Part shown: positions 1 to 64,000 of the stretch, one piece after another
Layout: the number at the start of each line of letters is the position of its first letter
Position numbering within the stretch: the stretch's first letter is position 1
Source of the DNA: Pezicula radicicola
Lineage: Eukaryota; Ascomycota; Leotiomycetes; Helotiales; Dermateaceae
NCBI GenBank assembly: GCA_003008705.1
Contig: PDUO01000079.1
Location: 3,044-67,043 of the forward strand
Direction: 5' to 3'
DNA length: 64,000 nt
Position numbers and translations under genes: made by a program
Notes under the pieces: model-generated
What the model saw: the letters and a program-made list of their open reading frames with translations, nothing else
What the model was told of the DNA's origin: nothing
Databases searched by the model: none

Positions 1-3000
1 TATTAATTTTTTATTATAACTTTATTAAAACTATAGTAGTTTATATAAAGTTATAACCCTTTATTTTTTTTAAATATAAAGAGTATAAATACTTTTACTA
101 AACTAGTACTTTTTTAGATCTAGTTATATTCTTTACTAGTTTCTAAATATTCTTATAGTACTTTAAGTTCTATTTTTAATATATTATATAATAATCTATA
201 TAAAGGATCTTCTATAGTAATTATAAGATAAGTTTAATCTAGTAATATTAGTAGAGTACTAGTACTCTTCTTATTAAATATATCCTTATAGTTAGTATAA
301 TACTAGAGTAGTACTAGTTCTTCTCTCTTAGTTTTCTTATTAAAGATATAAAAAGTAGTTAATTTTTAAGTTATCTTAATAAATTTCTATAGTATTATTA
401 TATCTATTTCTCTTATAATAATTAGATATCTCTAAGTTTAATTCTTTTAGTTTATTACTAGATTTTTATTATATAACTATTTATATCTAAGGATAATATT
501 AATATTACTAGTATTAACTATATAGAACTAAATTTAATTTTAATTAGTATAATTAAAGGAATTAATAATATAAGTATTTAATAAAGTTTTACTCTTAGTT
601 TATTACTTAGTCCTATCTAGTAATTCTATTAGTTTTAATAATTCTAGAGTTTTAGTTAGATTCTATTCCTTTACTTTTAAGGTTAATATAAGGTTATAAT
701 TAGATTCTAAGTCTACTAGTATATTAGTAATTAATTATTCTTTTATTATCTAAAATCTAATAATAATATTTATTTTTATTTATTTAGTTCTTAGTAAAAT
801 ATATACTTTTATAATATTTATTTAAGATCTCTTCTTTTTATATTTCTTTTTTAAATCTTTTAATAGATTAAAATAATTATAAAACTAATATCCTTTTTTT
901 TTATAATTATAATATTTATTTAATAATTTTTATTTTTATTTTAAATTATCTCTACTAGTATTCTTTTAATAATTATTCTTTAAATCTTTAGTTATATTCT
1001 AAACTTTAGGTTTTCTTTAAATATTATTTTTATCTTTATATAACTTAGTATCTTTATTTATTCTTTTTATATAATCTTATAATTAGATAGTTTTATATAA
1101 GGAAATAATAATAATAAGTATATCTCTTATTTTTATATTAAATATTATTTTATTTTTAATTAATTTATTTTATACTTCTAGTTAAAGTTTATTAAAGAGG
1201 TTATTTTAAAGAGTCTCTAATATTTTATTTTTAAGGTCCTTTTCTAATTCTTTTAAATATCTAATAAACTTATTAATTCTTTATCTAGGGTATTACTTAG
1301 TTTTCTTATATTCTTTTAATTAAACTATATACTAAATATCTAGTTATAGTTATAGTTACTTTAAGAAGTTATTAAATTCTTCTTATATTATAATAGAGAG
1401 TTTATCTAGATAATTCTTTTTATCTCTTAACTAGTAGTTTACTAGTTCTTTATAAAGATATATTATAATCTATATAATCTTTTCTTTATCTATACTAAAT
1501 TACTTAGGTTAATTATTAAAAACTCTATTATAGGATTATATAAATATAGTAAATTCTTATTAAATAAGTCCTTTATATTAATCTAGTTCTATACCTTTTA
1601 GAATTAGAGTATAGTTAGATATAAGGGTTATACCTAGACTAGATTACTAGTATATATCTATTAAATCTTTAGTACCTTATAAAGATCTATTTTATTTTTA
1701 ATAATAATACTCTAAGACTTCCTTAGGATAGTAGTTTAAATTATTATTATATTATTATTAGTATTATTCTACTAATTTATTAAAGGTCTAGTTTTTAGCC
1801 TCTAGTCTAGTAATAGTAGTTTAAATACTTTTAAGATAAAGGCTAAACTAGTTAAAGACTAGTATACTACTAGGTATAGGGTTATTAATATAATTATCTT
1901 TATATTCTTAGAATTAGTCTCCTCTTACTAGTACTCTACTAGTTACTTTTAGACCTATTATTAGTATAGTAATTTAGACTTAGTTAAGGTAGAGTAATTA
2001 GAATATTAGACTTTAGATTCTCTTAAATAAACTAAGAGTAATTTACTATAGATAATTAAATAAACTAATTACTAAGGAAGGAAAAGGTAAAAGGTAAACT
2101 CTTCTTATATATATATAGAGTTACCCCTTTAGGGGTTTACTAGTATATAACTAACTATATACTAGAAACTATAATAGATAATATTTTTAAATAGTCTCTT
2201 ATTAGATATTCCTTCCTTAGGTATTTATAATACTCTATATTTAATAATATTATATATTCTTATAAGATTATATAGATAATCCTTATAGAGAGCTAGAAGT
2301 TAATAAATATTTAATTATTTAAGTTAAGACTTACTAATAGATCCTATTAATCTTATATTAATTTAAGAGTCTAATAAGTATCTAATCTAATATAAGAAAC
2401 TATATATAATAGAAGAGTTCTACTCTAAATTAATTTAATATATTTAAGAGTTTAAAGTCTAATTAAATAATTAAAACTATTTAAATAAAGAAGAAGAAGA
2501 TATTATTATTAGACTTAGACTATTCTAGTAAAAGGAAGAGATTAGAGATTATAAGGATTTAAGTCTACTATTAAGTAATTATATAGATTTATTAGACGTT
2601 GAATCTAATACTAGTTTATTAGATTTAATTTAGAGAAATATTAATTTTATTAAATTATAAAATAATTATTATTTTAATACTTATTTTTATATAGTAACTA
2701 TATATAAAATTAAGGTATTTCTAAAATTATAATTCTTTATAAAATATTTACTTTTACTAACTATAAGTAATAGTATAGTAGAAGGTAGGTCTAGTTATTA
2801 TATAAATACTTTTTATTAATATTTTTTAAGAATATTAAAACTATATTATAATATCTATATTATATATTAGTAATTTTTTCTTTAAAATAATAATATATTT
2901 AAATTAAAGGATTTTATCTTTAATACTTTATATATATTATTATTAACTCTAAGGAAATTAATATTAATATTTATAAATTACTTTACTTACTTAAGAAAGT

Positions 3001-3520
3001 CTTTATTACTTCTATTACTTTAGTTAATATTAGTAAAGTTAAGCTTTATACTAATATAAAAAGAGAGTAAGGTTATAACTCTAATACTATAAAGATTAAT
3101 ATTATAATTCCTTTTCCTTTTCTAATAGAAAGAGTATAACTCTTTATATATAGTTATATAAAATAATTTAAATTATATTCTATATTATATTATTTATAAT
3201 CTCTTATTAATCTAAGAATTTTAATTACTAAGTCTAAGTCCTAAGTATAATAATAAACTAGTTAGATTATACTTATAGAGGTCTTTCTTTAGTCTTTTAT
3301 AAATTAGTTATAATTCTTATATTATTCTAAATATAATTTTTTTAATACTTATTAGTCTAGAGTATAACTATCTCTTTAAACCTATTATAATATTATAGTA
3401 GTATTTATTCTTATTTTATAATTAAACTTATTATCTATTATTATCTTTTATAGGATTAATTAAGTTTATAATTATAGAATAAAATTTAATAATTTAATAA
3501 AAGAGAAATATTCTATATAT
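1..3520. repeat. AT-only RIP-degraded transposon relic
   Basis: This stretch is almost entirely A and T, with TA and AT dinucleotides everywhere, stop codons in all frames and no long reading frame. That is the usual end state of a transposable element mutated by RIP in ascomycetes. I could not recognise terminal repeats or protein motifs, and the left edge runs out of the window, so the element class is unknown. Confidence 0.75.
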
Positions 3521-3530
3521 CAGGTTACAA

Positions 3531-3876
3531 GCTATAAGTATAGGGTGGATTAGGGTAGGTAGGTAGGTAGAATAGGCACAGCCTAAAGTACACTATAAAT
3601 ATAGGGTAGTAGGAGGTGCGTCGAACAGAGTTTAGACAAGTAAGAGGCAATAATATATAGAACTAAAGACTTGAATTCGAAGTTATCTATCTACTAAGAA
3701 AGAGAGGCTATCTATATACAAAAGGCTAGTCGTAAAGACTACTACATTTAGTATAGACTAGTTCGTATAAACTACTAAGTTAGGAAGGCTTTACTTTACT
3801 TATAAAACACTAATGAAATAAAACAATATAAAATAAAATAAAACATGTATTATAAGTATATAGTCGTATAAACTAC
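3531..3876 (+). repeat. Direct repeat copy 1 (less mutated)
   Basis: This block of about 346 bp recurs at 4375-4725 in the same order: a gctataagtatagggt start, a ttcgaagttatctatctact word, a taaactactaagtta word and an A-rich tail. The copies differ mostly by C/T and G/A changes, this copy keeping the C or G. Near its end lies an imperfect hairpin at 3865-3896 (cgtataaactacc / ggtagtttgtacg). It may be a pair of LTR remnants or a dispersed repeat; no coding motif was seen. Confidence 0.6.
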
Positions 3877-4374
3877 CCTAATAGGTAGTTTGTACGAATT
3901 ACCTTATCTAGTCTACTTAATTAGACCTCGCTATTCCTGTATAAACAAGTAGTCTTTCCTTGCGAACTAAAAACTAATTTATAACTAGAAAACTACTAGT
4001 TTAGTTTTCTCCTTCCCTATCTATTCGATTCGGCTAGTTTAGCGTCCTATATATACTATTCCTAATAAGGAAGTATATAATATATAAACTAATATTATAT
4101 AACTTATATAGCGGGAGTTATATATAAAAGTAATAATTATAGTTATAGGGGTTTAGTGACCACTAAGGATCACTATAGCTATAGGCTATTATAGTGTATA
4201 ATTATATTATAAAATATAACAATTAATTTATAAAGCCTTAATACACTAAAGAGCCCTAAAGCTATAGAAGGCCTTAGTAAAATATAAAACTTCCCTTATA
4301 GGTTAGTTTTAATAGCTTTTATAGTATTCTAGCTTATATTACTATATTAGAGTCTAAAAGATATTAGATTATAG

Positions 4375-4725
4375 GCTATAAGTATAGGGTAAAATAGGTA
4401 GAATAGGTATAGACTAAAGTACACTATAAATATAAGGTAGGAGGAGGGTCGAATAGAGTTATAATAGGTAGATTAAAGATAATAGTATAGGGAACTTAAA
4501 GACTTAAATTCGAAGTTATCTATCTACTAATAGAGAGAGAGAGAACATCTATATATAAAAAAGTAATTATAAAGACTCCTATATTTAGTATAAATTAAGT
4601 TATATAAACTACTAAGTTAAGAAAGCTTTACGTTACTTATAAAATATAAGTAAAATAAAATAAGATAAAATAAAACACTATAGAAGATAAAATATATATT
4701 ATGAGTATATAATTGTATAAATTAC
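4375..4725 (+). repeat. Direct repeat copy 2 (more mutated)
   Basis: This is the diverged partner of the block at 3531-3876. For example, agtcgtaaag in copy 1 reads aattataaag here, which is the direction of RIP. The 500 bp between the copies is AT-rich and has no recognisable gene. Confidence 0.6.
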
Positions 4726-6160
4726 TTAAGATAGACTTAAACTAGGATTAAACTAAGCTCCGAGCCGCTCTAAGTTACTAAGCCGTTATAACATAGGCTC
4801 TAATCTACTTTAAGCCTAGCTCCTATTAGATTAGAGTTAGTTCCACCCTGTATATAACATCTATAAAACCTTTAGACGCTCTAATCTAATCTAATCTATT
4901 TAAGGCTTAGCTTATTTAAAAAAAACTCTTTAAGTCCTTTAGTACTTATATATATAAGCTTATAATATTAGCCTAGGGGTAATTTTTAATAAAACATCTA
5001 AATCTTTTATTAGATCTTTTTTAGTATAACTATTTATAGATCTATAAACTAAGTAAGTTTAGTTATATAACCTTTTTTTTAATAAAGAATTCAAATAAAT
5101 TCTATTAGTTTATATTAGTAATAACTAGGTAGTTTAACTTAGTTTCTCTTATTCTTAGAACTTAAAAACTAATAAGTCTTATAACTAGCCTACTAAAATA
5201 AATATAATTATAAATTACAAAGAATATAGTATATTATAGTATAATAGTATTATAATAATTAAAATTACTTAAATAGATTAATAGGTTTTTTAAATATTAT
5301 ATTACTTAGTAATTTTTATAAACTATACTAGAATAATAGGTTTAGAAAAGATTATATAATACTAAGAATTACTTAAATGGACTTAATAGTTCCTAAGATA
5401 TTAATACTTAAAGTTAGGACCTATAAGGCCCTATAGCTATAGCGGGCTTTAGGGATTAGAATAGTTCCTAACCCCCTCTAAACTGCTCTAAACCGCTCTA
5501 ACCCGCTCCGAACTATAGTCCGAACTACTCTAACCTACTAGGATCCTTTAAACTCGTTTAGGCCTAGTCTAAACCTAGTTTAACCGTAGTTTAAGCGCTT
5601 ATAGGAGGGCACCTAAGTATCGTGCTATCTATCGGTAGGGTTAAGTACCTTGCGACAATGGTTAGCTAGCCCTTGATCGGGGGAAGACAATAGTTATAAC
5701 AAATACTAACAATAATACTAACACAACCTATTAAGTTTTGAGAATTCGCAAATTCTAAAGATATTATTAGTTCCCCTTATCAATACAAAGGTAAAACAAT
5801 CCTAGCCAATGCTAAATCCTAAACTAAGGAAGCTGTATTAGGAGAATAGGCACAAGGAAAAGATGAGCTAGCTATAAACTAACACACTACTCCTAGGATA
5901 CCTCCTACCTATCCTAAACTAGAGGCGAATATAATCATTTCGTATCTGTAACCCTAGGATACAATATAAAGGCATTATTAAATCTCAAAGTTCAACTAAT
6001 ATACTTATAAAATATAGTATACTTAAGCCATAGATTACTAAATCCCTTATTTCGATCTTCTCAAGCTAATGCGTTAGTTTATAGGCCATCGTTTTAATTT
6101 TCTTATTGTTCTTTTTCGAGTGGGATAGGAAAATTCTAGGATTAGTACGTTGTACATTAG
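4726..6160. other. AT-rich relic grading into unique sequence
   Basis: The first 900 bp keep islands of a repeated CCGCTC/CCGAACTA-type word among AT-rich sequence, suggesting a decayed GC-containing repeat. From about 5640 the composition becomes ordinary. No protein-coding gene could be supported. Confidence 0.4.
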
Positions 6161-6420
6161 GGAGTAGGCAACTCAGTAGGGATAATCCAAGCAAATATCA
6201 ATATAGCTAGAGTAAGAGCAACCTAGTTCTACGAAGGAGACGATTTACTAACTGATAAAGAAGTAGCTGCATTCCCTTAGAAATAATTACCAATCTCGGC
6301 GACCCTTACTCTCTCTCTCCGTATAAACAAACTTCCATATAGCTTAAAAGATAAAGTCTTCGAGCCGAGAGAGCTAAACCAAAGTTCTCTACAAAAAAGG
6401 ATAGAGAAGGTATAAAAGTT
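6161..6420 (+). pseudogene. Unassigned coding-like fragment
   Basis: One forward frame reads like protein (GVGNSVGIIQANINIARVRA, then FYEGDDLLTDKEVAAFP) but is interrupted by TAG/TAA codons. I do not recognise the family. The stops and lack of a start mark it as a relic. Confidence 0.25.
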
Positions 6421-6740
6421 CTACTACATATACTAAGCGAGCAGGTTCTACAGCCTTCAATGCTGTAAATGTAAGTCAATTTATTTCTTTTAAGCTGCCT
6501 TTGATGTTAGCTAACAACCTATTTAGTAAACAAGATCATTATTATCATTATTATCTTTATTATTACTCCTTTACTATTACTTTTCTTTTAAATTTACTTT
6601 CTCTAGTAGAATTAATATCAGTTGCGTATGTGGAGAGGTTTAGGACGGGCCATTATGATAGGAAGGGCAGGAATAGCAAGAATTTAAAATGGTTTACGGG
6701 GTCTATCTTCAAGCCTCAATGATTTTATAGCCTCTCTTCA

Positions 6741-6875
6741 ATGTCTCTAGATCCTTGTAACTCCAATGAAAAGTACTTCATCAAGGCTCTTGAGCTTGAC
6801 AACGAGACAGTGGACTAGGCAGTGGCTGGTCAGAACATCACCGTCCATCTTAGCGACATAGATCTAATTTGTCTA
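6741..6875 (+). pseudogene. HBS1/EF1A-like translation GTPase fragment
   Basis: A frame of about 45 codons carries NEKYFIKALELDNETVD, a stop, then AVAGQNITVHLSDID. This resembles the beta-barrel domain II of HBS1/eRF3/EF1A-type GTPases, where the pattern (V/I)K(A/S)(L/I)E(V/L)D(D/N)E...DWAVAGQ(N)(V/I)T(L/V)HL is usual. The stop at 6816-6818 (TAG) falls where family members have Trp, so TGG-to-TAG (G-to-A) is the likely change. No G domain or other exon is visible nearby, so this is an isolated scrap. The family call is from memory of the motif. Confidence 0.5.
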
Positions 6876-8090
6876 AAAATTGGCCTAACGTCGGTGGAAC
6901 ATGGTTAGAGGGTCAATGCCTCCGCTGCATGCGAGTTACTATGCTAGATTGGCTTTACCTGGTTCTTCGCGTATTAGATATACTTTTTGACAAAAGGAAT
7001 ACTCAAGACTTCAACTTTCCGATTCGAACCACGGCCGCTCGTTATTGCAAAAGAAGTATTTAGTTGTATTTCTCGTAAACTTCGATGATAGAATAGAATA
7101 GACGCATTGTTTAGTCGCTATATCTTTACTCTCTCACCGTGCTTACTACAAGGTACATTATTGGCGCAGATATCGGAATCAATTGATCCAGCGAAATAGA
7201 TTCTTTGCTACTCTTCTCATCTCAACGCCAATCGCAGCTCCAGTTCTTACTCGCACCCTCTTCCCGGGCTCGTCACTATTCGATTGCACCAAATGTCCTC
7301 CAAAAACTCGGTATGGCTGCGATTGGCTATCGGAAGGTTTGTCAAGTCTATCCTTACTATCGCCAATAGGGGATCGTAAGCTCTTGGCGAGAGTTTGACT
7401 TACCAAAAGTCTCTTCTACATAGACTTTGAACTTCAAGATGGTATGTCGCTTGTATCCAAACCTCCATTTATAACAATCTATACAACCGCTCCATCCTTA
7501 GATGTATCAAATCCCTGTAATAACTTATCGAATGCCTTTTGGGAAAAAAAGGCTCCAACTCCCAAGTTACCTATTATAGAAGGATCAGATACTAAATCTA
7601 AAGTTGATAACGAGTTATGATTATACTACAAACAGCACATTACCACCAACAGAAGGAAGGTAGGTAAAGTGTACAAGTGACAAGTCACAGGTCTAAGGTG
7701 TACAAAGCTCGTAGTTAGCAAAATTGAAAATTAGTTAGCGACGGCATACCAGAGCTAAGTGATAGGGCGGGCTTTTTAACTAAAAAACTCAAATACTTCT
7801 ACGGTCCATCTGTATTGCCAAAAACCACTGTACGTTAGGTACTTGCAGATAGAAATTCAGATATAATAAGTACAATCTCAAAACAACTTCCCATGTATAG
7901 CGTCTAGTCTTTGTATAAGATTAATAGAGGACTCGTCTTCTAGAGCTTCGTCTATACCTCCTTATATAAGCGAAGATAGGTCGATAGGCTTATTACAAGT
8001 AGTAATTAAGTGGGTGTACAGGGACGAGAAGAGGAGACTCAAGAGTTAGATTTTTTTAATATATTAAATACCCTCTAGAAAATAATCTCC
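6876..8090. other. Intergenic sequence without a supportable gene
   Basis: Only short overlapping open frames occur, for example 7179-7406 on both strands, with no recognisable motif, start context or splice pattern. A plus-strand frame near 7270-7350 is mildly protein-like but has no assignable family. Confidence 0.4.
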
Positions 8091-11043
8091 TTCTCTGTTA
8101 TACCTCCTTCGAAGAAGTAAACCTATACATTAATATAAGAACAGTAACTACTATCACTACTATTAATACAATCAAGTTGCGCTTGCGCAGTATATGTTTT
8201 CGAGTTAACATTACAACTGCTGCTTGATTCTGTGCTTTTAAAGTAAATCCCGGCATGATTATCAGTGTTTGACCAGTCCACGCATTAGTTAGCAATTACT
8301 GCGCCCGCTAAGAAAAAAGAGGAATGCTTATGCCCCATCCGTTATCAGTCTTAGTAAAGGTAAAATTCAGCTTTGGAAGACCGCATAGCTCAGCCGAGAA
8401 ACCTCCAATGTCGCTAAAGACGTAAAGCACGTCGAAGTTTTTACTGCTAGAAAGGAGCGAGAAGGGTGGGATTTGGTTCGAATTACTCTGTGTTTCATCT
8501 TCAGCCGGGTCAGGAAACGCTGCTCCCACGACTTCTCCTGGTTCTGTGCAGTAGTCTTGCATGAGTTTTGTGTCCAAGGTACAATCTCGAGAGCGTCTTC
8601 GCAGTCATGGTTGCACTTGAGAGCAACGACTTGGAATCCGACAGGGGTCGCTGTTGGTGTACTTACAGTTGTTTCAGGTACTGTTATAGACGGCGGCTTA
8701 GTTGTGGTTGAACTCGAAGATACTGAAGTCGAAGAAGTGAATGTCGTAGTCACTGAAGGGCTGCCGCTTGGGGTAGCTTTATTACTGCAAGCCTGGCGTT
8801 GAATCAACAATGTCGACGATGAAGGGAAAGTCACTAGCGCCGGGATATTGAAGGTGAACGCATTCGGAGTCGGATATGCTTTCAAGAAAGTATCAACGCC
8901 GAGGCCGATGGAATTGGGTGTCGTCACAGAAGCGATCGCATCGACGCGAGCCGACGGGCCAAGCCTGCTGTTGTCGTTGAGAATTCCCGAGACGTGGTTG
9001 TTCATATTGGTACCGGCGGCTGTGAGCAGCGTTGTGATCCAAGTTTGGTAGCTAGAGGCCCAGTCTGGCTGAATGATGGGTGTACTGGTCGACCCGCAAT
9101 TTGCAGCCTGGATGAGAGCGTCCATGCCTAGCAAAGCCGCATAGATGCGGGTTTTCGTCTTTTGGAACAGCGACGAGACTTGTGGATCGTTGGTTAGCTT
9201 TACCGCGAGAGCTAGCTGGTAAAGATAGCCAAGGCTATTGTTGCTTCCAGATGGATTTGAGAAGGCATTGGAAAATGCTTGCGCTTTGACTGCATTAATC
9301 TGTACTCGATTAGAATCTTTTCGACCGTCACCAATTATTCATCCGGTAGATTCAGAATTACCTTAGCATCCATTCCAGCGAAATCAGGGTTGGTATTGCT
9401 TGGGAGCTGTCTCCAAATTGTTTGCAGTCGGGTATCTCCTGCAACTTGGGGTGATCCATTGTCGGGAGTATCAAAGATGGCCTTGAAGGCGATGCAGTTA
9501 GCTGCAGTGATGCGGCTCGAAAAGTATTGCTTCAAGATAGATAACTCGTCTATTGTTGGCAAGATGCTGGCTCATTCAAATATCGGTGTCTTACTCACAA
9601 ACATGATCAACATTAACGGTAGGAGTTGTGCGGGACCAATCTCCGCCTTTGGTGTACGCTTTTGCATCGAGGGGGTTTATCTTCTGATTCGTCACCGCCG
9701 CATCGGAGACCATTTGGTAGTCCAGGATGGGACATGTGTTTGGAGTAGCTATTGTTTCTGTCATCACCCACCAGAATTTAGCGCTTACTTTGTTCGCAAG
9801 CTTTTTTGGAGCTGTATCCTTGAGATCAGTATCTCTAAAACCCGAGGTTTTCGCAACTCCTCACTTGGATAATTTGGGATTTTCAAATTCCGAGATAAGG
9901 TACATGCGTCAGGTGTATCCGGATTAAACGTGTCGAAATCGTCGGAGCGTTTCTCGAGGGCATTCGGAAAAGTAATGCGGCCTGCTATGGATGGCGGAGG
10001 AGTTGGACTAGAACGCTTCAATAAGTTGCCATTTCCACCATTGTCTGCGGGAACACTCTGTCCATCGCCTTGGTAGCTATAGCATGACGAGCAGCTCGCT
10101 GTGCATGATAATTGTGAAAGAGTGGTGGTGCTTGTTGTGGCGGTAACACTACACCCGGCAGTCGTTGCACAACTAGGTTATCCACAAGTAATCGTCGGGG
10201 AACTCTGGGCGTCGTTTGTTGTGGTACATGTTCGTACGCAGCTAGATGCAGTTGTTGTCGTGCAGGACGGGCCACTCGAGGAAAGACTACTGATCGATGT
10301 TGTCTGAGGATCCTTGGCCCCTTCGGGTGGCCCTGTAGTAGTGGGATTCCCATCTGACCCAATGAATAGCGGTGGAAATCCCGGTGGCGGTGCTAAGATT
10401 CGTGAGCAACGTTCAACAGGATATCAAAATCAAAACCTACGAATAATGCCTCCAATACTTGGACCAGGTGGTGGGAGCATAATAATACCAATTCCTGTAG
10501 AAAGATACCATATAAGTAAAATTGTGTTGTGGCCATTCTCCACCGTCCGAGTAGCACTGTTTGTAGTGAGACCAGGAATGCCAGTTTGTACTGATGTGAA
10601 GCCTCCTGATTCGGTAGAAATTTGAGGTCCTAAGGTGATTGGGACAAGGGTTCCACTGATTACAACATTTGGTGGAGGTGTTGGAAAGACGGCGATATTT
10701 GAAATGCTAGATCCCGAGCCTGAAGTGATCGAATTGGTTAAGGTAGTGCCAATCGAACGGGAATTAGCGGAGCTGATTGAACTGGAGGCAACCGAGCTGT
10801 CTGAGTTAGAAGCGGAGCTTCTCCCTGAAGCAGAGTTAGGAGTAGTAGTGGGACGAGAAGTAAGGGCAGAGATGTCTGAATTAGAAGCAGAGCTGCTCCT
10901 TGAGCCAGAACTAGGAGCAGTAGTGGGAATGGAACCGAGAGTAGAGCTGACTGGATTGAGAGCAACGGAGTCGGTCGAACTAAATAGAGCCTAGATTAAT
11001 GCTATATATAGTAAACAAGCTCGGAGAACAGAGAAGGTTGGCA

Positions 11044-11207
11044 TTGAAGTCATAAATGTAGGTATCTATTTGGAAATAAGATAAAGAAAGATGCTGCGTA
11101 GCAAGACTTATCTAAGACTTACACCTTGAAGTCATAAATGTAGGTATCTATTTGGAAATAAGATAAAGAAAGATGCTGCGTAGCAAGACTTATCTAAGAC
11201 TTACACC
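11044..11207 (-). repeat. Exact 82-bp tandem duplication inside an intron
   Basis: Positions 11044-11125 and 11126-11207 are identical 82-bp units starting ttgaagtcataaatg. Both lie in the predicted intron 11206-10980 of the secreted-protein gene, and each unit carries a copy of the GTGTAAG donor, so the intron would be 145 bp without the extra copy. Perfect identity indicates a recent event compared with the surrounding decay. Confidence 0.9.
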
Positions 11208-11989
11208 TTGAAGCCGCCGCCAAACCGGAGCTTGAGTTGAACGTTGCGAAAGTAGAAGATCCTGCTGGGTGTGAGATTGCTGTAGAAGATGAGCTTTGGT
11301 CAGAGGCGGATGATGCTTTTGCATTCGATGAGGTTGGACGTTTTGTCGTACTTGCAAAGCTTGGGTTTGAAACTATAATTTGACAGTTAAATTTCATTGA
11401 AAGAATCCGTCCGCATGGAATCTATGAACTTACAGGTTGTTGAAGTAACCAAACCAAAGCTAGAATTGGTAAAAAATGCCGTCGAACGAGAAGACCTTGC
11501 TACATTCGAAGTGGATATTGAAGGAAGGCTCGAGATGGAAATAGATAGTCCTTCACTCGAGAAGCTTGCAGATACGGCCGTGTTTGGTGAGGAATTTAGG
11601 CTCGTAGCTATCATGGATCTTTTATTAGATGAAAACAACCGGTTTTCTTCGAACATTTCTGGACTTGCAGCTTGAATTAATAGTGGTACTAGAACTCGAG
11701 TTGATGTTGGATGCCGTTGTGGCTCCTAGAAAGCTTACGAGACTCGAGGTTACTGCTGAGGTCGGATTCGAGCTGGACGATGTTGTTGTCAAGGAGGCTG
11801 TAACATTTGAGACTCCTAAGCCCGAATAGGACGAAAAGCTTGAGCTACTAGGCGAATTGCTAGGCTCTATGTATGTTGGAATGACTGGTGGGAATGGATA
11901 AAACTCGTCACAGATCGTGTATGTCTCTACATCTCGAACCCAGCTTCCTCCATAGCGTCCACCCTTGACGCCATCATTTGTGTCTAGTA

Positions 11990-13235
11990 CAGTCGGTAGC
12001 AACTTATAACTATAATTTTATTAATTTTACCTATTTTCGAATATATATCTTCTTAACTCTCTCTTTTTAATACTATAAAATACTAATACTATATTATCCC
12101 CTAGGCCTTATTTCTAGGAATATTATAAGGAAGAAATAATTAACTCTATATATAAGAGGTTAAATTACTAAGGTAACTATTTAAGGTAAAAGAAATATAG
12201 ATATTACTTATACCTTTAAAATAGTAGATTTAATTATTTAAGATACTATATACTTTAATCTATTATATAATAAAAGTACCTCTTTATCTTAAAAGCTCTA
12301 AAAGAAATTATATAATAATTAAGAAGATATTAAAAGAATATAGTATTATTAATTAGTATATAAAAAAGAGATTAGAGTTAATAAAGAAATATATAAAGGA
12401 ATATTATAATTAGTATAAAGTTTAAGAGGAATAGATATTTATAAACTAAAAAATATTATATAAAGTAATAAGAGTTTAATAAAGTATAGTTTAAATAAAT
12501 TAATAAAATAGATCTTTTAAATAATAACTTAGAAATAGAATAAAGAGATAATATTAATTTACTCTAAAAATAAAGATATATTAATTATAATCTAGAGATA
12601 TTTTTAAAGAACTATAGATAGTATTAGTTAGAGTAAACTATTTATTTTAGATTATAATTTTAAGAGTAAAAAGTATAACTATTCTTTATACTCTTATATT
12701 AAAGTTCTTAAGGATTAAATACTAAAATACTAGTAATTAGATCTTATATTTATATAAGATAGTACCTCTACCTATATATCTTATATAGTTTATAGATAGT
12801 TTATAGATATAAATATATTTATACTTCTATAGTTAGTAGTATCCTCTAATTTAAATCTTATTAAATATATCTAGTAGTATCTTAAAAAGTAAGTCTTAAA
12901 TAAGTACCCTAAGCTTTAAAATATAAGGAAATTTAAAGAAGTATTTAAAGTATTAAAGTAAGCCCTAATTAATACTTAGAATAACCTCTCTAATAAGTTA
13001 TTTACTTCTCTAATAGAGAGTATACTAAGGAGGATAAAAGTATATATTAAGGTAGATAAATAGTATATAAAATACTAGAAAACTAGTACTTTTAGGAATA
13101 ATAAATTCTATTATTTCTTACTATATATTAAAAGAAGAAAGGTAATATAATTAATAGTTGATTTATAATAACTCTAGTAATAAGTTAATTAGTAGGCTAA
13201 AATATTGAATTATAGTTATAAGTTACTACCGACTA
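11990..13235. mobile_element. Tc1/mariner-type (TA-flanked) DNA transposon relic, 1246 bp
   Basis: The left end (CAGTCGGTAGCAACTTATAA) and the reverse complement of the right end (TAGTCGGTAGTAACTTATAA) match over at least 25 bp apart from C/T differences, and both ends are flanked by TA. The inside is AT-only with no reading frame, as after RIP. TA target sites and this size fit a deleted or non-autonomous Tc1/mariner/pogo (Fot1-like) element. Removing it and one TA restores a continuous frame in the host gene (minus strand: AFSNIILQCI then ILDTNDGVKGGRYGG), so it sits within an exon. Confidence 0.85.
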
Positions 13236-13955
13236 TATAATGCATTGTAAGATGATGTTGCTGAAGGCTTCATTGCAACACAACAAATTGGCAGCTGTAT
13301 CAACACGGTAGAAGGATAACTTTTTTTGTAGTTAGTACATCGCGGTCTGCGCCAAGTTCTTCAGAGTACACACACACCTTGAAGTAATTCAAAGAGATGA
13401 AAGCGGTTGTTTGTCCTGGATGGATTGTACACAAAAGTCTGCCAATGTGTTGTTCTAATAAAGGAACGATGCTAGTTGGATGCCGGAAGGTCCAGATGCA
13501 GCGCGGATTTCCTCATTGCACGTCGTGGTAGCAAGAGAATCGGCGGAGAGAGAAAGAAGGGCAGAGAGCTTCAGAACATGCTTGGAAGACATCGATGAGG
13601 AGTAGAAGACAAGTGTAAGGGACGAAACAAACCATGGCAATTGGCCCCCTCTCTATGTACTTGACGGAATTACGTCTCATCAAGAGCATATATTACAAGG
13701 CACACCTGCAGGCGTTCTTAGTCGATGTGAAATAGCTGTGTAATGTGTAGTACTACATCAACAGACCGCTCGATGCAAGCAATGCATATGTAAGATAGAA
13801 TTGTCCTGCAGGAAGGCATTCAGCATAGTTCCAAATTATCGATATATATATTACAATATTGGACAAATGCAAGCAAGACGGGCAGAGGAGACGGATCACG
13901 AACTCTTACCCCCATTCACAACCACCTTTCTGCTCGTTTCCGTGATCAATCATCA

Positions 13956-14627
13956 ATGATCATCGACTTCATAATTCCGTACGGCAAGGGAATCTATTTT
14001 CTGCTCTGTTTCGGCATGATCTTTGCAATTGTCCCTGTAGCCAATTCAATCTTCTACTCTGTTGTGCAGACCTTGTATGCGGTACAAATAGCTTGGCTGG
14101 TTTTTGTACTACAGTACCCTCCCCACCTTGCCATCAACATTACAACAACAACAGCAACAACAACAACAACAACCACAATAGCAAAAATAACAAAAGTGTC
14201 AATGATAATAATAGTGCTCTTCTAACTAACGACAACGATATATTACATCAGCGTCCAGATCTGGAAGAACATCACCCAAAACGCTCAATACCTACCCCAA
14301 AATGGACACCTTCTCCGAGAAGGACGTGACAATCTCTGCATTACAGCCCGGCAATGGCGAATCTCTTCCTCTACAATTGCCGGAATCTACACAAACCCAG
14401 ACCTCGAACCCGGACTCGGGCTAGCAACATCCAGCCTCTCTCTCTACGCCGACGACCTAGTCGGCTACGGAAATCAAATTAGCGCTACGACCATGAGCCT
14501 TGATCTGGCACTTCAGAAACTAACAACTATGGCAACTGGTAGTACTACTACGGATCACGACAGATCTTATTACATACTATATAAACACGCCTATGAACAC
14601 TACACAACCTCCGGCCAACGATTATAA
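13956..14627 (+). CDS. Two-exon orphan single-pass membrane protein
   Basis: ATG at 13956 follows a pyrimidine-rich leader. Exon 1 (13956-14074) encodes MIIDFIIPYGKGIYFLLCFG and continues hydrophobically, a probable N-terminal membrane anchor. The intron 14075-14251 has a GTATGC donor, a CTAACTAAC branch region and a CATCAG acceptor, and contains a CAA-rich microsatellite. Exon 2 (14252-14627) continues in phase (QTFVQIWKNITQNAQYLP ... SLYADDLVGYGNQISATTMS) to TAA. The predicted product is about 164 residues, with a soluble helical region after the anchor. I do not recognise the family, though an N-terminal anchor followed by a long helical region is common among ascomycete orphans. A further 3' intron after about 14534 is possible, in which case the true C-terminus differs. 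Confidence 0.5.
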
Positions 14628-15429
14628 GTTTCAAGTACTAATATAGACTAAGGTCTGTGACAAGACACTATCGCGTCAACTCAAGTTCGTCGCCCTTGTT
14701 CCCTTTCCTTTCTCATCCACATCCACATCCAACAACATCAAAAGCTACAACACTTAACGCGGAGCTACCAATTCATTAAGCACGATATGCCTGATGAGAA
14801 GGCCGAACTGGGCCACGATCAAGTCTTTAGTATGATGCCTCCTAAAAAGGGAATATCCGGCCTGTTAACACTACCGCAGATAACAAAGCAGCGTCCAAGC
14901 GACAACAAAAGTGCGAGTTAAAAGGCGTTAGGCCTGCATAGTGTTGGTGGGGTTTGCCATAAGGACAGGTTAGGGTTTCGCTGTAGTTTTAGTTAACAAG
15001 TAAATACACTTTCCCCAAAGTCATCTCCAAGATTAACATATCAAGCAATTAAGTGCCTAAAACTTCAATAACTTCGCAATCTTAAGAACCTCCCAACACT
15101 ACACTATTAAGTAGTGGGTTTGAACTGAGTGGTGGTGAAGCTCTCAGAGCACCTCTTGCTCTCTTGCCCTTGTAATCACTGCCAATCAATTCCCAATTCA
15201 ACACACCCACCATCATCCCCCACAATGTCAAGCACCACCTCAACACGATTCCCCAACCAAGTGAAAGCACACACTTCTACACCGCAGTCACCAGCAACAT
15301 AACTCGCAGCGACCTTGAACTCCGACTTCAGAGTTGAAGGTCTGGGACAGCAACCTCCTCCAACCTGTCTTAATGGCACGTCTACAAATAGCGTACCTTG
15401 ACCTCGATTGGTTTGATGCAACAAAAGAA
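14628..15429. other. Intergenic; one weak 44-codon ORF
   Basis: An ATG at 14787 opens a 44-residue frame (MPDEKAELGHDQVFSMMPPK ...) to TAA at 14919-14921, after a CT/CA-rich leader. It could be a first exon or noise. Overlapping minus-strand frames at 15082-15424 have no recognisable features. Confidence 0.25.
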
Positions 15430-15976
15430 GCAGTCTTCACGCCTTGATTTAAGGCGACAAAGAACTTGTTTATTTGTGAGTGTAAAACAAAGGGATTATC
15501 GGTTAATAAACGAGTACCTGATTTGAGGCGGAGACTTATTCTTTATGCTAAGCAGAATGTTGATACTGTGAAGGATCTTGATACAACTACGAGCCAACGG
15601 TCGAAGATGATGATAACACCAGCAGCAATGAGTCCGAGCCTTAGCTCTTTTCTCATCCAAATAGTAATCAAGCTCGACCTACTATACTACCACCAAGCCC
15701 CCCAGTCTCTCTATTCGGTTCCATAAGAAGAATGATACGATGCACCACCACATCTCGATGCATTGAAGCACATCAAACATGGCATCGCAGCGAACCAAGA
15801 ATTGTTCACTGCCACTACCAACCTGCAATCAAAGTGAAGCTCTCAAGGATCGCATTCACGACGTCGCTATTAACTTCGGTCATATCATCCTCGATTTGGC
15901 CCTCACTCGGGCCGTGGACCCTAAGGACTTAGCTACGCAGCCCAAAGTGCTTGCGATGATTTGCGATAATCTATGA
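15430..15976 (+). pseudogene. SAP-like domain protein, frameshifted relic
   Basis: A frame at about 15463-15590 reads LFICECKTKGLSVNKRVPDL then RRRLILYA, matching the helix-turn-helix pattern of SAP DNA-binding motifs (L..(E/K)CK.(K/R)GL...G....L..RL..Y). After a one-base shift near 15590 an acidic linker follows (EPTVEDDDNTSSNESEP), then a Pro-rich part. After further shifts comes a helical C-terminus (DALKHIKHGIAANQELF; EALKDRIHDVAINFGHIILD) ending in TGA at 15974-15976. The pieces read as one ancestral protein with three or four frameshifts and internal TAG/TGA codons. SAP motifs bind AT-rich DNA, but no role can be assigned. Confidence 0.45.
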
Positions 15977-16306
15977 TGAGTACTTAGGCGACTGACTAAT
16001 TTCTTGGTTCGTTGTTTTTTGCTCGTCGTTTCTTGTCCTTTCCTAGGGGTTGTTTAATATATTTATTCAATATACTGCATACCTATCACGGCTAATTATA
16101 TATATATATATATTATTTTTGTCTTTTTCATTGGATTGATACTACCTAATTGCGGTATTTGCTATTTATTTTTAGTTGCGATTTGTTAATTTTTCTCCGT
16201 TGTCTCCTTTGCTTTTGCCCTCTGCTTCATTAGTGGTTTTCTTCCTTCATGGTTTTCTACCTTCGTGTTTTTCTCTTCTTTCATAGGATTATATGCTTTT
16301 CCCTCC

Positions 16307-16528
16307 ATGGCTAGTTTAAATAAGAGGATTCCCTTGCCCACTTTATTTCATCCCAACGATTACCGTCTCTCGAACCCCATTCTATTTCACCCCCACACTT
16401 CAAAGTCAGCCAGTCAGCTAAACTCAAATCACGACAGATCGTTTACAGTCAAAACTCAAGGTTACGAATATACTACCCAAACCTATAACGAAACCGAAAC
16501 CATCCATATCTATACTAGCGGCCTCTAA
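16307..16528 (+). CDS. Small hypothetical protein, 73 aa
   Basis: An uninterrupted frame from ATG 16307 to TAA encodes MASLNKRIPLPTLFHPNDYR and continues polar and Tyr/Thr-rich, with no signal or membrane segment. A second protein-like frame follows at about 16514-16717 (SSSNENSCSSNSKSANGNC ...), which could be another exon, but no in-phase intron was convincing. Family unknown; it may be non-coding. Confidence 0.25.
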   Translation: MASLNKRIPLPTLFHPNDYRLSNPILFHPHTSKSASQLNSNHDRSFTVKTQGYEYTTQTYNETETIHIYTSGL

Positions 16529-16885
16529 CGGACTCCAGTAGCAACGAAAATTCTTGCAGTTCGAACTCGAAATCAGCCAATGGAAATTGCGGGGCGCAAA
16601 GTTGGCTTAATATGCTCGGGGGGCGGGGACTTGCATGTACTGATCGGTTGGCCCAGATGGCATCTGAGTCTAATGGAGGAATAGGGGGAACAGGCGCGAA
16701 GCATCAGATGATTTCTTAGCCCTTCGAATCGAATGGGCACAGGATGGCACAGGGTACAGGAAGAATATGGAGAAAGAATGAATTCACCGAGGACGGATAC
16801 ACTGAGTGAATTAGGATGGCAATTATTAGAGGCTCAGAAACTTGCCCAACTCTGCCTTTAATTAAAGTATTTTAAAATTTAATTC

Positions 16886-16922
16886 AATATTGTATCTGTA
16901 TCTGTGTCTGTATCTGTATTGT
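16886..16922 (+). repeat. TGTATC-type microsatellite
   Basis: A short imperfect (TGTATC)n/(TGTGTC) run just upstream of the exon-like sequence beginning near 16925. Confidence 0.7.
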
Positions 16923-16924
16923 GA

Positions 16925-18857
16925 TTTCGATCAACATAGCTTACAATGAATGGTGCAATGAGGGATTGATCTGGTGGACGCTGACAGCAAACGTAAGTGT
17001 GCTTCTTCCCTCTTCTCTTTCGTCCCGTTTATTCTCACTCTTCCTTATCTTCTCCTCTCTCTCATCTTCATCCTTACCATCTTATTCATAAGAGATGAAT
17101 GCTATCGACATGGCCGCTGAACGCGTGAAGCCAGCCACGCCCGCTACATCCAGCAACAGCTCGCAGCAATCGAAGAAGAAATCCAGCGAAGAGACAACAA
17201 CACCACACAATTTGCGCTTCTTACTCCTGACGAACCATTCGTGCTCTCTGACGTGACTCGAAAGACCCTCGAAGAGTATGGTGGAGACAGCACTGGCATA
17301 CAATGGGTGCAATCCACTCCTCCCCTACCTTCTTACTCTTCTACTCACTCTCCTCAGATCCAGACGAGGGCCCGTCGTTGTTCTTTGCCCCACTCATTTG
17401 TCCCCGACACATCGGTACCTCAGTTCTCACGTCGTCATCTATGGCGGTGGCGGCGGCGGTGGAGGTGGCGGCCGGATTTGCAAAGCTGGAGGGATCAATT
17501 GCCGACATAAGTGCAGAACCAGCGGATTTACTGGCACACACAAATTCAGGACCAGCGAGATCAGTTACAGGCCCTCTTGCAAGGCGTGTGGGGAATGCTC
17601 CAGCCTCGGCTTGTCGGCGCAGGCAAGCTGCTTTTGGTTATTCCGCAGGCGGTGCTGCGATTCCTCGTCCTTGGTGGTATCAAAGAGATTTTGTTCTGGC
17701 TTCTCAAGTTCGCCTTCCTCGGGACTATCATCACTATGGCCGGTATAGTTCTCCTCTTTATGCTTTATCTCATCGGCGGCTCACTGGTGGTCGCCGGCAT
17801 CCTAGGCGTCACCCTTCTTGTCTCCTTACACCTGGGCCCAGTGGCGGCATCGATCTGCGGCTAAACAGTCACTGCCTGCGTTGACTACTGCCTGTTGGAC
17901 CTGTGCTCCAGATGGGACAAGGGATCATCAGAAGAAGTGACGCTTGCTTCGGATCTGTATATCGATTAATTCAAGGCGGCCATCAACTAAATGGTTTGGA
18001 ATAAAGCCGTATCCCTCTCCTTTGTCCTCTCCTAGTACGGCTATGACCTCCGCAATATTCGCTATGTCTTGGACACGGTACTCTTCAATTGGCAGCACCG
18101 AGGCTACCTCCTCACAAATCCGGACCTTCTACTACTTAGGAACAACGCCAGCGTAGTACTCTTACGGTTTACCGACACCCTAATTGAGTTCAACTACGAC
18201 TTTACCGGCATATATATGGTCTTGAGAATCACGATGAAACAACTCCTTGCTACCGAATCAGGCTACCAGTAGATGCATAAATACATCGAACTTATAATCG
18301 ATCGTTTAATAATGTTCCTTGTTAAGGTCGACGTTCTTATGGACTAAGGCATTGAAACGAAAGCTCTAACGAGTGACTTCTCGGATACATTCGTCAATAT
18401 TAATACATCACCTGTCGTGGGTAGGAATAAATATATAACCAAACTAAAGCCGTCTACTCATTAGTCTCTCCTTCCAACGCTGGTACATAAGCCCGCCCGA
18501 ACTGTTGCTTGAGCCTACGACTGTCGACGGCATTGACATAGAAAGCGTAAAAGAGAGTCTCGACAGTGTTTTAATCGATGTCTAACGCGTACGCGATGAG
18601 CTTGCTGAATACCATAGATTATGGCAAGAATTCAATGTAGCCTTGAGTATAGTGAGCTTATCTATGAATCCGCATTATAAGAAGACTCTTACTTCTTTAT
18701 ATACTGCCTTGATTAAGTGGCAGGGTCACTGGGAATTTGTGTATATTAACCCAGCCAGACGCAAATGTTGAGTAGGGACCTGTATTTCGATAGGGCGAAT
18801 GCGGATGAGATGGCTGCTGGAAACAGAAGGGATTTAAAGGAGGATAAGATGTTGTAG
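16925..18857 (+). pseudogene. Orphan multi-pass membrane protein with many Gln-to-stop mutations
   Basis: Exon-like sequence (AYNEWCNEGLIWWTLTAN) ends at a GTAAGT donor near 16993, and coding resumes near 17094 (NAIDMAAER, then HARYIQQQLAAIEEEIQRR). A probable intron and a CA-repeat frameshift precede a strongly hydrophobic block at about 17600-17860 (GKLLLVIPQAVLRFLVLGG; FAFLGTIITMAGIVLLFML) with several membrane helices. Coding then runs in one frame to about 18464, interrupted only by TAA/TAG at 17862, 17967, 17988, 18033, 18270, 18345 and 18462, each plausibly a former Gln codon. It continues after a frameshift (DIESVKESLDSVLIDV, TAA at 18583, RVRDELAEYHRLWQEFN) to TGA 18769, and in a further shifted frame to TAG 18855-18857. 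The C-terminal half is helical. The family is not recognised. The absence of TGA among the first seven stops is what CpA-to-TpA mutation of CAA/CAG produces. Confidence 0.6.
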
Positions 18858-20425
18858 TAGGTGGACGGTGGGTTAAGGCAATGAGTTAAATGTACTCTAG
18901 AAGTTCTTGGGAATGTATATAAGGTCTTTAAGTCTAAAAATTAAGAAATGAGAAATGAGAAATGAGAAATAGGAAATAAGTACAAATATAAATGACTCTG
19001 TGGATAGAAACACATATCAACGTTTACTTTCAATTAGTTATTTCAATTAGCGTTAGCTAGAAAGTACTTTCTAATCTTCCTTTCTAGAATACTCGCTAGT
19101 TGCTTACTTACTTCAAGTATAGGGGGTTTATCAATAAATACCTTTACTTTATAGTTAATAACAATATTATAATACTATACCTCTCTAAATCTAAAAATAA
19201 AGAACTTAAGAATTAATTAAGAGCTTTATATCTAATAATTATAGAAATAGTCTCTATAACGCTATTTATAAATAGTAGCTTAAAGCTATAAGAGTGAGAG
19301 TTCTTTAATATTAAATAGTACTAAGGTAATTAACTTAATTATTAAGTGTTTATTTATTTTAAAAGTATAAGAAGTTTATTACTAAAAGCTAAGGTAGTTT
19401 ATTATATAATCCCTCTCCTTTCCTTCTTTTAAATCTAAGTAAAGTAAACTAATTATATAAGTTAAAATTAAGTTATTATAGGATTTATGCACGGGAGAAT
19501 GTACAAGGGAGGATAGTATCGCTTAAATGGCGTCGCTTAAGTGGCGTCGCTTATAGTAGGTCTTCGAAGGATGTAGTAATAAGAGAGGTCCTTTATTTAA
19601 GGACTAGTCTCTGCTATACAATTAATAACCATCTTGTACATATACTACATTACAATACTTGTAGAATAGAGAAAGAAGGCTAGATTATTAAGGACTAACT
19701 AAGTTTCCTGACCTGGCTCGCTTCCTAAAATGACATGTGATACTATGGTGGTGTGTTAGGACTTTTATAAGTTGTGAAGAAGTAAATGTTAAGGAAGATA
19801 CTCGAACCTATTTAAGATTTTGCGGAGCTTCTATTCTACGGAGCTTCTTAAGAGGACTAGCCCCGCATAGCTTCAAGAACCCAGGGGATTCGCAGGCGAG
19901 CGATATAATACCAACTGTGTAGTAGAATCTCTATAACAAAGCTGCTATATCGATGTTATTAGATTATGCAGTGGGAGGACAACTCCCTTATTCCAGTCCT
20001 AGACTGCTTTTAATCCGTTCCACTAGTATCTTCCGGTTTGAAAGCCGTTTTAAGAATCAAGGTACCTTGGTAACGAGACTCGACATCTAACACAAGGAGG
20101 CACGAGGCTAAATAAAGCTTCTGAATTTAAGGCCAAAATGCTTCTAATGATACCGATTTCGATATAGGTTAGAGTTAGCCCCAGAGGTCATAGACGGTGG
20201 ACACGACTGCTTAACATCTATTAAATCTCGTTGACCAGCTAATCTATGTAGAAAATCAATTATAGGTACAGCCTACCACATGCTTATCATATAATAAGAT
20301 TGTAAAGATATTAACACAGGGTAGAAAGCAAGTTCCATGGCGTCGTAGACCTTGTTATTATTATGTCTTAGTGCTCCAGAATCATCTCCTGATAGATCCC
20401 TTAGAAGCAGAATATCTCTACTTTG
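18858..20425. other. AT-rich relic region with one LTR-like block
   Basis: From 19140 to 19470 the sequence is AT-rich and frame-less. At about 19500-19650 a block starts tgtacaagggaggatag, has three ggcgtcgctta words, and ends near ctacattaca, which resembles a solo LTR (TG...CA) although no target-site duplication was found. The remainder has no supportable gene. Confidence 0.35.
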
Positions 20426-20626
20426 TTAGAGAGATTTCAGGTACTCCTCGGCCATCGTGCGTAGATCATTTTGCGTTACCGCATCGTTCCACTCGAAACT
20501 AATCTCCTCTCTTGCCCGTCTGAAGGCCTTCTTCCACCATTTAGTATTCTTGCAAAAGCCCCTTCCTATTTTCCCCTCTAGCTCCTCGAAATCGAGCTCC
20601 TTACAGCGCATCTTTACGTCCGGCAT
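20426..20626 (-). CDS. Small hypothetical protein, 66 aa
   Basis: Minus-strand ATG at 20626 opens a frame to TAA at 20426 encoding a charged helical peptide (MPDVKMRCKELDFEELEGKI ... TQNDLRTMAEEYLKSL). There is no signal or membrane segment and no recognised family. It may be the last exon or remnant of a larger gene. Confidence 0.3.
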   Translation of the reverse strand: MPDVKMRCKELDFEELEGKIGRGFCKNTKWWKKAFRRAREEISFEWNDAVTQNDLRTMAEEYLKSL

Positions 20627-21488
20627 TGCGCTCGTTTGTATCTTCGTGGGTTTCCTCGTTTTCTCAATAAAGAACTAATTGTTTAGAGAAAGATAAGGTG
20701 ACAGCAATACAAATAGGTTTCTTTTTAAGGTATATGTGCATAGGTGTTGATGGGTGAGTAAGGGAACTTATGTATTGATAGTTTCTACAATACTTAGGGC
20801 ATCTTAGACAACTATCAAGTCTGCCTTGGGTTGAAAAGGATATTTAACCACACATATTTTGGGCTACAAGTAGTTTGCACCGCCGCCAAGGCTTAGAGGT
20901 TAAAGGAGGTGGCGATGTGCATTACTTTTTGCGAATACTACTCTAGCTTTCCCGCAAAGACTGGCCTAATTGAACAACGAACGGCCGGCTCTAAGGTTTT
21001 AGCAATTATTATAACGCCTTTTGTAATCCGTATCACGTCAACGATGACCCATTTAAATAAACAGCTAGCGTTGCCTGACCCCGGAGGATGGGAGCGTCAG
21101 TCGAGGCTTAGGGAGGTTGTGGCATTGACACTTCCGCAAACTGTACCCTGTAATTTTGGACCAAAGTCCCTCTCCGAACCTGTGTATACTATTTGAAACA
21201 ATTTTTCTAGAAAAACCAACCTCCCTCCTCCTCTCCTCCTCCTTTCCCAAAATCGATTATCAGATTCTTCTATTATTGATCCCTCCTCACAAATATCAGA
21301 GATTTATCTAGTGAAGGACTTTAATATTTGAATTTTAGCAATAAGAACCTTCTACTTCTGTCATTGAACCTCATTAAGCCGGTAATTCTATGTCTTAAAC
21401 AGCAGCGTTCCTTTGAATTTTATAGTATAATCAGAGGTAATATATTTGACTGGTTTTGCATTGATTTCTCGTGCTAGAACCCGAGCAG
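20627..21488. other. Intergenic; nothing supportable
   Basis: Short overlapping frames only. A CT-rich stretch at 21220-21260 could be promoter-like leader for the following fragment. Confidence 0.4.
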
Positions 21489-21957
21489 ATGGCCTCGTTG
21501 CAAACGCCACAGCTTGTGTTTGGTAGAGGTACCATTGGAGTGCATGATCTAGATGCAGACCTTATTGCTGATTACTCCCCAAGTCCTAAGGTGGAAACAA
21601 ACGTAGAAAGAGGCTTGGAATTTCAAAATACGGAAAGACTACTTGGACAACGAGTTCCCATTACACACAGTTGCCACGAGACAGTCTTCTCTCGGAGACT
21701 CCATTGTTATTCTTTAGAGCATGCGTACCTCTTGTTCATCGATCCTGGCTCAGATCCAACAGCCGTCTACCATGTTTTGCGAATTTCTTCTTCTCCGCCC
21801 CTCCTCTGGCCTGAATCTTACTTACCACCACGAATGCCACCGAGATCGCGAAGGAGATGCAGGCACAAAGTTAGATGAGAACCCAAGAGCAACCCGTTAC
21901 GCACCAAGTGCAGTTCGAGAATTCCGCGCTGGCAGGTTCCTTGGATCTTCAACATAA
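21489..21957 (+). pseudogene. bZIP-regulator-type region, truncated and frameshifted
   Basis: From ATG 21489 the frame reads MASLQTPQLVFGRGTIGVHD, then VETNVERGLEFQNTERLL, THSCHETVFSRRLHCYSLEH and DPGSDPTAVYHVLRI. The order ER..QNT..LL / SC..T.F.RRL / LE.A..L...P.....YRV.R is typical of the conserved region downstream of the leucine zipper in a family of ascomycete bZIP regulators. After about 21785 the frame is lost and protein-like sequence continues in another frame to 21957. The zipper itself is not visible upstream. It would have been a nuclear transcription factor; the fragment is not functional. Confidence 0.45.
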
Positions 21958-22560
21958 TCAGCGGAGAGTTTAGTGGGTTGTGTCTAGAGCTGTGAGAAAT
22001 GATTTTGCAAAGGATAATTCCGTCATCTTGAATGGGTTATGAGATCTAAAGGCACGCACTCATTGTATCTCGATTTAATTCTTGCTCATTGCCAACTATA
22101 GGACCAACGTCATTTCAGAGTTCGTTATGCAAACAACACAGCTATCCACCCGAGCAGATAACATACGTAGTACTTTGCTTTAAGTGGATACTTGTACTAC
22201 GGCTCTAAGAGCTTACTGCGTATTGATGTAAGTCTTTTTCTGAAGGTCTTTGCTTGAGGGAGAAGTGCTAAAGATAACCTCTTAGTATAATCCAGATTCA
22301 CCGAGAAGATTTCAAAGGTTTACCTTGAGTCCCAGGGTGAAATAGAGGCGGGCAGAGCTTATATGCAGCCTTCTTTCATGGATGAATGGAACAATTGGGT
22401 TCAAGGCATAAATTAAAGTCTTATTCTCTTAGAAGCAGGATCGAATATAGAAGGCGTTCAGTTCGAAAAGGCCGTAGAATTTAACCTAGCCACCAGCATC
22501 TTTCAATAGCTAGCTTAGTAGGGAAGGCTTTAGGACGTCCATCCATCTCTCATCCCGTCT
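21958..22560 (+). other. Mostly non-coding; one unassigned coding-like scrap
   Basis: At about 22320-22505 one plus-strand frame reads GEIEAGRAYMQPSFMDEWNN, a TAA, then SLILLEAGSNIEGVQFEKAV. The TAA again fits a lost Gln codon. The family is not recognised and no start or splice pattern was found. Confidence 0.25.
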
Positions 22561-22980
22561 CATCCCGTCTCATCTCGTCTCCATAGCAAAAAAAAAACAA
22601 AAAAACAAAACAAAACAGGTAACTCGATGTTTAGCCGTGCAGTTATTGTCCAGGCAGAAGTGCCATATCTCGTGGCTGAAAGAATCTTGGTACCGGCAGG
22701 GAACGAATTTACGCATCTGTCCTGTGGATCTGACTGATACCGGTCACTATTATTATGCGGAGCATCGCTCGTTTCCTCCACATGTTCCAGGTGTAGTTTT
22801 GCGTCTGCATACCCCAATCCTCTCTGGTCGCTCTTACTTTTCTCTCGTTTCAAGACTGCATCCGCAGCTTCAGCCTTCTAAAATAAACCAAATAGGCGAA
22901 TCCTGAATGATGCACAAGACTCTTGCAGGATCTCGAGCTTCAGACATACAGAAAAAGCGCTAGAATGTTGATTAGAAGGG
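22561..22980. other. Low-complexity and unassigned sequence
   Basis: A catcccgtct/catctcgtct repeat (22550-22581) and an A-rich (caaaa)n run (22588-22618) precede overlapping short frames on both strands. A frame from 22628 reads MFSRAVIVQAEVPYLVAERI before a stop; family unknown. Confidence 0.3.
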
Positions 22981-22984
22981 GTAC

Positions 22985-23115
22985 AATCCTGAACATCCTT
23001 TTGAGTTGGATTTGATTTGGAGGCCGAGCAGTCCTGGATCCAGCTTCTAAAGGACGGAGATGGAGAACGTGGCGGTCTTTCCGGTACCTAACTGAGCCTG
23101 CGCGATGACATCGTA
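22985..23115 (-). pseudogene. eIF4A (DEAD-box helicase) fragment, motif I region
   Basis: The minus-strand frame reads DVIAQAQLGTGKTATFSISV followed by L-stop-KLDPGLLGLQ. AQA(Q/K).GTGKTATFSI is the Q-linked Walker A (motif I) signature of translation initiation factor eIF4A; canonical proteins have Ser in place of the Leu in AQLGTGKT. The TAG at 23047-23049 lies where eIF4A has Gln. Similarity stops after Gln of GLQ on one side and upstream of Asp on the other, leaving about 40 codons. No other DEAD-box motif was found nearby, so it is an isolated gene fragment. Confidence 0.75.
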
Positions 23116-23589
23116 TCAATGTACTCCTGAGTAGGAACATATACTCTAGTCATATCAGCGTAACGAGGTGGAAGGTTCATGGATTGCTCTTCTAAACACC
23201 ACTTTCCGTTTCTGCTCCCCCATTACTTCCATTTAAATGGTCCTTAGTCCCTTGATCCCTTGAAAGCACACGCCCCGGTACACGCGGGTCTACAGTAGAA
23301 AACATCACAAAAAAAAAAAAACCAACAAAACCTAAGGTGTGGTTCGACACCATATGATCGGCAATTTTGGACGCGAACTCTCTTGATTTAAGTAACTCAC
23401 TTGGTTCGGTCACTAATATATAGTTCCTTAAAATGCTCTTGCGTGGGGTTATTACCGCCGCTCCATCGTATAGGCTTGTATATGGATAACTCGTATCATT
23501 AGTTATTCCTCGTCGAGATCAAACTACCATTAGGAATGTTAACAGCTATAAAATAGAACCACAGGATCTAATTTTTCTAATCTGTGATC

Positions 23590-23702
23590 ACCAAGGCAAA
23601 ATATAAGTTGTTGAAGACGACGAACATGACCAATTATGTCGCTCAACTTTACTGCGAGATGGAGGGCGCTGAGAAGGCACCGAAGGAATTTGCATCAAGA
23701 CA
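23590..23702 (+). pseudogene. eIF3 subunit e (INT6) N-terminal fragment
   Basis: The frame TKAKYKLLKTTNMTNY, continuing VAQLYCEMEGAEKAPKEFAS, matches the conserved start of translation initiation factor eIF3e, whose family pattern is AKY.LL..TNM.(D/E)YVA.L.C...G.E.AP.EFA.R. Similarity ends at about 23702 and a TAG follows. There is no start codon or flanking exon. It lies 500 bp from the eIF4A fragment on the opposite strand, so two unrelated translation-factor scraps sit together. Confidence 0.65.
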
Positions 23703-25370
23703 ATGTATATAGACTTAAGAATTAGAATCTGACAATAACCTTGTCGCAACGTATGATTGTTTTTTTTTTTTTTTTTATAGAAACAGAGTTTGTCCCCGAG
23801 CTGGCAGCTGAACACCGACGCTGCTGCACTAAAGGGCGATGATGACATCTCTCTTTGGGATAATGATGGGATGTTGGGGTATAGAGATGAATTTACCGAT
23901 CCCAACGTCCCCTAGAGGTTTGATTAAGCTCTTGTTTAATGAACATCAAGAATCCTCGCTTCCCTGCGGGGACAGTGTCTCGGCATACTGCATCATTGTA
24001 CACCTCATACTCGTAGTCTGCGGGCATACCGGCAGCCAAGTGACGACCCTAATGATCTCATTGTATGCCACCGTCCATCTTATCATTGGAAATACGCAAT
24101 ACTGATGCTCAGCGATAGAATTGGCCCCTGGTGGAAGCGCGATTGTCACTAAAGCTTCCCTATTATGCTATTATGCAGCAACCGAACAAGTAATGATAAA
24201 ACGTCTTCGATCCTCCTTATATTTTCAAGTTTTCATTAGATTTCAGTTATTACTTACTGTAAGTCTTTTTCTCTTTTGGTTTTGGTCTTGTTCGGGTCGA
24301 TATACATTTCTTTCTTTTTGTACATATTCATTCTTGATGCATATCATGGCATATAAGGGTTTGCTCTTTCCTTAATCTTCTCTTTTCTTCGTTCAATAAG
24401 TTCCATTCTCTTAACTCTCCACTAAGCATTCCTCTCGCTTTGCTCAACCTGGTCAATTTTATAAAAAAAAAACTAAATACATAAAGGAAACACCTAGACT
24501 AAAGCACTTAATTCCAGCACAAAAAAAAAACTCCTCACCTGTGTATCTCTCTCTCTTTAAACTTCAGTCTAGACCTCTTCGGAAAAAAAACTTGTAAATC
24601 GCAAGAGTGGGTTTTCAATAACCAATTTTATAGAATCTAATGGATTGACGAATGCAAATTCTGTTCTCTTGGAATCAACTAATAATGCAGGAAGGGTTAT
24701 TAAGAAGATTACTTTTGTTATTAGGCGAGGGATGAGTTGAATGAGAAGATTTTTGTGGGGGCTAATTACGGTGATTACTATATTATTCATTATTACGATT
24801 GTGATTATGTGACTTCTTAGAAGGCTAGGGTGTAGAGCGAATATAATTTAATTTGATTTTAGAGCCTATATTAGTTCGAATTGCTATGCCTATATAATTC
24901 GATTTCAGAGCTAAGGCAATATTGCCTGAGGCAAAATTACCTTAAGGGCATTTCTGTATAAAATGTCCTTATAGTCTTTGCCTAAGGCAAAATTACTTAT
25001 ATGAAATAGCCTCACCCTAAAATAGGATGCATAAAATAGCCTCGACTATTTGTCCTAAATAGGAAAAAAAGACTGCTAAGATTGTGCTAAGTTTTACACT
25101 AAGAAAGTATTTTTTAGCAACTTTTCCCCCTGGGATAACTCTTCTTCTCCGTTGTACCTCCTTCTAAGAAGCATAAGCTTAGTTTTAATGTCTTTAACTT
25201 ATTACTCTCAACGCCGGAGATAATGCGGAAGTACTGCAATATGTATATAACCGAAATAGATAAAATACGAGAGCTTTACGCAGGAACAGAAAGATTGGAT
25301 TGGAGCATAGATTCTTCGTCTCTGTCTACGCGAGATCACCGAGTTTAGATTCATGTAAACAGATCCCAAC
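23703..25370. other. Mostly non-coding; unassigned coding-like pieces
   Basis: A T-run lies at 23760-23776. Plus-strand frames at about 23795-23908 (DDDISLWDNDGMLGYRDEFT, ending TAG) and about 23980-24170 (SDDPNDLIVCHRPSYHWKYA) look protein-like but are unassigned. From 24200 to 25370 the sequence is AT-rich and I see no gene. Confidence 0.3.
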
Positions 25371-25379
25371 TAGACCATC

Positions 25380-26090
25380 TTTTTTATAGTCCGACCCTCT
25401 CGCATCGATCGAAAAGCTCGAAGGGCACATGAGCAACAGCAGGAGAGGCTACGAAAATTAAATCTACCTACTTGTGAGGCTGTCAACTTTCATCGCGTCT
25501 TGGATCACGTCTTGACATTCCCTATGGGCGCACAATTACTGGCCTACGAGTTCCACAACTCACTCTGATGCGTGTGTCCCAGAGTCACAGCTTCAGTCAA
25601 AAGTCAGTACACACGAGGAAAGAAGACGACGAGAATGTAACGTCGAGTCAGAATATGAGGGCGAGACTGAGCCATGATAGAGAGCCAAGGCCGCTGGACA
25701 TGGCACCACAATCTTGCCAAGACAGCCCGACCATAGGTCTTTCACAAGTCGAGGCTCGGACGAGGACTTCTGCCGGACGCCCAAATAATGTCAGCGAAAA
25801 TCGACTACTGTGGCTGCAGAGATAGGCTCTGATGCTGTATTACTCGATGAGGCTTCAGGAGAAGTTCTAGAATCTAGACCTCGTGATATCAGTGCCATAG
25901 ATCACTTGTTCTGCCCGTGACCTTATCTCTCGAAGGCCCCATCTGTCTTGTAGAAACAAATTTGAGCGTTGGCATGGCAGTTGCGGCTGTGGCGGATGCA
26001 GCTGAGGCGGATGAATTGGCAGCAGTCGAGGTAGAAGAAGAGCCAGGATCGTTGTTTCCTACCATTTCCTACCTTATGACAAGCAATTAC
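25380..26090 (+). pseudogene. Unassigned gene relic with several frameshifts
   Basis: Successive forward frames read RKARRAHEQQQERLRKLNLP, LDHVLTFPMGAQLLAYEF, then (shifted) ACVPESQLQSKVSTHEERRR, then SDEDFCRTPK, EIGSDAVLLDEASGEVLES, and finally GPICLVETNLSVGMAVAAV with an acidic Ala/Glu-rich tail ending in TAG near 26090. Together they look like one protein with a basic N-terminal helix and acidic C-terminus, broken by at least three frameshifts and internal stops. The family is not recognised; a transposon-encoded protein is possible. Confidence 0.35.
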
Positions 26091-26509
26091 TAGGCAATTA
26101 CTCAACCTACTATCAAAGCAACAAAAGTACATGTGCTGTTTCATTCCAACATTCTCCTCTGCGCTCGCTGGGCATGGAGATGGAGTGCGGACGCTTCTCA
26201 TATGGATAAGGATATCTCTATAGAGGTTATGTTTGCATACGAATAATGTGAAGGTATAAACTGCACAGATATTACGTCTCCTGTACTGCGAATAGATGTA
26301 TACGCAAGGTACTTATTTTCGGGGCTCAGTGAAGCATCGGTCAGTGTCCATTGACTAGTCGAAACAAAGCAGCCTCCGTATTCCTGGGCCTAGCACGTTT
26401 TGCAAACCATGATTGTGGAGCTAATGCTAGACTGAAGACAACAGGAAGTGCTGGGATGGAAATCATTGTAGTTAGAGACATAGGAAAGGCATTTTTGAAC
26501 AATGCATCA

Positions 26510-26718
26510 TTTTACTAGGAGAGTTCAATGGTGCCTGTACAAATTGCGAGTTCGGAAAACTTGGTGATTCCTGCGATTTTGGCAAATCCATTCAAGGAAT
26601 ACGTAAAGCGTGCAAAGAAAAGCACCGAAGCAGAAGAAAAATCTTAACTGCTTGCCTACTTGCTATCTGCTTTGAGGTGCAATGTGTACGCCGTAGAGAG
26701 ATTTGAGGTCATCGAGAC
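26510..26718 (+). pseudogene. Cys-rich fragment (GACxNC...GxxCxF pattern)
   Basis: A forward frame reads GEFNGACTNCEFGKLGDSCD, then FGKSIQGIRKACKEKHRSRR, to a TGA. C-x2-C followed by G..C.F is a zinc-knuckle-like pattern seen in ascomycete hypothetical proteins, some carried on repeats. No start is visible. Confidence 0.3.
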
Positions 26719-26926
26719 GATCAAGATGCAGAGGCGAAGCGCACAACAGCGATGTAGGGACTCTGGAACTGGACTGATTGAGGACCACCAACGGATCGTC
26801 TTTTGTGTAGATTGTGTGTAGAGCGTTTATTATACCAACTCTAAGCCCTTCGTAGACATCAAAACATTCTTTTCGTGCTTCAAGTACTACAAACCAACTT
26901 AAGACCATCATTTGAACATCACTCAA
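26663..26926 (-). pseudogene. Unassigned coding-like frame, 80-odd codons
   Basis: The minus-strand frame reads VQMMVLSWFVVLEARKECFD, VGIINALHTIYTKDDPLVVL and HLDRLDDLKSLYGVHIA to TAG. The composition is protein-like and a plausible upstream continuation exists in another frame (SYTNGAPLNIE), suggesting one frameshift. No family recognised; it overlaps the Cys-rich plus-strand frame at its end. Confidence 0.3.
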
Positions 26927-28370
26927 TATTCAACGGCGCCCCATTCGTGTACGATAAAGCTGCTTTTGAACGGCTGTAGGACTAATTAATCGATATATAC
27001 AATACTGCTGTCGAGGCAGAACTCGGACGCAGTACTAGCAGCTTCTCTCTTGCTCTCTTGGCAAGCCACAGAATGGCAAGTGGAATCATAGATAACCTGA
27101 TTCGAAAAGAAGGGTTTGCTTTGAAAAAGCACCAACAATTACTGTTATATCATGTTGACGAGGATTATATTTCTCGTAGGTGCTCGCTCGGCTCGAGGTG
27201 GCTCGCCCAGACTCGGAGAGATTGTGGTGGCTGCAAAGAAAATTGGCCGACTCGAAAAAGTTGCTTGCGGGCTGTAGCATGCTACTGGTAATGTAATGAA
27301 TGTCTTGCAAGGCGTGTATGCTGGAGACTCGGAGGAGTTGCGGTGCTGGTTGGTATTGATAGTTCATTTAGCCTTGCCTTCTAGTTCTTAGAAGGCGCTC
27401 GACTGGCTGAAATCGGGTGAAGATTGTGGTGGTGGTGAAGATACAAGGGCAATAAGGTAGTGTAGTGCTTGATGGTGGTAGCTGAGCGTTGCTTCGTCGC
27501 TTGGGGCTTCTACATTGTCTGATCCTCGTAATACTTTACCATACCACGTAGATTTTACGCAACTTCCTTCCTCCCCTTTTGTGACTTTGTCTCCAATCAG
27601 TCAATTGATTGGGAGCTTTTGTTTTCGGTGGGAGCCTTGTATGATGCCCTTCGAATTACTGGTCTTGTCCTCTTGTCCGCTTGTCCTGCTTGCTGTCCTT
27701 CGGGAAACTTGCCTCGTCTCATGCCTGGGATCACTGCTCTGTGGTTGACCCCAGAGATCAATTAATTAATTAATTGCCTTGCTGCTTGTCGATTCAGTCT
27801 TCGCTTCTCCATTGCGCAAGGTACTGTAGTCTGTACGATTATGACCGACCTGCAGACATCCTATCCCCGAATATCCTTCTACTTGTGGTGTTTGGCCCAA
27901 AACACAAAAACATTTCACTATCCCTGTGCCTGTGGTCTGAAATGTGGAATCTTTTGAGTCTTTACAACTGTTGTGGTACTTGTCTTGTACATGGAACACT
28001 TCAGGCTTACAATGAAAGACGTTCTTTTCTGGGGCTGTGCTACAGGCCTGCAAAGAATAGAGCACATACAGCCTGCAACCTACCCTATCGTAGAGCCTAA
28101 CTTATCGCTAAATTTTTATTTCCGGGGCATTGGCCAGCCTGTAACCAATTAATTCTTCACATCCGTTGGTGCGTACCCGTACAGTACTCCTCGTACTTCA
28201 TAGTGCGGGTGACAACCGTTGTCGGTGTAGAACATGTCAACAAGGTGGGGGAGCGACTTGTGTACCTGAAAAGTTTGCAATTGACTGATAGAAACTCTTA
28301 ACTATAAAGATTAATAAGTAAATTAAATATAATTTCTTGTTCTAAAATTATTAAAGTGCTTATTTGACTT
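26927..28370. other. Intergenic; no supportable gene
   Basis: Several 60-100-codon frames occur on both strands, for example 27073-27291 plus and 27766-28065 minus, but they overlap antisense and show no motif or splice structure. An attaattaattaatt run lies near 27761-27774. Confidence 0.35.
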
Positions 28371-28374
28371 CGTC

Positions 28375-28497
28375 TACGGAGGTCACGGCAAAAAGTCATG
28401 AGACTACAGGCCATACACCCTGTATTCGCTAAAAATGCACGCTATAGCCGGGCAACGATAGCCTGTAGTCTCATGACTTTTTGCCGTGACCTCCGTA
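28375..28497. repeat. Perfect 37-bp inverted repeat (hairpin)
   Basis: 28375-28411 (tacggaggtcacggcaaaaa ... ctacaggc) and 28461-28497 are exact reverse complements with a 49-bp spacer, forming a long stem-loop. No reading frame or transposase is enclosed. It could be a very small MITE, a recombination product or a structured RNA; I found no clear target-site duplication. Confidence 0.9.
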
Positions 28498-28686
28498 CGT
28501 ACTGTAGCACGCAGCAGTACTTCTTTAGTGTGTGCTATAAGCGAGCGATTAGAGTGCACAGAGTACTTTGTTATTTTACCAGACCTGCAAAATGATGGCT
28601 CGGGGAGTGTACATTGTCGCAACTGTCAGGTTGCCGGCAATCGAGATGGCAGCTCCTAGCGTATTGGAGATGCGCCATACCTTCTG

Positions 28687-29200
28687 CTAAAGCCAAAGCC
28701 AAAGCCACGGTGCAGGTGCAGGTGCTGGTGTAAGTGCTGGTGGTATGAGACTCGGATCAATGTCAACGTCGTCGAAACTAGTAGGGAGACAGCGGCTCCG
28801 TCGATTGTCGGGCAGTACCAGTGGTTTAACCTCCAGGCACGGCTCTGTCCATCTGCGAAATAACATCCAGCGTGGGAGCGGGAGCGGGAGGCTTTCTTGA
28901 TCATCTTCGTCTTCGTGCTAACTAGATCGAGATCTACATCCATCATCTCCTATGCTGTTTTGATTTTGGTCTTGGTCTTGGTCGATGCTGGCATCACTCT
29001 GATGATCAGTTCCTTGACGCTGTCGGTATTGTGTGCGCGCCTCCTCGACAGCTCTGGCATGTCGACGCTACTCGTCGAGAGTAGCCCGAAGGCGTCTATC
29101 CTCTTCATCGTCATCATCTTCATCTTTATGATCTTCACCTTCGCCATTACCATTGCCATTGCCATTGTCAGTGTCCTCCTGTAGTTGCAGTGGAGACCGA
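28687..29200 (-). pseudogene. Acidic Gln-rich coiled-coil protein, RIP-type stops
   Basis: The minus-strand frame from about 29200 reads LQLQEDTDNGNGNGNGEGED, then acidic DEDDDDEEDRRLRATLDE, TAG (29068-29070), RRHARAVEEARTQYRQRQ, a DQDQDQNQN run, SRSS, TAG (28918-28920), HEDEDDQE and a Pro-rich end. Both internal stops fit CAG-to-TAG. The ending is ambiguous because the alternative frame is also protein-like. Microsatellite-like DNA (aaagcc, ggtgca, gccatt repeats) underlies the coding bias. No family recognised. Confidence 0.4.
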
Positions 29201-29318
29201 TAATTGGAAGAGCGGGTGAGTATGTGAGATGCTATTTTAGTACTTAAGGGAGCTCGTCTTCTATGTCTCTATGCGCAAATCTTATTCTGGCTCCCTTATG
29301 ATCGAGATTCCTCCGGAA

Positions 29319-32300
29319 TTAATTTTTTTCAAGAACCCCTGAAACGAAATCCCTCGCCAACTTAGCAATAACTCCCAATTCACTGCGCATAGTCTCATCC
29401 GCTTTACTATTCAGCTCAATATTTGGAGACTTCAAGTTCTGCGTTGGTCCATCAAAGCGCTTCCACACCTCAATAAATCGCTGCTGTCCCTCACCAAAGC
29501 CAATCGCTCTCAGCACCCCATTCATATTATCATGATCCTTCACGTGCATGAACCCCGAAGACTTCACTGCCATCGCAGACGAGATCTCTTTTTGCCCCAT
29601 CTCCAGCTCCGTGTGGATGGCTCCGAGTCTCACACAATGCAGGATCAGAGCCGCCAGTCCAGCCGCCAGTGCGGTGGCGATCGAGGAGCTATTCCGCTCC
29701 TCGAAGTCGCCCGGCAGGACTCCCTCTAGGTGCGGGTTCCATGATACGACTTTATACCCTAGGAGGATGAAGTTGACGTTCAGCGGACTGCCGGTGTGAC
29801 CCCACACTACAAGAAAATTAGTACTATGTTTTTGTCATGAGAGCAAGAGCTGAGGGAGCTGAAACACGAGAGCAGAGTCGCTAAACAGCAAAATCAAGGA
29901 GTAAGAATAAAGAACGGGGGTTGGTTACTCCTACCGTCTACGGTGGCGGCGCCGATTAAGAAGATACGTTGTTGGTCGTAGGCCCAGGGGTATTCGGTTT
30001 CAATTACGGCACCGGTGTCTACTGCTGAGCAGAAGAGGAGAATGCCTTGGTCTAGCGCGAGCTTGATTGTGTCTCTGAGGGCACCGATGCCATCGCGGTT
30101 ATCTTTTGTTTCTTTAATTGTCCAGGACATGGAGATTATGTCTACATTCTGGTTTGCTGCTGCTATGACGGCTTTTGGGAGATTATGGTTAGCAAGATCT
30201 GAATAGTGCGTTAAAAGGAAATACGAAACATACCAAGGCAGCGCTTTCCGCTGGTATCTGGTCATTTTTCTGTGTTTGAGTGGCTGGATTGATACTGGGG
30301 TACATCTCCAATTTGTACACATACAGCTTAGCCATCGGACAGACCCTACAGATCATATCTGCCATAACTGTACTATGACCTTTACTAGAAGTTTAATATG
30401 GACTAGGGCCATTCTAATGGGGATATCTGTAGTCGAAGGACTCACCTCCCTTGATCTTCCCACGAAGCGACTCAACGTAAGGGTCTGCTCCGTCATCGAT
30501 CAGCGCAACCTTGATGTCGTTCTTCAAAATCACATTGTCGGTGAAAGGAACTCTCATCTACAAATTTGTCCATACAGTCTAGCAATCTGTTGGAGAGGAG
30601 ATTCCGCTTGTTCGTGCTGCTCGATGTCTTGGTGGGACCGGACTGGACTATCTGCTCGCTGTTCGGGGCATTCTCCTCGCCTCTGTATACGAAGATTTTC
30701 CTTTTTGGTACTTTCTCGTTTTCGTCAGCCTCTTGCTCCTCTTGACTCCTTCGCGCTGTGTCAACATCCTCTGAGGTCTGGTCTAGTCGCTCTTGGAAGT
30801 CTTTGATGTACTGATCTATGCGATCTGCTGACTCCAAAGTCTGTCACTCTCGTCAATACAACCATCTTAATGGCCGAGGACTTAAAACACACCTCCTCAG
30901 GATTCCAGACCAAATGCACTCGTTCCAGCTTGCACAGTCTTGGAAGCCCTTCAGGTTCGCCCCACGCCCTCAAAATCGCCCTATTTCCGCTCTACCTGAG
31001 ATAAATTTCTCTAACATCCGGACAGGCGTTGTATAACGTCTCAGGGCACAAGTCAACCTTACGCCAGTCCAAAGTTTCGACTTTGAACTGCCCCAGCGAT
31101 TCCTCAATCGCCTTGTCGCTGTGCGGCGGGTCTTTGAGGTCGTCTACAGTCACCTTGAGAATATGTTTGACTTTTTTTCGACGCAGGCAATCAAAGAAAA
31201 ATGTCAAGTCGCTGCGGCCCTGTCCTGGCTTTGGTTTTGAAGGGAGCTTTTTAGATAGCTTTGAATCGGTGGCTGGCTGTATTGGCTTTTGGAGCTCGAT
31301 TCGCCGGAATAGGACGTAGCGTAATACCTCGTCGAAACTCATGTGGTCGTAACTTTGTCTGAACGATTCTTGCAGGATGTGCTTAGGGGCTTCGGAGTAG
31401 TCGAAGCATAGATTGATGTCTGGAAATAGTGTTAGTGATTGGTTTCAGCAACGTGTTTGCTTTGAAAGCGGGTTACCGACTGTCAATATTTTTTTGGGCC
31501 GTAGAGGAACCTCGCGGCCTTGTGTTGATCTCTCCTACTGAGATCACGGTCAATCCTGAATATCGACCGTAGGTAATACAGCTTGAATTCTTGCCGGATC
31601 TTATTAGCGTATTCTTCCCTCAGTCTCTCCTCGTCTTGGAGTCGTTGAGCACTGTCTTTATCCTTGCGACTGTTTTTCTGAGGAAACCCTGTCGCTCTTC
31701 TTTCCAACGGTTTTGGCAGAAATAGGGCTGAGTTAGGAGCAAGTTGTAATCCTTTCACAGGAGATTTTCCTTCCTCGGGTGTTGTTGCAGAAGGGGGGTG
31801 TTCGAATATGGTGGTGTTTACGGCTAGTGCGGTTGAGCCGCGGCGGCCATTAATCATGGATGGCACCGTACGTACATTCCCTGGTCCTCGTTTAGGACGG
31901 CTCGACTCCAAGAAGACTCTTTTGTCGTTACTATGGTCTAACAATCCTTCGGGTTTACTTTTCATCGCATTGTTCTTTTGAACTTGAACTTGGCGTTGCC
32001 ACAGTGGGAGGCTCTTCCTGCGATCTCTCGGGTCCGCGTGTGGTGGAGGCCGGTTCAACCGCTTTCTTTACCAGACTGCGGGTATACTGGTGGTACTCAT
32101 ACACAGACAAGTCCTTTGGCTTAGTCATGAAATTATCCAAAGCCCATGGCCATGAGCAATCAGCGCTCGTACGACATTCAACTGCACTTCTGAGGCCCGC
32201 TGGTAATCGACTGCAAGATGCAGAGGCGTGAGGCCATCCTGGTCCGTTGCACAGAGCGTAGCCTCTGGTGCTCTCTGGATCAGCTTAACCGTATAGTCGT

Positions 32301-32814
32301 TCCCCTTAGCATCCTTTCCCAGGCCATGATGTATCGCGATGTGGATGCAGTTCCTCGCATGTTCACGGAGAACCTTGTCCAAGTCGGGAATCTCCTGCAA
32401 AGCGATGTTGATGAAATCGAAATTCTTCTCCACAATGGCGAGGCCGTGTCAACATATCCCCATACTTGTCCATGAAGTCCTTCCGGTTTTCTTTCTTCCC
32501 CAGATTTAACTTACCGCTAAGGGCTTTGGCGATAATCTCGTCGAAAGTGGCTTGCACTTCGTCTTTGGGGACGATGGGCGCCGCAGCCTTGCCATAATTT
32601 TCTTCTGTGTCATTTTCTGGAGAGCTTCGCTCTGAGGGAGAAGGAGGAGAGACTCCGGCGGAGTTGCGTTTTGCTTCAGTCTCGCCCCCACCTCATAAAC
32701 CTCCAGATTGGGCGTTAAATATGGCGTGGTGGAGCGAGTGACCACAGAATTGAAGCAATGAGCACACGAGATGGAGCTGGTTAGAATATACAGCTGAAAG
32801 CACCTTCTATCCAT
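29319..32814 (-). pseudogene. Ankyrin plus subtilase (S8) fungal immune-type protein, inactivated
   Basis: Minus-strand exons spell a known ascomycete architecture. The N-terminal part has ankyrin-like repeats (about 32450-32150; DGLTPLHLAVDYQRASE), then a basic linker and the conserved EEYANKIRQEFKLYYLRSIF block. The C-terminal S8 domain shows the Asp motif IKVALIDDGAD (about 30490-30515), a His motif GHSTVMADMI (30351-30380) and the Ser motif NSSSIATALAAGLAAL (about 29644-29700). Introns: 31476-31420, 30892-30841, 30233-30172 and 29934-29807. Breaks: TAG 30992 (Trp expected), TAG 30414 and TAA 30393 (Gln expected), frameshifts in an A-run near 31487 and near 30548, and more in the ankyrin part. 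Such proteins are thought to act in non-self recognition or cell death. The 5' end is approximate. Confidence 0.75.
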
Positions 32815-32849
32815 GTTGTTCTAGGAGATGGTGCAGTGCTTTGTCTTTG

Positions 32850-33478
32850 CTCTCAGTTCATTTTAAACTCTACCAAAACGACCCCAACAATCGCTACCAG
32901 CGAGAGCGCGTTATCGACCGTGAAGGCGCTGTCAACATCGTTGCTCCTGCGTCAACATCATCCACGGCCTATTTGCAGAAGAGAGTGATGTCTTCTCTAC
33001 TCTGCTCGTCCTACAATTCCGATTCGATCCCGCAGGCGCGCACGCCGCCTCGCACAGGTAGACATCGAGCTTAGGTTTTCGGGTAGCGCAGGCGGCGGCG
33101 CAGATCCAGATGTCTACATACGCCATCGCACCGGATGGACGATTTAGCTTTACGCAAACCACACAGACCGAGGAGACAACTTTTGAGAGCGATTTATATA
33201 TCGGTGGTGGGGTGGCAGGCGCTGATACTGGAGGATCAGTGAAATACGGGCGGAATGTGACGAGAGAGATGAGCTATGCGGCAATAGTGGTGGGCTCGAC
33301 TCACTTGCGCGGTCGCAACTATGGAAATTCCAACTCGGTGTCTTGGACCCTAATAGAGAATCTAGAGACGAAGAGTGGAGTGCCGATTGCGATGAAGACG
33401 GCGATCCTGCTGAAGAGGAGGGACGAGGGGGAATTTCAATGCGTGGTCACTCAAGGTAAAGGCGGATTGGAGAACTAA
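32850..33478 (+). pseudogene. Conserved fungal protein of unknown function, frameshifted
   Basis: The first frame reads HFKLYQNDPNNRYQRERVID and REGAVNIVAPASTSSTAY. After a one-base shift near 32975 it continues AEESDVFSTLLVLQFRFDPA, and a last uninterrupted frame from about 33110 gives YAIAPDGRFSFTQTTQTEET, SWTLIENLETKSGVPIA and TAILLKRRDEGEFQC to TAA 33476-33478. This resembles a fungal family of unknown function often found near recognition-type genes; that is from memory. It lies between the divergent ankyrin/S8 gene and the NLR-like gene. Two or three frameshifts make it a pseudogene unless the reads say otherwise. Confidence 0.5.
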
Positions 33479-33740
33479 CATGGAATGGCTAAACTGTCAG
33501 CCCCGAAACAAAACGGGACATTCAAACTTGGGGGCCAAATGAACAGGCAAGGTCCCCCAGCAATCTGGGCACCAGGCGCTAACCTTTTGCGCCATCAGCC
33601 GTACAACAGGGCAACTTGCTCTTCATCAGTGCTCTTAATATCAGACTTTCACTGTGCGATGATTAGCTGAGCCCACGTCCATATTGATTATGTGAACTAC
33701 TGAAGGGCACGGGCTAGAATCTCAGAGAGTCTGGGTCATC

Positions 33741-36700
33741 ATGAGCGATCCAGAGCAATTACCTAAGGCGGAGGTTGTTGCCCCTACAGCAGCAACAACC
33801 CAAACCCCAAGTATCAATCGACACAACAGACGAGTACCTCTCCAGCAAGGAGAAATTTGAGTAAGAGCCCCCTCCCTTAATTCATTCCTCCCACAAGCAC
33901 ACTCCCCTTCACGTCACGTCACATCACATGACTGACCGCGCATCCCCCTCCCCCCCTCGTCCAGCCTCATTGCCCTTCACGGTTTCTACAGTGTCAGCAA
34001 GGAAGCCTGGGATAGCGAGAAAGAGAACTCGAGCTCCTGGCTGAAAACCCTGGTTGTGGCGAGAAGCTGGCAAGCACGAATCGTGCGGTATAGCTGGGGT
34101 GCGACGGACTTGGTGGAGGGGTTGTATATGCGCTAGGCGATTAGGAAGGAGGCGCTTAAGCTGCTAGTGGAGTTAAAGGAGCTGAGGCAAGGACAGGAAA
34201 CGGTTTGTTAAGGGTCATTAGCGATTTGAAGGTTTGGTAACTAATGTGTGAGGTGTAGCCGTTGCCGTTGGTGTTCTTTGCGCATGATATTAGAGGTATC
34301 ATCGTTAAGGAGGTGAGTTGAGTTGAGTTGGGCAAGTGCTAGATTGAGCTAGTCATGTTGATGCTGATACTGATATTTGGATATAGGTGTTGGTTCTAGC
34401 GAGCCAGTATGGGAATGAGTATACGGATATTCGGTGCTCAACGCGTGTCCTAGTAATGAACCCCAATTCCCAAATGTCTAAGAATAGAAAGTCTTCTAAT
34501 ACTCATCATAATTGTTCTTTGGCTGTCCTCACAGAAGCAACAGCGTTAATAATATGGAAACCAACATTGCCCGGTTTCTTCTTGCAGGAAATGAACAACC
34601 AAAGGTACGGCGCAAGATGCAAAGTGCCTCGCGAATTCCATTATTGCAGTGAACAATTCTTTCCTACAAACGAGGATGATTATTCGAGCGCTCATCACTA
34701 GCGGTTTTTCGGAAATGGACAACATACGAGAGCAGGTGAGAGCAACGCAACGGTCGTACTCACTATTAAAGTTTATGTTGATTGCGTCTTTAGATTTTTG
34801 ACCCGTCCACGACTTGCCTACGCACCCCTTCAGAATTTTATTTTGCAATTAAAAGGCCGCATAAGGAGTTAACACAGGAGCCCGAGGGTGATGACTTCTA
34901 TGGAATTACTGGCAAAGTGATGAATAGGGCTGCGTCTTGTGAGTGCATCTCTTGAAATCCACCCGCGTTGCCGTAACTTTGCTGATCGACGACACTAAAA
35001 CCATGTGACACAGTTCCCTGCCGTGAAGATGGAATCTCTCCATTTATTGACGTTATTGAATCCCAAGCTGTCCCGGTCTATCAATTAAAGACTCTACGGG
35101 ACCCTACACATAGGTTCAGCTGGCTAGGGAAAGATAAAACCTTCAAAGACTGGCAAGCCCATCAACAGACGCACTTCTTGCACATCTATGGCTCACCAAG
35201 CATCTCTGAAGCTGCCGAGTACGCTTTTGCGGTGCTTGGTGATGCCAGAGATAGTATATTAGTCGATAAAATCATGTACTTCAAATTCGACAGACACGAC
35301 ATACGCCGCAATTCCATCGGTGCCATGGCCAACACATTCCTATCCCAGATTCTCAGCCGATGGCGAACCTCACCAGCAGAACTGATACAGGACCTCGAAC
35401 CACCTGACTTCAGCGACTGCTGGACCGACAAAGACGCTTTCATCTTCCTGGATAAGATCAGGAAATGCCTGCGGCATTCAGGATAGGTGAACTAGATCTT
35501 GGATGGTCTAGATCAGTGTGACGTGTCTGGCCACTGGCTCCTGAGTGAGATCTTAGGTGTCGCAGCACGCTCGGAGCAGTTCTTTAAGGTGATTGTAACG
35601 AGCGTTGATGATAAGTATATCCGCGATGCGCTCTCGGAGTTTCCTGAAATTGACCCTAGAAAACACGAGACGGTTCAGCCGGTTGGAGAGACTCGTCCTG
35701 AGTCTGATTTTGCACTGTTAACGGAAGTGGTCCAGGATCGGCCCCAGCTTAGTTTTATCGAGCTAAAGATTCGAGAATTAGTACATTCTTGTAGGGATGA
35801 TGACCAGCTGCGCCGTCTGCTCTTAGAATGGCTGCGGAGTTCACGATTTGCACCGACACGAGCAATAGAGAAAGACATTCAATTTCTTACCCCGCCCGCA
35901 CCAAAGAAACTTATCTAGAGGATATTGGAGTCAGTAACGGAGGATAGACGGCCTTGGGCTCGGAAGCTCATAATGTGGATCATGCACGCTGTTCGACCAC
36001 TGGCCCCTGCCGAGCTTGAAATCGCACTTGCAGTGGATGAAGCCTCAGAGGAATCTAAAATCGAGTTGAATGCTTGCCTTGATATTATGGAAGACATGAA
36101 GGATTGTTTTGGACCTCTGTCATAGAAAATGGCGAAGTACATTTTTGTCATCCGTCCGCAAGGGAGATATTCTCACCCGAGAACGCTGCGTCCGACGACC
36201 ACCGTCCGTGGTATGTATTGCACAATCCAAAGAAGACCATAGGAAGATTTTCGACGTCTGTCTACATTATCTCGCTCTTCCTGATGTTCAAGATTAGATG
36301 GTGGTTGCTTGCAAGGCTTCACCGAACACCCAACCAATCCTCGAAGGCAATTCAGATCTCCTGTCTTACGCTATTCAGTTCTGGCCGGGGCATTGCCGAT
36401 TGGGATGTATAACTAACTCTGCTGGTAAAGGATCGAGAACCCTCTCCAAATTTCTAGGCAACAAGAAGGCGATTTAGAGTTAGGCAGCCGCGAATTGGTA
36501 CTTCTCCAACCTACGCACCCGATCGGATAAGTCTTTCTTGTTACCCTTACCGATTATTGCATCTCTTGGATTGGGAACACTAGTCGTTGATCTCGTCGAG
36601 AGCATGAATTAAAAGGAGAAAGACAAAGTTGTCCCGTTCGCGCTTACGGAAGCTGCACGGAACGGCCACAAGACTGTTGTGCAGGCGCTCATGAAAGCTT

Positions 36701-39433
36701 CAGATATTGGTGAGTCTGACTATCTAGAAGCAATAGTAGTGGCGGCGCTTTCGGGTCAGTTTGACATCCTAGCTAGCCTGTTGAAGCATGTGTGGGCAGA
36801 GTTCAAAGACATCAAGTTGCCCAATATAATTACTTCCCGGATGGTATTTTTTGGTGCCGACACTGTTGGAAGCTCATCTGAAAGCAGCTGGGGATGCCAA
36901 CCCACCAGCCCAGTCCAACTACGCGCCACCTATTTACATCGCAGCCATGAGGAATCACCTTAGCACCGCTGACGCCTTGTCGAAGTACAGAGCTAGCCCT
37001 GATGCTCCTAACACTGATTGGAAGGATTGCCTCCCGATTATTGTGGCGGCTAAGCATGGCCATTCCTCGATAGTCAAGAAGCTCGTCGAAGCTGGCGCGT
37101 CTGTGGAAGGGAAAGGCAGTGAAGGCAAACCTTCCCTGTGGTGGGCAGCGTTGCTTGGTCAGCACAAAGCCGTCCAGGCTCTCATTGATGCAAAGGCAGA
37201 CAAGAGCAGCGTTGCCGTAAGTCTGACCGAGGAAATCGATTGGCCGATCTTCCTCTCGACAGCGAGTGCTGGCTTCCTGAAGTGTAACCCTTCTTGCCTA
37301 CGGTGTGGGCCCCAACATCCCCAGGACGACGAAAAGTTACCCACGACATGCCCTACGTTGGGCCGCAGCTGTGGGAGATGCTGAAATGTATCGTCAACTT
37401 CTACAGCGAGACACAAACGTCGATGGGGCGGAGGATGACAAACCCATCCTCCACGCCGTCACATCGGGCAAGCGGGAGGTGGTGGATTTGTTCATTGAGA
37501 AGGGCGCAGACCTCAACGCGATGGTTGACAATAACACCCTTGCAACCACTCCTCTCATCATGGCAGCGGAACTGAACCTTGTGGGCCTGGCCAAACTTTT
37601 GATTGAGAAGAACGTCAGTATTGACCTTGCCCTTTCATCAGGAGTCACCGCACTCTACGATGCGGCCCGCAGAGGGTTTGTTGAGATAGTAAAGGTGCTC
37701 ATTGCTGCTGGTGCAGATCTCAAGACGGTGGCATACGAGAACAAATAGGGCGTAGTCCATGTAAGTTACGCCCAGGAGGAGTGTCTCAAGGTTCTCCTCG
37801 ACGCCGGAGCAGATATTGACGCCGTCTGCAAAGATGGTACGGCCTTGTACCTTGCTGTATTTAATGGCAAGATCGAGGGGGCGAAGCTCCTTATTTCGCG
37901 TGGCGCAAATCCTGAGATTCTGTGCCAAGCACAAGATTTCTGGGACGATGTCTACAACCCTCTCCAGGCAGCATCAGCGCTAGGTCATCTGGAGATCGTG
38001 CGTGCCCTTCTTGAAGGTGGCGCTAACCCCAAGACAAAGACCCCAAGGGGTGCTACGCCGTTAATCCTAGCTGTTGCATGCAACAAAGAGGACTGTGTGA
38101 AAGCACTGCTGGAGTACGACGCGGACCTCGAAGCTATGGACGAGAACAACGATACAGCTCTCCACAATATCGACACAACTACATCGCCGTCTATTACTAA
38201 GCTGCTGGTCAACCGTGGTGCTAACATTGAGCATCGTGGTCGGGAAAACTACACATTCCTTGGCAGGGCGGTCGCTAACGACGCCTATGATATTGTGAAG
38301 TATCTCCTGGAGAAGAAGGCCATCATCAACGTAGTTGGTGGTTATCAAGCCGGTCCCTTGCACCTCGCAGCGGGCATAGGCAAGCTCGAAACCCTCAAAC
38401 TGCTCATCCAACACGGCGACGTCAACCTCGGGGATCCAAACAACAGTGGCACACCCCTCCAATCCGCGCTCTACACCTCCAACCAGATTGAAGACGAAAC
38501 AGCCAGGACCACCATCGTCCGGTACCTCATCGAAGAAGCAAGCGCTGACGTCAATACACACGTCGGCTACTTCGGCTCCGCCCTCAACATCGCCTGCCTA
38601 GGCAACACTCTCGATCACATCAGCCTCATCCTCGAAAAGGCGCCGACCCGCACTGGGCCGACACCTACGGCCGACAACTTATCCACTACGCCTCCTTCAA
38701 GACCATCGACCACGTTCGGCTGTTCCTCAACGTAGGTGTTGACGTGGCAGCTAGTAGTAAAATCGGGCAAACGGCCCTACACATCGCTGTCGTGAGCGGG
38801 CGCATCGATGTTGTGGAACTAATCCTCTCCAAAGCTAAGAACTTTATCAGTGAGCCTGATTCCGATGGCTGGACGCCGCTGATGTGGGCGTGTAGGCTGT
38901 GCGATCAGTGCGGCGCGCCAGCGTCTATTAAACCAGCTATTATCAAGCTGTTGATTTCCGAGGGCGCGGATCTCTGGGCGAGGGAGAAAAGGGAGGATCA
39001 TAAGTGGTCGGCGCTGAAATTGGCGAGGTATCGTGGTGCGAGTGAGGAGGTGGTGAAGTTGTTGACGCCGAGAGTAAAGAGTAGGATTGGGAAGGGGGGT
39101 AAGGAGGAGGTTTGGGATGTCAAGTTTCATTCTTCCAAGCGTGGGCCACGCACGCAGGGGTATTGTGATATTTGTTTGTTTGTGAGTCTACTCTACTCTA
39201 CCCATTACTCCTTCTCGCTCCTGTAGTTTGATTTTTTTTTTTAACTTTGTTGTCTATTTTACTAATAACCCGAACAGGGCATCTACGGCACAGCGCACGC
39301 ATGCACGGAGTGTCTCGATGCCTTCTACATCTGCTTCAAATGCAGGAGTCGCAAAAAGGAGTTCCATCCGCAGTACGATAAGTGGGAGGTGGAGGGGACG
39401 GAGTTTAATGCAAGGACGATCATGGGCACCTAA
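33741..39433 (+). pseudogene. NLR-like protein: hydrolase-like, degenerate NACHT, ankyrin repeats, Cys-rich tail; inactivated
   Basis: ATG 33741 starts an N-terminal alpha/beta-hydrolase-like domain (LIALHGFYSV; VFFAHDIRGIIVKE, where the nucleophile Ser of an HSxGG-type elbow is Asp and one Gly is Arg). Next is a NACHT-like NTPase: the P-loop position reads HIYGSPSISEAAEYAF with no GKS/T, the Walker B-like ILDGLDQCD is at 35496-35522, and a winged-helix-like block follows (RRPWARKLIMWIMHAVRPLA). About 36640-39080 holds many ankyrin repeats (GHLEIVRALLEGGANPKTKT). The tail has CxxC pairs (YCDICLF; HACTECLDAFYICFKC), like a ZZ/RING finger. Introns: 33861-33964, 34203-34258, 34313-34386, 34736-34793, 34939-35013, 39182-39277. 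In-frame TAGs at 34134, 35484, 35493, 35916 and 37746 fit Gln or Trp losses. Frameshifts occur near 33810, 36115, 37295 and 38645. The family sits in cytoplasmic non-self recognition and cell death. Confidence 0.75.
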
Positions 39434-39848
39434 GGCTTGACTGACTGTAGGCTGAGCGTCTATTTATCGGCGGATCCGAAACTGGCGTAAAGTAATCCTT
39501 GTGATACATTTTCACGAGTAATACGGATGCTTTGGGGGGCGGTATAGTAATAGCTACCATAATGCCATATTAACGGCCTTTACCTTTATACCTTCGGAGA
39601 AATTTTATTTCTTGGAGTATAGTTATATAGTAGGAGCGGATAGCAAACGATTCACAGATGGGTTGGTTATTATTATAAGGTAGGAAAAGAAGAGGATTTT
39701 TCTCTAGTATAGTATTATAAGTTTCTCTTGGAATAAAATAAAACAACTTTTATTTAAGTTATTACTGTCGGTTCCCTTTATCAGCTAAGTGCTCTCGTAC
39801 CCCCAATTCTCTTGTAAGCAAGCGTTCGTCACCAAAGCCCTTGCAAAC
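39434..39848. other. Intergenic, AT-rich towards 39.7 kb
   Basis: No reading frame of note. This region takes the place of the missing 3' part of the terpene-cyclase gene. Confidence 0.4.
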
Positions 39849-40435
39849 TCACCAAATAGCCCAACTCACGCCTCCAAGAGTGTTGTCGAACAACCGTTGG
39901 TACAAGCTTGCTACGGACAGGTACACCTAACACAGGGCTACACTCCAAAAGTATAGCTCCGTCGTGTCAGGGCCTACAACACCTCTGTAGAACTTTCCTT
40001 CGCGTTTTCCAACGTCATTCTGAATCCACCATTTTGCAAACATCCAGTGGCCTAGCGTAGCGCCAACGGCCATAACAGCAAAGGTGCCACCGATCCTGCG
40101 CGCAACTGCAGGCGCATGGCTCCACTCATACTTGGCATTCTTTACTATACCATATACCATGCCACAGTCAATGATCAGCCAGACCGTGAAGACAGATCGC
40201 TCAAGCGGAGACTCGGCGACATAGAGCGCATACACCTCTTCCTAAGCAAAGTTGAGAGCGAGAGCGAGAGCGAAGAATGGCATGCTACATAACCGTGATC
40301 GAAGGGATTCGCAAACATATAACAGATAGCACAGAGTCCACAGGCCTCCTCCAACTTGAAGAAGTAAATTACAGGTAGGTACGACGTGGGAAGGAACATG
40401 AAGAGGGGGGGTGGGGGTGTATCGTTAGAGCCCAT
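39849..40435 (-). pseudogene. PaxB-type integral-membrane terpene cyclase, truncated with stops
   Basis: ATG at 40435 starts MGSNDTPPPPLFMFLPTSYL, and a KLEEACGLCAICYMF helix follows. After a frame change near 40290 come MPFFALALALNFA, TAG (40242-40244; Trp expected in the conserved W-E motif), EEVYALYVAE, then VWLIIDCGMVYGIVKNAKYE, WSHAPAVARRIGG, ATLGHWMFAKWWI, FWSVALC, TAG (39927-39929; Gln expected) and VYLSVASLYQ, ending at TGA 39849 near a possible GTGAGT donor. The hydrophobic helices, NFxWE-like site and EWSHAP(L/A)V.R motif fit the small seven-helix cyclases of indole-diterpene and meroterpenoid pathways, or their widespread orphan homologues. No P450, prenyltransferase or PKS lies nearby. 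The last exon is gone. Confidence 0.6.
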
Positions 40436-42017
40436 GATTGATTGATGCGAGAGAATGATGACGCGAATTGAAAATCAAGGAGTAGTGGAGGGGGAATTGC
40501 TGCTAAAGCTAATGGTTCAGTCTCTCGGAGAGAGCTTGTTGTTGAAGCATGCAGGTGTGAGTCGACTATTGAGAATGCTGAGCATGAGCAGAATATGAAC
40601 GGCAAAGAAGAGGACAAGAACTGCTCGTACCATCCCTCTTCGGTACGTAAATGCCGGATGACAAATGGCTTACCCATCCTTAACAGGTCATCCAGCCTTT
40701 CGTGAAGATGGGATGCTGCTACAAAGGCCTCAAGCTATTCTGTATCAAGACGAGCGCGGCTTAGAAAAAAGTTCTTCAGGTTCAGTTCCCTCACTTATTC
40801 TAATTCGAAAAAGCAGCTATCATGATATTTTACCTCTCTATAGGTTGGAGCAACCTAATAATACCCCTTCATTTCGGGCTGTTGCAGTAAGGATGTAAAT
40901 AGAACCGTTAAGGCTTATTTTCTTGTGTATGTTTTATTAGCTTACGCGATATAGATTGACCAGCAGAGGAAGAAATATACCATGGAATGGTTTTTGGTGG
41001 AAAGGGTATCTTGTTAATATTTCCCAAAAAATCAGGAACAGTGGTTACCAAATGATGGATCTAAATCCAATATAGAGAATTATATCTATGCAGAGCTTCG
41101 GATACTTCTTCGTTTGTGCGTACGCGTATTCATTTGGTCATCTACCTATGTATGTGCATAACATGTTTTCCGGTATAACGATGCAGATCTTCAGTCCTGA
41201 AGAATATTAATCAGGATGGAGAGAGAGGGAAAGTGTGTTGAGGATAGTATATATTCTTCTCTGGTGCCCACTCTTAAAATAGTCTTCAGTTAATCTTCAA
41301 CCTTCTAAGTCAATAATCCATTGACTTATTCATTTGGTTCATTCATTTGTTTTGTCGGTTGTACTAAGAACTAAAGACCTGCCTGCACCTGCTCTAGTAT
41401 ACTCGTGAGTGCTATTATATCTTGATTCGAAAACCCACCTAATATCGTTCTTGCGAGTAAGAGTTCGCGAGTAAGTACTTGCTGTAGCCTGAGGAGTTCC
41501 TTCTAGCTTTGACAGGAGATGAGACGCCCGTCGCCGAACAAGTGTCAAGCCTCAAGCGTTCTCGCCTTACGGAGGTAAGGTAGCTAGCTCGTTAGTCAAA
41601 AAGCTTACTCCCTGCTCTCGAACCGGATAAGAGTCTTATCAGTAAACCTCACTTGCTCGATCCGTTGTATACTGGCTTAAAGTTTGCGCTACAAACTCGA
41701 CATCAAGTGTGGCCTGTATAAACGCTAAGAGTGAGTATCGTTGTCGTAGCTTAAATACATCCAGAAGCTCACGGGACGCTTGTTTAAGATTGAACATAGA
41801 GCAAAATGCTACTATATATATAAGACTAGTATCTTACTGAATCTAGGAAGATATATAATTAAATAATCTAAAAGCTGGTACATACGACCACAGACTAAGG
41901 AGAACTGGGCATCCCGTCCCGCAAATGTACAGCTGTCAATGATTTCGAAGACTTCATTGTAAAGGTCTACTTGTCGTTAGCAGCATTTCCTGATATTGAA
42001 AGTCAACTTACCATAGA
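40436..42017. other. Intergenic; no supportable gene
   Basis: Short frames occur (40665-40898 plus; 41339-41548 minus) with no motif. From 41200 to 41900 the sequence is mixed and possibly repeat-derived, but no terminal repeats were seen. Confidence 0.35.
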
Positions 42018-42343
42018 ATTTGTTCTCCAACGAAGCCTGCGGTTATATGATCGCTGCTCAGCCCCAAAAGAATGCCCAGGAGAGGTTGGTCTCCGAGTTG
42101 ATGTCTTACCCAAATGCTGCTTGGGACGCTATAATTGCTTAAGCGAACCAGACTCCTGCGAGCTTGCAAGATGCGGAAACCATTAAGATCATTGGAAACG
42201 TCATGAAGACCAACGTTTCGACTTGTACTTGTGTGGGAAGCTACTTCTACCCTCAAATTTGCCGTATATACTTAGACATGTTATCTATGTACCGAGCAAC
42301 CAGCCAAATAATATCTGAAGCGGTGCAGCGGGATGGGGGATAT
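42018..42343 (+). pseudogene. CRM1/XPO1 exportin fragment
   Basis: The frame NLFSNEACGYMIAAQPQKNA, then LMSYPNAAWDAIIA, TAA, ANQTPASLQDAETIKIIGN, VMKTNVSTCTCVGSYFYPQI and RIYLDMLSMYRATSQIISEA aligns from memory with the central HEAT-repeat region of the nuclear export receptor CRM1 (LP N.AW..II / MKTNV...S.G..F..QI.RIYLDML..YR..S..I). The TAA (about 42140) replaces Gln. Only about 108 codons remain, with no start or other exons. It ends abruptly at about 42343, 48 bp before a fragment of an unrelated gene. Confidence 0.8.
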
Positions 42344-42390
42344 TAATGCTAGCATGTTTGTGGTCATCACTATCAGTTTCTATTTTGTAG

Positions 42391-42639
42391 CAAGCTGTCC
42401 AAGAGCTAATCATGAAACGATTTGACAAAGCCTCTACCGAAAATGCGCATACCACTTCCTCTCCACCGCCAACGAACGGCAGCACCATCAAATCCAGACC
42501 AAAAGTCAAGAAAGAGAAGGCAGTTAAGGCCGAAGACTCTGATGAAGAAGAGGACGAGCAACTTGGTTTCAAGGAAACATCCAGAGTCAGACATAAGGAA
42601 ATCCTTTCTTGGTCTTCAAAGCTCAATTCCTCCCTATAA
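42391..42639 (+). pseudogene. UAF30/SWIB-type protein fragment (DEK_C end plus acidic linker)
   Basis: An intron-like end (TTTTGTAG, 42383-42390) precedes QAVQELIMKRFDKASTENAH, then a Pro/Thr linker, SRPKVKKEKAVKAEDSDEEE and a divergent end to TAA. The (V/I)QELIM.RFDK motif at an exon start is the last helix of the DEK_C domain of fungal UAF30/SWIB chromatin proteins, followed in them by a basic/acidic linker. The SWIB domain itself is absent. It directly follows the CRM1 scrap, including what appears to be its own upstream intron end, so the two came from separate loci. Confidence 0.5.
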
Positions 42640-43580
42640 ACCTGATTCCAAGCACTTAGACTTCAATTTTGGGTTTTCTTTTCTTCTGTTTGCTGTTTTC
42701 AACTCTCTTTATACACACCCTTGTGGCTAAACCGAGCTAACCTTACTAAAGTCTCTTGGTGATCCACAATCAGTTGAATCGGAGGCCTTCCCTTTATTGT
42801 TTGTAAAGCTTAGCTTTTGCCCTGATTTTCTTGGAAGAGAGCACCGGACACTTAGGAGTTTATAATTTGTTGATTTTTTATTCTTTGTTTTAGTACTAAG
42901 ATAGAAGGTACGTTTTTATTATAGATAGATTACTTAGGCCCGATTAAATTTGTACAACTATTGTCAAGGTCTCACTTTATCTGCGTAGATGTTCTCGTAT
43001 AGTAAACTTGTTTAATTTATTCTTACGAAAGGTCTTGGAGGCTCTTGCTTGTCGCTTTCCAAGTGTCGTCAAAAGCATAACGAGCATCTACAAAGTCAAT
43101 CTCGGCATCTTTCATGAAGAGGCTGAACATCCCAAAGCCACCATTAGTAAAATGACACTCGCCTTAGAGAGAAGTTATGGAGTGAAGAAGTGGACATACC
43201 GAACAACCTCTATACAACGGAGGCTTCCTGCATCGAGGAAGTGGAGTGTTGGTTTGGCGGAAGGGCCGTTGGAAAGTTTATCATCAGCCATTTCTGTGAC
43301 TACCAGGACTTAATATGAAATAAATAGAGATAAAAACAAGTTAATTGTACTGTAATGACGGCTTGTGGTGGATTTTTTTTTGGCTTGGAATCCCAGAGAA
43401 AGAGCTTTGAGACAGAGCCGCTGGTGGAGGTTGAGGCCTCGTTTTGTAGTGCGCCAAGTACTCCTGTTGCTCATCGCTGGGTGTCGTGGTCATATGAGGC
43501 GACAGTCTGGCGTCGACCTGAGGCAGTGGGTTACTTCCACCAATTGCTCCTCGATTTCAAGGAAAGAAATGCTTGGTCCC
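42640..43580. other. Unassigned, part of the fragment mosaic
   Basis: A minus-strand frame near 43190-43295 reads MADDKLSNGPSAKPTLHFLD, and plus-strand frames at 43008-43313 and 43355-43687 are partly protein-like (SYEATVWRRPEAVGYFHQLL). None could be assigned to a family. Confidence 0.25.
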
Positions 43581-43830
43581 AGGCGTGCCAGCATGGCAGC
43601 TTAAGCGACCGAAAACCCTACGCCAGAATCAGAATCAGATGCTACCTCCGAAGTTGCAGAAGAGCCCGCTCGGGAAACAGTGATTGAGCAGGCAAAGAAG
43701 TTTCTCGAAGATGACGAAGTGCGTGATGCATCGACCGACAAGAAGATGTAAGTATACTTCCAACCACTGAGCTTCTTCATTGACAGCAAGGGACTCCAGA
43801 TGAAATGCTCTAGTACTCCTTCCACCCTCG
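43581..43830 (+). pseudogene. Pex14 N-terminal-domain-like fragment
   Basis: The frame (VPAWQL, shift) ATENPTPESESDATSEVA then VIEQAKKFLEDDEVRDASTD, KK ends at a GTAAGT donor (43749), and after intron-like sequence the frame FFIDSKGLQ appears. (A/E)..FL.D..V..A...KK..FL.SKGL is the pattern of the Pex14 N-terminal domain of peroxisomal import factors and related fungal proteins. The TAA at 43602-43604 and the frame jump show decay. Family call moderate; the start ATG is not defined. Confidence 0.5.
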
Positions 43831-43839
43831 TCCTCGTAC

Positions 43840-43991
43840 TCCCATACTTGCCCTAAATTTACAGAACGAGCCTTTGCTACTTTCGCGGCCGGTTTTCGTC
43901 CTCTCTTCTTAGGTAACTGTGCGATTGGATCGGGGAGGGTGTTATCTTCGGGAGGATCATATAGTGCGTCGCTGTTGATACTGAAATCGTC
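43840..43991 (-). pseudogene. AT-hook protein fragment
   Basis: The minus-strand frame DDFSINSDALYDPPEDNTLP, then DPIAQLPKKRGRKPAAKVAK, carries a classical AT-hook core (RGRKP flanked by Lys). It continues ARSVNLGQVWEYEDEGG towards 43840 and runs on antisense into the Pex14-like fragment. There is no start, stop or other domain. It is a scrap of a nuclear DNA-binding protein of unknown identity. Confidence 0.45.
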
Positions 43992-44615
43992 TCAGAAGCA
44001 CGCTAAGTACTCGACTATTACCGACACGAGTTCTTTTACTTTCTCACTCACAAGCCCAAAGAAACACTCGAACACGTCACAATCAATACAAGAAACCAAA
44101 GACCGAAATGTGGTTTTCTATAAATTATTACAACAGTGGACGAAAAGGATTAGATAATTTCGTTCAAAAATATTATATACTTCCTTTCGTACCATACACA
44201 CTCGCCGGGGAATTACACTTCACCAGCTTTAAATTCTAAGGATACAAGAACCTAAAAGAATTAGCCGAGCGATGTTTAAGAGTTAAGATACTTTCCTAGT
44301 TCTAAACATTTAATTAATCTTGTAAGGCCATTTTACGTTAAATCTTGTAGATATTTCTATCTACTGCTTCGTCCGCAGCCTTATTTATCTACATACTACA
44401 TCTATACCGGCCTTAACGGAATGAAAAAAAAATTAAAAAAAATTGGATTGACCTAATGGGAAACACCGTGTCCGTACAGAGATCTGGTTTCGATATAGTA
44501 GCGACTTCTAGGGCAGATGGGGTTTGCGGGTTGATTGTCGCCATACTGGGCTCTATTCTCGTGCGGCTTGGGGGAAGAGGTGTGTAAAGGAGGCAGAGAT
44601 GATGAGAGGAACGAC
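43992..44615. other. Unassigned, partly AT-rich
   Basis: No motif recognised. Two A-runs lie near 44424-44442. A plus-strand frame at 43939-44157 has Ser-rich low-complexity translation and no support. Confidence 0.3.
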
Positions 44616-44621
44616 AATTAG

Positions 44622-44918
44622 AGACGATCGAGAGCCCGGCGCAAAGAATACCTGCAAGAACTCGAAGCCCGATTGTGGCAATGCGAATTACAAGGTATCA
44701 AGGCCTCTGCGGAGACACAGGCGGCTGCGAGAAGGATCGCGGATGAAAATAAGAAATTGAGGTCATTGTTGGCTCAGCATGGAATTGGACAAGACAGCAT
44801 CGAGGCCTACTTGCAATCGATCGATCAAGTAATCGCAGGCCAGTACGCAGGGTACGAGAGCTTCGAGAAAGGCAACATCAATACAGGAATTGAAGGAGAG
44901 GTAGTAAAAGGGCGATAG
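44622..44918 (+). pseudogene. bZIP transcription factor fragment (basic end plus leucine zipper)
   Basis: The frame starts with a basic-region end (RRSRARRKEYLQELEARL), then a zipper-like helix (QCELQGIKASAETQAAARR, IADENKKLRSLLAQHGIGQD) and SIEAYLQSIDQVIAGQYAG, to TAG. The string ENKKLR.LL.QHG(I/V)G.DS(I/V)EAYL is typical of a family of ascomycete bZIP regulators. The N-terminal half of the basic region is not recognisable upstream and the C-terminal part is missing. The remaining frame is open, but no start codon with a full DNA-binding region exists. Confidence 0.65.
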
Positions 44919-45323
44919 AGAGATCCTAAATGAAAATAAATGTAGTCCCTTCTTGAACGAGGACCTAAGGGTGGATAGAAGGTTTCTCCAGAAAATCTAA
45001 ATAGTCCATCTTTGCTTAGAAGACTTAGGAAGAGTGTTGTCAAGATAGACTTTGCGTCTATAGTGCTATTTTCTTAGTCTTTTTTACGCCAACAAGAATT
45101 GTTTGGTAATCTTTGTCTTTCAGCTCACTGAGCCAACCTACAGCCCCGGCACTCCTTAAATTCTTACCATAATGGCAGACTCCACGCGCAAACCCGCCAA
45201 ACCCCTCACTTCCAGTTCATAGAAGTTAAGCAATCATGTGATGCTAATCCTAAGTACTCGCCGGAGAGGGAAAGAGGTCTTGCCATCATCAAGAGAACAA
45301 TTCCAGAAATCAAGGAAGCTGTG
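44919..45323 (+). other. Intergenic, then an unassigned N-terminus-like piece
   Basis: ATG 45172 gives MADSTRKPAKPLT..., and a second frame continues QFIEVKQSCDANPKYSPERE and RGLAIIKRTIPEIKEAV to about 45315. It looks like the start of a real protein with a frameshift around TAG 45220; the family was not recognised. It abuts the SMC4 fragment on the other strand. Confidence 0.3.
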
Positions 45324-45432
45324 AGCGGCCGAAATCTTTCCCTGCCTCATTTTACTAGCTCTGAATCCAAAAACAAAGAGCACCGAATCAATGACATTGG
45401 ACTTTCCGGAGCCGGTTGGGTCAGCTCCAGGC
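45324..45432 (-). pseudogene. SMC4 (condensin) Walker A fragment
   Basis: The minus-strand frame DPTGSGKSNVIDSVLFVFGF then RASKMRQGKISA contains the P-loop of SMC ATPases (GPNGSGKSN; here DPTGSGKSN) followed by the (S/A)(L/V)LFVFG(F/Y)RA.K(M/L)RQ.K(I/V)S signature of SMC4-type condensin subunits. After ISA the similarity breaks down. It is one short internal piece of a gene of more than 1200 codons, placed between plus-strand fragments. Confidence 0.75.
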
Positions 45433-45505
45433 CAGGAGGCTCTGATGTGCCACCTAAGGCCAGGACGGCACCAGGCACTGGTGCATCTCCCGCTGCATCT
45501 GCTCC

Positions 45506-45634
45506 AGTAACCTTTCCCCATCACAACTAGATGAGATTGCACTTATTGCTGTTGAGAGAGAGGTCATTTTATTCCGGTACCAGGATTTTGCTGATGTTGG
45601 GCCTGAGAGACAACGAAAGTATGGGGCTGTCTAA
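45506..45634 (+). pseudogene. TauD/TfdA-type dioxygenase fragment
   Basis: The frame SNLSPSQLDEIALIAVEREV then ILFRYQDFADVGPERQRKYG to TAA matches the N-terminal region of fungal 2-oxoglutarate/Fe(II) dioxygenases of the TauD family (L...Q.DELALL.AERGV..FR.QDF.D.GP..Q..FG). The HxD iron ligand region is not present, so about 42 codons of a gene of about 380 remain. Confidence 0.6.
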
Positions 45635-46026
45635 AGCTGTATCTAGCAGACTTTTCGATCTCTTTAAAGAGGTAAAGCTAGTATCTTGCAATAGGGGCCT
45701 CGGATACTTTCGGTGATTATTGTTTGTAGGGAAACATAGAAGAAGTTTTTTAAATAGGAAAAGAAAATAAAGAAATAACTTCGGGGGCCAAAAATTCAGA
45801 AACGAAGAAAGAAGCTTAAACTAGAAGAGCACTAATGAGAATCACCTGCTGTAGCGTCGTATGAAATGACTCGGCTTAACTTAAATTTACGATTTCAATT
45901 ATAGGAAGTAGGAAGGATGATAGAAGGAGAGCGAATGCGCGAGGTATCCTTTCTAGCTGAACATAATACACAAAGCATTAGAAAGCTACTTCTCTCCAAA
46001 ATTCTCTCTCTCACTTCAATAACGGT
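45635..46026. other. Intergenic; nothing supportable
   Basis: A-rich sequence with no motif. Confidence 0.4.
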
Positions 46027-46330
46027 TTAAAGATATCTGCGAATAGGCTGGCCTCGAGTTCCACGGTGGATTCTACTCCGCCGGGTAATGTTGATAGTGG
46101 TTGATTTACCAGCTATACACTTGGTGCCAGAAGCCAGAGGTTGAACAACTGACCAAGCCCCAGAAGCGCACTGTTGGAAGGAAGTTCCGTTCACGTAGTT
46201 CTATTCTCCGTCTGTTGTGTAGGCTGTTCCGGCTGTGAAGGTGCTGCCTGATCCACTTGTTCCCGTTGATGCTGGGCTGGTGCTGGTTGCGACTGTGCTT
46301 GGTGAGAGATGGTAAAGACGGTAGAAATAG
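46027..46330 (-). pseudogene. CBM19-like chitin-binding C-terminus
   Basis: The minus-strand frame reads SPSTVATSTSPASTGTSGSG, TAYTTDGE, TAG (46201-46203; Gln or Trp expected), NYVNGTSFQQCASGAWSVVQ, PLASGTKC, then a basic tail to TAA 46027-46029. (C/Y)..G.(S/T)(F/Y)QQCASG.WS..Q..A.GT.C is the pattern of family-19 chitin-binding modules at the C-terminus of fungal chitinases, after a Ser/Thr linker as here. The GH18 domain is absent. Confidence 0.6.
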
Positions 46331-46525
46331 AAGCAGGGAGAATGTCAAGAGCCCATCCGTAACGCCAGTAGCAGAGAAGAAGGTCAAGAAGGTAGCCACA
46401 GCTACTACAGGATACACAGGAACTGCTCGGCCAAGACCCGGTGCGAACAAGTCTTCGAGGGAAGGGTTAGTTTCAGAGCGGACGGGTTCTTTCACGTCCA
46501 TGGCCTGTCACAAGCTCTTTAAATG
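46305..46525 (+). pseudogene. SPT2-like chromatin-protein fragment
   Basis: The frame GRNRSRENVKSPSVTPVAEK then KVKKVATATTGYTGTARPRP, GANKSSREG and a divergent end to TGA resembles the low-complexity central part of fungal SPT2 chromatin proteins (KP...ATTGY.GTARP...). It lies immediately antisense to the CBM19 fragment. The family call is tentative because the region is biased in composition. Confidence 0.35.
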
Positions 46526-46526
46526 A

Positions 46527-47876
46527 CCTCTGCTTAGGGGTCAGTCCAGGACTCTCTCTCAAGTAGTCAGTCCTCAGAAATTCTATCCAGTACGGAGATA
46601 ACGCCGGATGTAGACGCGTTGATATCCGGGAGTGTTACTAAGGTCGGGAGGGCGATAGAAACGCTCGGTATAGATATAGATATACTTACTTGTAGTAGAC
46701 CTAACGAAGATGGCTGAGATAGAATTGAGATGAACGTCTATACTCCCACTCCCTAAATCCAGCACCAGCACCAGTACTTCTAAAATTCTTCAACTACCCA
46801 AGAATGAAGGAAGAGAAAGCTGGGTCCGGGTGCCAAAATGTGGAAGTTCTACTCAACTTAAGAAGACGGTAAGTGGTAAAAAGAAGGAAGAGAGTTTCAA
46901 GTGGCCAAATTATATATATATATAAATATATATGATCTATAAACAAAATAGGGTTAGTACTCCGATAAGTACTGTGGAGAAACGTCTGGTGGATAGTCTG
47001 CGTTTGTTGGCGAAAGTGCGGAAAGGGACGTGCTTTTGACTAGGAATCCTAAGGTACTATATTCAATAGATTATCTAGTTAATTTCAATGAAAATGGTAC
47101 AATTATATTGAAAGATTTGTAATCGACGGACAGCAGTGCTTGGTGTTACAACTAGGGCCAAAATTAAGGGAGTGACCTGCAGGAAGGCGTGTGGATCGTC
47201 GAGATTATCATTATATAGTTTGATAGCTATGACCGATGACGACGGGGACGCCCGGCTAGGCTGTAAGCGAGCATAACGAGAGAGATTAGCGTTTATAGGG
47301 GAGTTGTGAGCTACGATTTTTCGTGTTATATTGACAGTTTGGGGGTATGGTGGTAGTAGAGAGAGTTTAGATGAACGTAAGGGTCGTGCTTGGACTTGGA
47401 CTTGATTAACGGGGGAAGTGAGAGGCTCTAGTTAGGAGTCTTTATATCTTGAATGATAATATATTCACGCCTTCTGATTTGTATTTTCTAACCACCAACG
47501 AATTTCACCGCCCCAGTTCAGCCTTGTGGCTTGTGTCAAGATTTTAAGATGTTGTTCTATAGCACCGAGATCACTTACTTGATCGCGTGCCCCAAGATTA
47601 TCATTTTCTTCCATATGCGTCCACTCTCTATACCATCTATCCTAGAATTAGAATACTACCTCATATAGCGAACTTCAATACCAAATTCCTACTGCTTGAC
47701 TGCGCTATTACTGCGCTGTAAATAGCCATAGTCTTGTTGTAAACTTGATGCTTTACTACCTGGTCCAACATCCGGCTCTAAATCATCGAATCTGCCTAGC
47801 GATACCCCGGAGCTATACTTACTCTTGTAGGTAGCAGTGCTATCATGTCTCCTAGATGATTACCAGTCACCGATGC
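46527..47876. other. Unassigned; one coding-like minus-strand piece
   Basis: The minus-strand frame at about 47335-47175 reads KIVAHNSPINANLSRYARLQ, PSRASPSSSVIAIKLYNDNL, DDPHAFLQ, ending at GTCACT. It is clearly protein-like but unassigned and could be another gene scrap. A TA-dinucleotide microsatellite lies at 46911-46930. Confidence 0.3.
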
Positions 47877-48384
47877 CAGTGTTTTCATTTCCCCCTCCTT
47901 TCCTTTTCCTATCCTCTCCTCTCTTCTTATTTCCTCTCCTTTCCTCTCCTTTCCAGCGATTTTTATAACTTTCCTTTCCTTTTACTACCCTAAAATAATT
48001 ATTCTCCTCTCCTTTCCTAAGGCCTAGGAGAGGAAAGGAAAGGAAGGTAAAGGAAGGGTATTTTAGGTAGGAGGGGAAAGTGAGGGTAGGGGTAATATAA
48101 TTAAGTATAATAATATATTATATTTAATAATATTAGTTTTTTTTATACTTTTCTTTATTTATATTATATAAAAAGTAAACCTCTTAGTTAAATAATACTT
48201 CTTAGTTTCTATAGATATCTTAAAATAATATTAAGTAAGTTTTAACTCTCCCCGTCTTTCCTTTTTTATCTTATCCTACCCTGAGAAATTTATAGCTTTT
48301 CTATCCCTTTCCTTTCCTAAGGTTGATCTATCCTCTTCCCTTCCTAAGGTCAGGAGAGGAAAGGAGGGGAAAATGAAAACACTG
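47877..48384. mobile_element. hAT-like MITE, 508 bp
   Basis: Terminal inverted repeats CAGTGTTTTCATTT.CCCC.. match over about 28 bp with one or two differences. They are flanked by 8-bp direct repeats, ACCGATGC (47869-47876) and ATCGATGC (48385-48392), differing by one C/T change. CAGTG-type ends and 8-bp duplications are typical of hAT elements. The inside is homopyrimidine/homopurine (cctttcctctcc and complement) and AT-rich, with no transposase, so it is a non-autonomous element. Further CCTTTCCTAAGG-type palindromes lie within. Confidence 0.8.
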
Positions 48385-48392
48385 ATCGATGC

Positions 48393-48913
48393 TACTAGCC
48401 GTTAGCGTCGCCGCTGAGGAGCCAGCAAAGGAGGAGGTTGAGAGATGAAGATTTCGCGCTCCTTAGTGTATAGATAACGAATTTCTGCCTCGAACTGTAC
48501 TTGTTTACCTGGTCGACTTCCTCGAACTTCTAACAATCGCCCTAGAGTTTACGATTCGCCTCATTGGTACCTTTAAGATCGATGCCATAGGCATCTAGTT
48601 CTCCAAAAGCCGGAGATCTAGAATCACCCCATCTGCCGTTTAACCCTTGAGAAATTACCAAAGGGTGATATTCCAAGAGTTCAACAAGTCTTAACAACTC
48701 ATTGGAATCATTGCCCTATTCCCCTAAACGGGCCAAGAATAACTCAGCTACTTTAAGATATTATATCTTTAGTAAAGCAATAATATTACAAGTGTTTGAG
48801 TTACTTTTACGGGGGACTCTTAGAATGTGGCGACGTTCGAATTTGCAGTCGGCTCTGGATCAGTGCCTGGGACAAGATCGTTATTTAGGCGATAAAGACT
48901 ATTCTTCAAAACC
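48393..48913. other. Unassigned sequence upstream of nitrilase relic
   Basis: No supportable gene. It may contain the former nitrilase promoter (TATATC near 48758). Confidence 0.3.
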
Positions 48914-49200
48914 ATGTCTACTCCAAAAGTTGTTCGCGTTGTAGCTGTCCAAGCCAAATCTATGGACTTTGACCTCCAAGCTAATATTGTAAAAGGAGTC
49001 AAGTACATTACCGAAGCCGCTGAAAAGGGCGCAAGTCTCGTTGGATTCTCGGAATGTTTCGTTCCTAGATATCCATATTGGATCTAGACGCAGATAACCT
49101 AGCTGACCCCAAGCTTTACCAGGCCCTACCGAGAGGCTTCCGTTGCCATGAAATTTCGTAGTCTACCTTCTTGCTGGCCAAGTACCTTTCAAAGCCCCAA
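48914..49200 (+). pseudogene. Nitrilase N-terminal fragment
   Basis: ATG 48914 starts MSTPKVVRVVAVQAKSMDFD, LQANIVKGVKYITEAAEKGA, SLVGFSECFVPRYPYWI, TAG (49085-49087). V(R/K)(V/A)AAVQA.....L...V.K....I.EAA..GA.L(V/I).F.E...P.YP.W(I/P)W is the N-terminal signature of fungal nitrilases, with the catalytic Glu in the FSE motif. The stop sits at codon 58 where Trp is expected (TGG-to-TAG). Downstream reading is lost within about 100 bp, and the Lys and Cys catalytic regions are absent. Nitrilases hydrolyse nitriles to carboxylate and ammonia; this copy cannot. Confidence 0.75.
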
Positions 49201-49648
49201 TAGCTCTCCGAGGTTTCCTGCAAAAAAAAAAGGGCTTATAGCACACAAAACGCCACCCGCACCACTAATCCGCCTTATTTATTATTACATTATCATTCCA
49301 GACGACGGAACTAACGACTTTCTTTCTCTCCTCCGCTCCGCTCTATACATCGCTAAGAGATATATCCATCTAAATCTATATCCTTACTTATCTAAAAGTT
49401 TAAGGCCGCGTTTCAGAATATACTCAAGACTCAATCTGCCTTCAGTTTTTAAGCCTAGTATATACACTTAATATCAAAGCAACAATATTAAAATAGAGTT
49501 AACTAACCTCTTGCCACTCCCAAACAGGACGGAAAACTATCAAAGAATCCAACATCCTCAAAGAGGTTAGATATCTTGGTCTCTATGTCGAATTGTTTTT
49601 AGGTTAAAGTAAATATAAAGATTATATAATTACAAGAATACTCCGACA
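49201..49648. other. Transition from nitrilase relic to repeat DNA
   Basis: Open but compositionally biased frame 49148-49471 (Tyr/Leu/Pro-rich) without motif; AT-rich after 49470. Confidence 0.3.
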
Positions 49649-49839
49649 GTAATATCATGTATAGCCGTGGTTTATAGGCGTTTTATACTTACCCTATTAG
49701 GGATTAGCGTAACCGCGAGGTATATCCTTATTACTCTCTTTTACTTAGATAGAAGAATACAACCGAATAATAAACTAACAACCAAGACCCCTACGTTTAT
49801 ATAAACCCCTGTATTAACTTATAGGCCTATAATACCAAC
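49649..49839 (+). repeat. Left LTR of a short LTR element
   Basis: This 191-bp block (gtaatatcatgtatagccgt ...) recurs at 50753-50944 in the same orientation with differences that are almost all C/T or G/A. Confidence 0.75.
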
Positions 49840-50752
49840 ACTGATCAGTGGTTAACTTTACTATTAAACTATAGATTAGCAAGGCTAAGTAGAAGAGACG
49901 AGAACTACGAGAACTCGATACAATACTCGAAAGAGGAAGTGTATCTGTACACGATCATAGTAACTGTACTAAGGGACTATTCTCCCACAAACCAGAGGAC
50001 TATTCTCCAAAGGCTTGTTCCAGAGCTAGTACCGCAGCTAGACTCCGAGCCCGTATTTAATAACCTAAATCCTTTCTACAAAACCAAGCTTTATAGCTAT
50101 AAAACGATAGCTACTACCAATTTACCTAATTACACTAGTTATATTACAACAACTATACAACTATGTAACCTACAGAGGATACTATTAAGATGGGGGAGAA
50201 GATTGATCTTACGAAATAGGGGAAACCGTTTAATCCTACAGATACTATAAATAATAAACCTTAGATTAATTACTACATCAAATATAAGTACGTATTCTTC
50301 GACTACCGAAAATATATTAGAGGAATACTCTAGGAGTATATACAAGATGATTTTACAGGATGGATACTAGAGCTATAGGAGAAGGTAGACTAAGAACTTC
50401 TGCGTAACTTCCGTAACTTCTTACGACACTACGGAGTCTATGTTACAAAGGAACGAGGGAAGCTTTACCCTGCGGCTATAATACAACTTCTTGAGGAAGG
50501 AGAGAGAGAAATCGAAGATCGATATAAATGGACAGAGGTAGAGATAAGTAACCAGAAGAAGAATAGAGGTGGTTTCTGGAATAATCACTATCCTAATAGC
50601 CAAATTAATGTTGACCTTGTCGGAGCACCAACTCCAACTACCGCAACTACAGAGACACTCTTTTCAGACTACAGAGACTTTCTTTTATTATTACGAAATT
50701 GGTTATTGGTTTAGGGATAGTATAAACCATAAAAGAGAAGTTGCTAGTAACG

Positions 50753-50944
50753 GTAATATTATATATAGCCGTGGTTTATAGGCGTTTCACGCTTACCCTA
50801 TTAGGGATTAGTATAACTACGAGGTATATCCTTATTACTCTCTTTTACTTAGATAGAAGAATATAACCGAATGATAAACCAACAACCAAGACCCCTATGT
50901 TTATATAAACCCCTGTATTAACTTATAGACCTGTGATACCAATA
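50753..50944 (+). repeat. Right LTR of the short LTR element
   Basis: Partner of 49649-49839 (gtaatattatatatagccgt ...). A purine-rich aaaagagaag lies 12 bp upstream and may be the polypurine tract. Confidence 0.75.
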
Positions 50945-52019
50945 CACTCGTTTCATTTATATTCGTTACTGTAATATTATAGCCCTTACTTCCCTCGTCT
51001 ATTAAATTCTTTAATTTCTGTAAAGCTACTACTAATAATTAGTTTCGTAAGATCCTTAAATATAGGGTCTTATAGATAGATACCTCTTTAACTTTTAAAT
51101 TAACTCTTTGTAGGAGGGGGGTTTAAAAGATCTTATACTTACTCGCTACTATATAAATTTACCACTTTTGAGGAAATTCAATTAAGGTAAGCTCATCTAA
51201 AGAGGGGGGCAATAGAAAGACTTAAATTGACCTTAGATTATTAAGTACTTTATTAATCTATACATTTATTAAATTAATATTAGTTAACTCTATCAATTGC
51301 AATTAATCTTCTTCTTCTTCTTCTTTTATATAGTAGTAAAAGATAATGATTCCCCGCACTATCCTCTCCCCTAAAAACAACAAGGGTAACTATCTCCCTA
51401 AACGCCTCCTTAATACAATGTAATCAACCCCCCCCTCCCCCCCCAAAAAAAATAATTATCCTTAGTATCTAGTGGCTCTATTTTTAATAGGCTAATTAAT
51501 AAGCGCTGAGATTGGACATCAGGTTCAGATCTTACACCACTCACTCAAGCGCCATATCCATATCGGCGTTAACATTCAACAGCTCATATATCGCAGGGAC
51601 ACATCTAGTATTACTAATATCACGTTTATTGCGGCCTTTGAAGCTCTTGTTACTTTAGGAATTTTTCGTGCTCTCGAAAAGTTTTTAAAAACTAGAGCTT
51701 CTTCGAATTAGATTCATTGATCTTAGTAAGTTGTAAATCACAAAACGGGAGTAGAATCTTAGGAGTATATTAAGTATTGTTTCACGCCAATCCTCACCTC
51801 ACTTTGCGGGTGCGCCAGCCACCGCGCACGTGACACCTCGCCGCTCTGCTCACCCTTGCTTCACCTCAACCTCACCCATCCTCACCGGCTTCGATTGTGC
51901 GCTCTCCACCGCCTCACCTCTGCTCACCTCTCTTACCTAGGTGTGCTCATCCCCGGTCGCGCGACTGTCGAATCGCATCACAAAGAAATCCCGAGACTTC
52001 GGTGTCTTTGACTGACTAG
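50945..52019. other. AT-rich relic, homopolymer runs, then CTCACC-rich upstream region
   Basis: From 50945 to 51500 the sequence is AT-rich with a C-run and A-run near 51429-51453 and a (CTT)n run near 51308. From about 51775 to 51960 the top strand is rich in CTCACC words and CpG, which may be the promoter/leader of the gene starting at 52020. Confidence 0.4.
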
Positions 52020-53051
52020 ATGACTTCAGCAATGTACTATTTCTGGGTCGAGTACGGAGACTTTCTTCTTGACCTTCTAAATGCAAATTCTATGACCACA
52101 ACTCGTGGATGGTCTCGTGTTCATAATTATGAAGGTCAAGAGCGATATGTTCCCAATAGAATGCTTCAACGAATAGAGTTTCCATGGGGTATCGATGAAG
52201 ATATAACAAAATCAGCTACAGGAGTTGGCTTGCCGTTGCGATTTTTTAGTCAAGATACCACTGGGACGGGCGGGTGTCCATTTGTGGCAGATGAAGCAGC
52301 CATGAAAGTAACGATAACAGGAGAAGATGAAGATGAAGATGAAGAGGATGGTGTTAATTTTGTCGTTGACTATGACTATGAGATGAATATCGATTCTGTC
52401 CCAAAAACGCAGGAAAAGGTGGGTGCTGGTCGGAGGTCACGAGGTGATACTTTGACGCGCCGTTGGAGATATCCATGGCGGTTTAGGGTTACACAAGCTG
52501 CGCTCGACGAGTGGAATGAAGAAGCTGAAGGGTTAGACGTTGAGGGTCCAGAAGAGCGTGTGGATAAAGGGAAGGGTAAAAAGGTAGAGAAATGTAAGAA
52601 GACCAGGAAAGACAGCTCGAAAACAAAGGGTAAAGAAGTCCAAGAGGATTCACAAGAAGAGGATTCACAGGATGAGGATGAAGACGAAGAAGACGAAGAG
52701 GAGAACGAAGAAGAAGATGAGGAAGATGATGGTCCGAAGAGATATGATGGAGATAAAAAGAAAGTAATTAAATGTGGGCGAAAGAATGGCAGGGGCGGGC
52801 CATGTGAGCAGAACATTACGATATTACCAGGCGGCTTTGACAATGGATGTAAGAACCATCGTGGTGACCCAAGGCTGCCAGGTTTCGATGAATACAACAA
52901 GAAACTCCGAAGATTTCGAGAGGTGTTTGTCAGATCTGATGGAGAACAACGTTTCAATTATTCGCAGGTCTTTGCGTGTACTGGATACAGACTCGGTCGT
53001 CAATTAGGGAGGAATGCGGGAGTCTGTTATATTGATTTTCAATTGTATTAA
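52020..53051 (+). CDS. Acidic orphan protein with Cys-containing C-terminus, 343 aa
   Basis: A single uninterrupted frame runs from ATG 52020 to TAA. Residues 1-90 look folded (MTSAMYYFWVEYGDFLLDLL ... PLRFFSQDTTGTGGCPFVAD). Residues about 100-115 and 215-240 are Asp/Glu runs, 185-210 are Lys-rich, and about 250-343 form a second folded segment with Cys residues (KCGRKNGRGGPCEQNI; GGFDNGCKNHRGDPRLPGFD). There is no signal peptide or membrane helix; the charge pattern suggests a nuclear or nucleic-acid-associated protein, which is inference. Family not recognised. It is one of few intact genes here and carries no RIP-type stops, so it is either under selection or recently acquired. Confidence 0.7.
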   Translation: MTSAMYYFWVEYGDFLLDLLNANSMTTTRGWSRVHNYEGQERYVPNRMLQRIEFPWGIDEDITKSATGVGLPLRFFSQDTTGTGGCPFVADEAAMKVTITGEDEDEDEEDGVNFVVDYDYEMNIDSVPKTQEKVGAGRRSRGDTLTRRWRYPWRFRVTQAALDEWNEEAEGLDVEGPEERVDKGKGKKVEKCKKTRKDSSKTKGKEVQEDSQEEDSQDEDEDEEDEEENEEEDEEDDGPKRYDGDKKKVIKCGRKNGRGGPCEQNITILPGGFDNGCKNHRGDPRLPGFDEYNKKLRRFREVFVRSDGEQRFNYSQVFACTGYRLGRQLGRNAGVCYIDFQLY

Positions 53052-53793
53052 TTGGTAGTAGTTGGTTAAGGAATGCTGGAGCTGTTGTATTACTTTGTAT
53101 TTACTGCTTTGATTAGGCTGACTATTAGCATCGTAGCAAAACCGTTTCCAACTTCAAGTACTGTAATCCTTGAATTTCGAGTACTCCTTGTTTTTGAAAT
53201 ATTTTTTATTGCTTCTTTGAAAGATTGGGGGAGGGAAAGATGAGGGGCAATTGATTTGTTGGTGGGGTTGAATACTTTGAATGTGAGGTTCGGGGCATGG
53301 AAATGGTACGTCAAGTCTGGTTCTCTGCTGAGGCGTTTGAAGAAAGTTAATCTTTATTCAAAGACCTGTGATTGAGTTGGAATTTGAGGAGACTTTCTAA
53401 GATTTCTCAATTGTGCCCAGAGAAAAGAATTATCTGAAATGCATCCTTGGTTCTCGTTCGAATGAAGTCAATTTCTGTTTCCCCGTTTATCATCTAGGAG
53501 ACCATCTGAAAGGGAACTCCAAGTATGTTGTCATAGCGAGTTTAGTTGTGCGGCAGGAATTTATTGACTGTGAAAAGGTGGAGGCTTTTCTTGAGGAGCG
53601 AATTCGGGTCACATGTTGCGTAGCTGTACAATGTTGAAACTCAGCACACTTGACGTTCGTGTCGTTTGACCATGACATTGGCATTGTATGCAAATGGTAC
53701 ATCCATTCATCGATCCCAAGCATGATGGCCGAATCTGTGTTGGAGAAAGTATCGACGATCCTGCGGAGTCTCCCTCGAACATTCTCAGCATCC
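53052..53793. other. Intergenic between acidic protein and Zn2Cys6 regulator
   Basis: Short overlapping frames only, for example 53413-53637 plus and 53490-53849 minus, the latter antisense/overlapping the 3' end of the regulator. No motif. Confidence 0.4.
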
Positions 53794-55015
53794 TCACCAC
53801 TCCAATTCCCTAAACCAAGATCGAATACTCTCTCCCTCTCCCTTTCCACATCCAGTAGCTTTTACACTATCAACCAATTCCAACGCAGCCTCTCCCACCT
53901 CTCCATCTTCTTCCAAACACAACAAAAGCCTCTCAAACTTCCCCTTACCCATCTTCATCCCACTCCCGATCCCATACTTACACCTCCCAACAATAAATTC
54001 CCAGTACGTACCCACCTCATCTTCTACACTAACTCCCAAATCCTCACCCCATTCCTCCATACCCATTTCCCAAATCCACCCTTTATTCGTAACCGGCAAC
54101 GAAGCCAATAAAGGTACTAATTCGGTATACCCATCTCTCTCACTACAATAATGACTTCTTAGAAACACAGAAGTGAGAATCGTGCGTCGAATACTTTCTT
54201 TCACGATCCATTCTTGGAAGGTAGTTGTGGCTGGAGGTAGTTCGAAGTAAGCTGTTTGAAGAGCGATGGTCCATTTGTTTAATAGTGGGAAGGAGGTTTC
54301 TGCGTGGAACTTTTGTTGTGCGGTTGAGTGGGAGGAGAAAAGGCGGATGAGTTGATAGATTATGAGTGCTTGGACGGAATGGAGGATTGAGAGAGGTGAG
54401 TAGAAGGTTTGAGGTGAGGTCGCGATAAGTGTTCTGAGGTGGGAGTCTAGGATGCTGAAAGTGGAGGGCGAGGATAGGATTGCCAGGGCGCTGACTGAGA
54501 GAGCGGATCGGAGGGGCGAAGGGATTGGTGGCGTTAGAGTGGAGTGATGGATGAAAAAGGTACGGCTTTGGAGGGCGAGGGAGGAGATATTGGCGTGCAG
54601 GTAGGTGGCCATGTAGGATTGGTGGAGAGCTGACGGGACGAAGCGCGAGGGGATAGAGAAGGGGGTGTTCAGGGGTACAGCGATATTGAATGGTACTTCG
54701 TGGGTAGAGAACGGTAGAGAGGTGACGAGGTCTTTGGCTGGAGAAATGACATTTACTGATTCGTGGGAAGAGGATAGTGGACCAGAAGCTTCGGCTTCCT
54801 TGTCGTTCCTCCCCTTCACCTATTGTCCATCAGTAAGAGCTATGATATGAAGACTCGTCTGAAGTGTGTTTGCCACGCACATATTCACACTTCCAATTTC
54901 TCTTGGCGCACATCCCACAGCGGGGCAGTATCAAATCACATCTTCGCTTCGAGCCCACGCAAGCTTGACACGCCTTCCTCCTTCTCAGACTATGGTGTAC
55001 AATTGTTTTCTTCAT
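53794..55015 (-). CDS. Zn(II)2Cys6 fungal transcription factor, 386 aa
   Basis: ATG at 55015 opens exon 1 (55015-54881), which encodes the zinc cluster RRRKACQACVGSKRRCDLIL then PRCGMCAKRNWKCEY, a C-x2-C-x6-C-x6-C-x2-C-x6-C motif at residues 15-43. The intron 54880-54820 (GTGCGT donor, CTGAT branch, AATAG acceptor) is in phase 0. Exon 2 (54819-53794) is open to the stop and includes the Trp/Arg motif (FQEWIVKESIRRTILTSVFL) common in the middle region of these regulators. No coiled linker is evident, and the protein is short for the class but complete. It would bind DNA as a nuclear regulator. It is divergently paired, 396 bp apart, with the ABM-like gene at 55412, an obvious candidate target. 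No stops or frameshifts. Confidence 0.85.
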
Positions 55016-55411
55016 CGCGACTTGTTTTCTTCATATTCCTGCGGAATTCCGCTTCGAAATGAGAGAGTTGTTGAGATCACGGACGATGTAGGGTATTTGA
55101 TGTCTCGCCGAGAAAGTTTCAGTGGGGCGTCGATCAGCTGTGCCGCTGGAATTCCGCAAAACGGTGGAATTGGTAAGCATCAGCATCAAGAAGCAAGATC
55201 CAACATTCAGTATTATGACCACTTTCTGACCGAGAAATGAAAGGCGAGTCGTCCGAATTCCGAATTCTCGTGGGAATAAACTACCCGATATGTCCGTGTA
55301 TCTATGTATATATATCCCTCACTCAGTCCTCTTCTCTTGAATTGCTATCAGCAGCTCCCTCTTCATCAATACATTCACATCGACTCTAATTCCAATCATC
55401 AATCCGTGAAA
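55016..55411. promoter_or_regulatory. Shared divergent promoter region
   Basis: The 396-bp gap between the regulator (minus) and the ABM-like gene (plus) must hold both promoters. A TATATATCCC box lies at 55308-55317, about 100 bp before the plus-strand ATG. An inverted GGAATTCC-type arrangement appears at 55040-55050 (cggaattccg) and again at 55148-55157 (ggaattccgc), and a ccgaattccgaattc direct repeat at 55254-55268. CGG/CCG-containing palindromes are the usual type of site for Zn2Cys6 dimers, so the CGGAATTCCG word is a candidate operator (inference). Confidence 0.5.
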
Positions 55412-56140
55412 ATGCCAATCACAGAATTCATTGCCCCAGGCTTCAAACAAGATGATGCCACCCGCGAAGCCTACTCGTCCACTGTCTTGCCACATCTCGT
55501 CAAGATTGCCACCGGGGCGCCTGGAAATCTTTCAAAGCACGCCGGGAACATATTAATCTCCAACAGCACAGATGTCTCTCTTGCTTTCAGACCTGTGTTG
55601 GGCCTAGGTATGTTTGGTCCATTCTTCATTTCCCGAGAAAGCGGTAGTGATATTCAATTCGTATAGGATGGAACTCAGTCGCGGACTTCCAAGCATTCAT
55701 TTCTAGTCAAGCTTTCCTGGACTTCAGACCTTTAGGCTTGCCATTGTCTGCGGAGACTACCCCGGTCCCGCCTCAGTTATATGATACTGATATTGAGCCG
55801 AAGTCCGTATATGGATCTGCTTTGACCGAAGTGTTTAGAATTAAGATTGGGGAAGATGAAGAGAAGAAAGCGAATGTTAAAGAGGCTTGGGAAAACTTTG
55901 TGAAGAGTATCGGGGCGGTAAAGACTTTGAGTGGAGTAAGCGTTAATGTGCCGGAGAAGACTTTCGTGGGTATGATTGGATATGAGAGTGAAGAGGTACG
56001 TGAATTGATGACTTGTGGTCATAAATCGAGCTAATCATTGGTAGGCAAGGAAGAATACATATTCGATCGTTGAACTGGAAGTTTTCAAAGGCAAAGTGGG
56101 AGTGTTAGATTCGTTCGTGGCGGCCTTCAATACACTATGA
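55412..56140 (+). CDS. ABM-like dimeric alpha+beta-barrel protein, 206 aa
   Basis: Exons 55412-55607, 55667-55995 and 56045-56140 are joined by introns 55608-55666 (GTATGT...GTATAG) and 55996-56044 (GTACGT...TAATCATTGGTAG), all in phase, ending with TGA 56138-56140. The product begins MPITEFIAPGFKQDDATREA. It has GWNSVADFQAFISSQAF at the first splice, and a second half ending VELEVFKGKVGVLDSFVAAF. The G-(W)-(D/N)S...(F)..F pattern and the beta-strand/helix alternation fit fungal antibiotic-biosynthesis-monooxygenase (ABM)-like proteins, which fold as dimeric ferredoxin-like barrels and act in small-molecule oxidation or decarboxylation. The substrate is unknown. The divergent Zn2Cys6 gene suggests specific regulation. 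No damage. Confidence 0.75.
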
Positions 56141-56399
56141 ATGGACAAAAGTCAGGGTAGTGTTAGACTTGAATCTCCTCTCAAAATTCGTAAATGCTCA
56201 GAATAGGAAAACGGGCAATATTTAATCAAATGCAACTCTAAGCTTTCAGCACCTCAATCACTTCCGACTTAGTGAGGATATTGCACCGCAAACTGACTGG
56301 AAGATGCTGATTTCACTAAACCAGAGCATGAGTACAAGATATCTCACTCGAAAATATAGAACGAGGAAAAATCGTATTTTGTTTGGTGGGGAAGCTCTA
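56141..56399. other. 3' flank of the ABM-like gene
   Basis: No gene seen. The transposon insertion begins at 56400. Confidence 0.4.
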
Positions 56400-58812
56400 A
56401 TAGCCGGCCCGCCCTCCCCACCACGCTTCGCTTGTGGTCGGCCCAAGCAAGTGTCCTATCCGGGCAAGTGTCCCACGAAAATCGTAATTTCAGAAATACC
56501 TTGATTTTGTATATAGCCACTATATAATAATAAGTACCTAAAAAATATACAATTTATAATTCTATAAAATCTACATTTCCTTGAATTGAATCTAATAAAC
56601 TAGTATTAGATTCAATATTAGAAGAGTTAATTAAGACTTCTAGTTCTAGTAGTAGTAGACTAGAGTCTATATAGTCTCTAACGTCTTCCTTTATTTACGA
56701 TTCCCTAACTTTAACTATTAGTTCTTCTTCTTCTTCTTCTTCTTCTTTCTTAGGTAATTCTCTATTAGTTACTTAGACTTTAAGCTCTTAAATATACTAG
56801 ATTAATTTAAGATAATACTCCTCTATAGTTTTTAATCTCTCTAACTTAGTTAACTCTTTATCTAGCTCCCGAATTTAAATAAAGTTAACTAGATCTAATA
56901 GTCTATTCTAGATATTATAGTCTAATAGATATTAAAGCCTTACTTTCTTATCCTTTCTAGCTTAGATCTCTCTAGTATTAAGCTCTCTCTTTACTTTATT
57001 AATAGCTTAGCTTAATCTCTTCTTTACCTTCTAAATAGTTTTACTTACTTCCTTCTTATCTCTCTCTTTCTTATAGACTCTAAGTTTATTAATTATAGTA
57101 GATAAACTACTCTTATAAATACTTTATTTACTTATAATCTTTTATTTATTATCTTTTTTAATTTATTACTATAATATAATATATTAAATACTTATAAGAA
57201 TAGTCTTTTAAAACTAGATATTAATAATTCTTATAATAGTATAAAATATCTTAATAGATAGATTAGAGAATTAAATAGAATCTCTATTACTAAGAGTTCT
57301 AATAGTTATAAAGAGTTCTTATATTTTTATAAGTCTAGTTAATAAATATATTAGAAGTTTAAGTTCTTTTTTTAATTTATTAATTAATTATTTCTTCTTT
57401 TAATAAGAGTATATCTTTTATAATCCTACTTTATAACTTAATAACTATATACTAGAGATTTAAAATAAATTATAAATTATATAAGACTTTATTATTTATT
57501 ATTAAATAGATATTAAATTCTAAAAGAATAAAATTATAATATATTTAAAATTAAAACTCTAGAGAGTACTTTATATTACTAGGTTATAGTAGTACTTCTA
57601 AGGTTTAAATATACTAATATTTAATAATTATAAAATATAAATAAAATATAATAAAAAGTAAAATAACTTTATATAGTACTCTATTATTAATAGCTTAAAT
57701 TTATCTATATAATAAGATTTATATCTATCTAGTAATAAAAGCTTCTAAGGCTTTTTTAGTTTAGTTTAAGTATACTTAATTAAATAATATAAGAATTAAA
57801 TTATAATATTATTATTAGTATAGTCTATAGAACTATATACTACTCTCTTATTTTTAATTAGTTTATTATTAATCTAATTATTTATAATCTTTTACTTAGA
57901 GGTAATTATAAATAATAGTAATAGTTCTCTTTTATCTATAATAATAGTCTCTATTATAATAATAAACTTATAGTTTTCTAGGCTTAAGGTATATAACTCT
58001 TTAACTTTAATTAGAATTATAATATACTCTCTAATAAGGTATCTAATTTATATATTAGATTTATCTATATTTAGAATATTCTTCTTAAACTTAATCTTAT
58101 ATTTATTTATTATTTTATAAAGTAACTAGAACTAGTATTTTAGATCTTTCTCTATATATAATTTAAGATATATATAGGTAATTAACTTTATTTTAATAGT
58201 ATAGAGAGTTTTATTTAATTTTAACTAGTTTAAAAACTAAGTTAAACTTAGAGGATCTTATAAAAGAGATTTAAATTATATATAAGAAAGTTTATTAGTA
58301 TATATAAACTAGGTATTAGGTAGAGTTTATACTTATAATAAAAAATAAACTATAGTAAAAACTATTTAATATATAATATCTAACCTTATCTCTTATTACT
58401 TATAATAATATTAATAAATAATCTTTTCTTATACCTTATTTAATATTCTATTATTACCTCTATAGTGATTATATAGTTTACTAGAGTTCCTAACCCTCTG
58501 TCATAGACGGGTAATCGATTTCTATAGTACTTCTTCTTTAATATAATATATTTAGATAATTATAATTAGAGACTCTTCTAGGTATTTAATAGTCTACTAG
58601 TAGACCTTATTAAATACACGATTATAGTCTGATTTCGTAATATATTTACTATAATAATAGGACGTTATAGTGGGCTATTATAGTGGTTTTTGGTAGTTTT
58701 AGGTAGGTAGGTAGGTTTGTATTTTAACGATTTTCGTAGGACACTTGCCCGGATGGGACACTTGCTTGGGCCGACCACAAGCGAAGCGTGGTGGGGAGGG
58801 CGGGCCGGCTAT
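56400..58812. mobile_element. TA-flanked DNA transposon, 2413 bp, GC-rich TIRs
   Basis: The left end (ATAGCCGGCCCGCCCTCCCC ...) at 56400-56489 and the right end at 58727-58812 are reverse complements over about 86-88 bp with only a few differences (for example cctat/cccat). Both are flanked by TA. Each TIR contains a subterminal direct repeat (gcaagtgtcctat / gcaagtgtcccac). The 2.2-kb interior is AT-only with stops in every frame, so any transposase has been erased. TA duplication suggests Tc1/mariner-type, but the long TIR is unusual for that group. Confidence 0.85.
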
Positions 58813-58819
58813 TAATGCA

Positions 58820-59570
58820 TTATCCGGCCAGTGCGCCGACCTGCTAAGCGACCCAATTTAAACAAGATCACCTGATCCTTCCGTCCTAACCACTTAGTAA
58901 CAGACCGACCAATGAAAGCACTCGTACAGTCAGCCAGCTCCTTCTCTTACTGCTTTAGTAAGCGCTTACATGCCTCTTCGTCTAGCGAATCAGAGAGCTT
59001 TATAGCCTCAAAGAAGCGGGTCCGGACTGACTCTAGCGCCTCACTCGTGACTAGCTTCGTTTCTAAGTCATGTGATAATGTTTTCACTTCTTTGTCAACC
59101 TCTACTAGCGCCCGGCTAATATAGATTTCGAAGCCTGATTCGTCGAATTGCTCTACTAAATCTTTTTAATTCGGCTCTTCTATTTCTCTAAGGGTCTCAA
59201 AGGCATAGATCATGTGCCTATAAGGTAGCTAATAAGAGCGTGTGAAGCGATAGTCGCACTTACCCGATTTGGAAAGGCGAGGAAGGAGTCGCACTCTCAA
59301 GGCCGGCAGAGTTGTCAAAGCATGCTCTCAAAGCGCTCATCACATAGAAACACGCTCGCGCACGTTTGAGGCGAGGCAGAGGGAGAAACGAAACGACAAT
59401 AGGCCATATTGTCGTCGATAATAGTTACAGGTATCATAATCGACACTTGGAAGTATCGACCTGTTGATGAAGGCTCTCTCTGATCGACGCCTGCCAGTGC
59501 CGCGAGAGCTAGAAGAATGAAGACGGCAAACTCATTGGCTCTGCGCTGACGAAAGATATAACTCAAGGCT
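58820..59570 (-). pseudogene. Unassigned helical protein relic truncated by transposon
   Basis: The minus-strand frame at about 59210-58815 reads MIYAFETLREIEEPN, TAA, KDLVEQFDESGFEIYISRAL, EVKTLSHDLETKLVTSEALE, SVRTRFFEAIKLSDSLDEEA, CKRLLKQ, TAA/TAG, EKELADCTSAFIGRSVTKWL and GRKDQVILFKLGRLAGRR, running into the transposon end at 58814. Upstream, protein-like sequence (RRANEFAVFILLALAALAG, 59566-59315) and a basic helix (IHSCIHEIWRQRKEVKP, about 59640) may belong to it. Internal stops fit lost Gln codons. The family is not recognised; the long charged helices suggest a coiled-coil or transposon accessory protein. Confidence 0.4.
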
Positions 59571-59729
59571 TCACCTCCTTACGCTGCCTCCAAATTTCAT
59601 GAATGCATGAGTGAATCCATAGCCAATTGGTCATAACCTTAGGTAGCGTTCGTGGGAAATAGAGTCTTGCTCGATTTAGCATACCATACATACACTGCAG
59701 AGGGATGTGCCCCATGTGCTAGTTTTCTA

Positions 59730-60035
59730 CTAGTTGTGATTTATATAATACACCAAATTGTTTCTGGAGACAGAAGATGCCGCTTCCCTTGACCCTACGT
59801 GCTCCCACGTTCTGACCGAGAGTTCAGCCAGAGGGAGCCTATTCAATACCGAGCATTCCATCGCGTGCGTGTCATCATTACTGCTAGGGTCGGGGTCGCT
59901 ATCGCTCAAACTACTCTCTTCACTCACTTCTATGCGATGCAAGAGCTTTCGGTGTCTGCGGCTCGACCCTCCCGGGATCGGACAAGTGTCGTATTCACGT
60001 ACATCAAGCCTGTTCTTTGACCCCTCTGTGCTGTA
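59730..60035 (-). pseudogene. Unassigned Ser/Asp-rich coding relic
   Basis: A continuous minus-strand frame of about 95 codons reads SKNRLDVREYDTCPIPGGSS, RRHRKLLHRIEVSEESSLSD, SDPDPSSNDDTHAMECSVLN and LAELSVRTWEHVGSREAAS to TAG. A TGA lies just upstream (near 60020), beyond which the frame also looks coding. No start, no known family. Confidence 0.3.
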
Positions 60036-60077
60036 TCACAGATACATGAATCTCTATAGTGCCTCTGAATGAGCCCC

Positions 60078-60440
60078 TAGCTGATCCTTTACTCCTTTTG
60101 AGTATCGGTGCTGATGTCTGCCTTGCTAGGATCTGCATGAATCCCCTAAAGCCACCCGACGCGACATCGTCGCTGCATGTCTCTACCTTTACCCAGTTGT
60201 TCCTTTGCTAGTATAGTTTGGGTGCTAACGTTGGTCCAATTCTGCTTTGCTATAATCCGCATGAATTTCCCAAAGCCACTTGACGCAGCATCGCCGCTGC
60301 ATGTCTCTCCCTTTACCTAGCTGATCCTTCGCCAGTACTATTTGGGTACCAACTTTGGCGTAATTCTGCCTTGCTAGGATCTGCATGAATTTCTTAAACC
60401 TTTGATGAATCCTGCTTGCATCGCCGCTACATGGATCTCG
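60078..60440. repeat. Tandem repeat, 124-bp period, about 2.9 copies
   Basis: Units begin tgccttgctagg or tgctttgctata at 60119, 60243 and 60367, spacing 124 bp each, with a partial unit before 60119 (ctgatccttta ...) and a decayed end after 60400. Units share aatc(c/t)gcatgaat, cgcgacatcg/cgcagcatcg and ctgcatgtctct words and differ by scattered substitutions. A 124-bp period does not preserve frame, so it is a non-coding minisatellite. Confidence 0.85.
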
Positions 60441-61511
60441 TGGCAGCCAGAAGGCGCAGTAGCCAACCAGCTTTCTCCGTCGCCGAGATGAGTCTACCTA
60501 TATACACCTCCGAAGCACGCCTGCTCTTCTTAAGCTGTGGGGGTGTACTGATGTGGCCTAGTCCTGCACGGCACCTTGTCAAACAGAAATACCGGGGCGT
60601 TATATTCCCCTTACTTATTGCAACTTCGCTCTTAGGAAGACTGTGCCTCGTCTTATATGAAATAGGAGAATGTAGAAGGTGCTGGGAGCCTAGACGCTAA
60701 CGGACGTTGGACTCGTAGCACCGTTTTTTTTGTACCTTTCTAAATAACTATGTAAAGTTTTGCTCTCAGAAAATTGAAGTCTTACACTCGTATGCGAGTT
60801 GGGTTGTTTAAGGGGAGTTGAGGAGAGGTTGAGAGGGGCATTAAGCGAGGCCCCTTCGGTTAAAAAGGGGATCTACAAAACTCTATTTATAGATAATATG
60901 GAAACTATAACCGATTCTCAATAGAGCCAGAAGGGGATCCCCCTAAGCGTGCTCCATCCACTATCGCTCTCACCTTCGACTCACCCTTGCTCACCTTGAC
61001 TCACCCGAACCCGCCAGTAAAGCAGCTCTGCTCACCTTTCCGAACAGAAACGGATTTTCTTCATGTTAGGATTGGCGTGTGATATTCATCTGTTACTGTC
61101 CCCCATACTGACATGAAGAAATAGTCAACGCGAATCCTAACTTAGGTTCAGACCTTAGGGCGATGATTGAGGAGATTCTCTCAGTGTCGTTGAGGGAGCA
61201 CATTTCATAAAGAATTGTATGGATTTCAGATTTGCTTGTGCTAGGTCTGGATGTGAGAAGGTATATGAGATGGAAGAGTGGAAGGATATTTTGTTTGGTT
61301 GATAGGTAGCTTGAGTAGAAAGCCTCCTTACAAAATAATGGATGAATAGAATTATTGTCCAAGTTACGTTTAGAAACTCTTCTCTGCATACCCTACAGCA
61401 ACGAACTTCGAGGTCGTCGCAATCAACTTCCCCTCTGCCCCGCGCAATCACCTAGCTTAGATGGAGTACAACAACTCTGCCAGCGTCGCTTAGGAGGGTC
61501 TAAGACGTTAG
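60441..61511. other. Intergenic with CTCACC-rich stretch and a short inverted repeat
   Basis: A frame at 60488-60700 (MSLPIYTSEARLLFLSCGG ...) has no support. At 60955-61040 the strand is rich in CTCACC words, as at 51.8 kb. An imperfect inverted repeat pairs gttaggattggcgtg (61066-61080) with caacgcgaatcctaac (61125-61140). Confidence 0.4.
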
Positions 61512-61679
61512 AACAAGGAATACTTGTCCCGAGACCACAACAATAGTGAGGATCCTGAGAATGGTGCGACTAATACGAAGGATCGTAAAGGTTTCGGCAG
61601 GGCTTTGGATCTAGCTGGCACCCAAAAAGGAACTTTGGAATGTATAGTAAGTGCGCCGATCAAGGAAAATGTAGGATAA
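61512..61679 (+). pseudogene. Unassigned C-terminal coding fragment
   Basis: An open frame of 55 codons without a start reads NKEYLSRDHNNSEDPENGAT, NTKDRKGFGRALDLAGTQKG and TLECIVSAPIKENVG to TAA. Composition is protein-like and hydrophilic; no family recognised. Confidence 0.3.
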
Positions 61680-62633
61680 AGGTATATCTTTTGGAAGTCT
61701 TTGCATTTGTACAGAGTCTATTTGTAACGTATGTTGTCGCCTAATATCTAATATAAAAAATTACCCACGACTATCTAAGATACTATGCTTATAACACGAA
61801 GACTAAAAGTCCGGTACTTGTAGGTTAATTCAATTTACATTATAAAGGATAGAATTAAAGTTACATTCTTGCCCGATACTTAGTCCACACTACTAATCTA
61901 TCTTTCAGATAATCGTCAAAAACCATAGAGTCGAATACACCGCTTACCGCAGAGATAGAAATTTTCACTAATTTGGGACTTTCTAGATATATTCGCTGCT
62001 TTCCGCAAGAAGCCCGGGAATACATTTGGGGGTTCCTTAAGAAGAGAGATTCTCATCTTCTGGTTATAGTGCTGATGATGTCCCTCTTTTATATAGATTT
62101 TTATATTGGATAAGAAGAAATATGGATTCTTGATTATTATTTTGAGTTGTATTCATTGATAGAACTTAGTGTTCTTTACTGTAGTTAAAGCTATTTGTTT
62201 GCTAGGAAATATCAATACTACAGCACAAGAGTCCAATAGTATATACACACACACATAGAGAAAGAGAGATACATTCTACAATATAAATTCTCTCTACTAA
62301 CTACGTCCAATTTATCGTTTTCTTATAGAGTAATGAAACCAGTAGGCTAGGTTCTTGAGGTAAACTCGATTAAAAGCAATAAATGTATCTTCTAAAGCTA
62401 TCTATTACACTTAGAAAGAGAAGTAAACCTGTCTACCAATTACCGTTTTATCCTACGAACGAGTAGAAAATTGTAGAATGTAAGGCAGATTTATACTCTT
62501 TATTAGTGCCTTTAGTGATCTCTTTGATCTGTTTATTAATAAACTAATTTAAATTGGAAAAAATACAAGGAGAGAGGTAGATACTCAGGGTCTTACTCGA
62601 CGTTGGAAAACAGATTCTGCCATTGTGTATTAG
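61680..62633. other. AT-rich, repeat-derived; no gene seen
   Basis: Contains a (CA)n run near 62244-62254 followed by gagaaagagaga. It resembles decayed retroelement sequence, but no terminal repeats or motifs were found. Confidence 0.35.
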
Positions 62634-62816
62634 ATGGGTCGAGAGGCTTCGAATTTGCATAGTGCGACGGCCAATAATGATATTCGGATATTTTCCTTAA
62701 GTCAACCCATAAAACACCCCTTGTTGAATACTTTTCCCGAGAACTCATTGTATATGCCGTTGATGGCCAAACGCTTTTCCATAGATCATGCCGTCATTAA
62801 TCGTGTTGAATACTAG
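62634..62816 (+). CDS. Small ORF, 60 aa, doubtful
   Basis: ATG 62634 to TAG encodes MGREASNLHSATANNDIRIF ... with no motif. It may be noise. Confidence 0.15.
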   Translation: MGREASNLHSATANNDIRIFSLSQPIKHPLLNTFPENSLYMPLMAKRFSIDHAVINRVEY

Positions 62817-62876
62817 CCTAATATAAGGGGTCCAAGGAAGGGGAGGTGGTGCAAATTAGGTAGTGAACCGTGGAAT

Positions 62877-63488
62877 TCACGGTAGGTTATATTCACCGGG
62901 CAGAGAGAGGCGCCGTTCTTCTTGATCATACGCATGTGTTGGCGACCCTGATGGCGGCGCGGAAGCGGTACGAAATGGTGCATAGTTGGAAGGCGGGATG
63001 GCCGTGAATACAATGACATTTTGTATGGGTGATGATTTGGGAGGTGAGGATGAAGATGGGGTTGAAGATGAGGGTGAATGCGAAAGGGGCGAAGGGGGCG
63101 GTGGTGGTGTAGCATCATCATCATCATTATCATTACGTCGTCGCAGAGCATCGAGACGCTGGCGCAGAGTTGGTCTTGGTAGGAGTAGTCTTGGGCTTGC
63201 TGCTACCACTTCTCGTCCTCCTTCTCGTCCTCCTCTTGGTCGCCGTATCGGCGCATTATGGTGCTGAAGAAGAAGATGATCCTCATCATCATGCCATTGC
63301 TGTTGCTGCTATCATGCACGACGTCCAATCTAAGCAGCCAAGGTGGGCGGGATCATCAGTCGTTGGCGCTCGTACTCGTCAGCCATGCGTGCGCGCATTC
63401 GCTCATAGTACTGCTTAGGCTCGAGACCGTATTGGATAACATAGGCGCGATATGAATTATAATCCCCTCGGTTTGATATATTATCCAT
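62877..63488 (-). pseudogene. Gln/Pro/Ser-rich hypothetical protein with RIP-type stops
   Basis: ATG at 63488 begins MDNISNRGDYNSYRAYVIQY, GLEPKQYYERMRARMADEYE and RQRLMIPPTLAA. Then in one unbroken frame come TAG (63330), IGRRA, TGA and TAG (63312, 63309), a QQQQ tract, acidic HDDEDH, basic APIRRPRGGREGGREV, TLRQRLDALRRRNDNDDDD, a Pro/Ser-rich segment and SNYAPFRTASAPPSGSPTHA to TAG at 62877. All three stops lie where Gln or Arg codons (CAG, CGA) are expected, two of them at the edge of the Gln tract. Family unknown; an intrinsically disordered fungal protein. If the stops were read errors or lay in an intron, the gene could be intact. Confidence 0.45.
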
Positions 63489-63650
63489 TTGGAATTTGGA
63501 ATTGATGCGCGCAAACAGAAAGGTGGAACAGGCATCCCAAATCCAACAAATCAATCAATCAAAATGATAAAAAAAGAAAAATCAAAAATCAAAAGTGGTG
63601 GAATATGTATGCAATGCATCATGCCACGATATATCATCAGATGATGCCTG

Positions 63651-63790
63651 CCCATTGATTTGAGCAGTACCCACTTATTGATTTCAGCAGCGCCTATTGA
63701 TTTCAGTAGTGCCCATTGATTTCAGCAGCACCCATTGATTTCAGCAGTGCCCATTGATTTCAGTAGTGCCCATTGATTTCAGTAGCGCCC
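63651..63790. repeat. 19-bp minisatellite, about 7 copies
   Basis: Tandem units of cccattgatttcagcagtg with small variations (cagtagtg, cagcagca, gagcagta) run head to tail without spacers. Confidence 0.9.
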
Positions 63791-64000
63791 GATGGGGAGC
63801 GTAGAAAACTACGTAGGCGACATTGGAGGCGAAGAGCATGTTTGCGAGGTGCTGTTGTGACATGTAGTAATTTTTGATAAAAATCGGACCGACAAGTTTG
63901 GTTCAGGATATGATCACATATGGTTCTACTAGTCTCTAAAAAAATTATGATAATGGTCGCAGATAGGGCGAGTGAACTAGATTTGTAGTCATTTCGGACA

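Follow-up and report, generated by a model that had tools for sequence, protein, structure and literature searches.

Islands of short chained copies of many loci in the genome of Pezicula radicicola: candidate fossils of chromosome break repair

The stretch of Pezicula radicicola DNA analysed here (64,000 nt of contig PDUO01000079.1; 'the window') contains islands of short DNA pieces at 25.3-27.3, 41.5-49.6, 51.5-51.9 and 60.9-62.8 kb, designated M1, M2, M2b and M3 (Table 1). A further island lies 4 kb outside the window, several islands sharing one contig. Pieces were matched to source loci by alignment to the genome of the same fungus (61 Mb, 152 contigs), with queries taken from window positions above 25000; within 51.9-58.8 kb repeats filled the 39 scored of 80 candidates. 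In total 60 pieces of mixed sense match 58 loci on 35 contigs (two of the 58 loci were used twice), and there is in addition one 5S rRNA-gene piece, in which all 5S matches were merged. The islands sit among repeats.

The count of 60 derives from a 62-row table, which the 5S piece stands outside, minus two rows matching contig C151 (62830-63054 and 63100-63234); three weak pieces (27185, 45920 and 47538) were retained. Sequences of C151 match 40916-41344 and 62830-63234 at 69-78% with no clean empty site, and the two C151 rows resemble a paralogous flank; they stay in the figures for length, orientation, end motifs and sources. C126:119800-122200 was considered as an uninterrupted gene but has the appearance of another copy that has suffered deletions.

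Table 1. Islands and pieces in the window. C numbers are contigs of the same genome; for M2 the strand is that of the window on which the piece is sense, given where the gene is known.
Feature	Position	Strand	Source	Evidence or content
Island M1	25270-27292			11 pieces, 52% covered
M1 piece	25270-25388		C2	alignment
M1 piece	25626-25706		C1	alignment
M1 piece	25718-25805		C14	alignment
M1 piece	25898-25975		C61	alignment
M1 piece	26281-26355		C62	alignment
M1 piece	26357-26481		C112	alignment
M1 piece	26673-26780		C114	alignment
M1 piece	26780-26852		C87	alignment
M1 piece	26850-26950		C64	alignment
M1 piece	27011-27108		C109	alignment
M1 piece, weak	27185-27292		C83	alignment
Island M2	41522-49570			37 table pieces + one 5S; 72% covered, 77% without inverted-repeat element
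Piece	41522-41653		C62:539538-539673	alignment
Sec5 gene piece	41648-41784	-	C114:142817	alignment, Pfam on parent
5S rRNA-gene piece, starts ~30 bp upstream of 5S gene	41851-41919	+		RF00001 in two source copies examined
Piece overlapping edge of Cse1-like open frame	41921-42032	-	C67	alignment, Pfam on parent
CRM1 exon piece	42030-42336	+	C25:315073-315379	alignment, Pfam on parent
DEK_C gene piece	42337-42562	+	C1:2226422	alignment, Pfam on parent
Piece	42558-42719		C2:1438095	alignment
Piece	42721-43035		C1:132058	alignment
Piece	43032-43301		C47:944860	alignment
Piece, open frame with MTPAP-like domain	43391-43530	-	C62:594940	alignment, Pfam on parent
Piece, 98% identical	43529-43579		C66:936644	alignment
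Pex14 piece	43579-43747	+	C131	alignment, Pfam
Piece	43744-43823		C1:1099911	alignment
Piece earlier named AT-hook	43823-43986	-	C91	alignment, no Pfam match
Piece	43988-44169		C63	alignment
Piece earlier named bZIP	44612-44845	+	C61:976473	alignment, no Pfam match
Piece	44842-45083		C142	alignment
Piece	45087-45218		C81	alignment
Piece	45234-45317		C115	alignment
SMC4 P-loop piece, 96% identical	45328-45420	-	C135	alignment, Pfam on parent
Glyco_transf_15 gene piece	45432-45511	+	C55	alignment, Pfam on parent
TauD piece	45506-45624	+	C70	alignment, Pfam on parent
Weak piece, 79%	45920-45987		C114:216439	alignment
Piece earlier named CBM19	46008-46304		C36	alignment, tested frames without Pfam match
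SPT2 gene piece	46304-46460	+	C68:468110	alignment, Pfam on parent
Piece	46733-46913		C68:595958	alignment
Piece	47125-47398		C25:1169310	alignment
Weak piece	47538-47589		C68:638402	alignment
K+ transporter gene piece (K_trans)	47591-47701	+	C109:124956	alignment, Pfam on parent
Piece, same source region as 49216-49363	47702-47861		C64:525857-526016	alignment
508-bp terminal-inverted-repeat element, later insertion in mosaic	47877-48384			flanks ACCGATGC / ATCGATGC
Piece	48436-48538		C109:1204562	alignment
MTHFR gene piece	48537-48640	-	C14:87326	alignment, Pfam on parent
Piece	48646-48783		C14:843261	alignment
Piece	48795-48873		C80	alignment
Piece	48877-49085		C65	alignment
Piece	49086-49213		C2:2172226	alignment
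Second C64 piece, source order swapped	49216-49363		C64:525607-525743	alignment
Piece	49465-49570		C14:681801	alignment
Island M2b	51468-51938			three pieces
M2b piece	51468-51601		C75	alignment
M2b piece	51602-51737		C3:997523	alignment
M2b piece	51838-51938		C78	alignment
Island M3	60872-62822			nine pieces (C103, C100, C2, C3, C25, C3, C61, C69, C98); 57% covered
M3 C3 piece split by C25 piece (61381-61671)	61301-61741		C3:935485-935627	<=1 bp duplicated

The preliminary description, made from the letters of the window, had recognized a mosaic of short fragments of unrelated genes on both strands. Alignment bore this out, each listed piece having a source locus in the same genome. The limits then given, 42018-46525, do enclose mosaic (22 table pieces overlap them, making 21 neighbouring pairs, 14 of which abut to within 3 bp); the structure reaches well past both. 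The pieces are indeed short, with lengths from 51 to 315 bp (median 126.5, 62-row table) in place of the 30-110 codons first estimated, and they are genic only in part: besides the 5S piece, half of the 62 rows lie outside long open frames of the source. Control queries (window positions 28500-36420 and loci L064, L012 and L094) produced no tiling, so the mosaic is more than chance.

Pfam matches on the parent genes upheld the names CRM1, DEK_C, Pex14, SMC4, TauD and SPT2, and added Sec5, Cse1-like, MTPAP-like, Glyco_transf_15, K_trans and MTHFR. DEK_C was matched with E 1.5e-12 (parent protein assembled from two exons), the mosaic frame with the SMC4 piece matches a solved Smc4 at 1.9e-12, and Pex14_N and CRM1_C exceed the cut-offs directly in mosaic frames. 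The names AT-hook, bZIP and CBM19 did not hold: the three pieces have separate source loci (L017, L010 and L007), whose tested frames gave no Pfam match. The 5S piece was recognized through its source copies (RF00001) and not by the Rfam search of 41000-52500, which returned only two weak miRNA-like matches, both in a purine-rich inverted repeat.

The source copies are still in place; the pieces were copied, not moved. L012 was the single source locus used as a query over its full length; beyond itself and the mosaic it gave just one 39-bp hit. The template was DNA for two pieces, since the DEK_C piece keeps ~54 nt of an intron (read by eye) and the 5S piece includes upstream DNA. By inspection, the GTAAGT within ~1 nt of the downstream end of the CRM1 piece is a 5' splice site. 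A comparison of 124 piece ends brought out no base motif, and the length distribution has no nucleosome-like peak.

At the 29 abutting joints perfect microhomology averages 1.24 nt, against 0.64 in simulation (P 0.0016), and is absent at 10; BLAST overlap averages 2.14 against 0.91 (P 0.02). In M3 the C3 piece is cleanly split by a C25 piece, as if a break in an existing piece had been filled; a 9-bp duplication considered there (61372-61380 / 61664-61672) was rejected on inspection. The inverted-repeat element inside M2 has a near-perfect 8-bp duplication.

Divergence between piece and source is 2-27%, and the pieces carry stop codons, indels and an excess of CpA-to-TpA changes. In 30 coding pieces (L009 left out) the rates at the three codon positions are 0.094, 0.084 and 0.159. 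Sixteen stop codons in 1196 codons put the decay on the mosaic side at 0.078 (0.045-0.127); the remainder, 0.080, falls to the parent side. Six sites are changed in CRM1; at five of them the parent residue is also the most frequent one in an alignment of 77 homologues. Of three tests for a donor of another species, codon positions and stop codons fit old, unconstrained copies of own-lineage genes; the gene-by-gene likelihood test disagrees. A strict own-lineage, equal-rate model was rejected (P 0.003, all 31 pieces; 0 of 300 simulations without L009; P 0.003 without L009 and CRM1) because conserved genes have more silent change than it permits, an excess that persists without CRM1. One version of the likelihood model was overfitted. 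The frame of L009 was taken on the wrong strand in the 31-piece tests, and some other frames of unnamed sources may be wrong; omitting L009, or L027, L093 and L087 as well, alters little. We give most weight to the stop codons, which are independent of the parent's evolution, though their interval is wide; their estimate fits own lineage, while the silent-change excess would allow a slightly diverged donor. Third-position divergence is 0.132 in M1, 0.163 in M2 with M2b and 0.140 in M3; a single burst would give this, and so would events not far apart in time. Third-position rates are homogeneous (P 0.09).

We lean towards reading the islands as fossils left by the repair of breaks, during which numerous short segments of self DNA were chained by end joining; decay followed. 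Chromosome breaks would have been repaired by classical or alternative end joining with 0-6 nt of microhomology, and fragments from many loci, either copies or debris and in many cases genic, would have become part of the chromosome with the source loci unmoved. The fragments may have existed as free DNA, derived from replication intermediates or from degraded nuclei in a syncytial hypha, and most would have arrived in one burst or in a few bursts close in time. The small inverted-repeat element, and probably also a 1.3-kb LTR-like element, inserted afterwards, and mutation with CpA-to-TpA excess eroded the pieces. As in templated insertions, or filler DNA, the insert is copied from distant loci whose donors are retained, and the joints have no or short microhomology; end joining allows the 10 joints that have none. 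What the available text on Cas12a breaks in Magnaporthe oryzae reports is similar: genomic DNA including coding sequence was inserted, and three of the four junctions had microhomology of 2-3 bp (PMC9684475); breaks can also capture multiple fragments, according to the accessible part of PMC11724301. The reading is weakened by several observations: the microhomology excess suits template switching as well, 28% of M2 lacks an identified source, the likelihood test rejects the own-lineage model, piece lengths have no nucleosome-like peak, and the piece number far exceeds a three-fragment plastid example in the part of the literature surveyed. More doubtful is a single genome-shredding episode, in which the DNA of an entire nucleus, belonging to the fungus itself or, following hyphal fusion, to a closely related partner, would have been cut into fragments of ~100 bp, chained and inserted at several breaks in a single chromosome; if so, the islands would be a readable sample of that nucleus's genome. 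Nothing indicates a function of the islands.

The main rival of end joining, possible though less likely, is microhomology-mediated break-induced replication, in which one broken end would copy ~50-300 nt per locus through dozens of template switches with no free fragments. It would account for copies with sources kept, for the microhomology excess, for two pieces originating within ~400 bp of C64 and for the longer BLAST overlaps in M3 (7, 15 and 8 nt), though perfect microhomology there is only 4, 6 and 0. The 10 joints without perfect microhomology speak against it, as does the C3-C25-C3 triple, in which C3 continues from the very base where it left off; a return switch would not typically do so. 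That triple, the one clear nested piece, together with the several islands on one contig, would suit a fragile site that took up single fragments one by one over a long time. Such serial insertion appears improbable: simulated with 38 pieces it gave a mean of 5.1 split sources (5th percentile 2, minimum 0, 2000 runs), whereas M2 has none; the sole source seen twice in M2, C64, has swapped order, and third-position divergence is homogeneous.

The preliminary description had set aside a single decayed segmental duplication, and rightly: the 62 rows fall on 36 contigs, with no single parental locus whose order is kept. It had offered capture by Pack-type or Helitron transposition, filler DNA at break repair, or a structure of captured fragments; fragments of many loci stand, filler DNA is favoured and transposition fared badly. 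Pack-type elements pick up fragments of plant and animal genes, and Helitrons end in TC...CTRR with a 3' hairpin. Helitrons likewise take up pieces of genes in both kingdoms, although those of Pleurotus ostreatus are reported not to capture host gene fragments (available text of PMC4289320). A transposable element of either or a new kind, which the repeat-rich surroundings might suggest, is very improbable as carrier: no repeat pair brackets M2 in 40500-52500 (minimum length 20), the piece ends have no motif, and of the 40 off-window matches listed, with 39 scored out of 90 candidates, none spans two neighbouring pieces. Reverse-transcribed RNAs joined through template switching would suit the 31 of 62 rows inside long open frames; the retained intron, the 5S upstream DNA and the even split of sense (15 of the 30 coding pieces on each strand, L009 left out) make them hardly credible. 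We give as little credence to an assembly or library artefact from chimeric reads: the analysis covered the assembled sequence, but in it the pieces are diverged and decayed, and a later element sits within the mosaic.

The islands supply, under natural conditions, gene fragments and chimeric frames; strain comparison makes the origin of the captured debris testable. A literature search found no comparable natural locus. Chromothripsis and chromoanasynthesis create many joints in one crisis; the islands resemble them in the many joints and differ in consisting of 50-300-bp copies from 35 contigs with sources retained. In the accessible text on templated insertions at double-strand breaks of yeast dna2, rad27 and RPA mutants (PMC11724301), short distant genomic DNA is likewise copy-pasted, with several donors per break and little microhomology; those breaks were induced, whereas the fungal islands are natural, several, long decayed and of dozens of pieces each. 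The Magnaporthe oryzae insertions, as available text describes them (PMC9684475), also occur in a filamentous fungus and bring in DNA of other regions; they are laboratory-induced, and a long chain of pieces is not described there. Mosaic NUPT loci are likewise rearranged mosaics of short fragments for which non-homologous end joining is proposed, of plastid instead of chromosomal DNA (accessible part of PMC3989485). Human class 2 templated sequence insertion polymorphisms share a distant-locus patch at a break with end-joining junctions, but are single patches for which the authors favour a reverse-transcribed RNA source (available portion of PMC5110952). Throughout this literature, as far as its available text goes, breaks take up stray genomic DNA as one piece or a few, and chiefly in laboratory settings; the islands of this natural fungal genome hold dozens, with sources, joints and relative age all readable, and show how long chains of captured self-DNA can become.

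The genome (61,044,626 bases in 152 contigs, with 169,421 bases in C128, the contig whose positions 3044-67043 make up the window) was searched with a 429-bp query taken from the mosaic that the preliminary description had reported at 42018-46525. This search led to four other contigs, with a separate short stretch on each. A 10-kb query (39500-49500) revealed that 41.5-49.4 kb is mostly tiled end to end with pieces of unrelated origin, where a piece is a short stretch matching a distant source (parent) locus elsewhere in the genome. Alignment of the pieces against the fetched sources gave a table of 62 rows from 36 contigs, with piece sizes of 51-315 bp (median 126.5) and identities to the source of 73-98% (median 87%). 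The final two rows (62830-63234) both match C151 in the same order as the source and look like paralogous flank rather than captured pieces. Without these rows, 60 pieces remain, traced to 58 loci that are spread over 35 contigs (one locus on C3 and one on C64 each supplied two pieces), which bears out the earlier reading of a mosaic of unrelated fragments. An additional piece outside the table, 41851-41919, matches five loci across an identical interval; the source copies examined (at two of the five loci) are 5S rRNA genes, the match starting ∼30 bp upstream of the gene. All piece counts are lower bounds, as the main-island search (39500-49500) scored 39 of 90 candidates; the queries of the island survey lay outside window positions 1-25000.

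Mosaic islands and other elements on C128 (window coordinates unless a contig or fetched locus is named)
Feature	Position	Description
Island M1	25270-27292	11 pieces; 52% covered by identified pieces
Island M2	41522-49570	37 pieces; 72% covered by identified pieces
Island M2b	51468-51938	3 pieces; 79% covered by identified pieces
Island M3	60872-62822	9 pieces; 57% covered by identified pieces
Island M4	C128:71135-71988 (L069:4092-4945)	7 pieces from 7 contigs; ∼4 kb past the window end
Inverted-repeat element	47877-48384	508 bp, inside M2; purine/pyrimidine-rich arms, CAGTGTTTTC ends
Element with direct terminal repeats	49646-50945	1.3 kb; repeats of 196 nt, 91% alike
A+T-rich element	56398-58814	2.4 kb; terminal inverted repeats of ∼85 bp; many full or partial copies (∼68-91% identity) among the matches listed
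NPHP3_N/ankyrin region	34986-39314	NPHP3_N (NACHT-like) frame, then many ankyrin repeats across several frames; copy with internal deletions at C126:120656-121434
Dispersed short repeat	25020-25176	∼155 bp, >25 genomic matches; adjoins M1
Palindromic repeat	28373-28506	∼130 bp, numerous genomic copies
Run of N	L068:1-240	Start of C128

Sequence without an assigned source has a higher A+T content than the pieces in M1, M2 and M3, but not in M2b. The inverted-repeat element inside M2, which resembles a hAT-type miniature element, is bordered by a near-perfect 8-bp duplication (ACCGATGC/ATCGATGC) and was inserted after the mosaic had formed. The element with direct terminal repeats looks like a copy, shortened by internal deletion, of a ∼6-kb element found on C68, C110 and C122.

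Several control stretches were compared with the genome. No piece was found in 28500-36420 (34 of 34 candidates scored), where all non-self matches fell within the palindromic repeat. Apart from itself and the mosaic, a 3.3-kb source locus (L012) matched nothing but a single 39-bp stretch; matches of C126:119800-122200 were limited to C92 and the ankyrin-gene region of the window. The repeat-rich C151:97700-106300 (L094) contained repeats and paralogues, but no chain of pieces. Within it, a lone 197-bp match (L094:7874-8070, 91%) to C13:57062-57258 and a cluster of 50-90-bp matches (L094:5755-5843) could each be a single captured piece or a small repeat. In L069, the stretch past the window end, matches apart from M4 were confined to 2144-3406 (C5, C127 and C67).

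Pfam names were obtained for the parents CRM1, Sec5, Cse1-like, MTPAP-like, Pex14, SMC, Glyco_transf_15, TauD, SPT2, K_trans, MTHFR and DEK_C; the CRM1, DEK_C, Pex14, SMC, TauD and SPT2 calls made earlier from the sequence are among them. The top-ranked CRM1 relatives with a species name are ascomycete fungi, other fungi ranking lower. For half of the rows (31 of 62), the matching source sequence is part of a long open frame; the remaining rows fall outside such frames. No repeat-derived piece was recognised, although the search skips very common words and so may miss such pieces.

Divergence per site at the first, second and third codon positions was 0.092, 0.084 and 0.156 in 31 coding pieces (0.094, 0.084 and 0.159 in 30, without source locus L009, whose frame is on the wrong strand), which fits a constraint-free copy and a constrained parent. 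Because it is in the mosaic copies that new stops appear, their number (16 in 1196 codons) gives an estimate of 0.078 changes per site (0.045-0.127) on that side. The parent side is then left with 0.080 of silent change; such equality would be expected for copies of genes of the same lineage. A gene-level likelihood test disagrees, rejecting strict equality at P 0.003 with all 31 pieces, at 0 of 300 simulations when L009 is dropped and at 0.003 when both L009 and CRM1 are dropped; in conserved genes silent change exceeds what the model allows, as in the CRM1 piece with 5, 2 and 21 differences at the three positions. Any one of three causes would account for this excess: a higher rate of silent change in the parents, uneven decay, or a donor that had diverged slightly. 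At five of the six amino-acid differences in CRM1, the parent residue is the one most frequent in an alignment of 77 homologues, so most of these changes arose in the mosaic. The C-to-T rate depends on the next base (A, 0.167; G, 0.127; C or T, 0.064-0.067); we take the excess before A to be a mild repeat-induced-mutation-like signature. Third-position divergence is homogeneous (P 0.08; 0.09 without L009) and alike across islands (M1, 0.132; M2 with M2b, 0.163; M3, 0.140), which is the pattern that a single burst, or events near in time, would leave.

Perfect microhomology at the 29 joints where consecutive pieces abut within 3 bp averaged 1.24 nt versus 0.64 in simulation (P 0.0016), and mean overlap was 2.14 versus 0.91 (P 0.02); the 1160 simulated joints passed through the identical alignment and filter. 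Ten of the 29 have no perfect microhomology. In M4, four of six joints abut within 2 bp, judged by match coordinates. No base preference stands out at 124 piece ends (both ends of all 62 rows; among 20 positions, the smallest P was 0.005, for the outermost one). One C3 piece is split by a C25 piece with at most 1 bp of repeated sequence, and two C64 pieces with sources ∼400 bp apart or less have swapped order. Sense lies on the plus strand in 15 of 30 coding pieces (L009 omitted).

We prefer a mechanism in which short free pieces of genomic DNA would have been ligated one to another via end joining, because the joints have 0-6 nt of microhomology, sense is mixed, donors are retained, no motif is present and one split is clean. 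The strongest rival is template-switching replication, with which the sequence by itself is compatible. Serial insertion of single fragments is less favoured: for 38 pieces, 5.1 split sources would be expected versus none in M2, although zero also occurred among 2000 simulated runs. Copies derived from RNA are disfavoured; the DEK_C piece begins within an intron and retains ∼54 nt of it (read by eye), and this intron sequence, like the upstream DNA in the 5S piece, shows that the template of these two pieces was DNA. An artefact is likewise disfavoured. Between the origins proposed in the preliminary description, break-repair filler is the preferred one and transposon capture is disfavoured.

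Titles and abstract openings in the open-licence literature searched describe no natural locus of comparable kind. Host gene fragments are reported not to be captured by Helitrons in Pleurotus (PMC4289320), plastid-derived loci can be mosaic (PMC3989485) and templated insertions are reported in humans (PMC5110952). Capture of several fragments at breaks is described in yeast, humans and plants (PMC11724301), and in Magnaporthe breaks receive insertions of genomic DNA, coding sequence included (PMC9684475).
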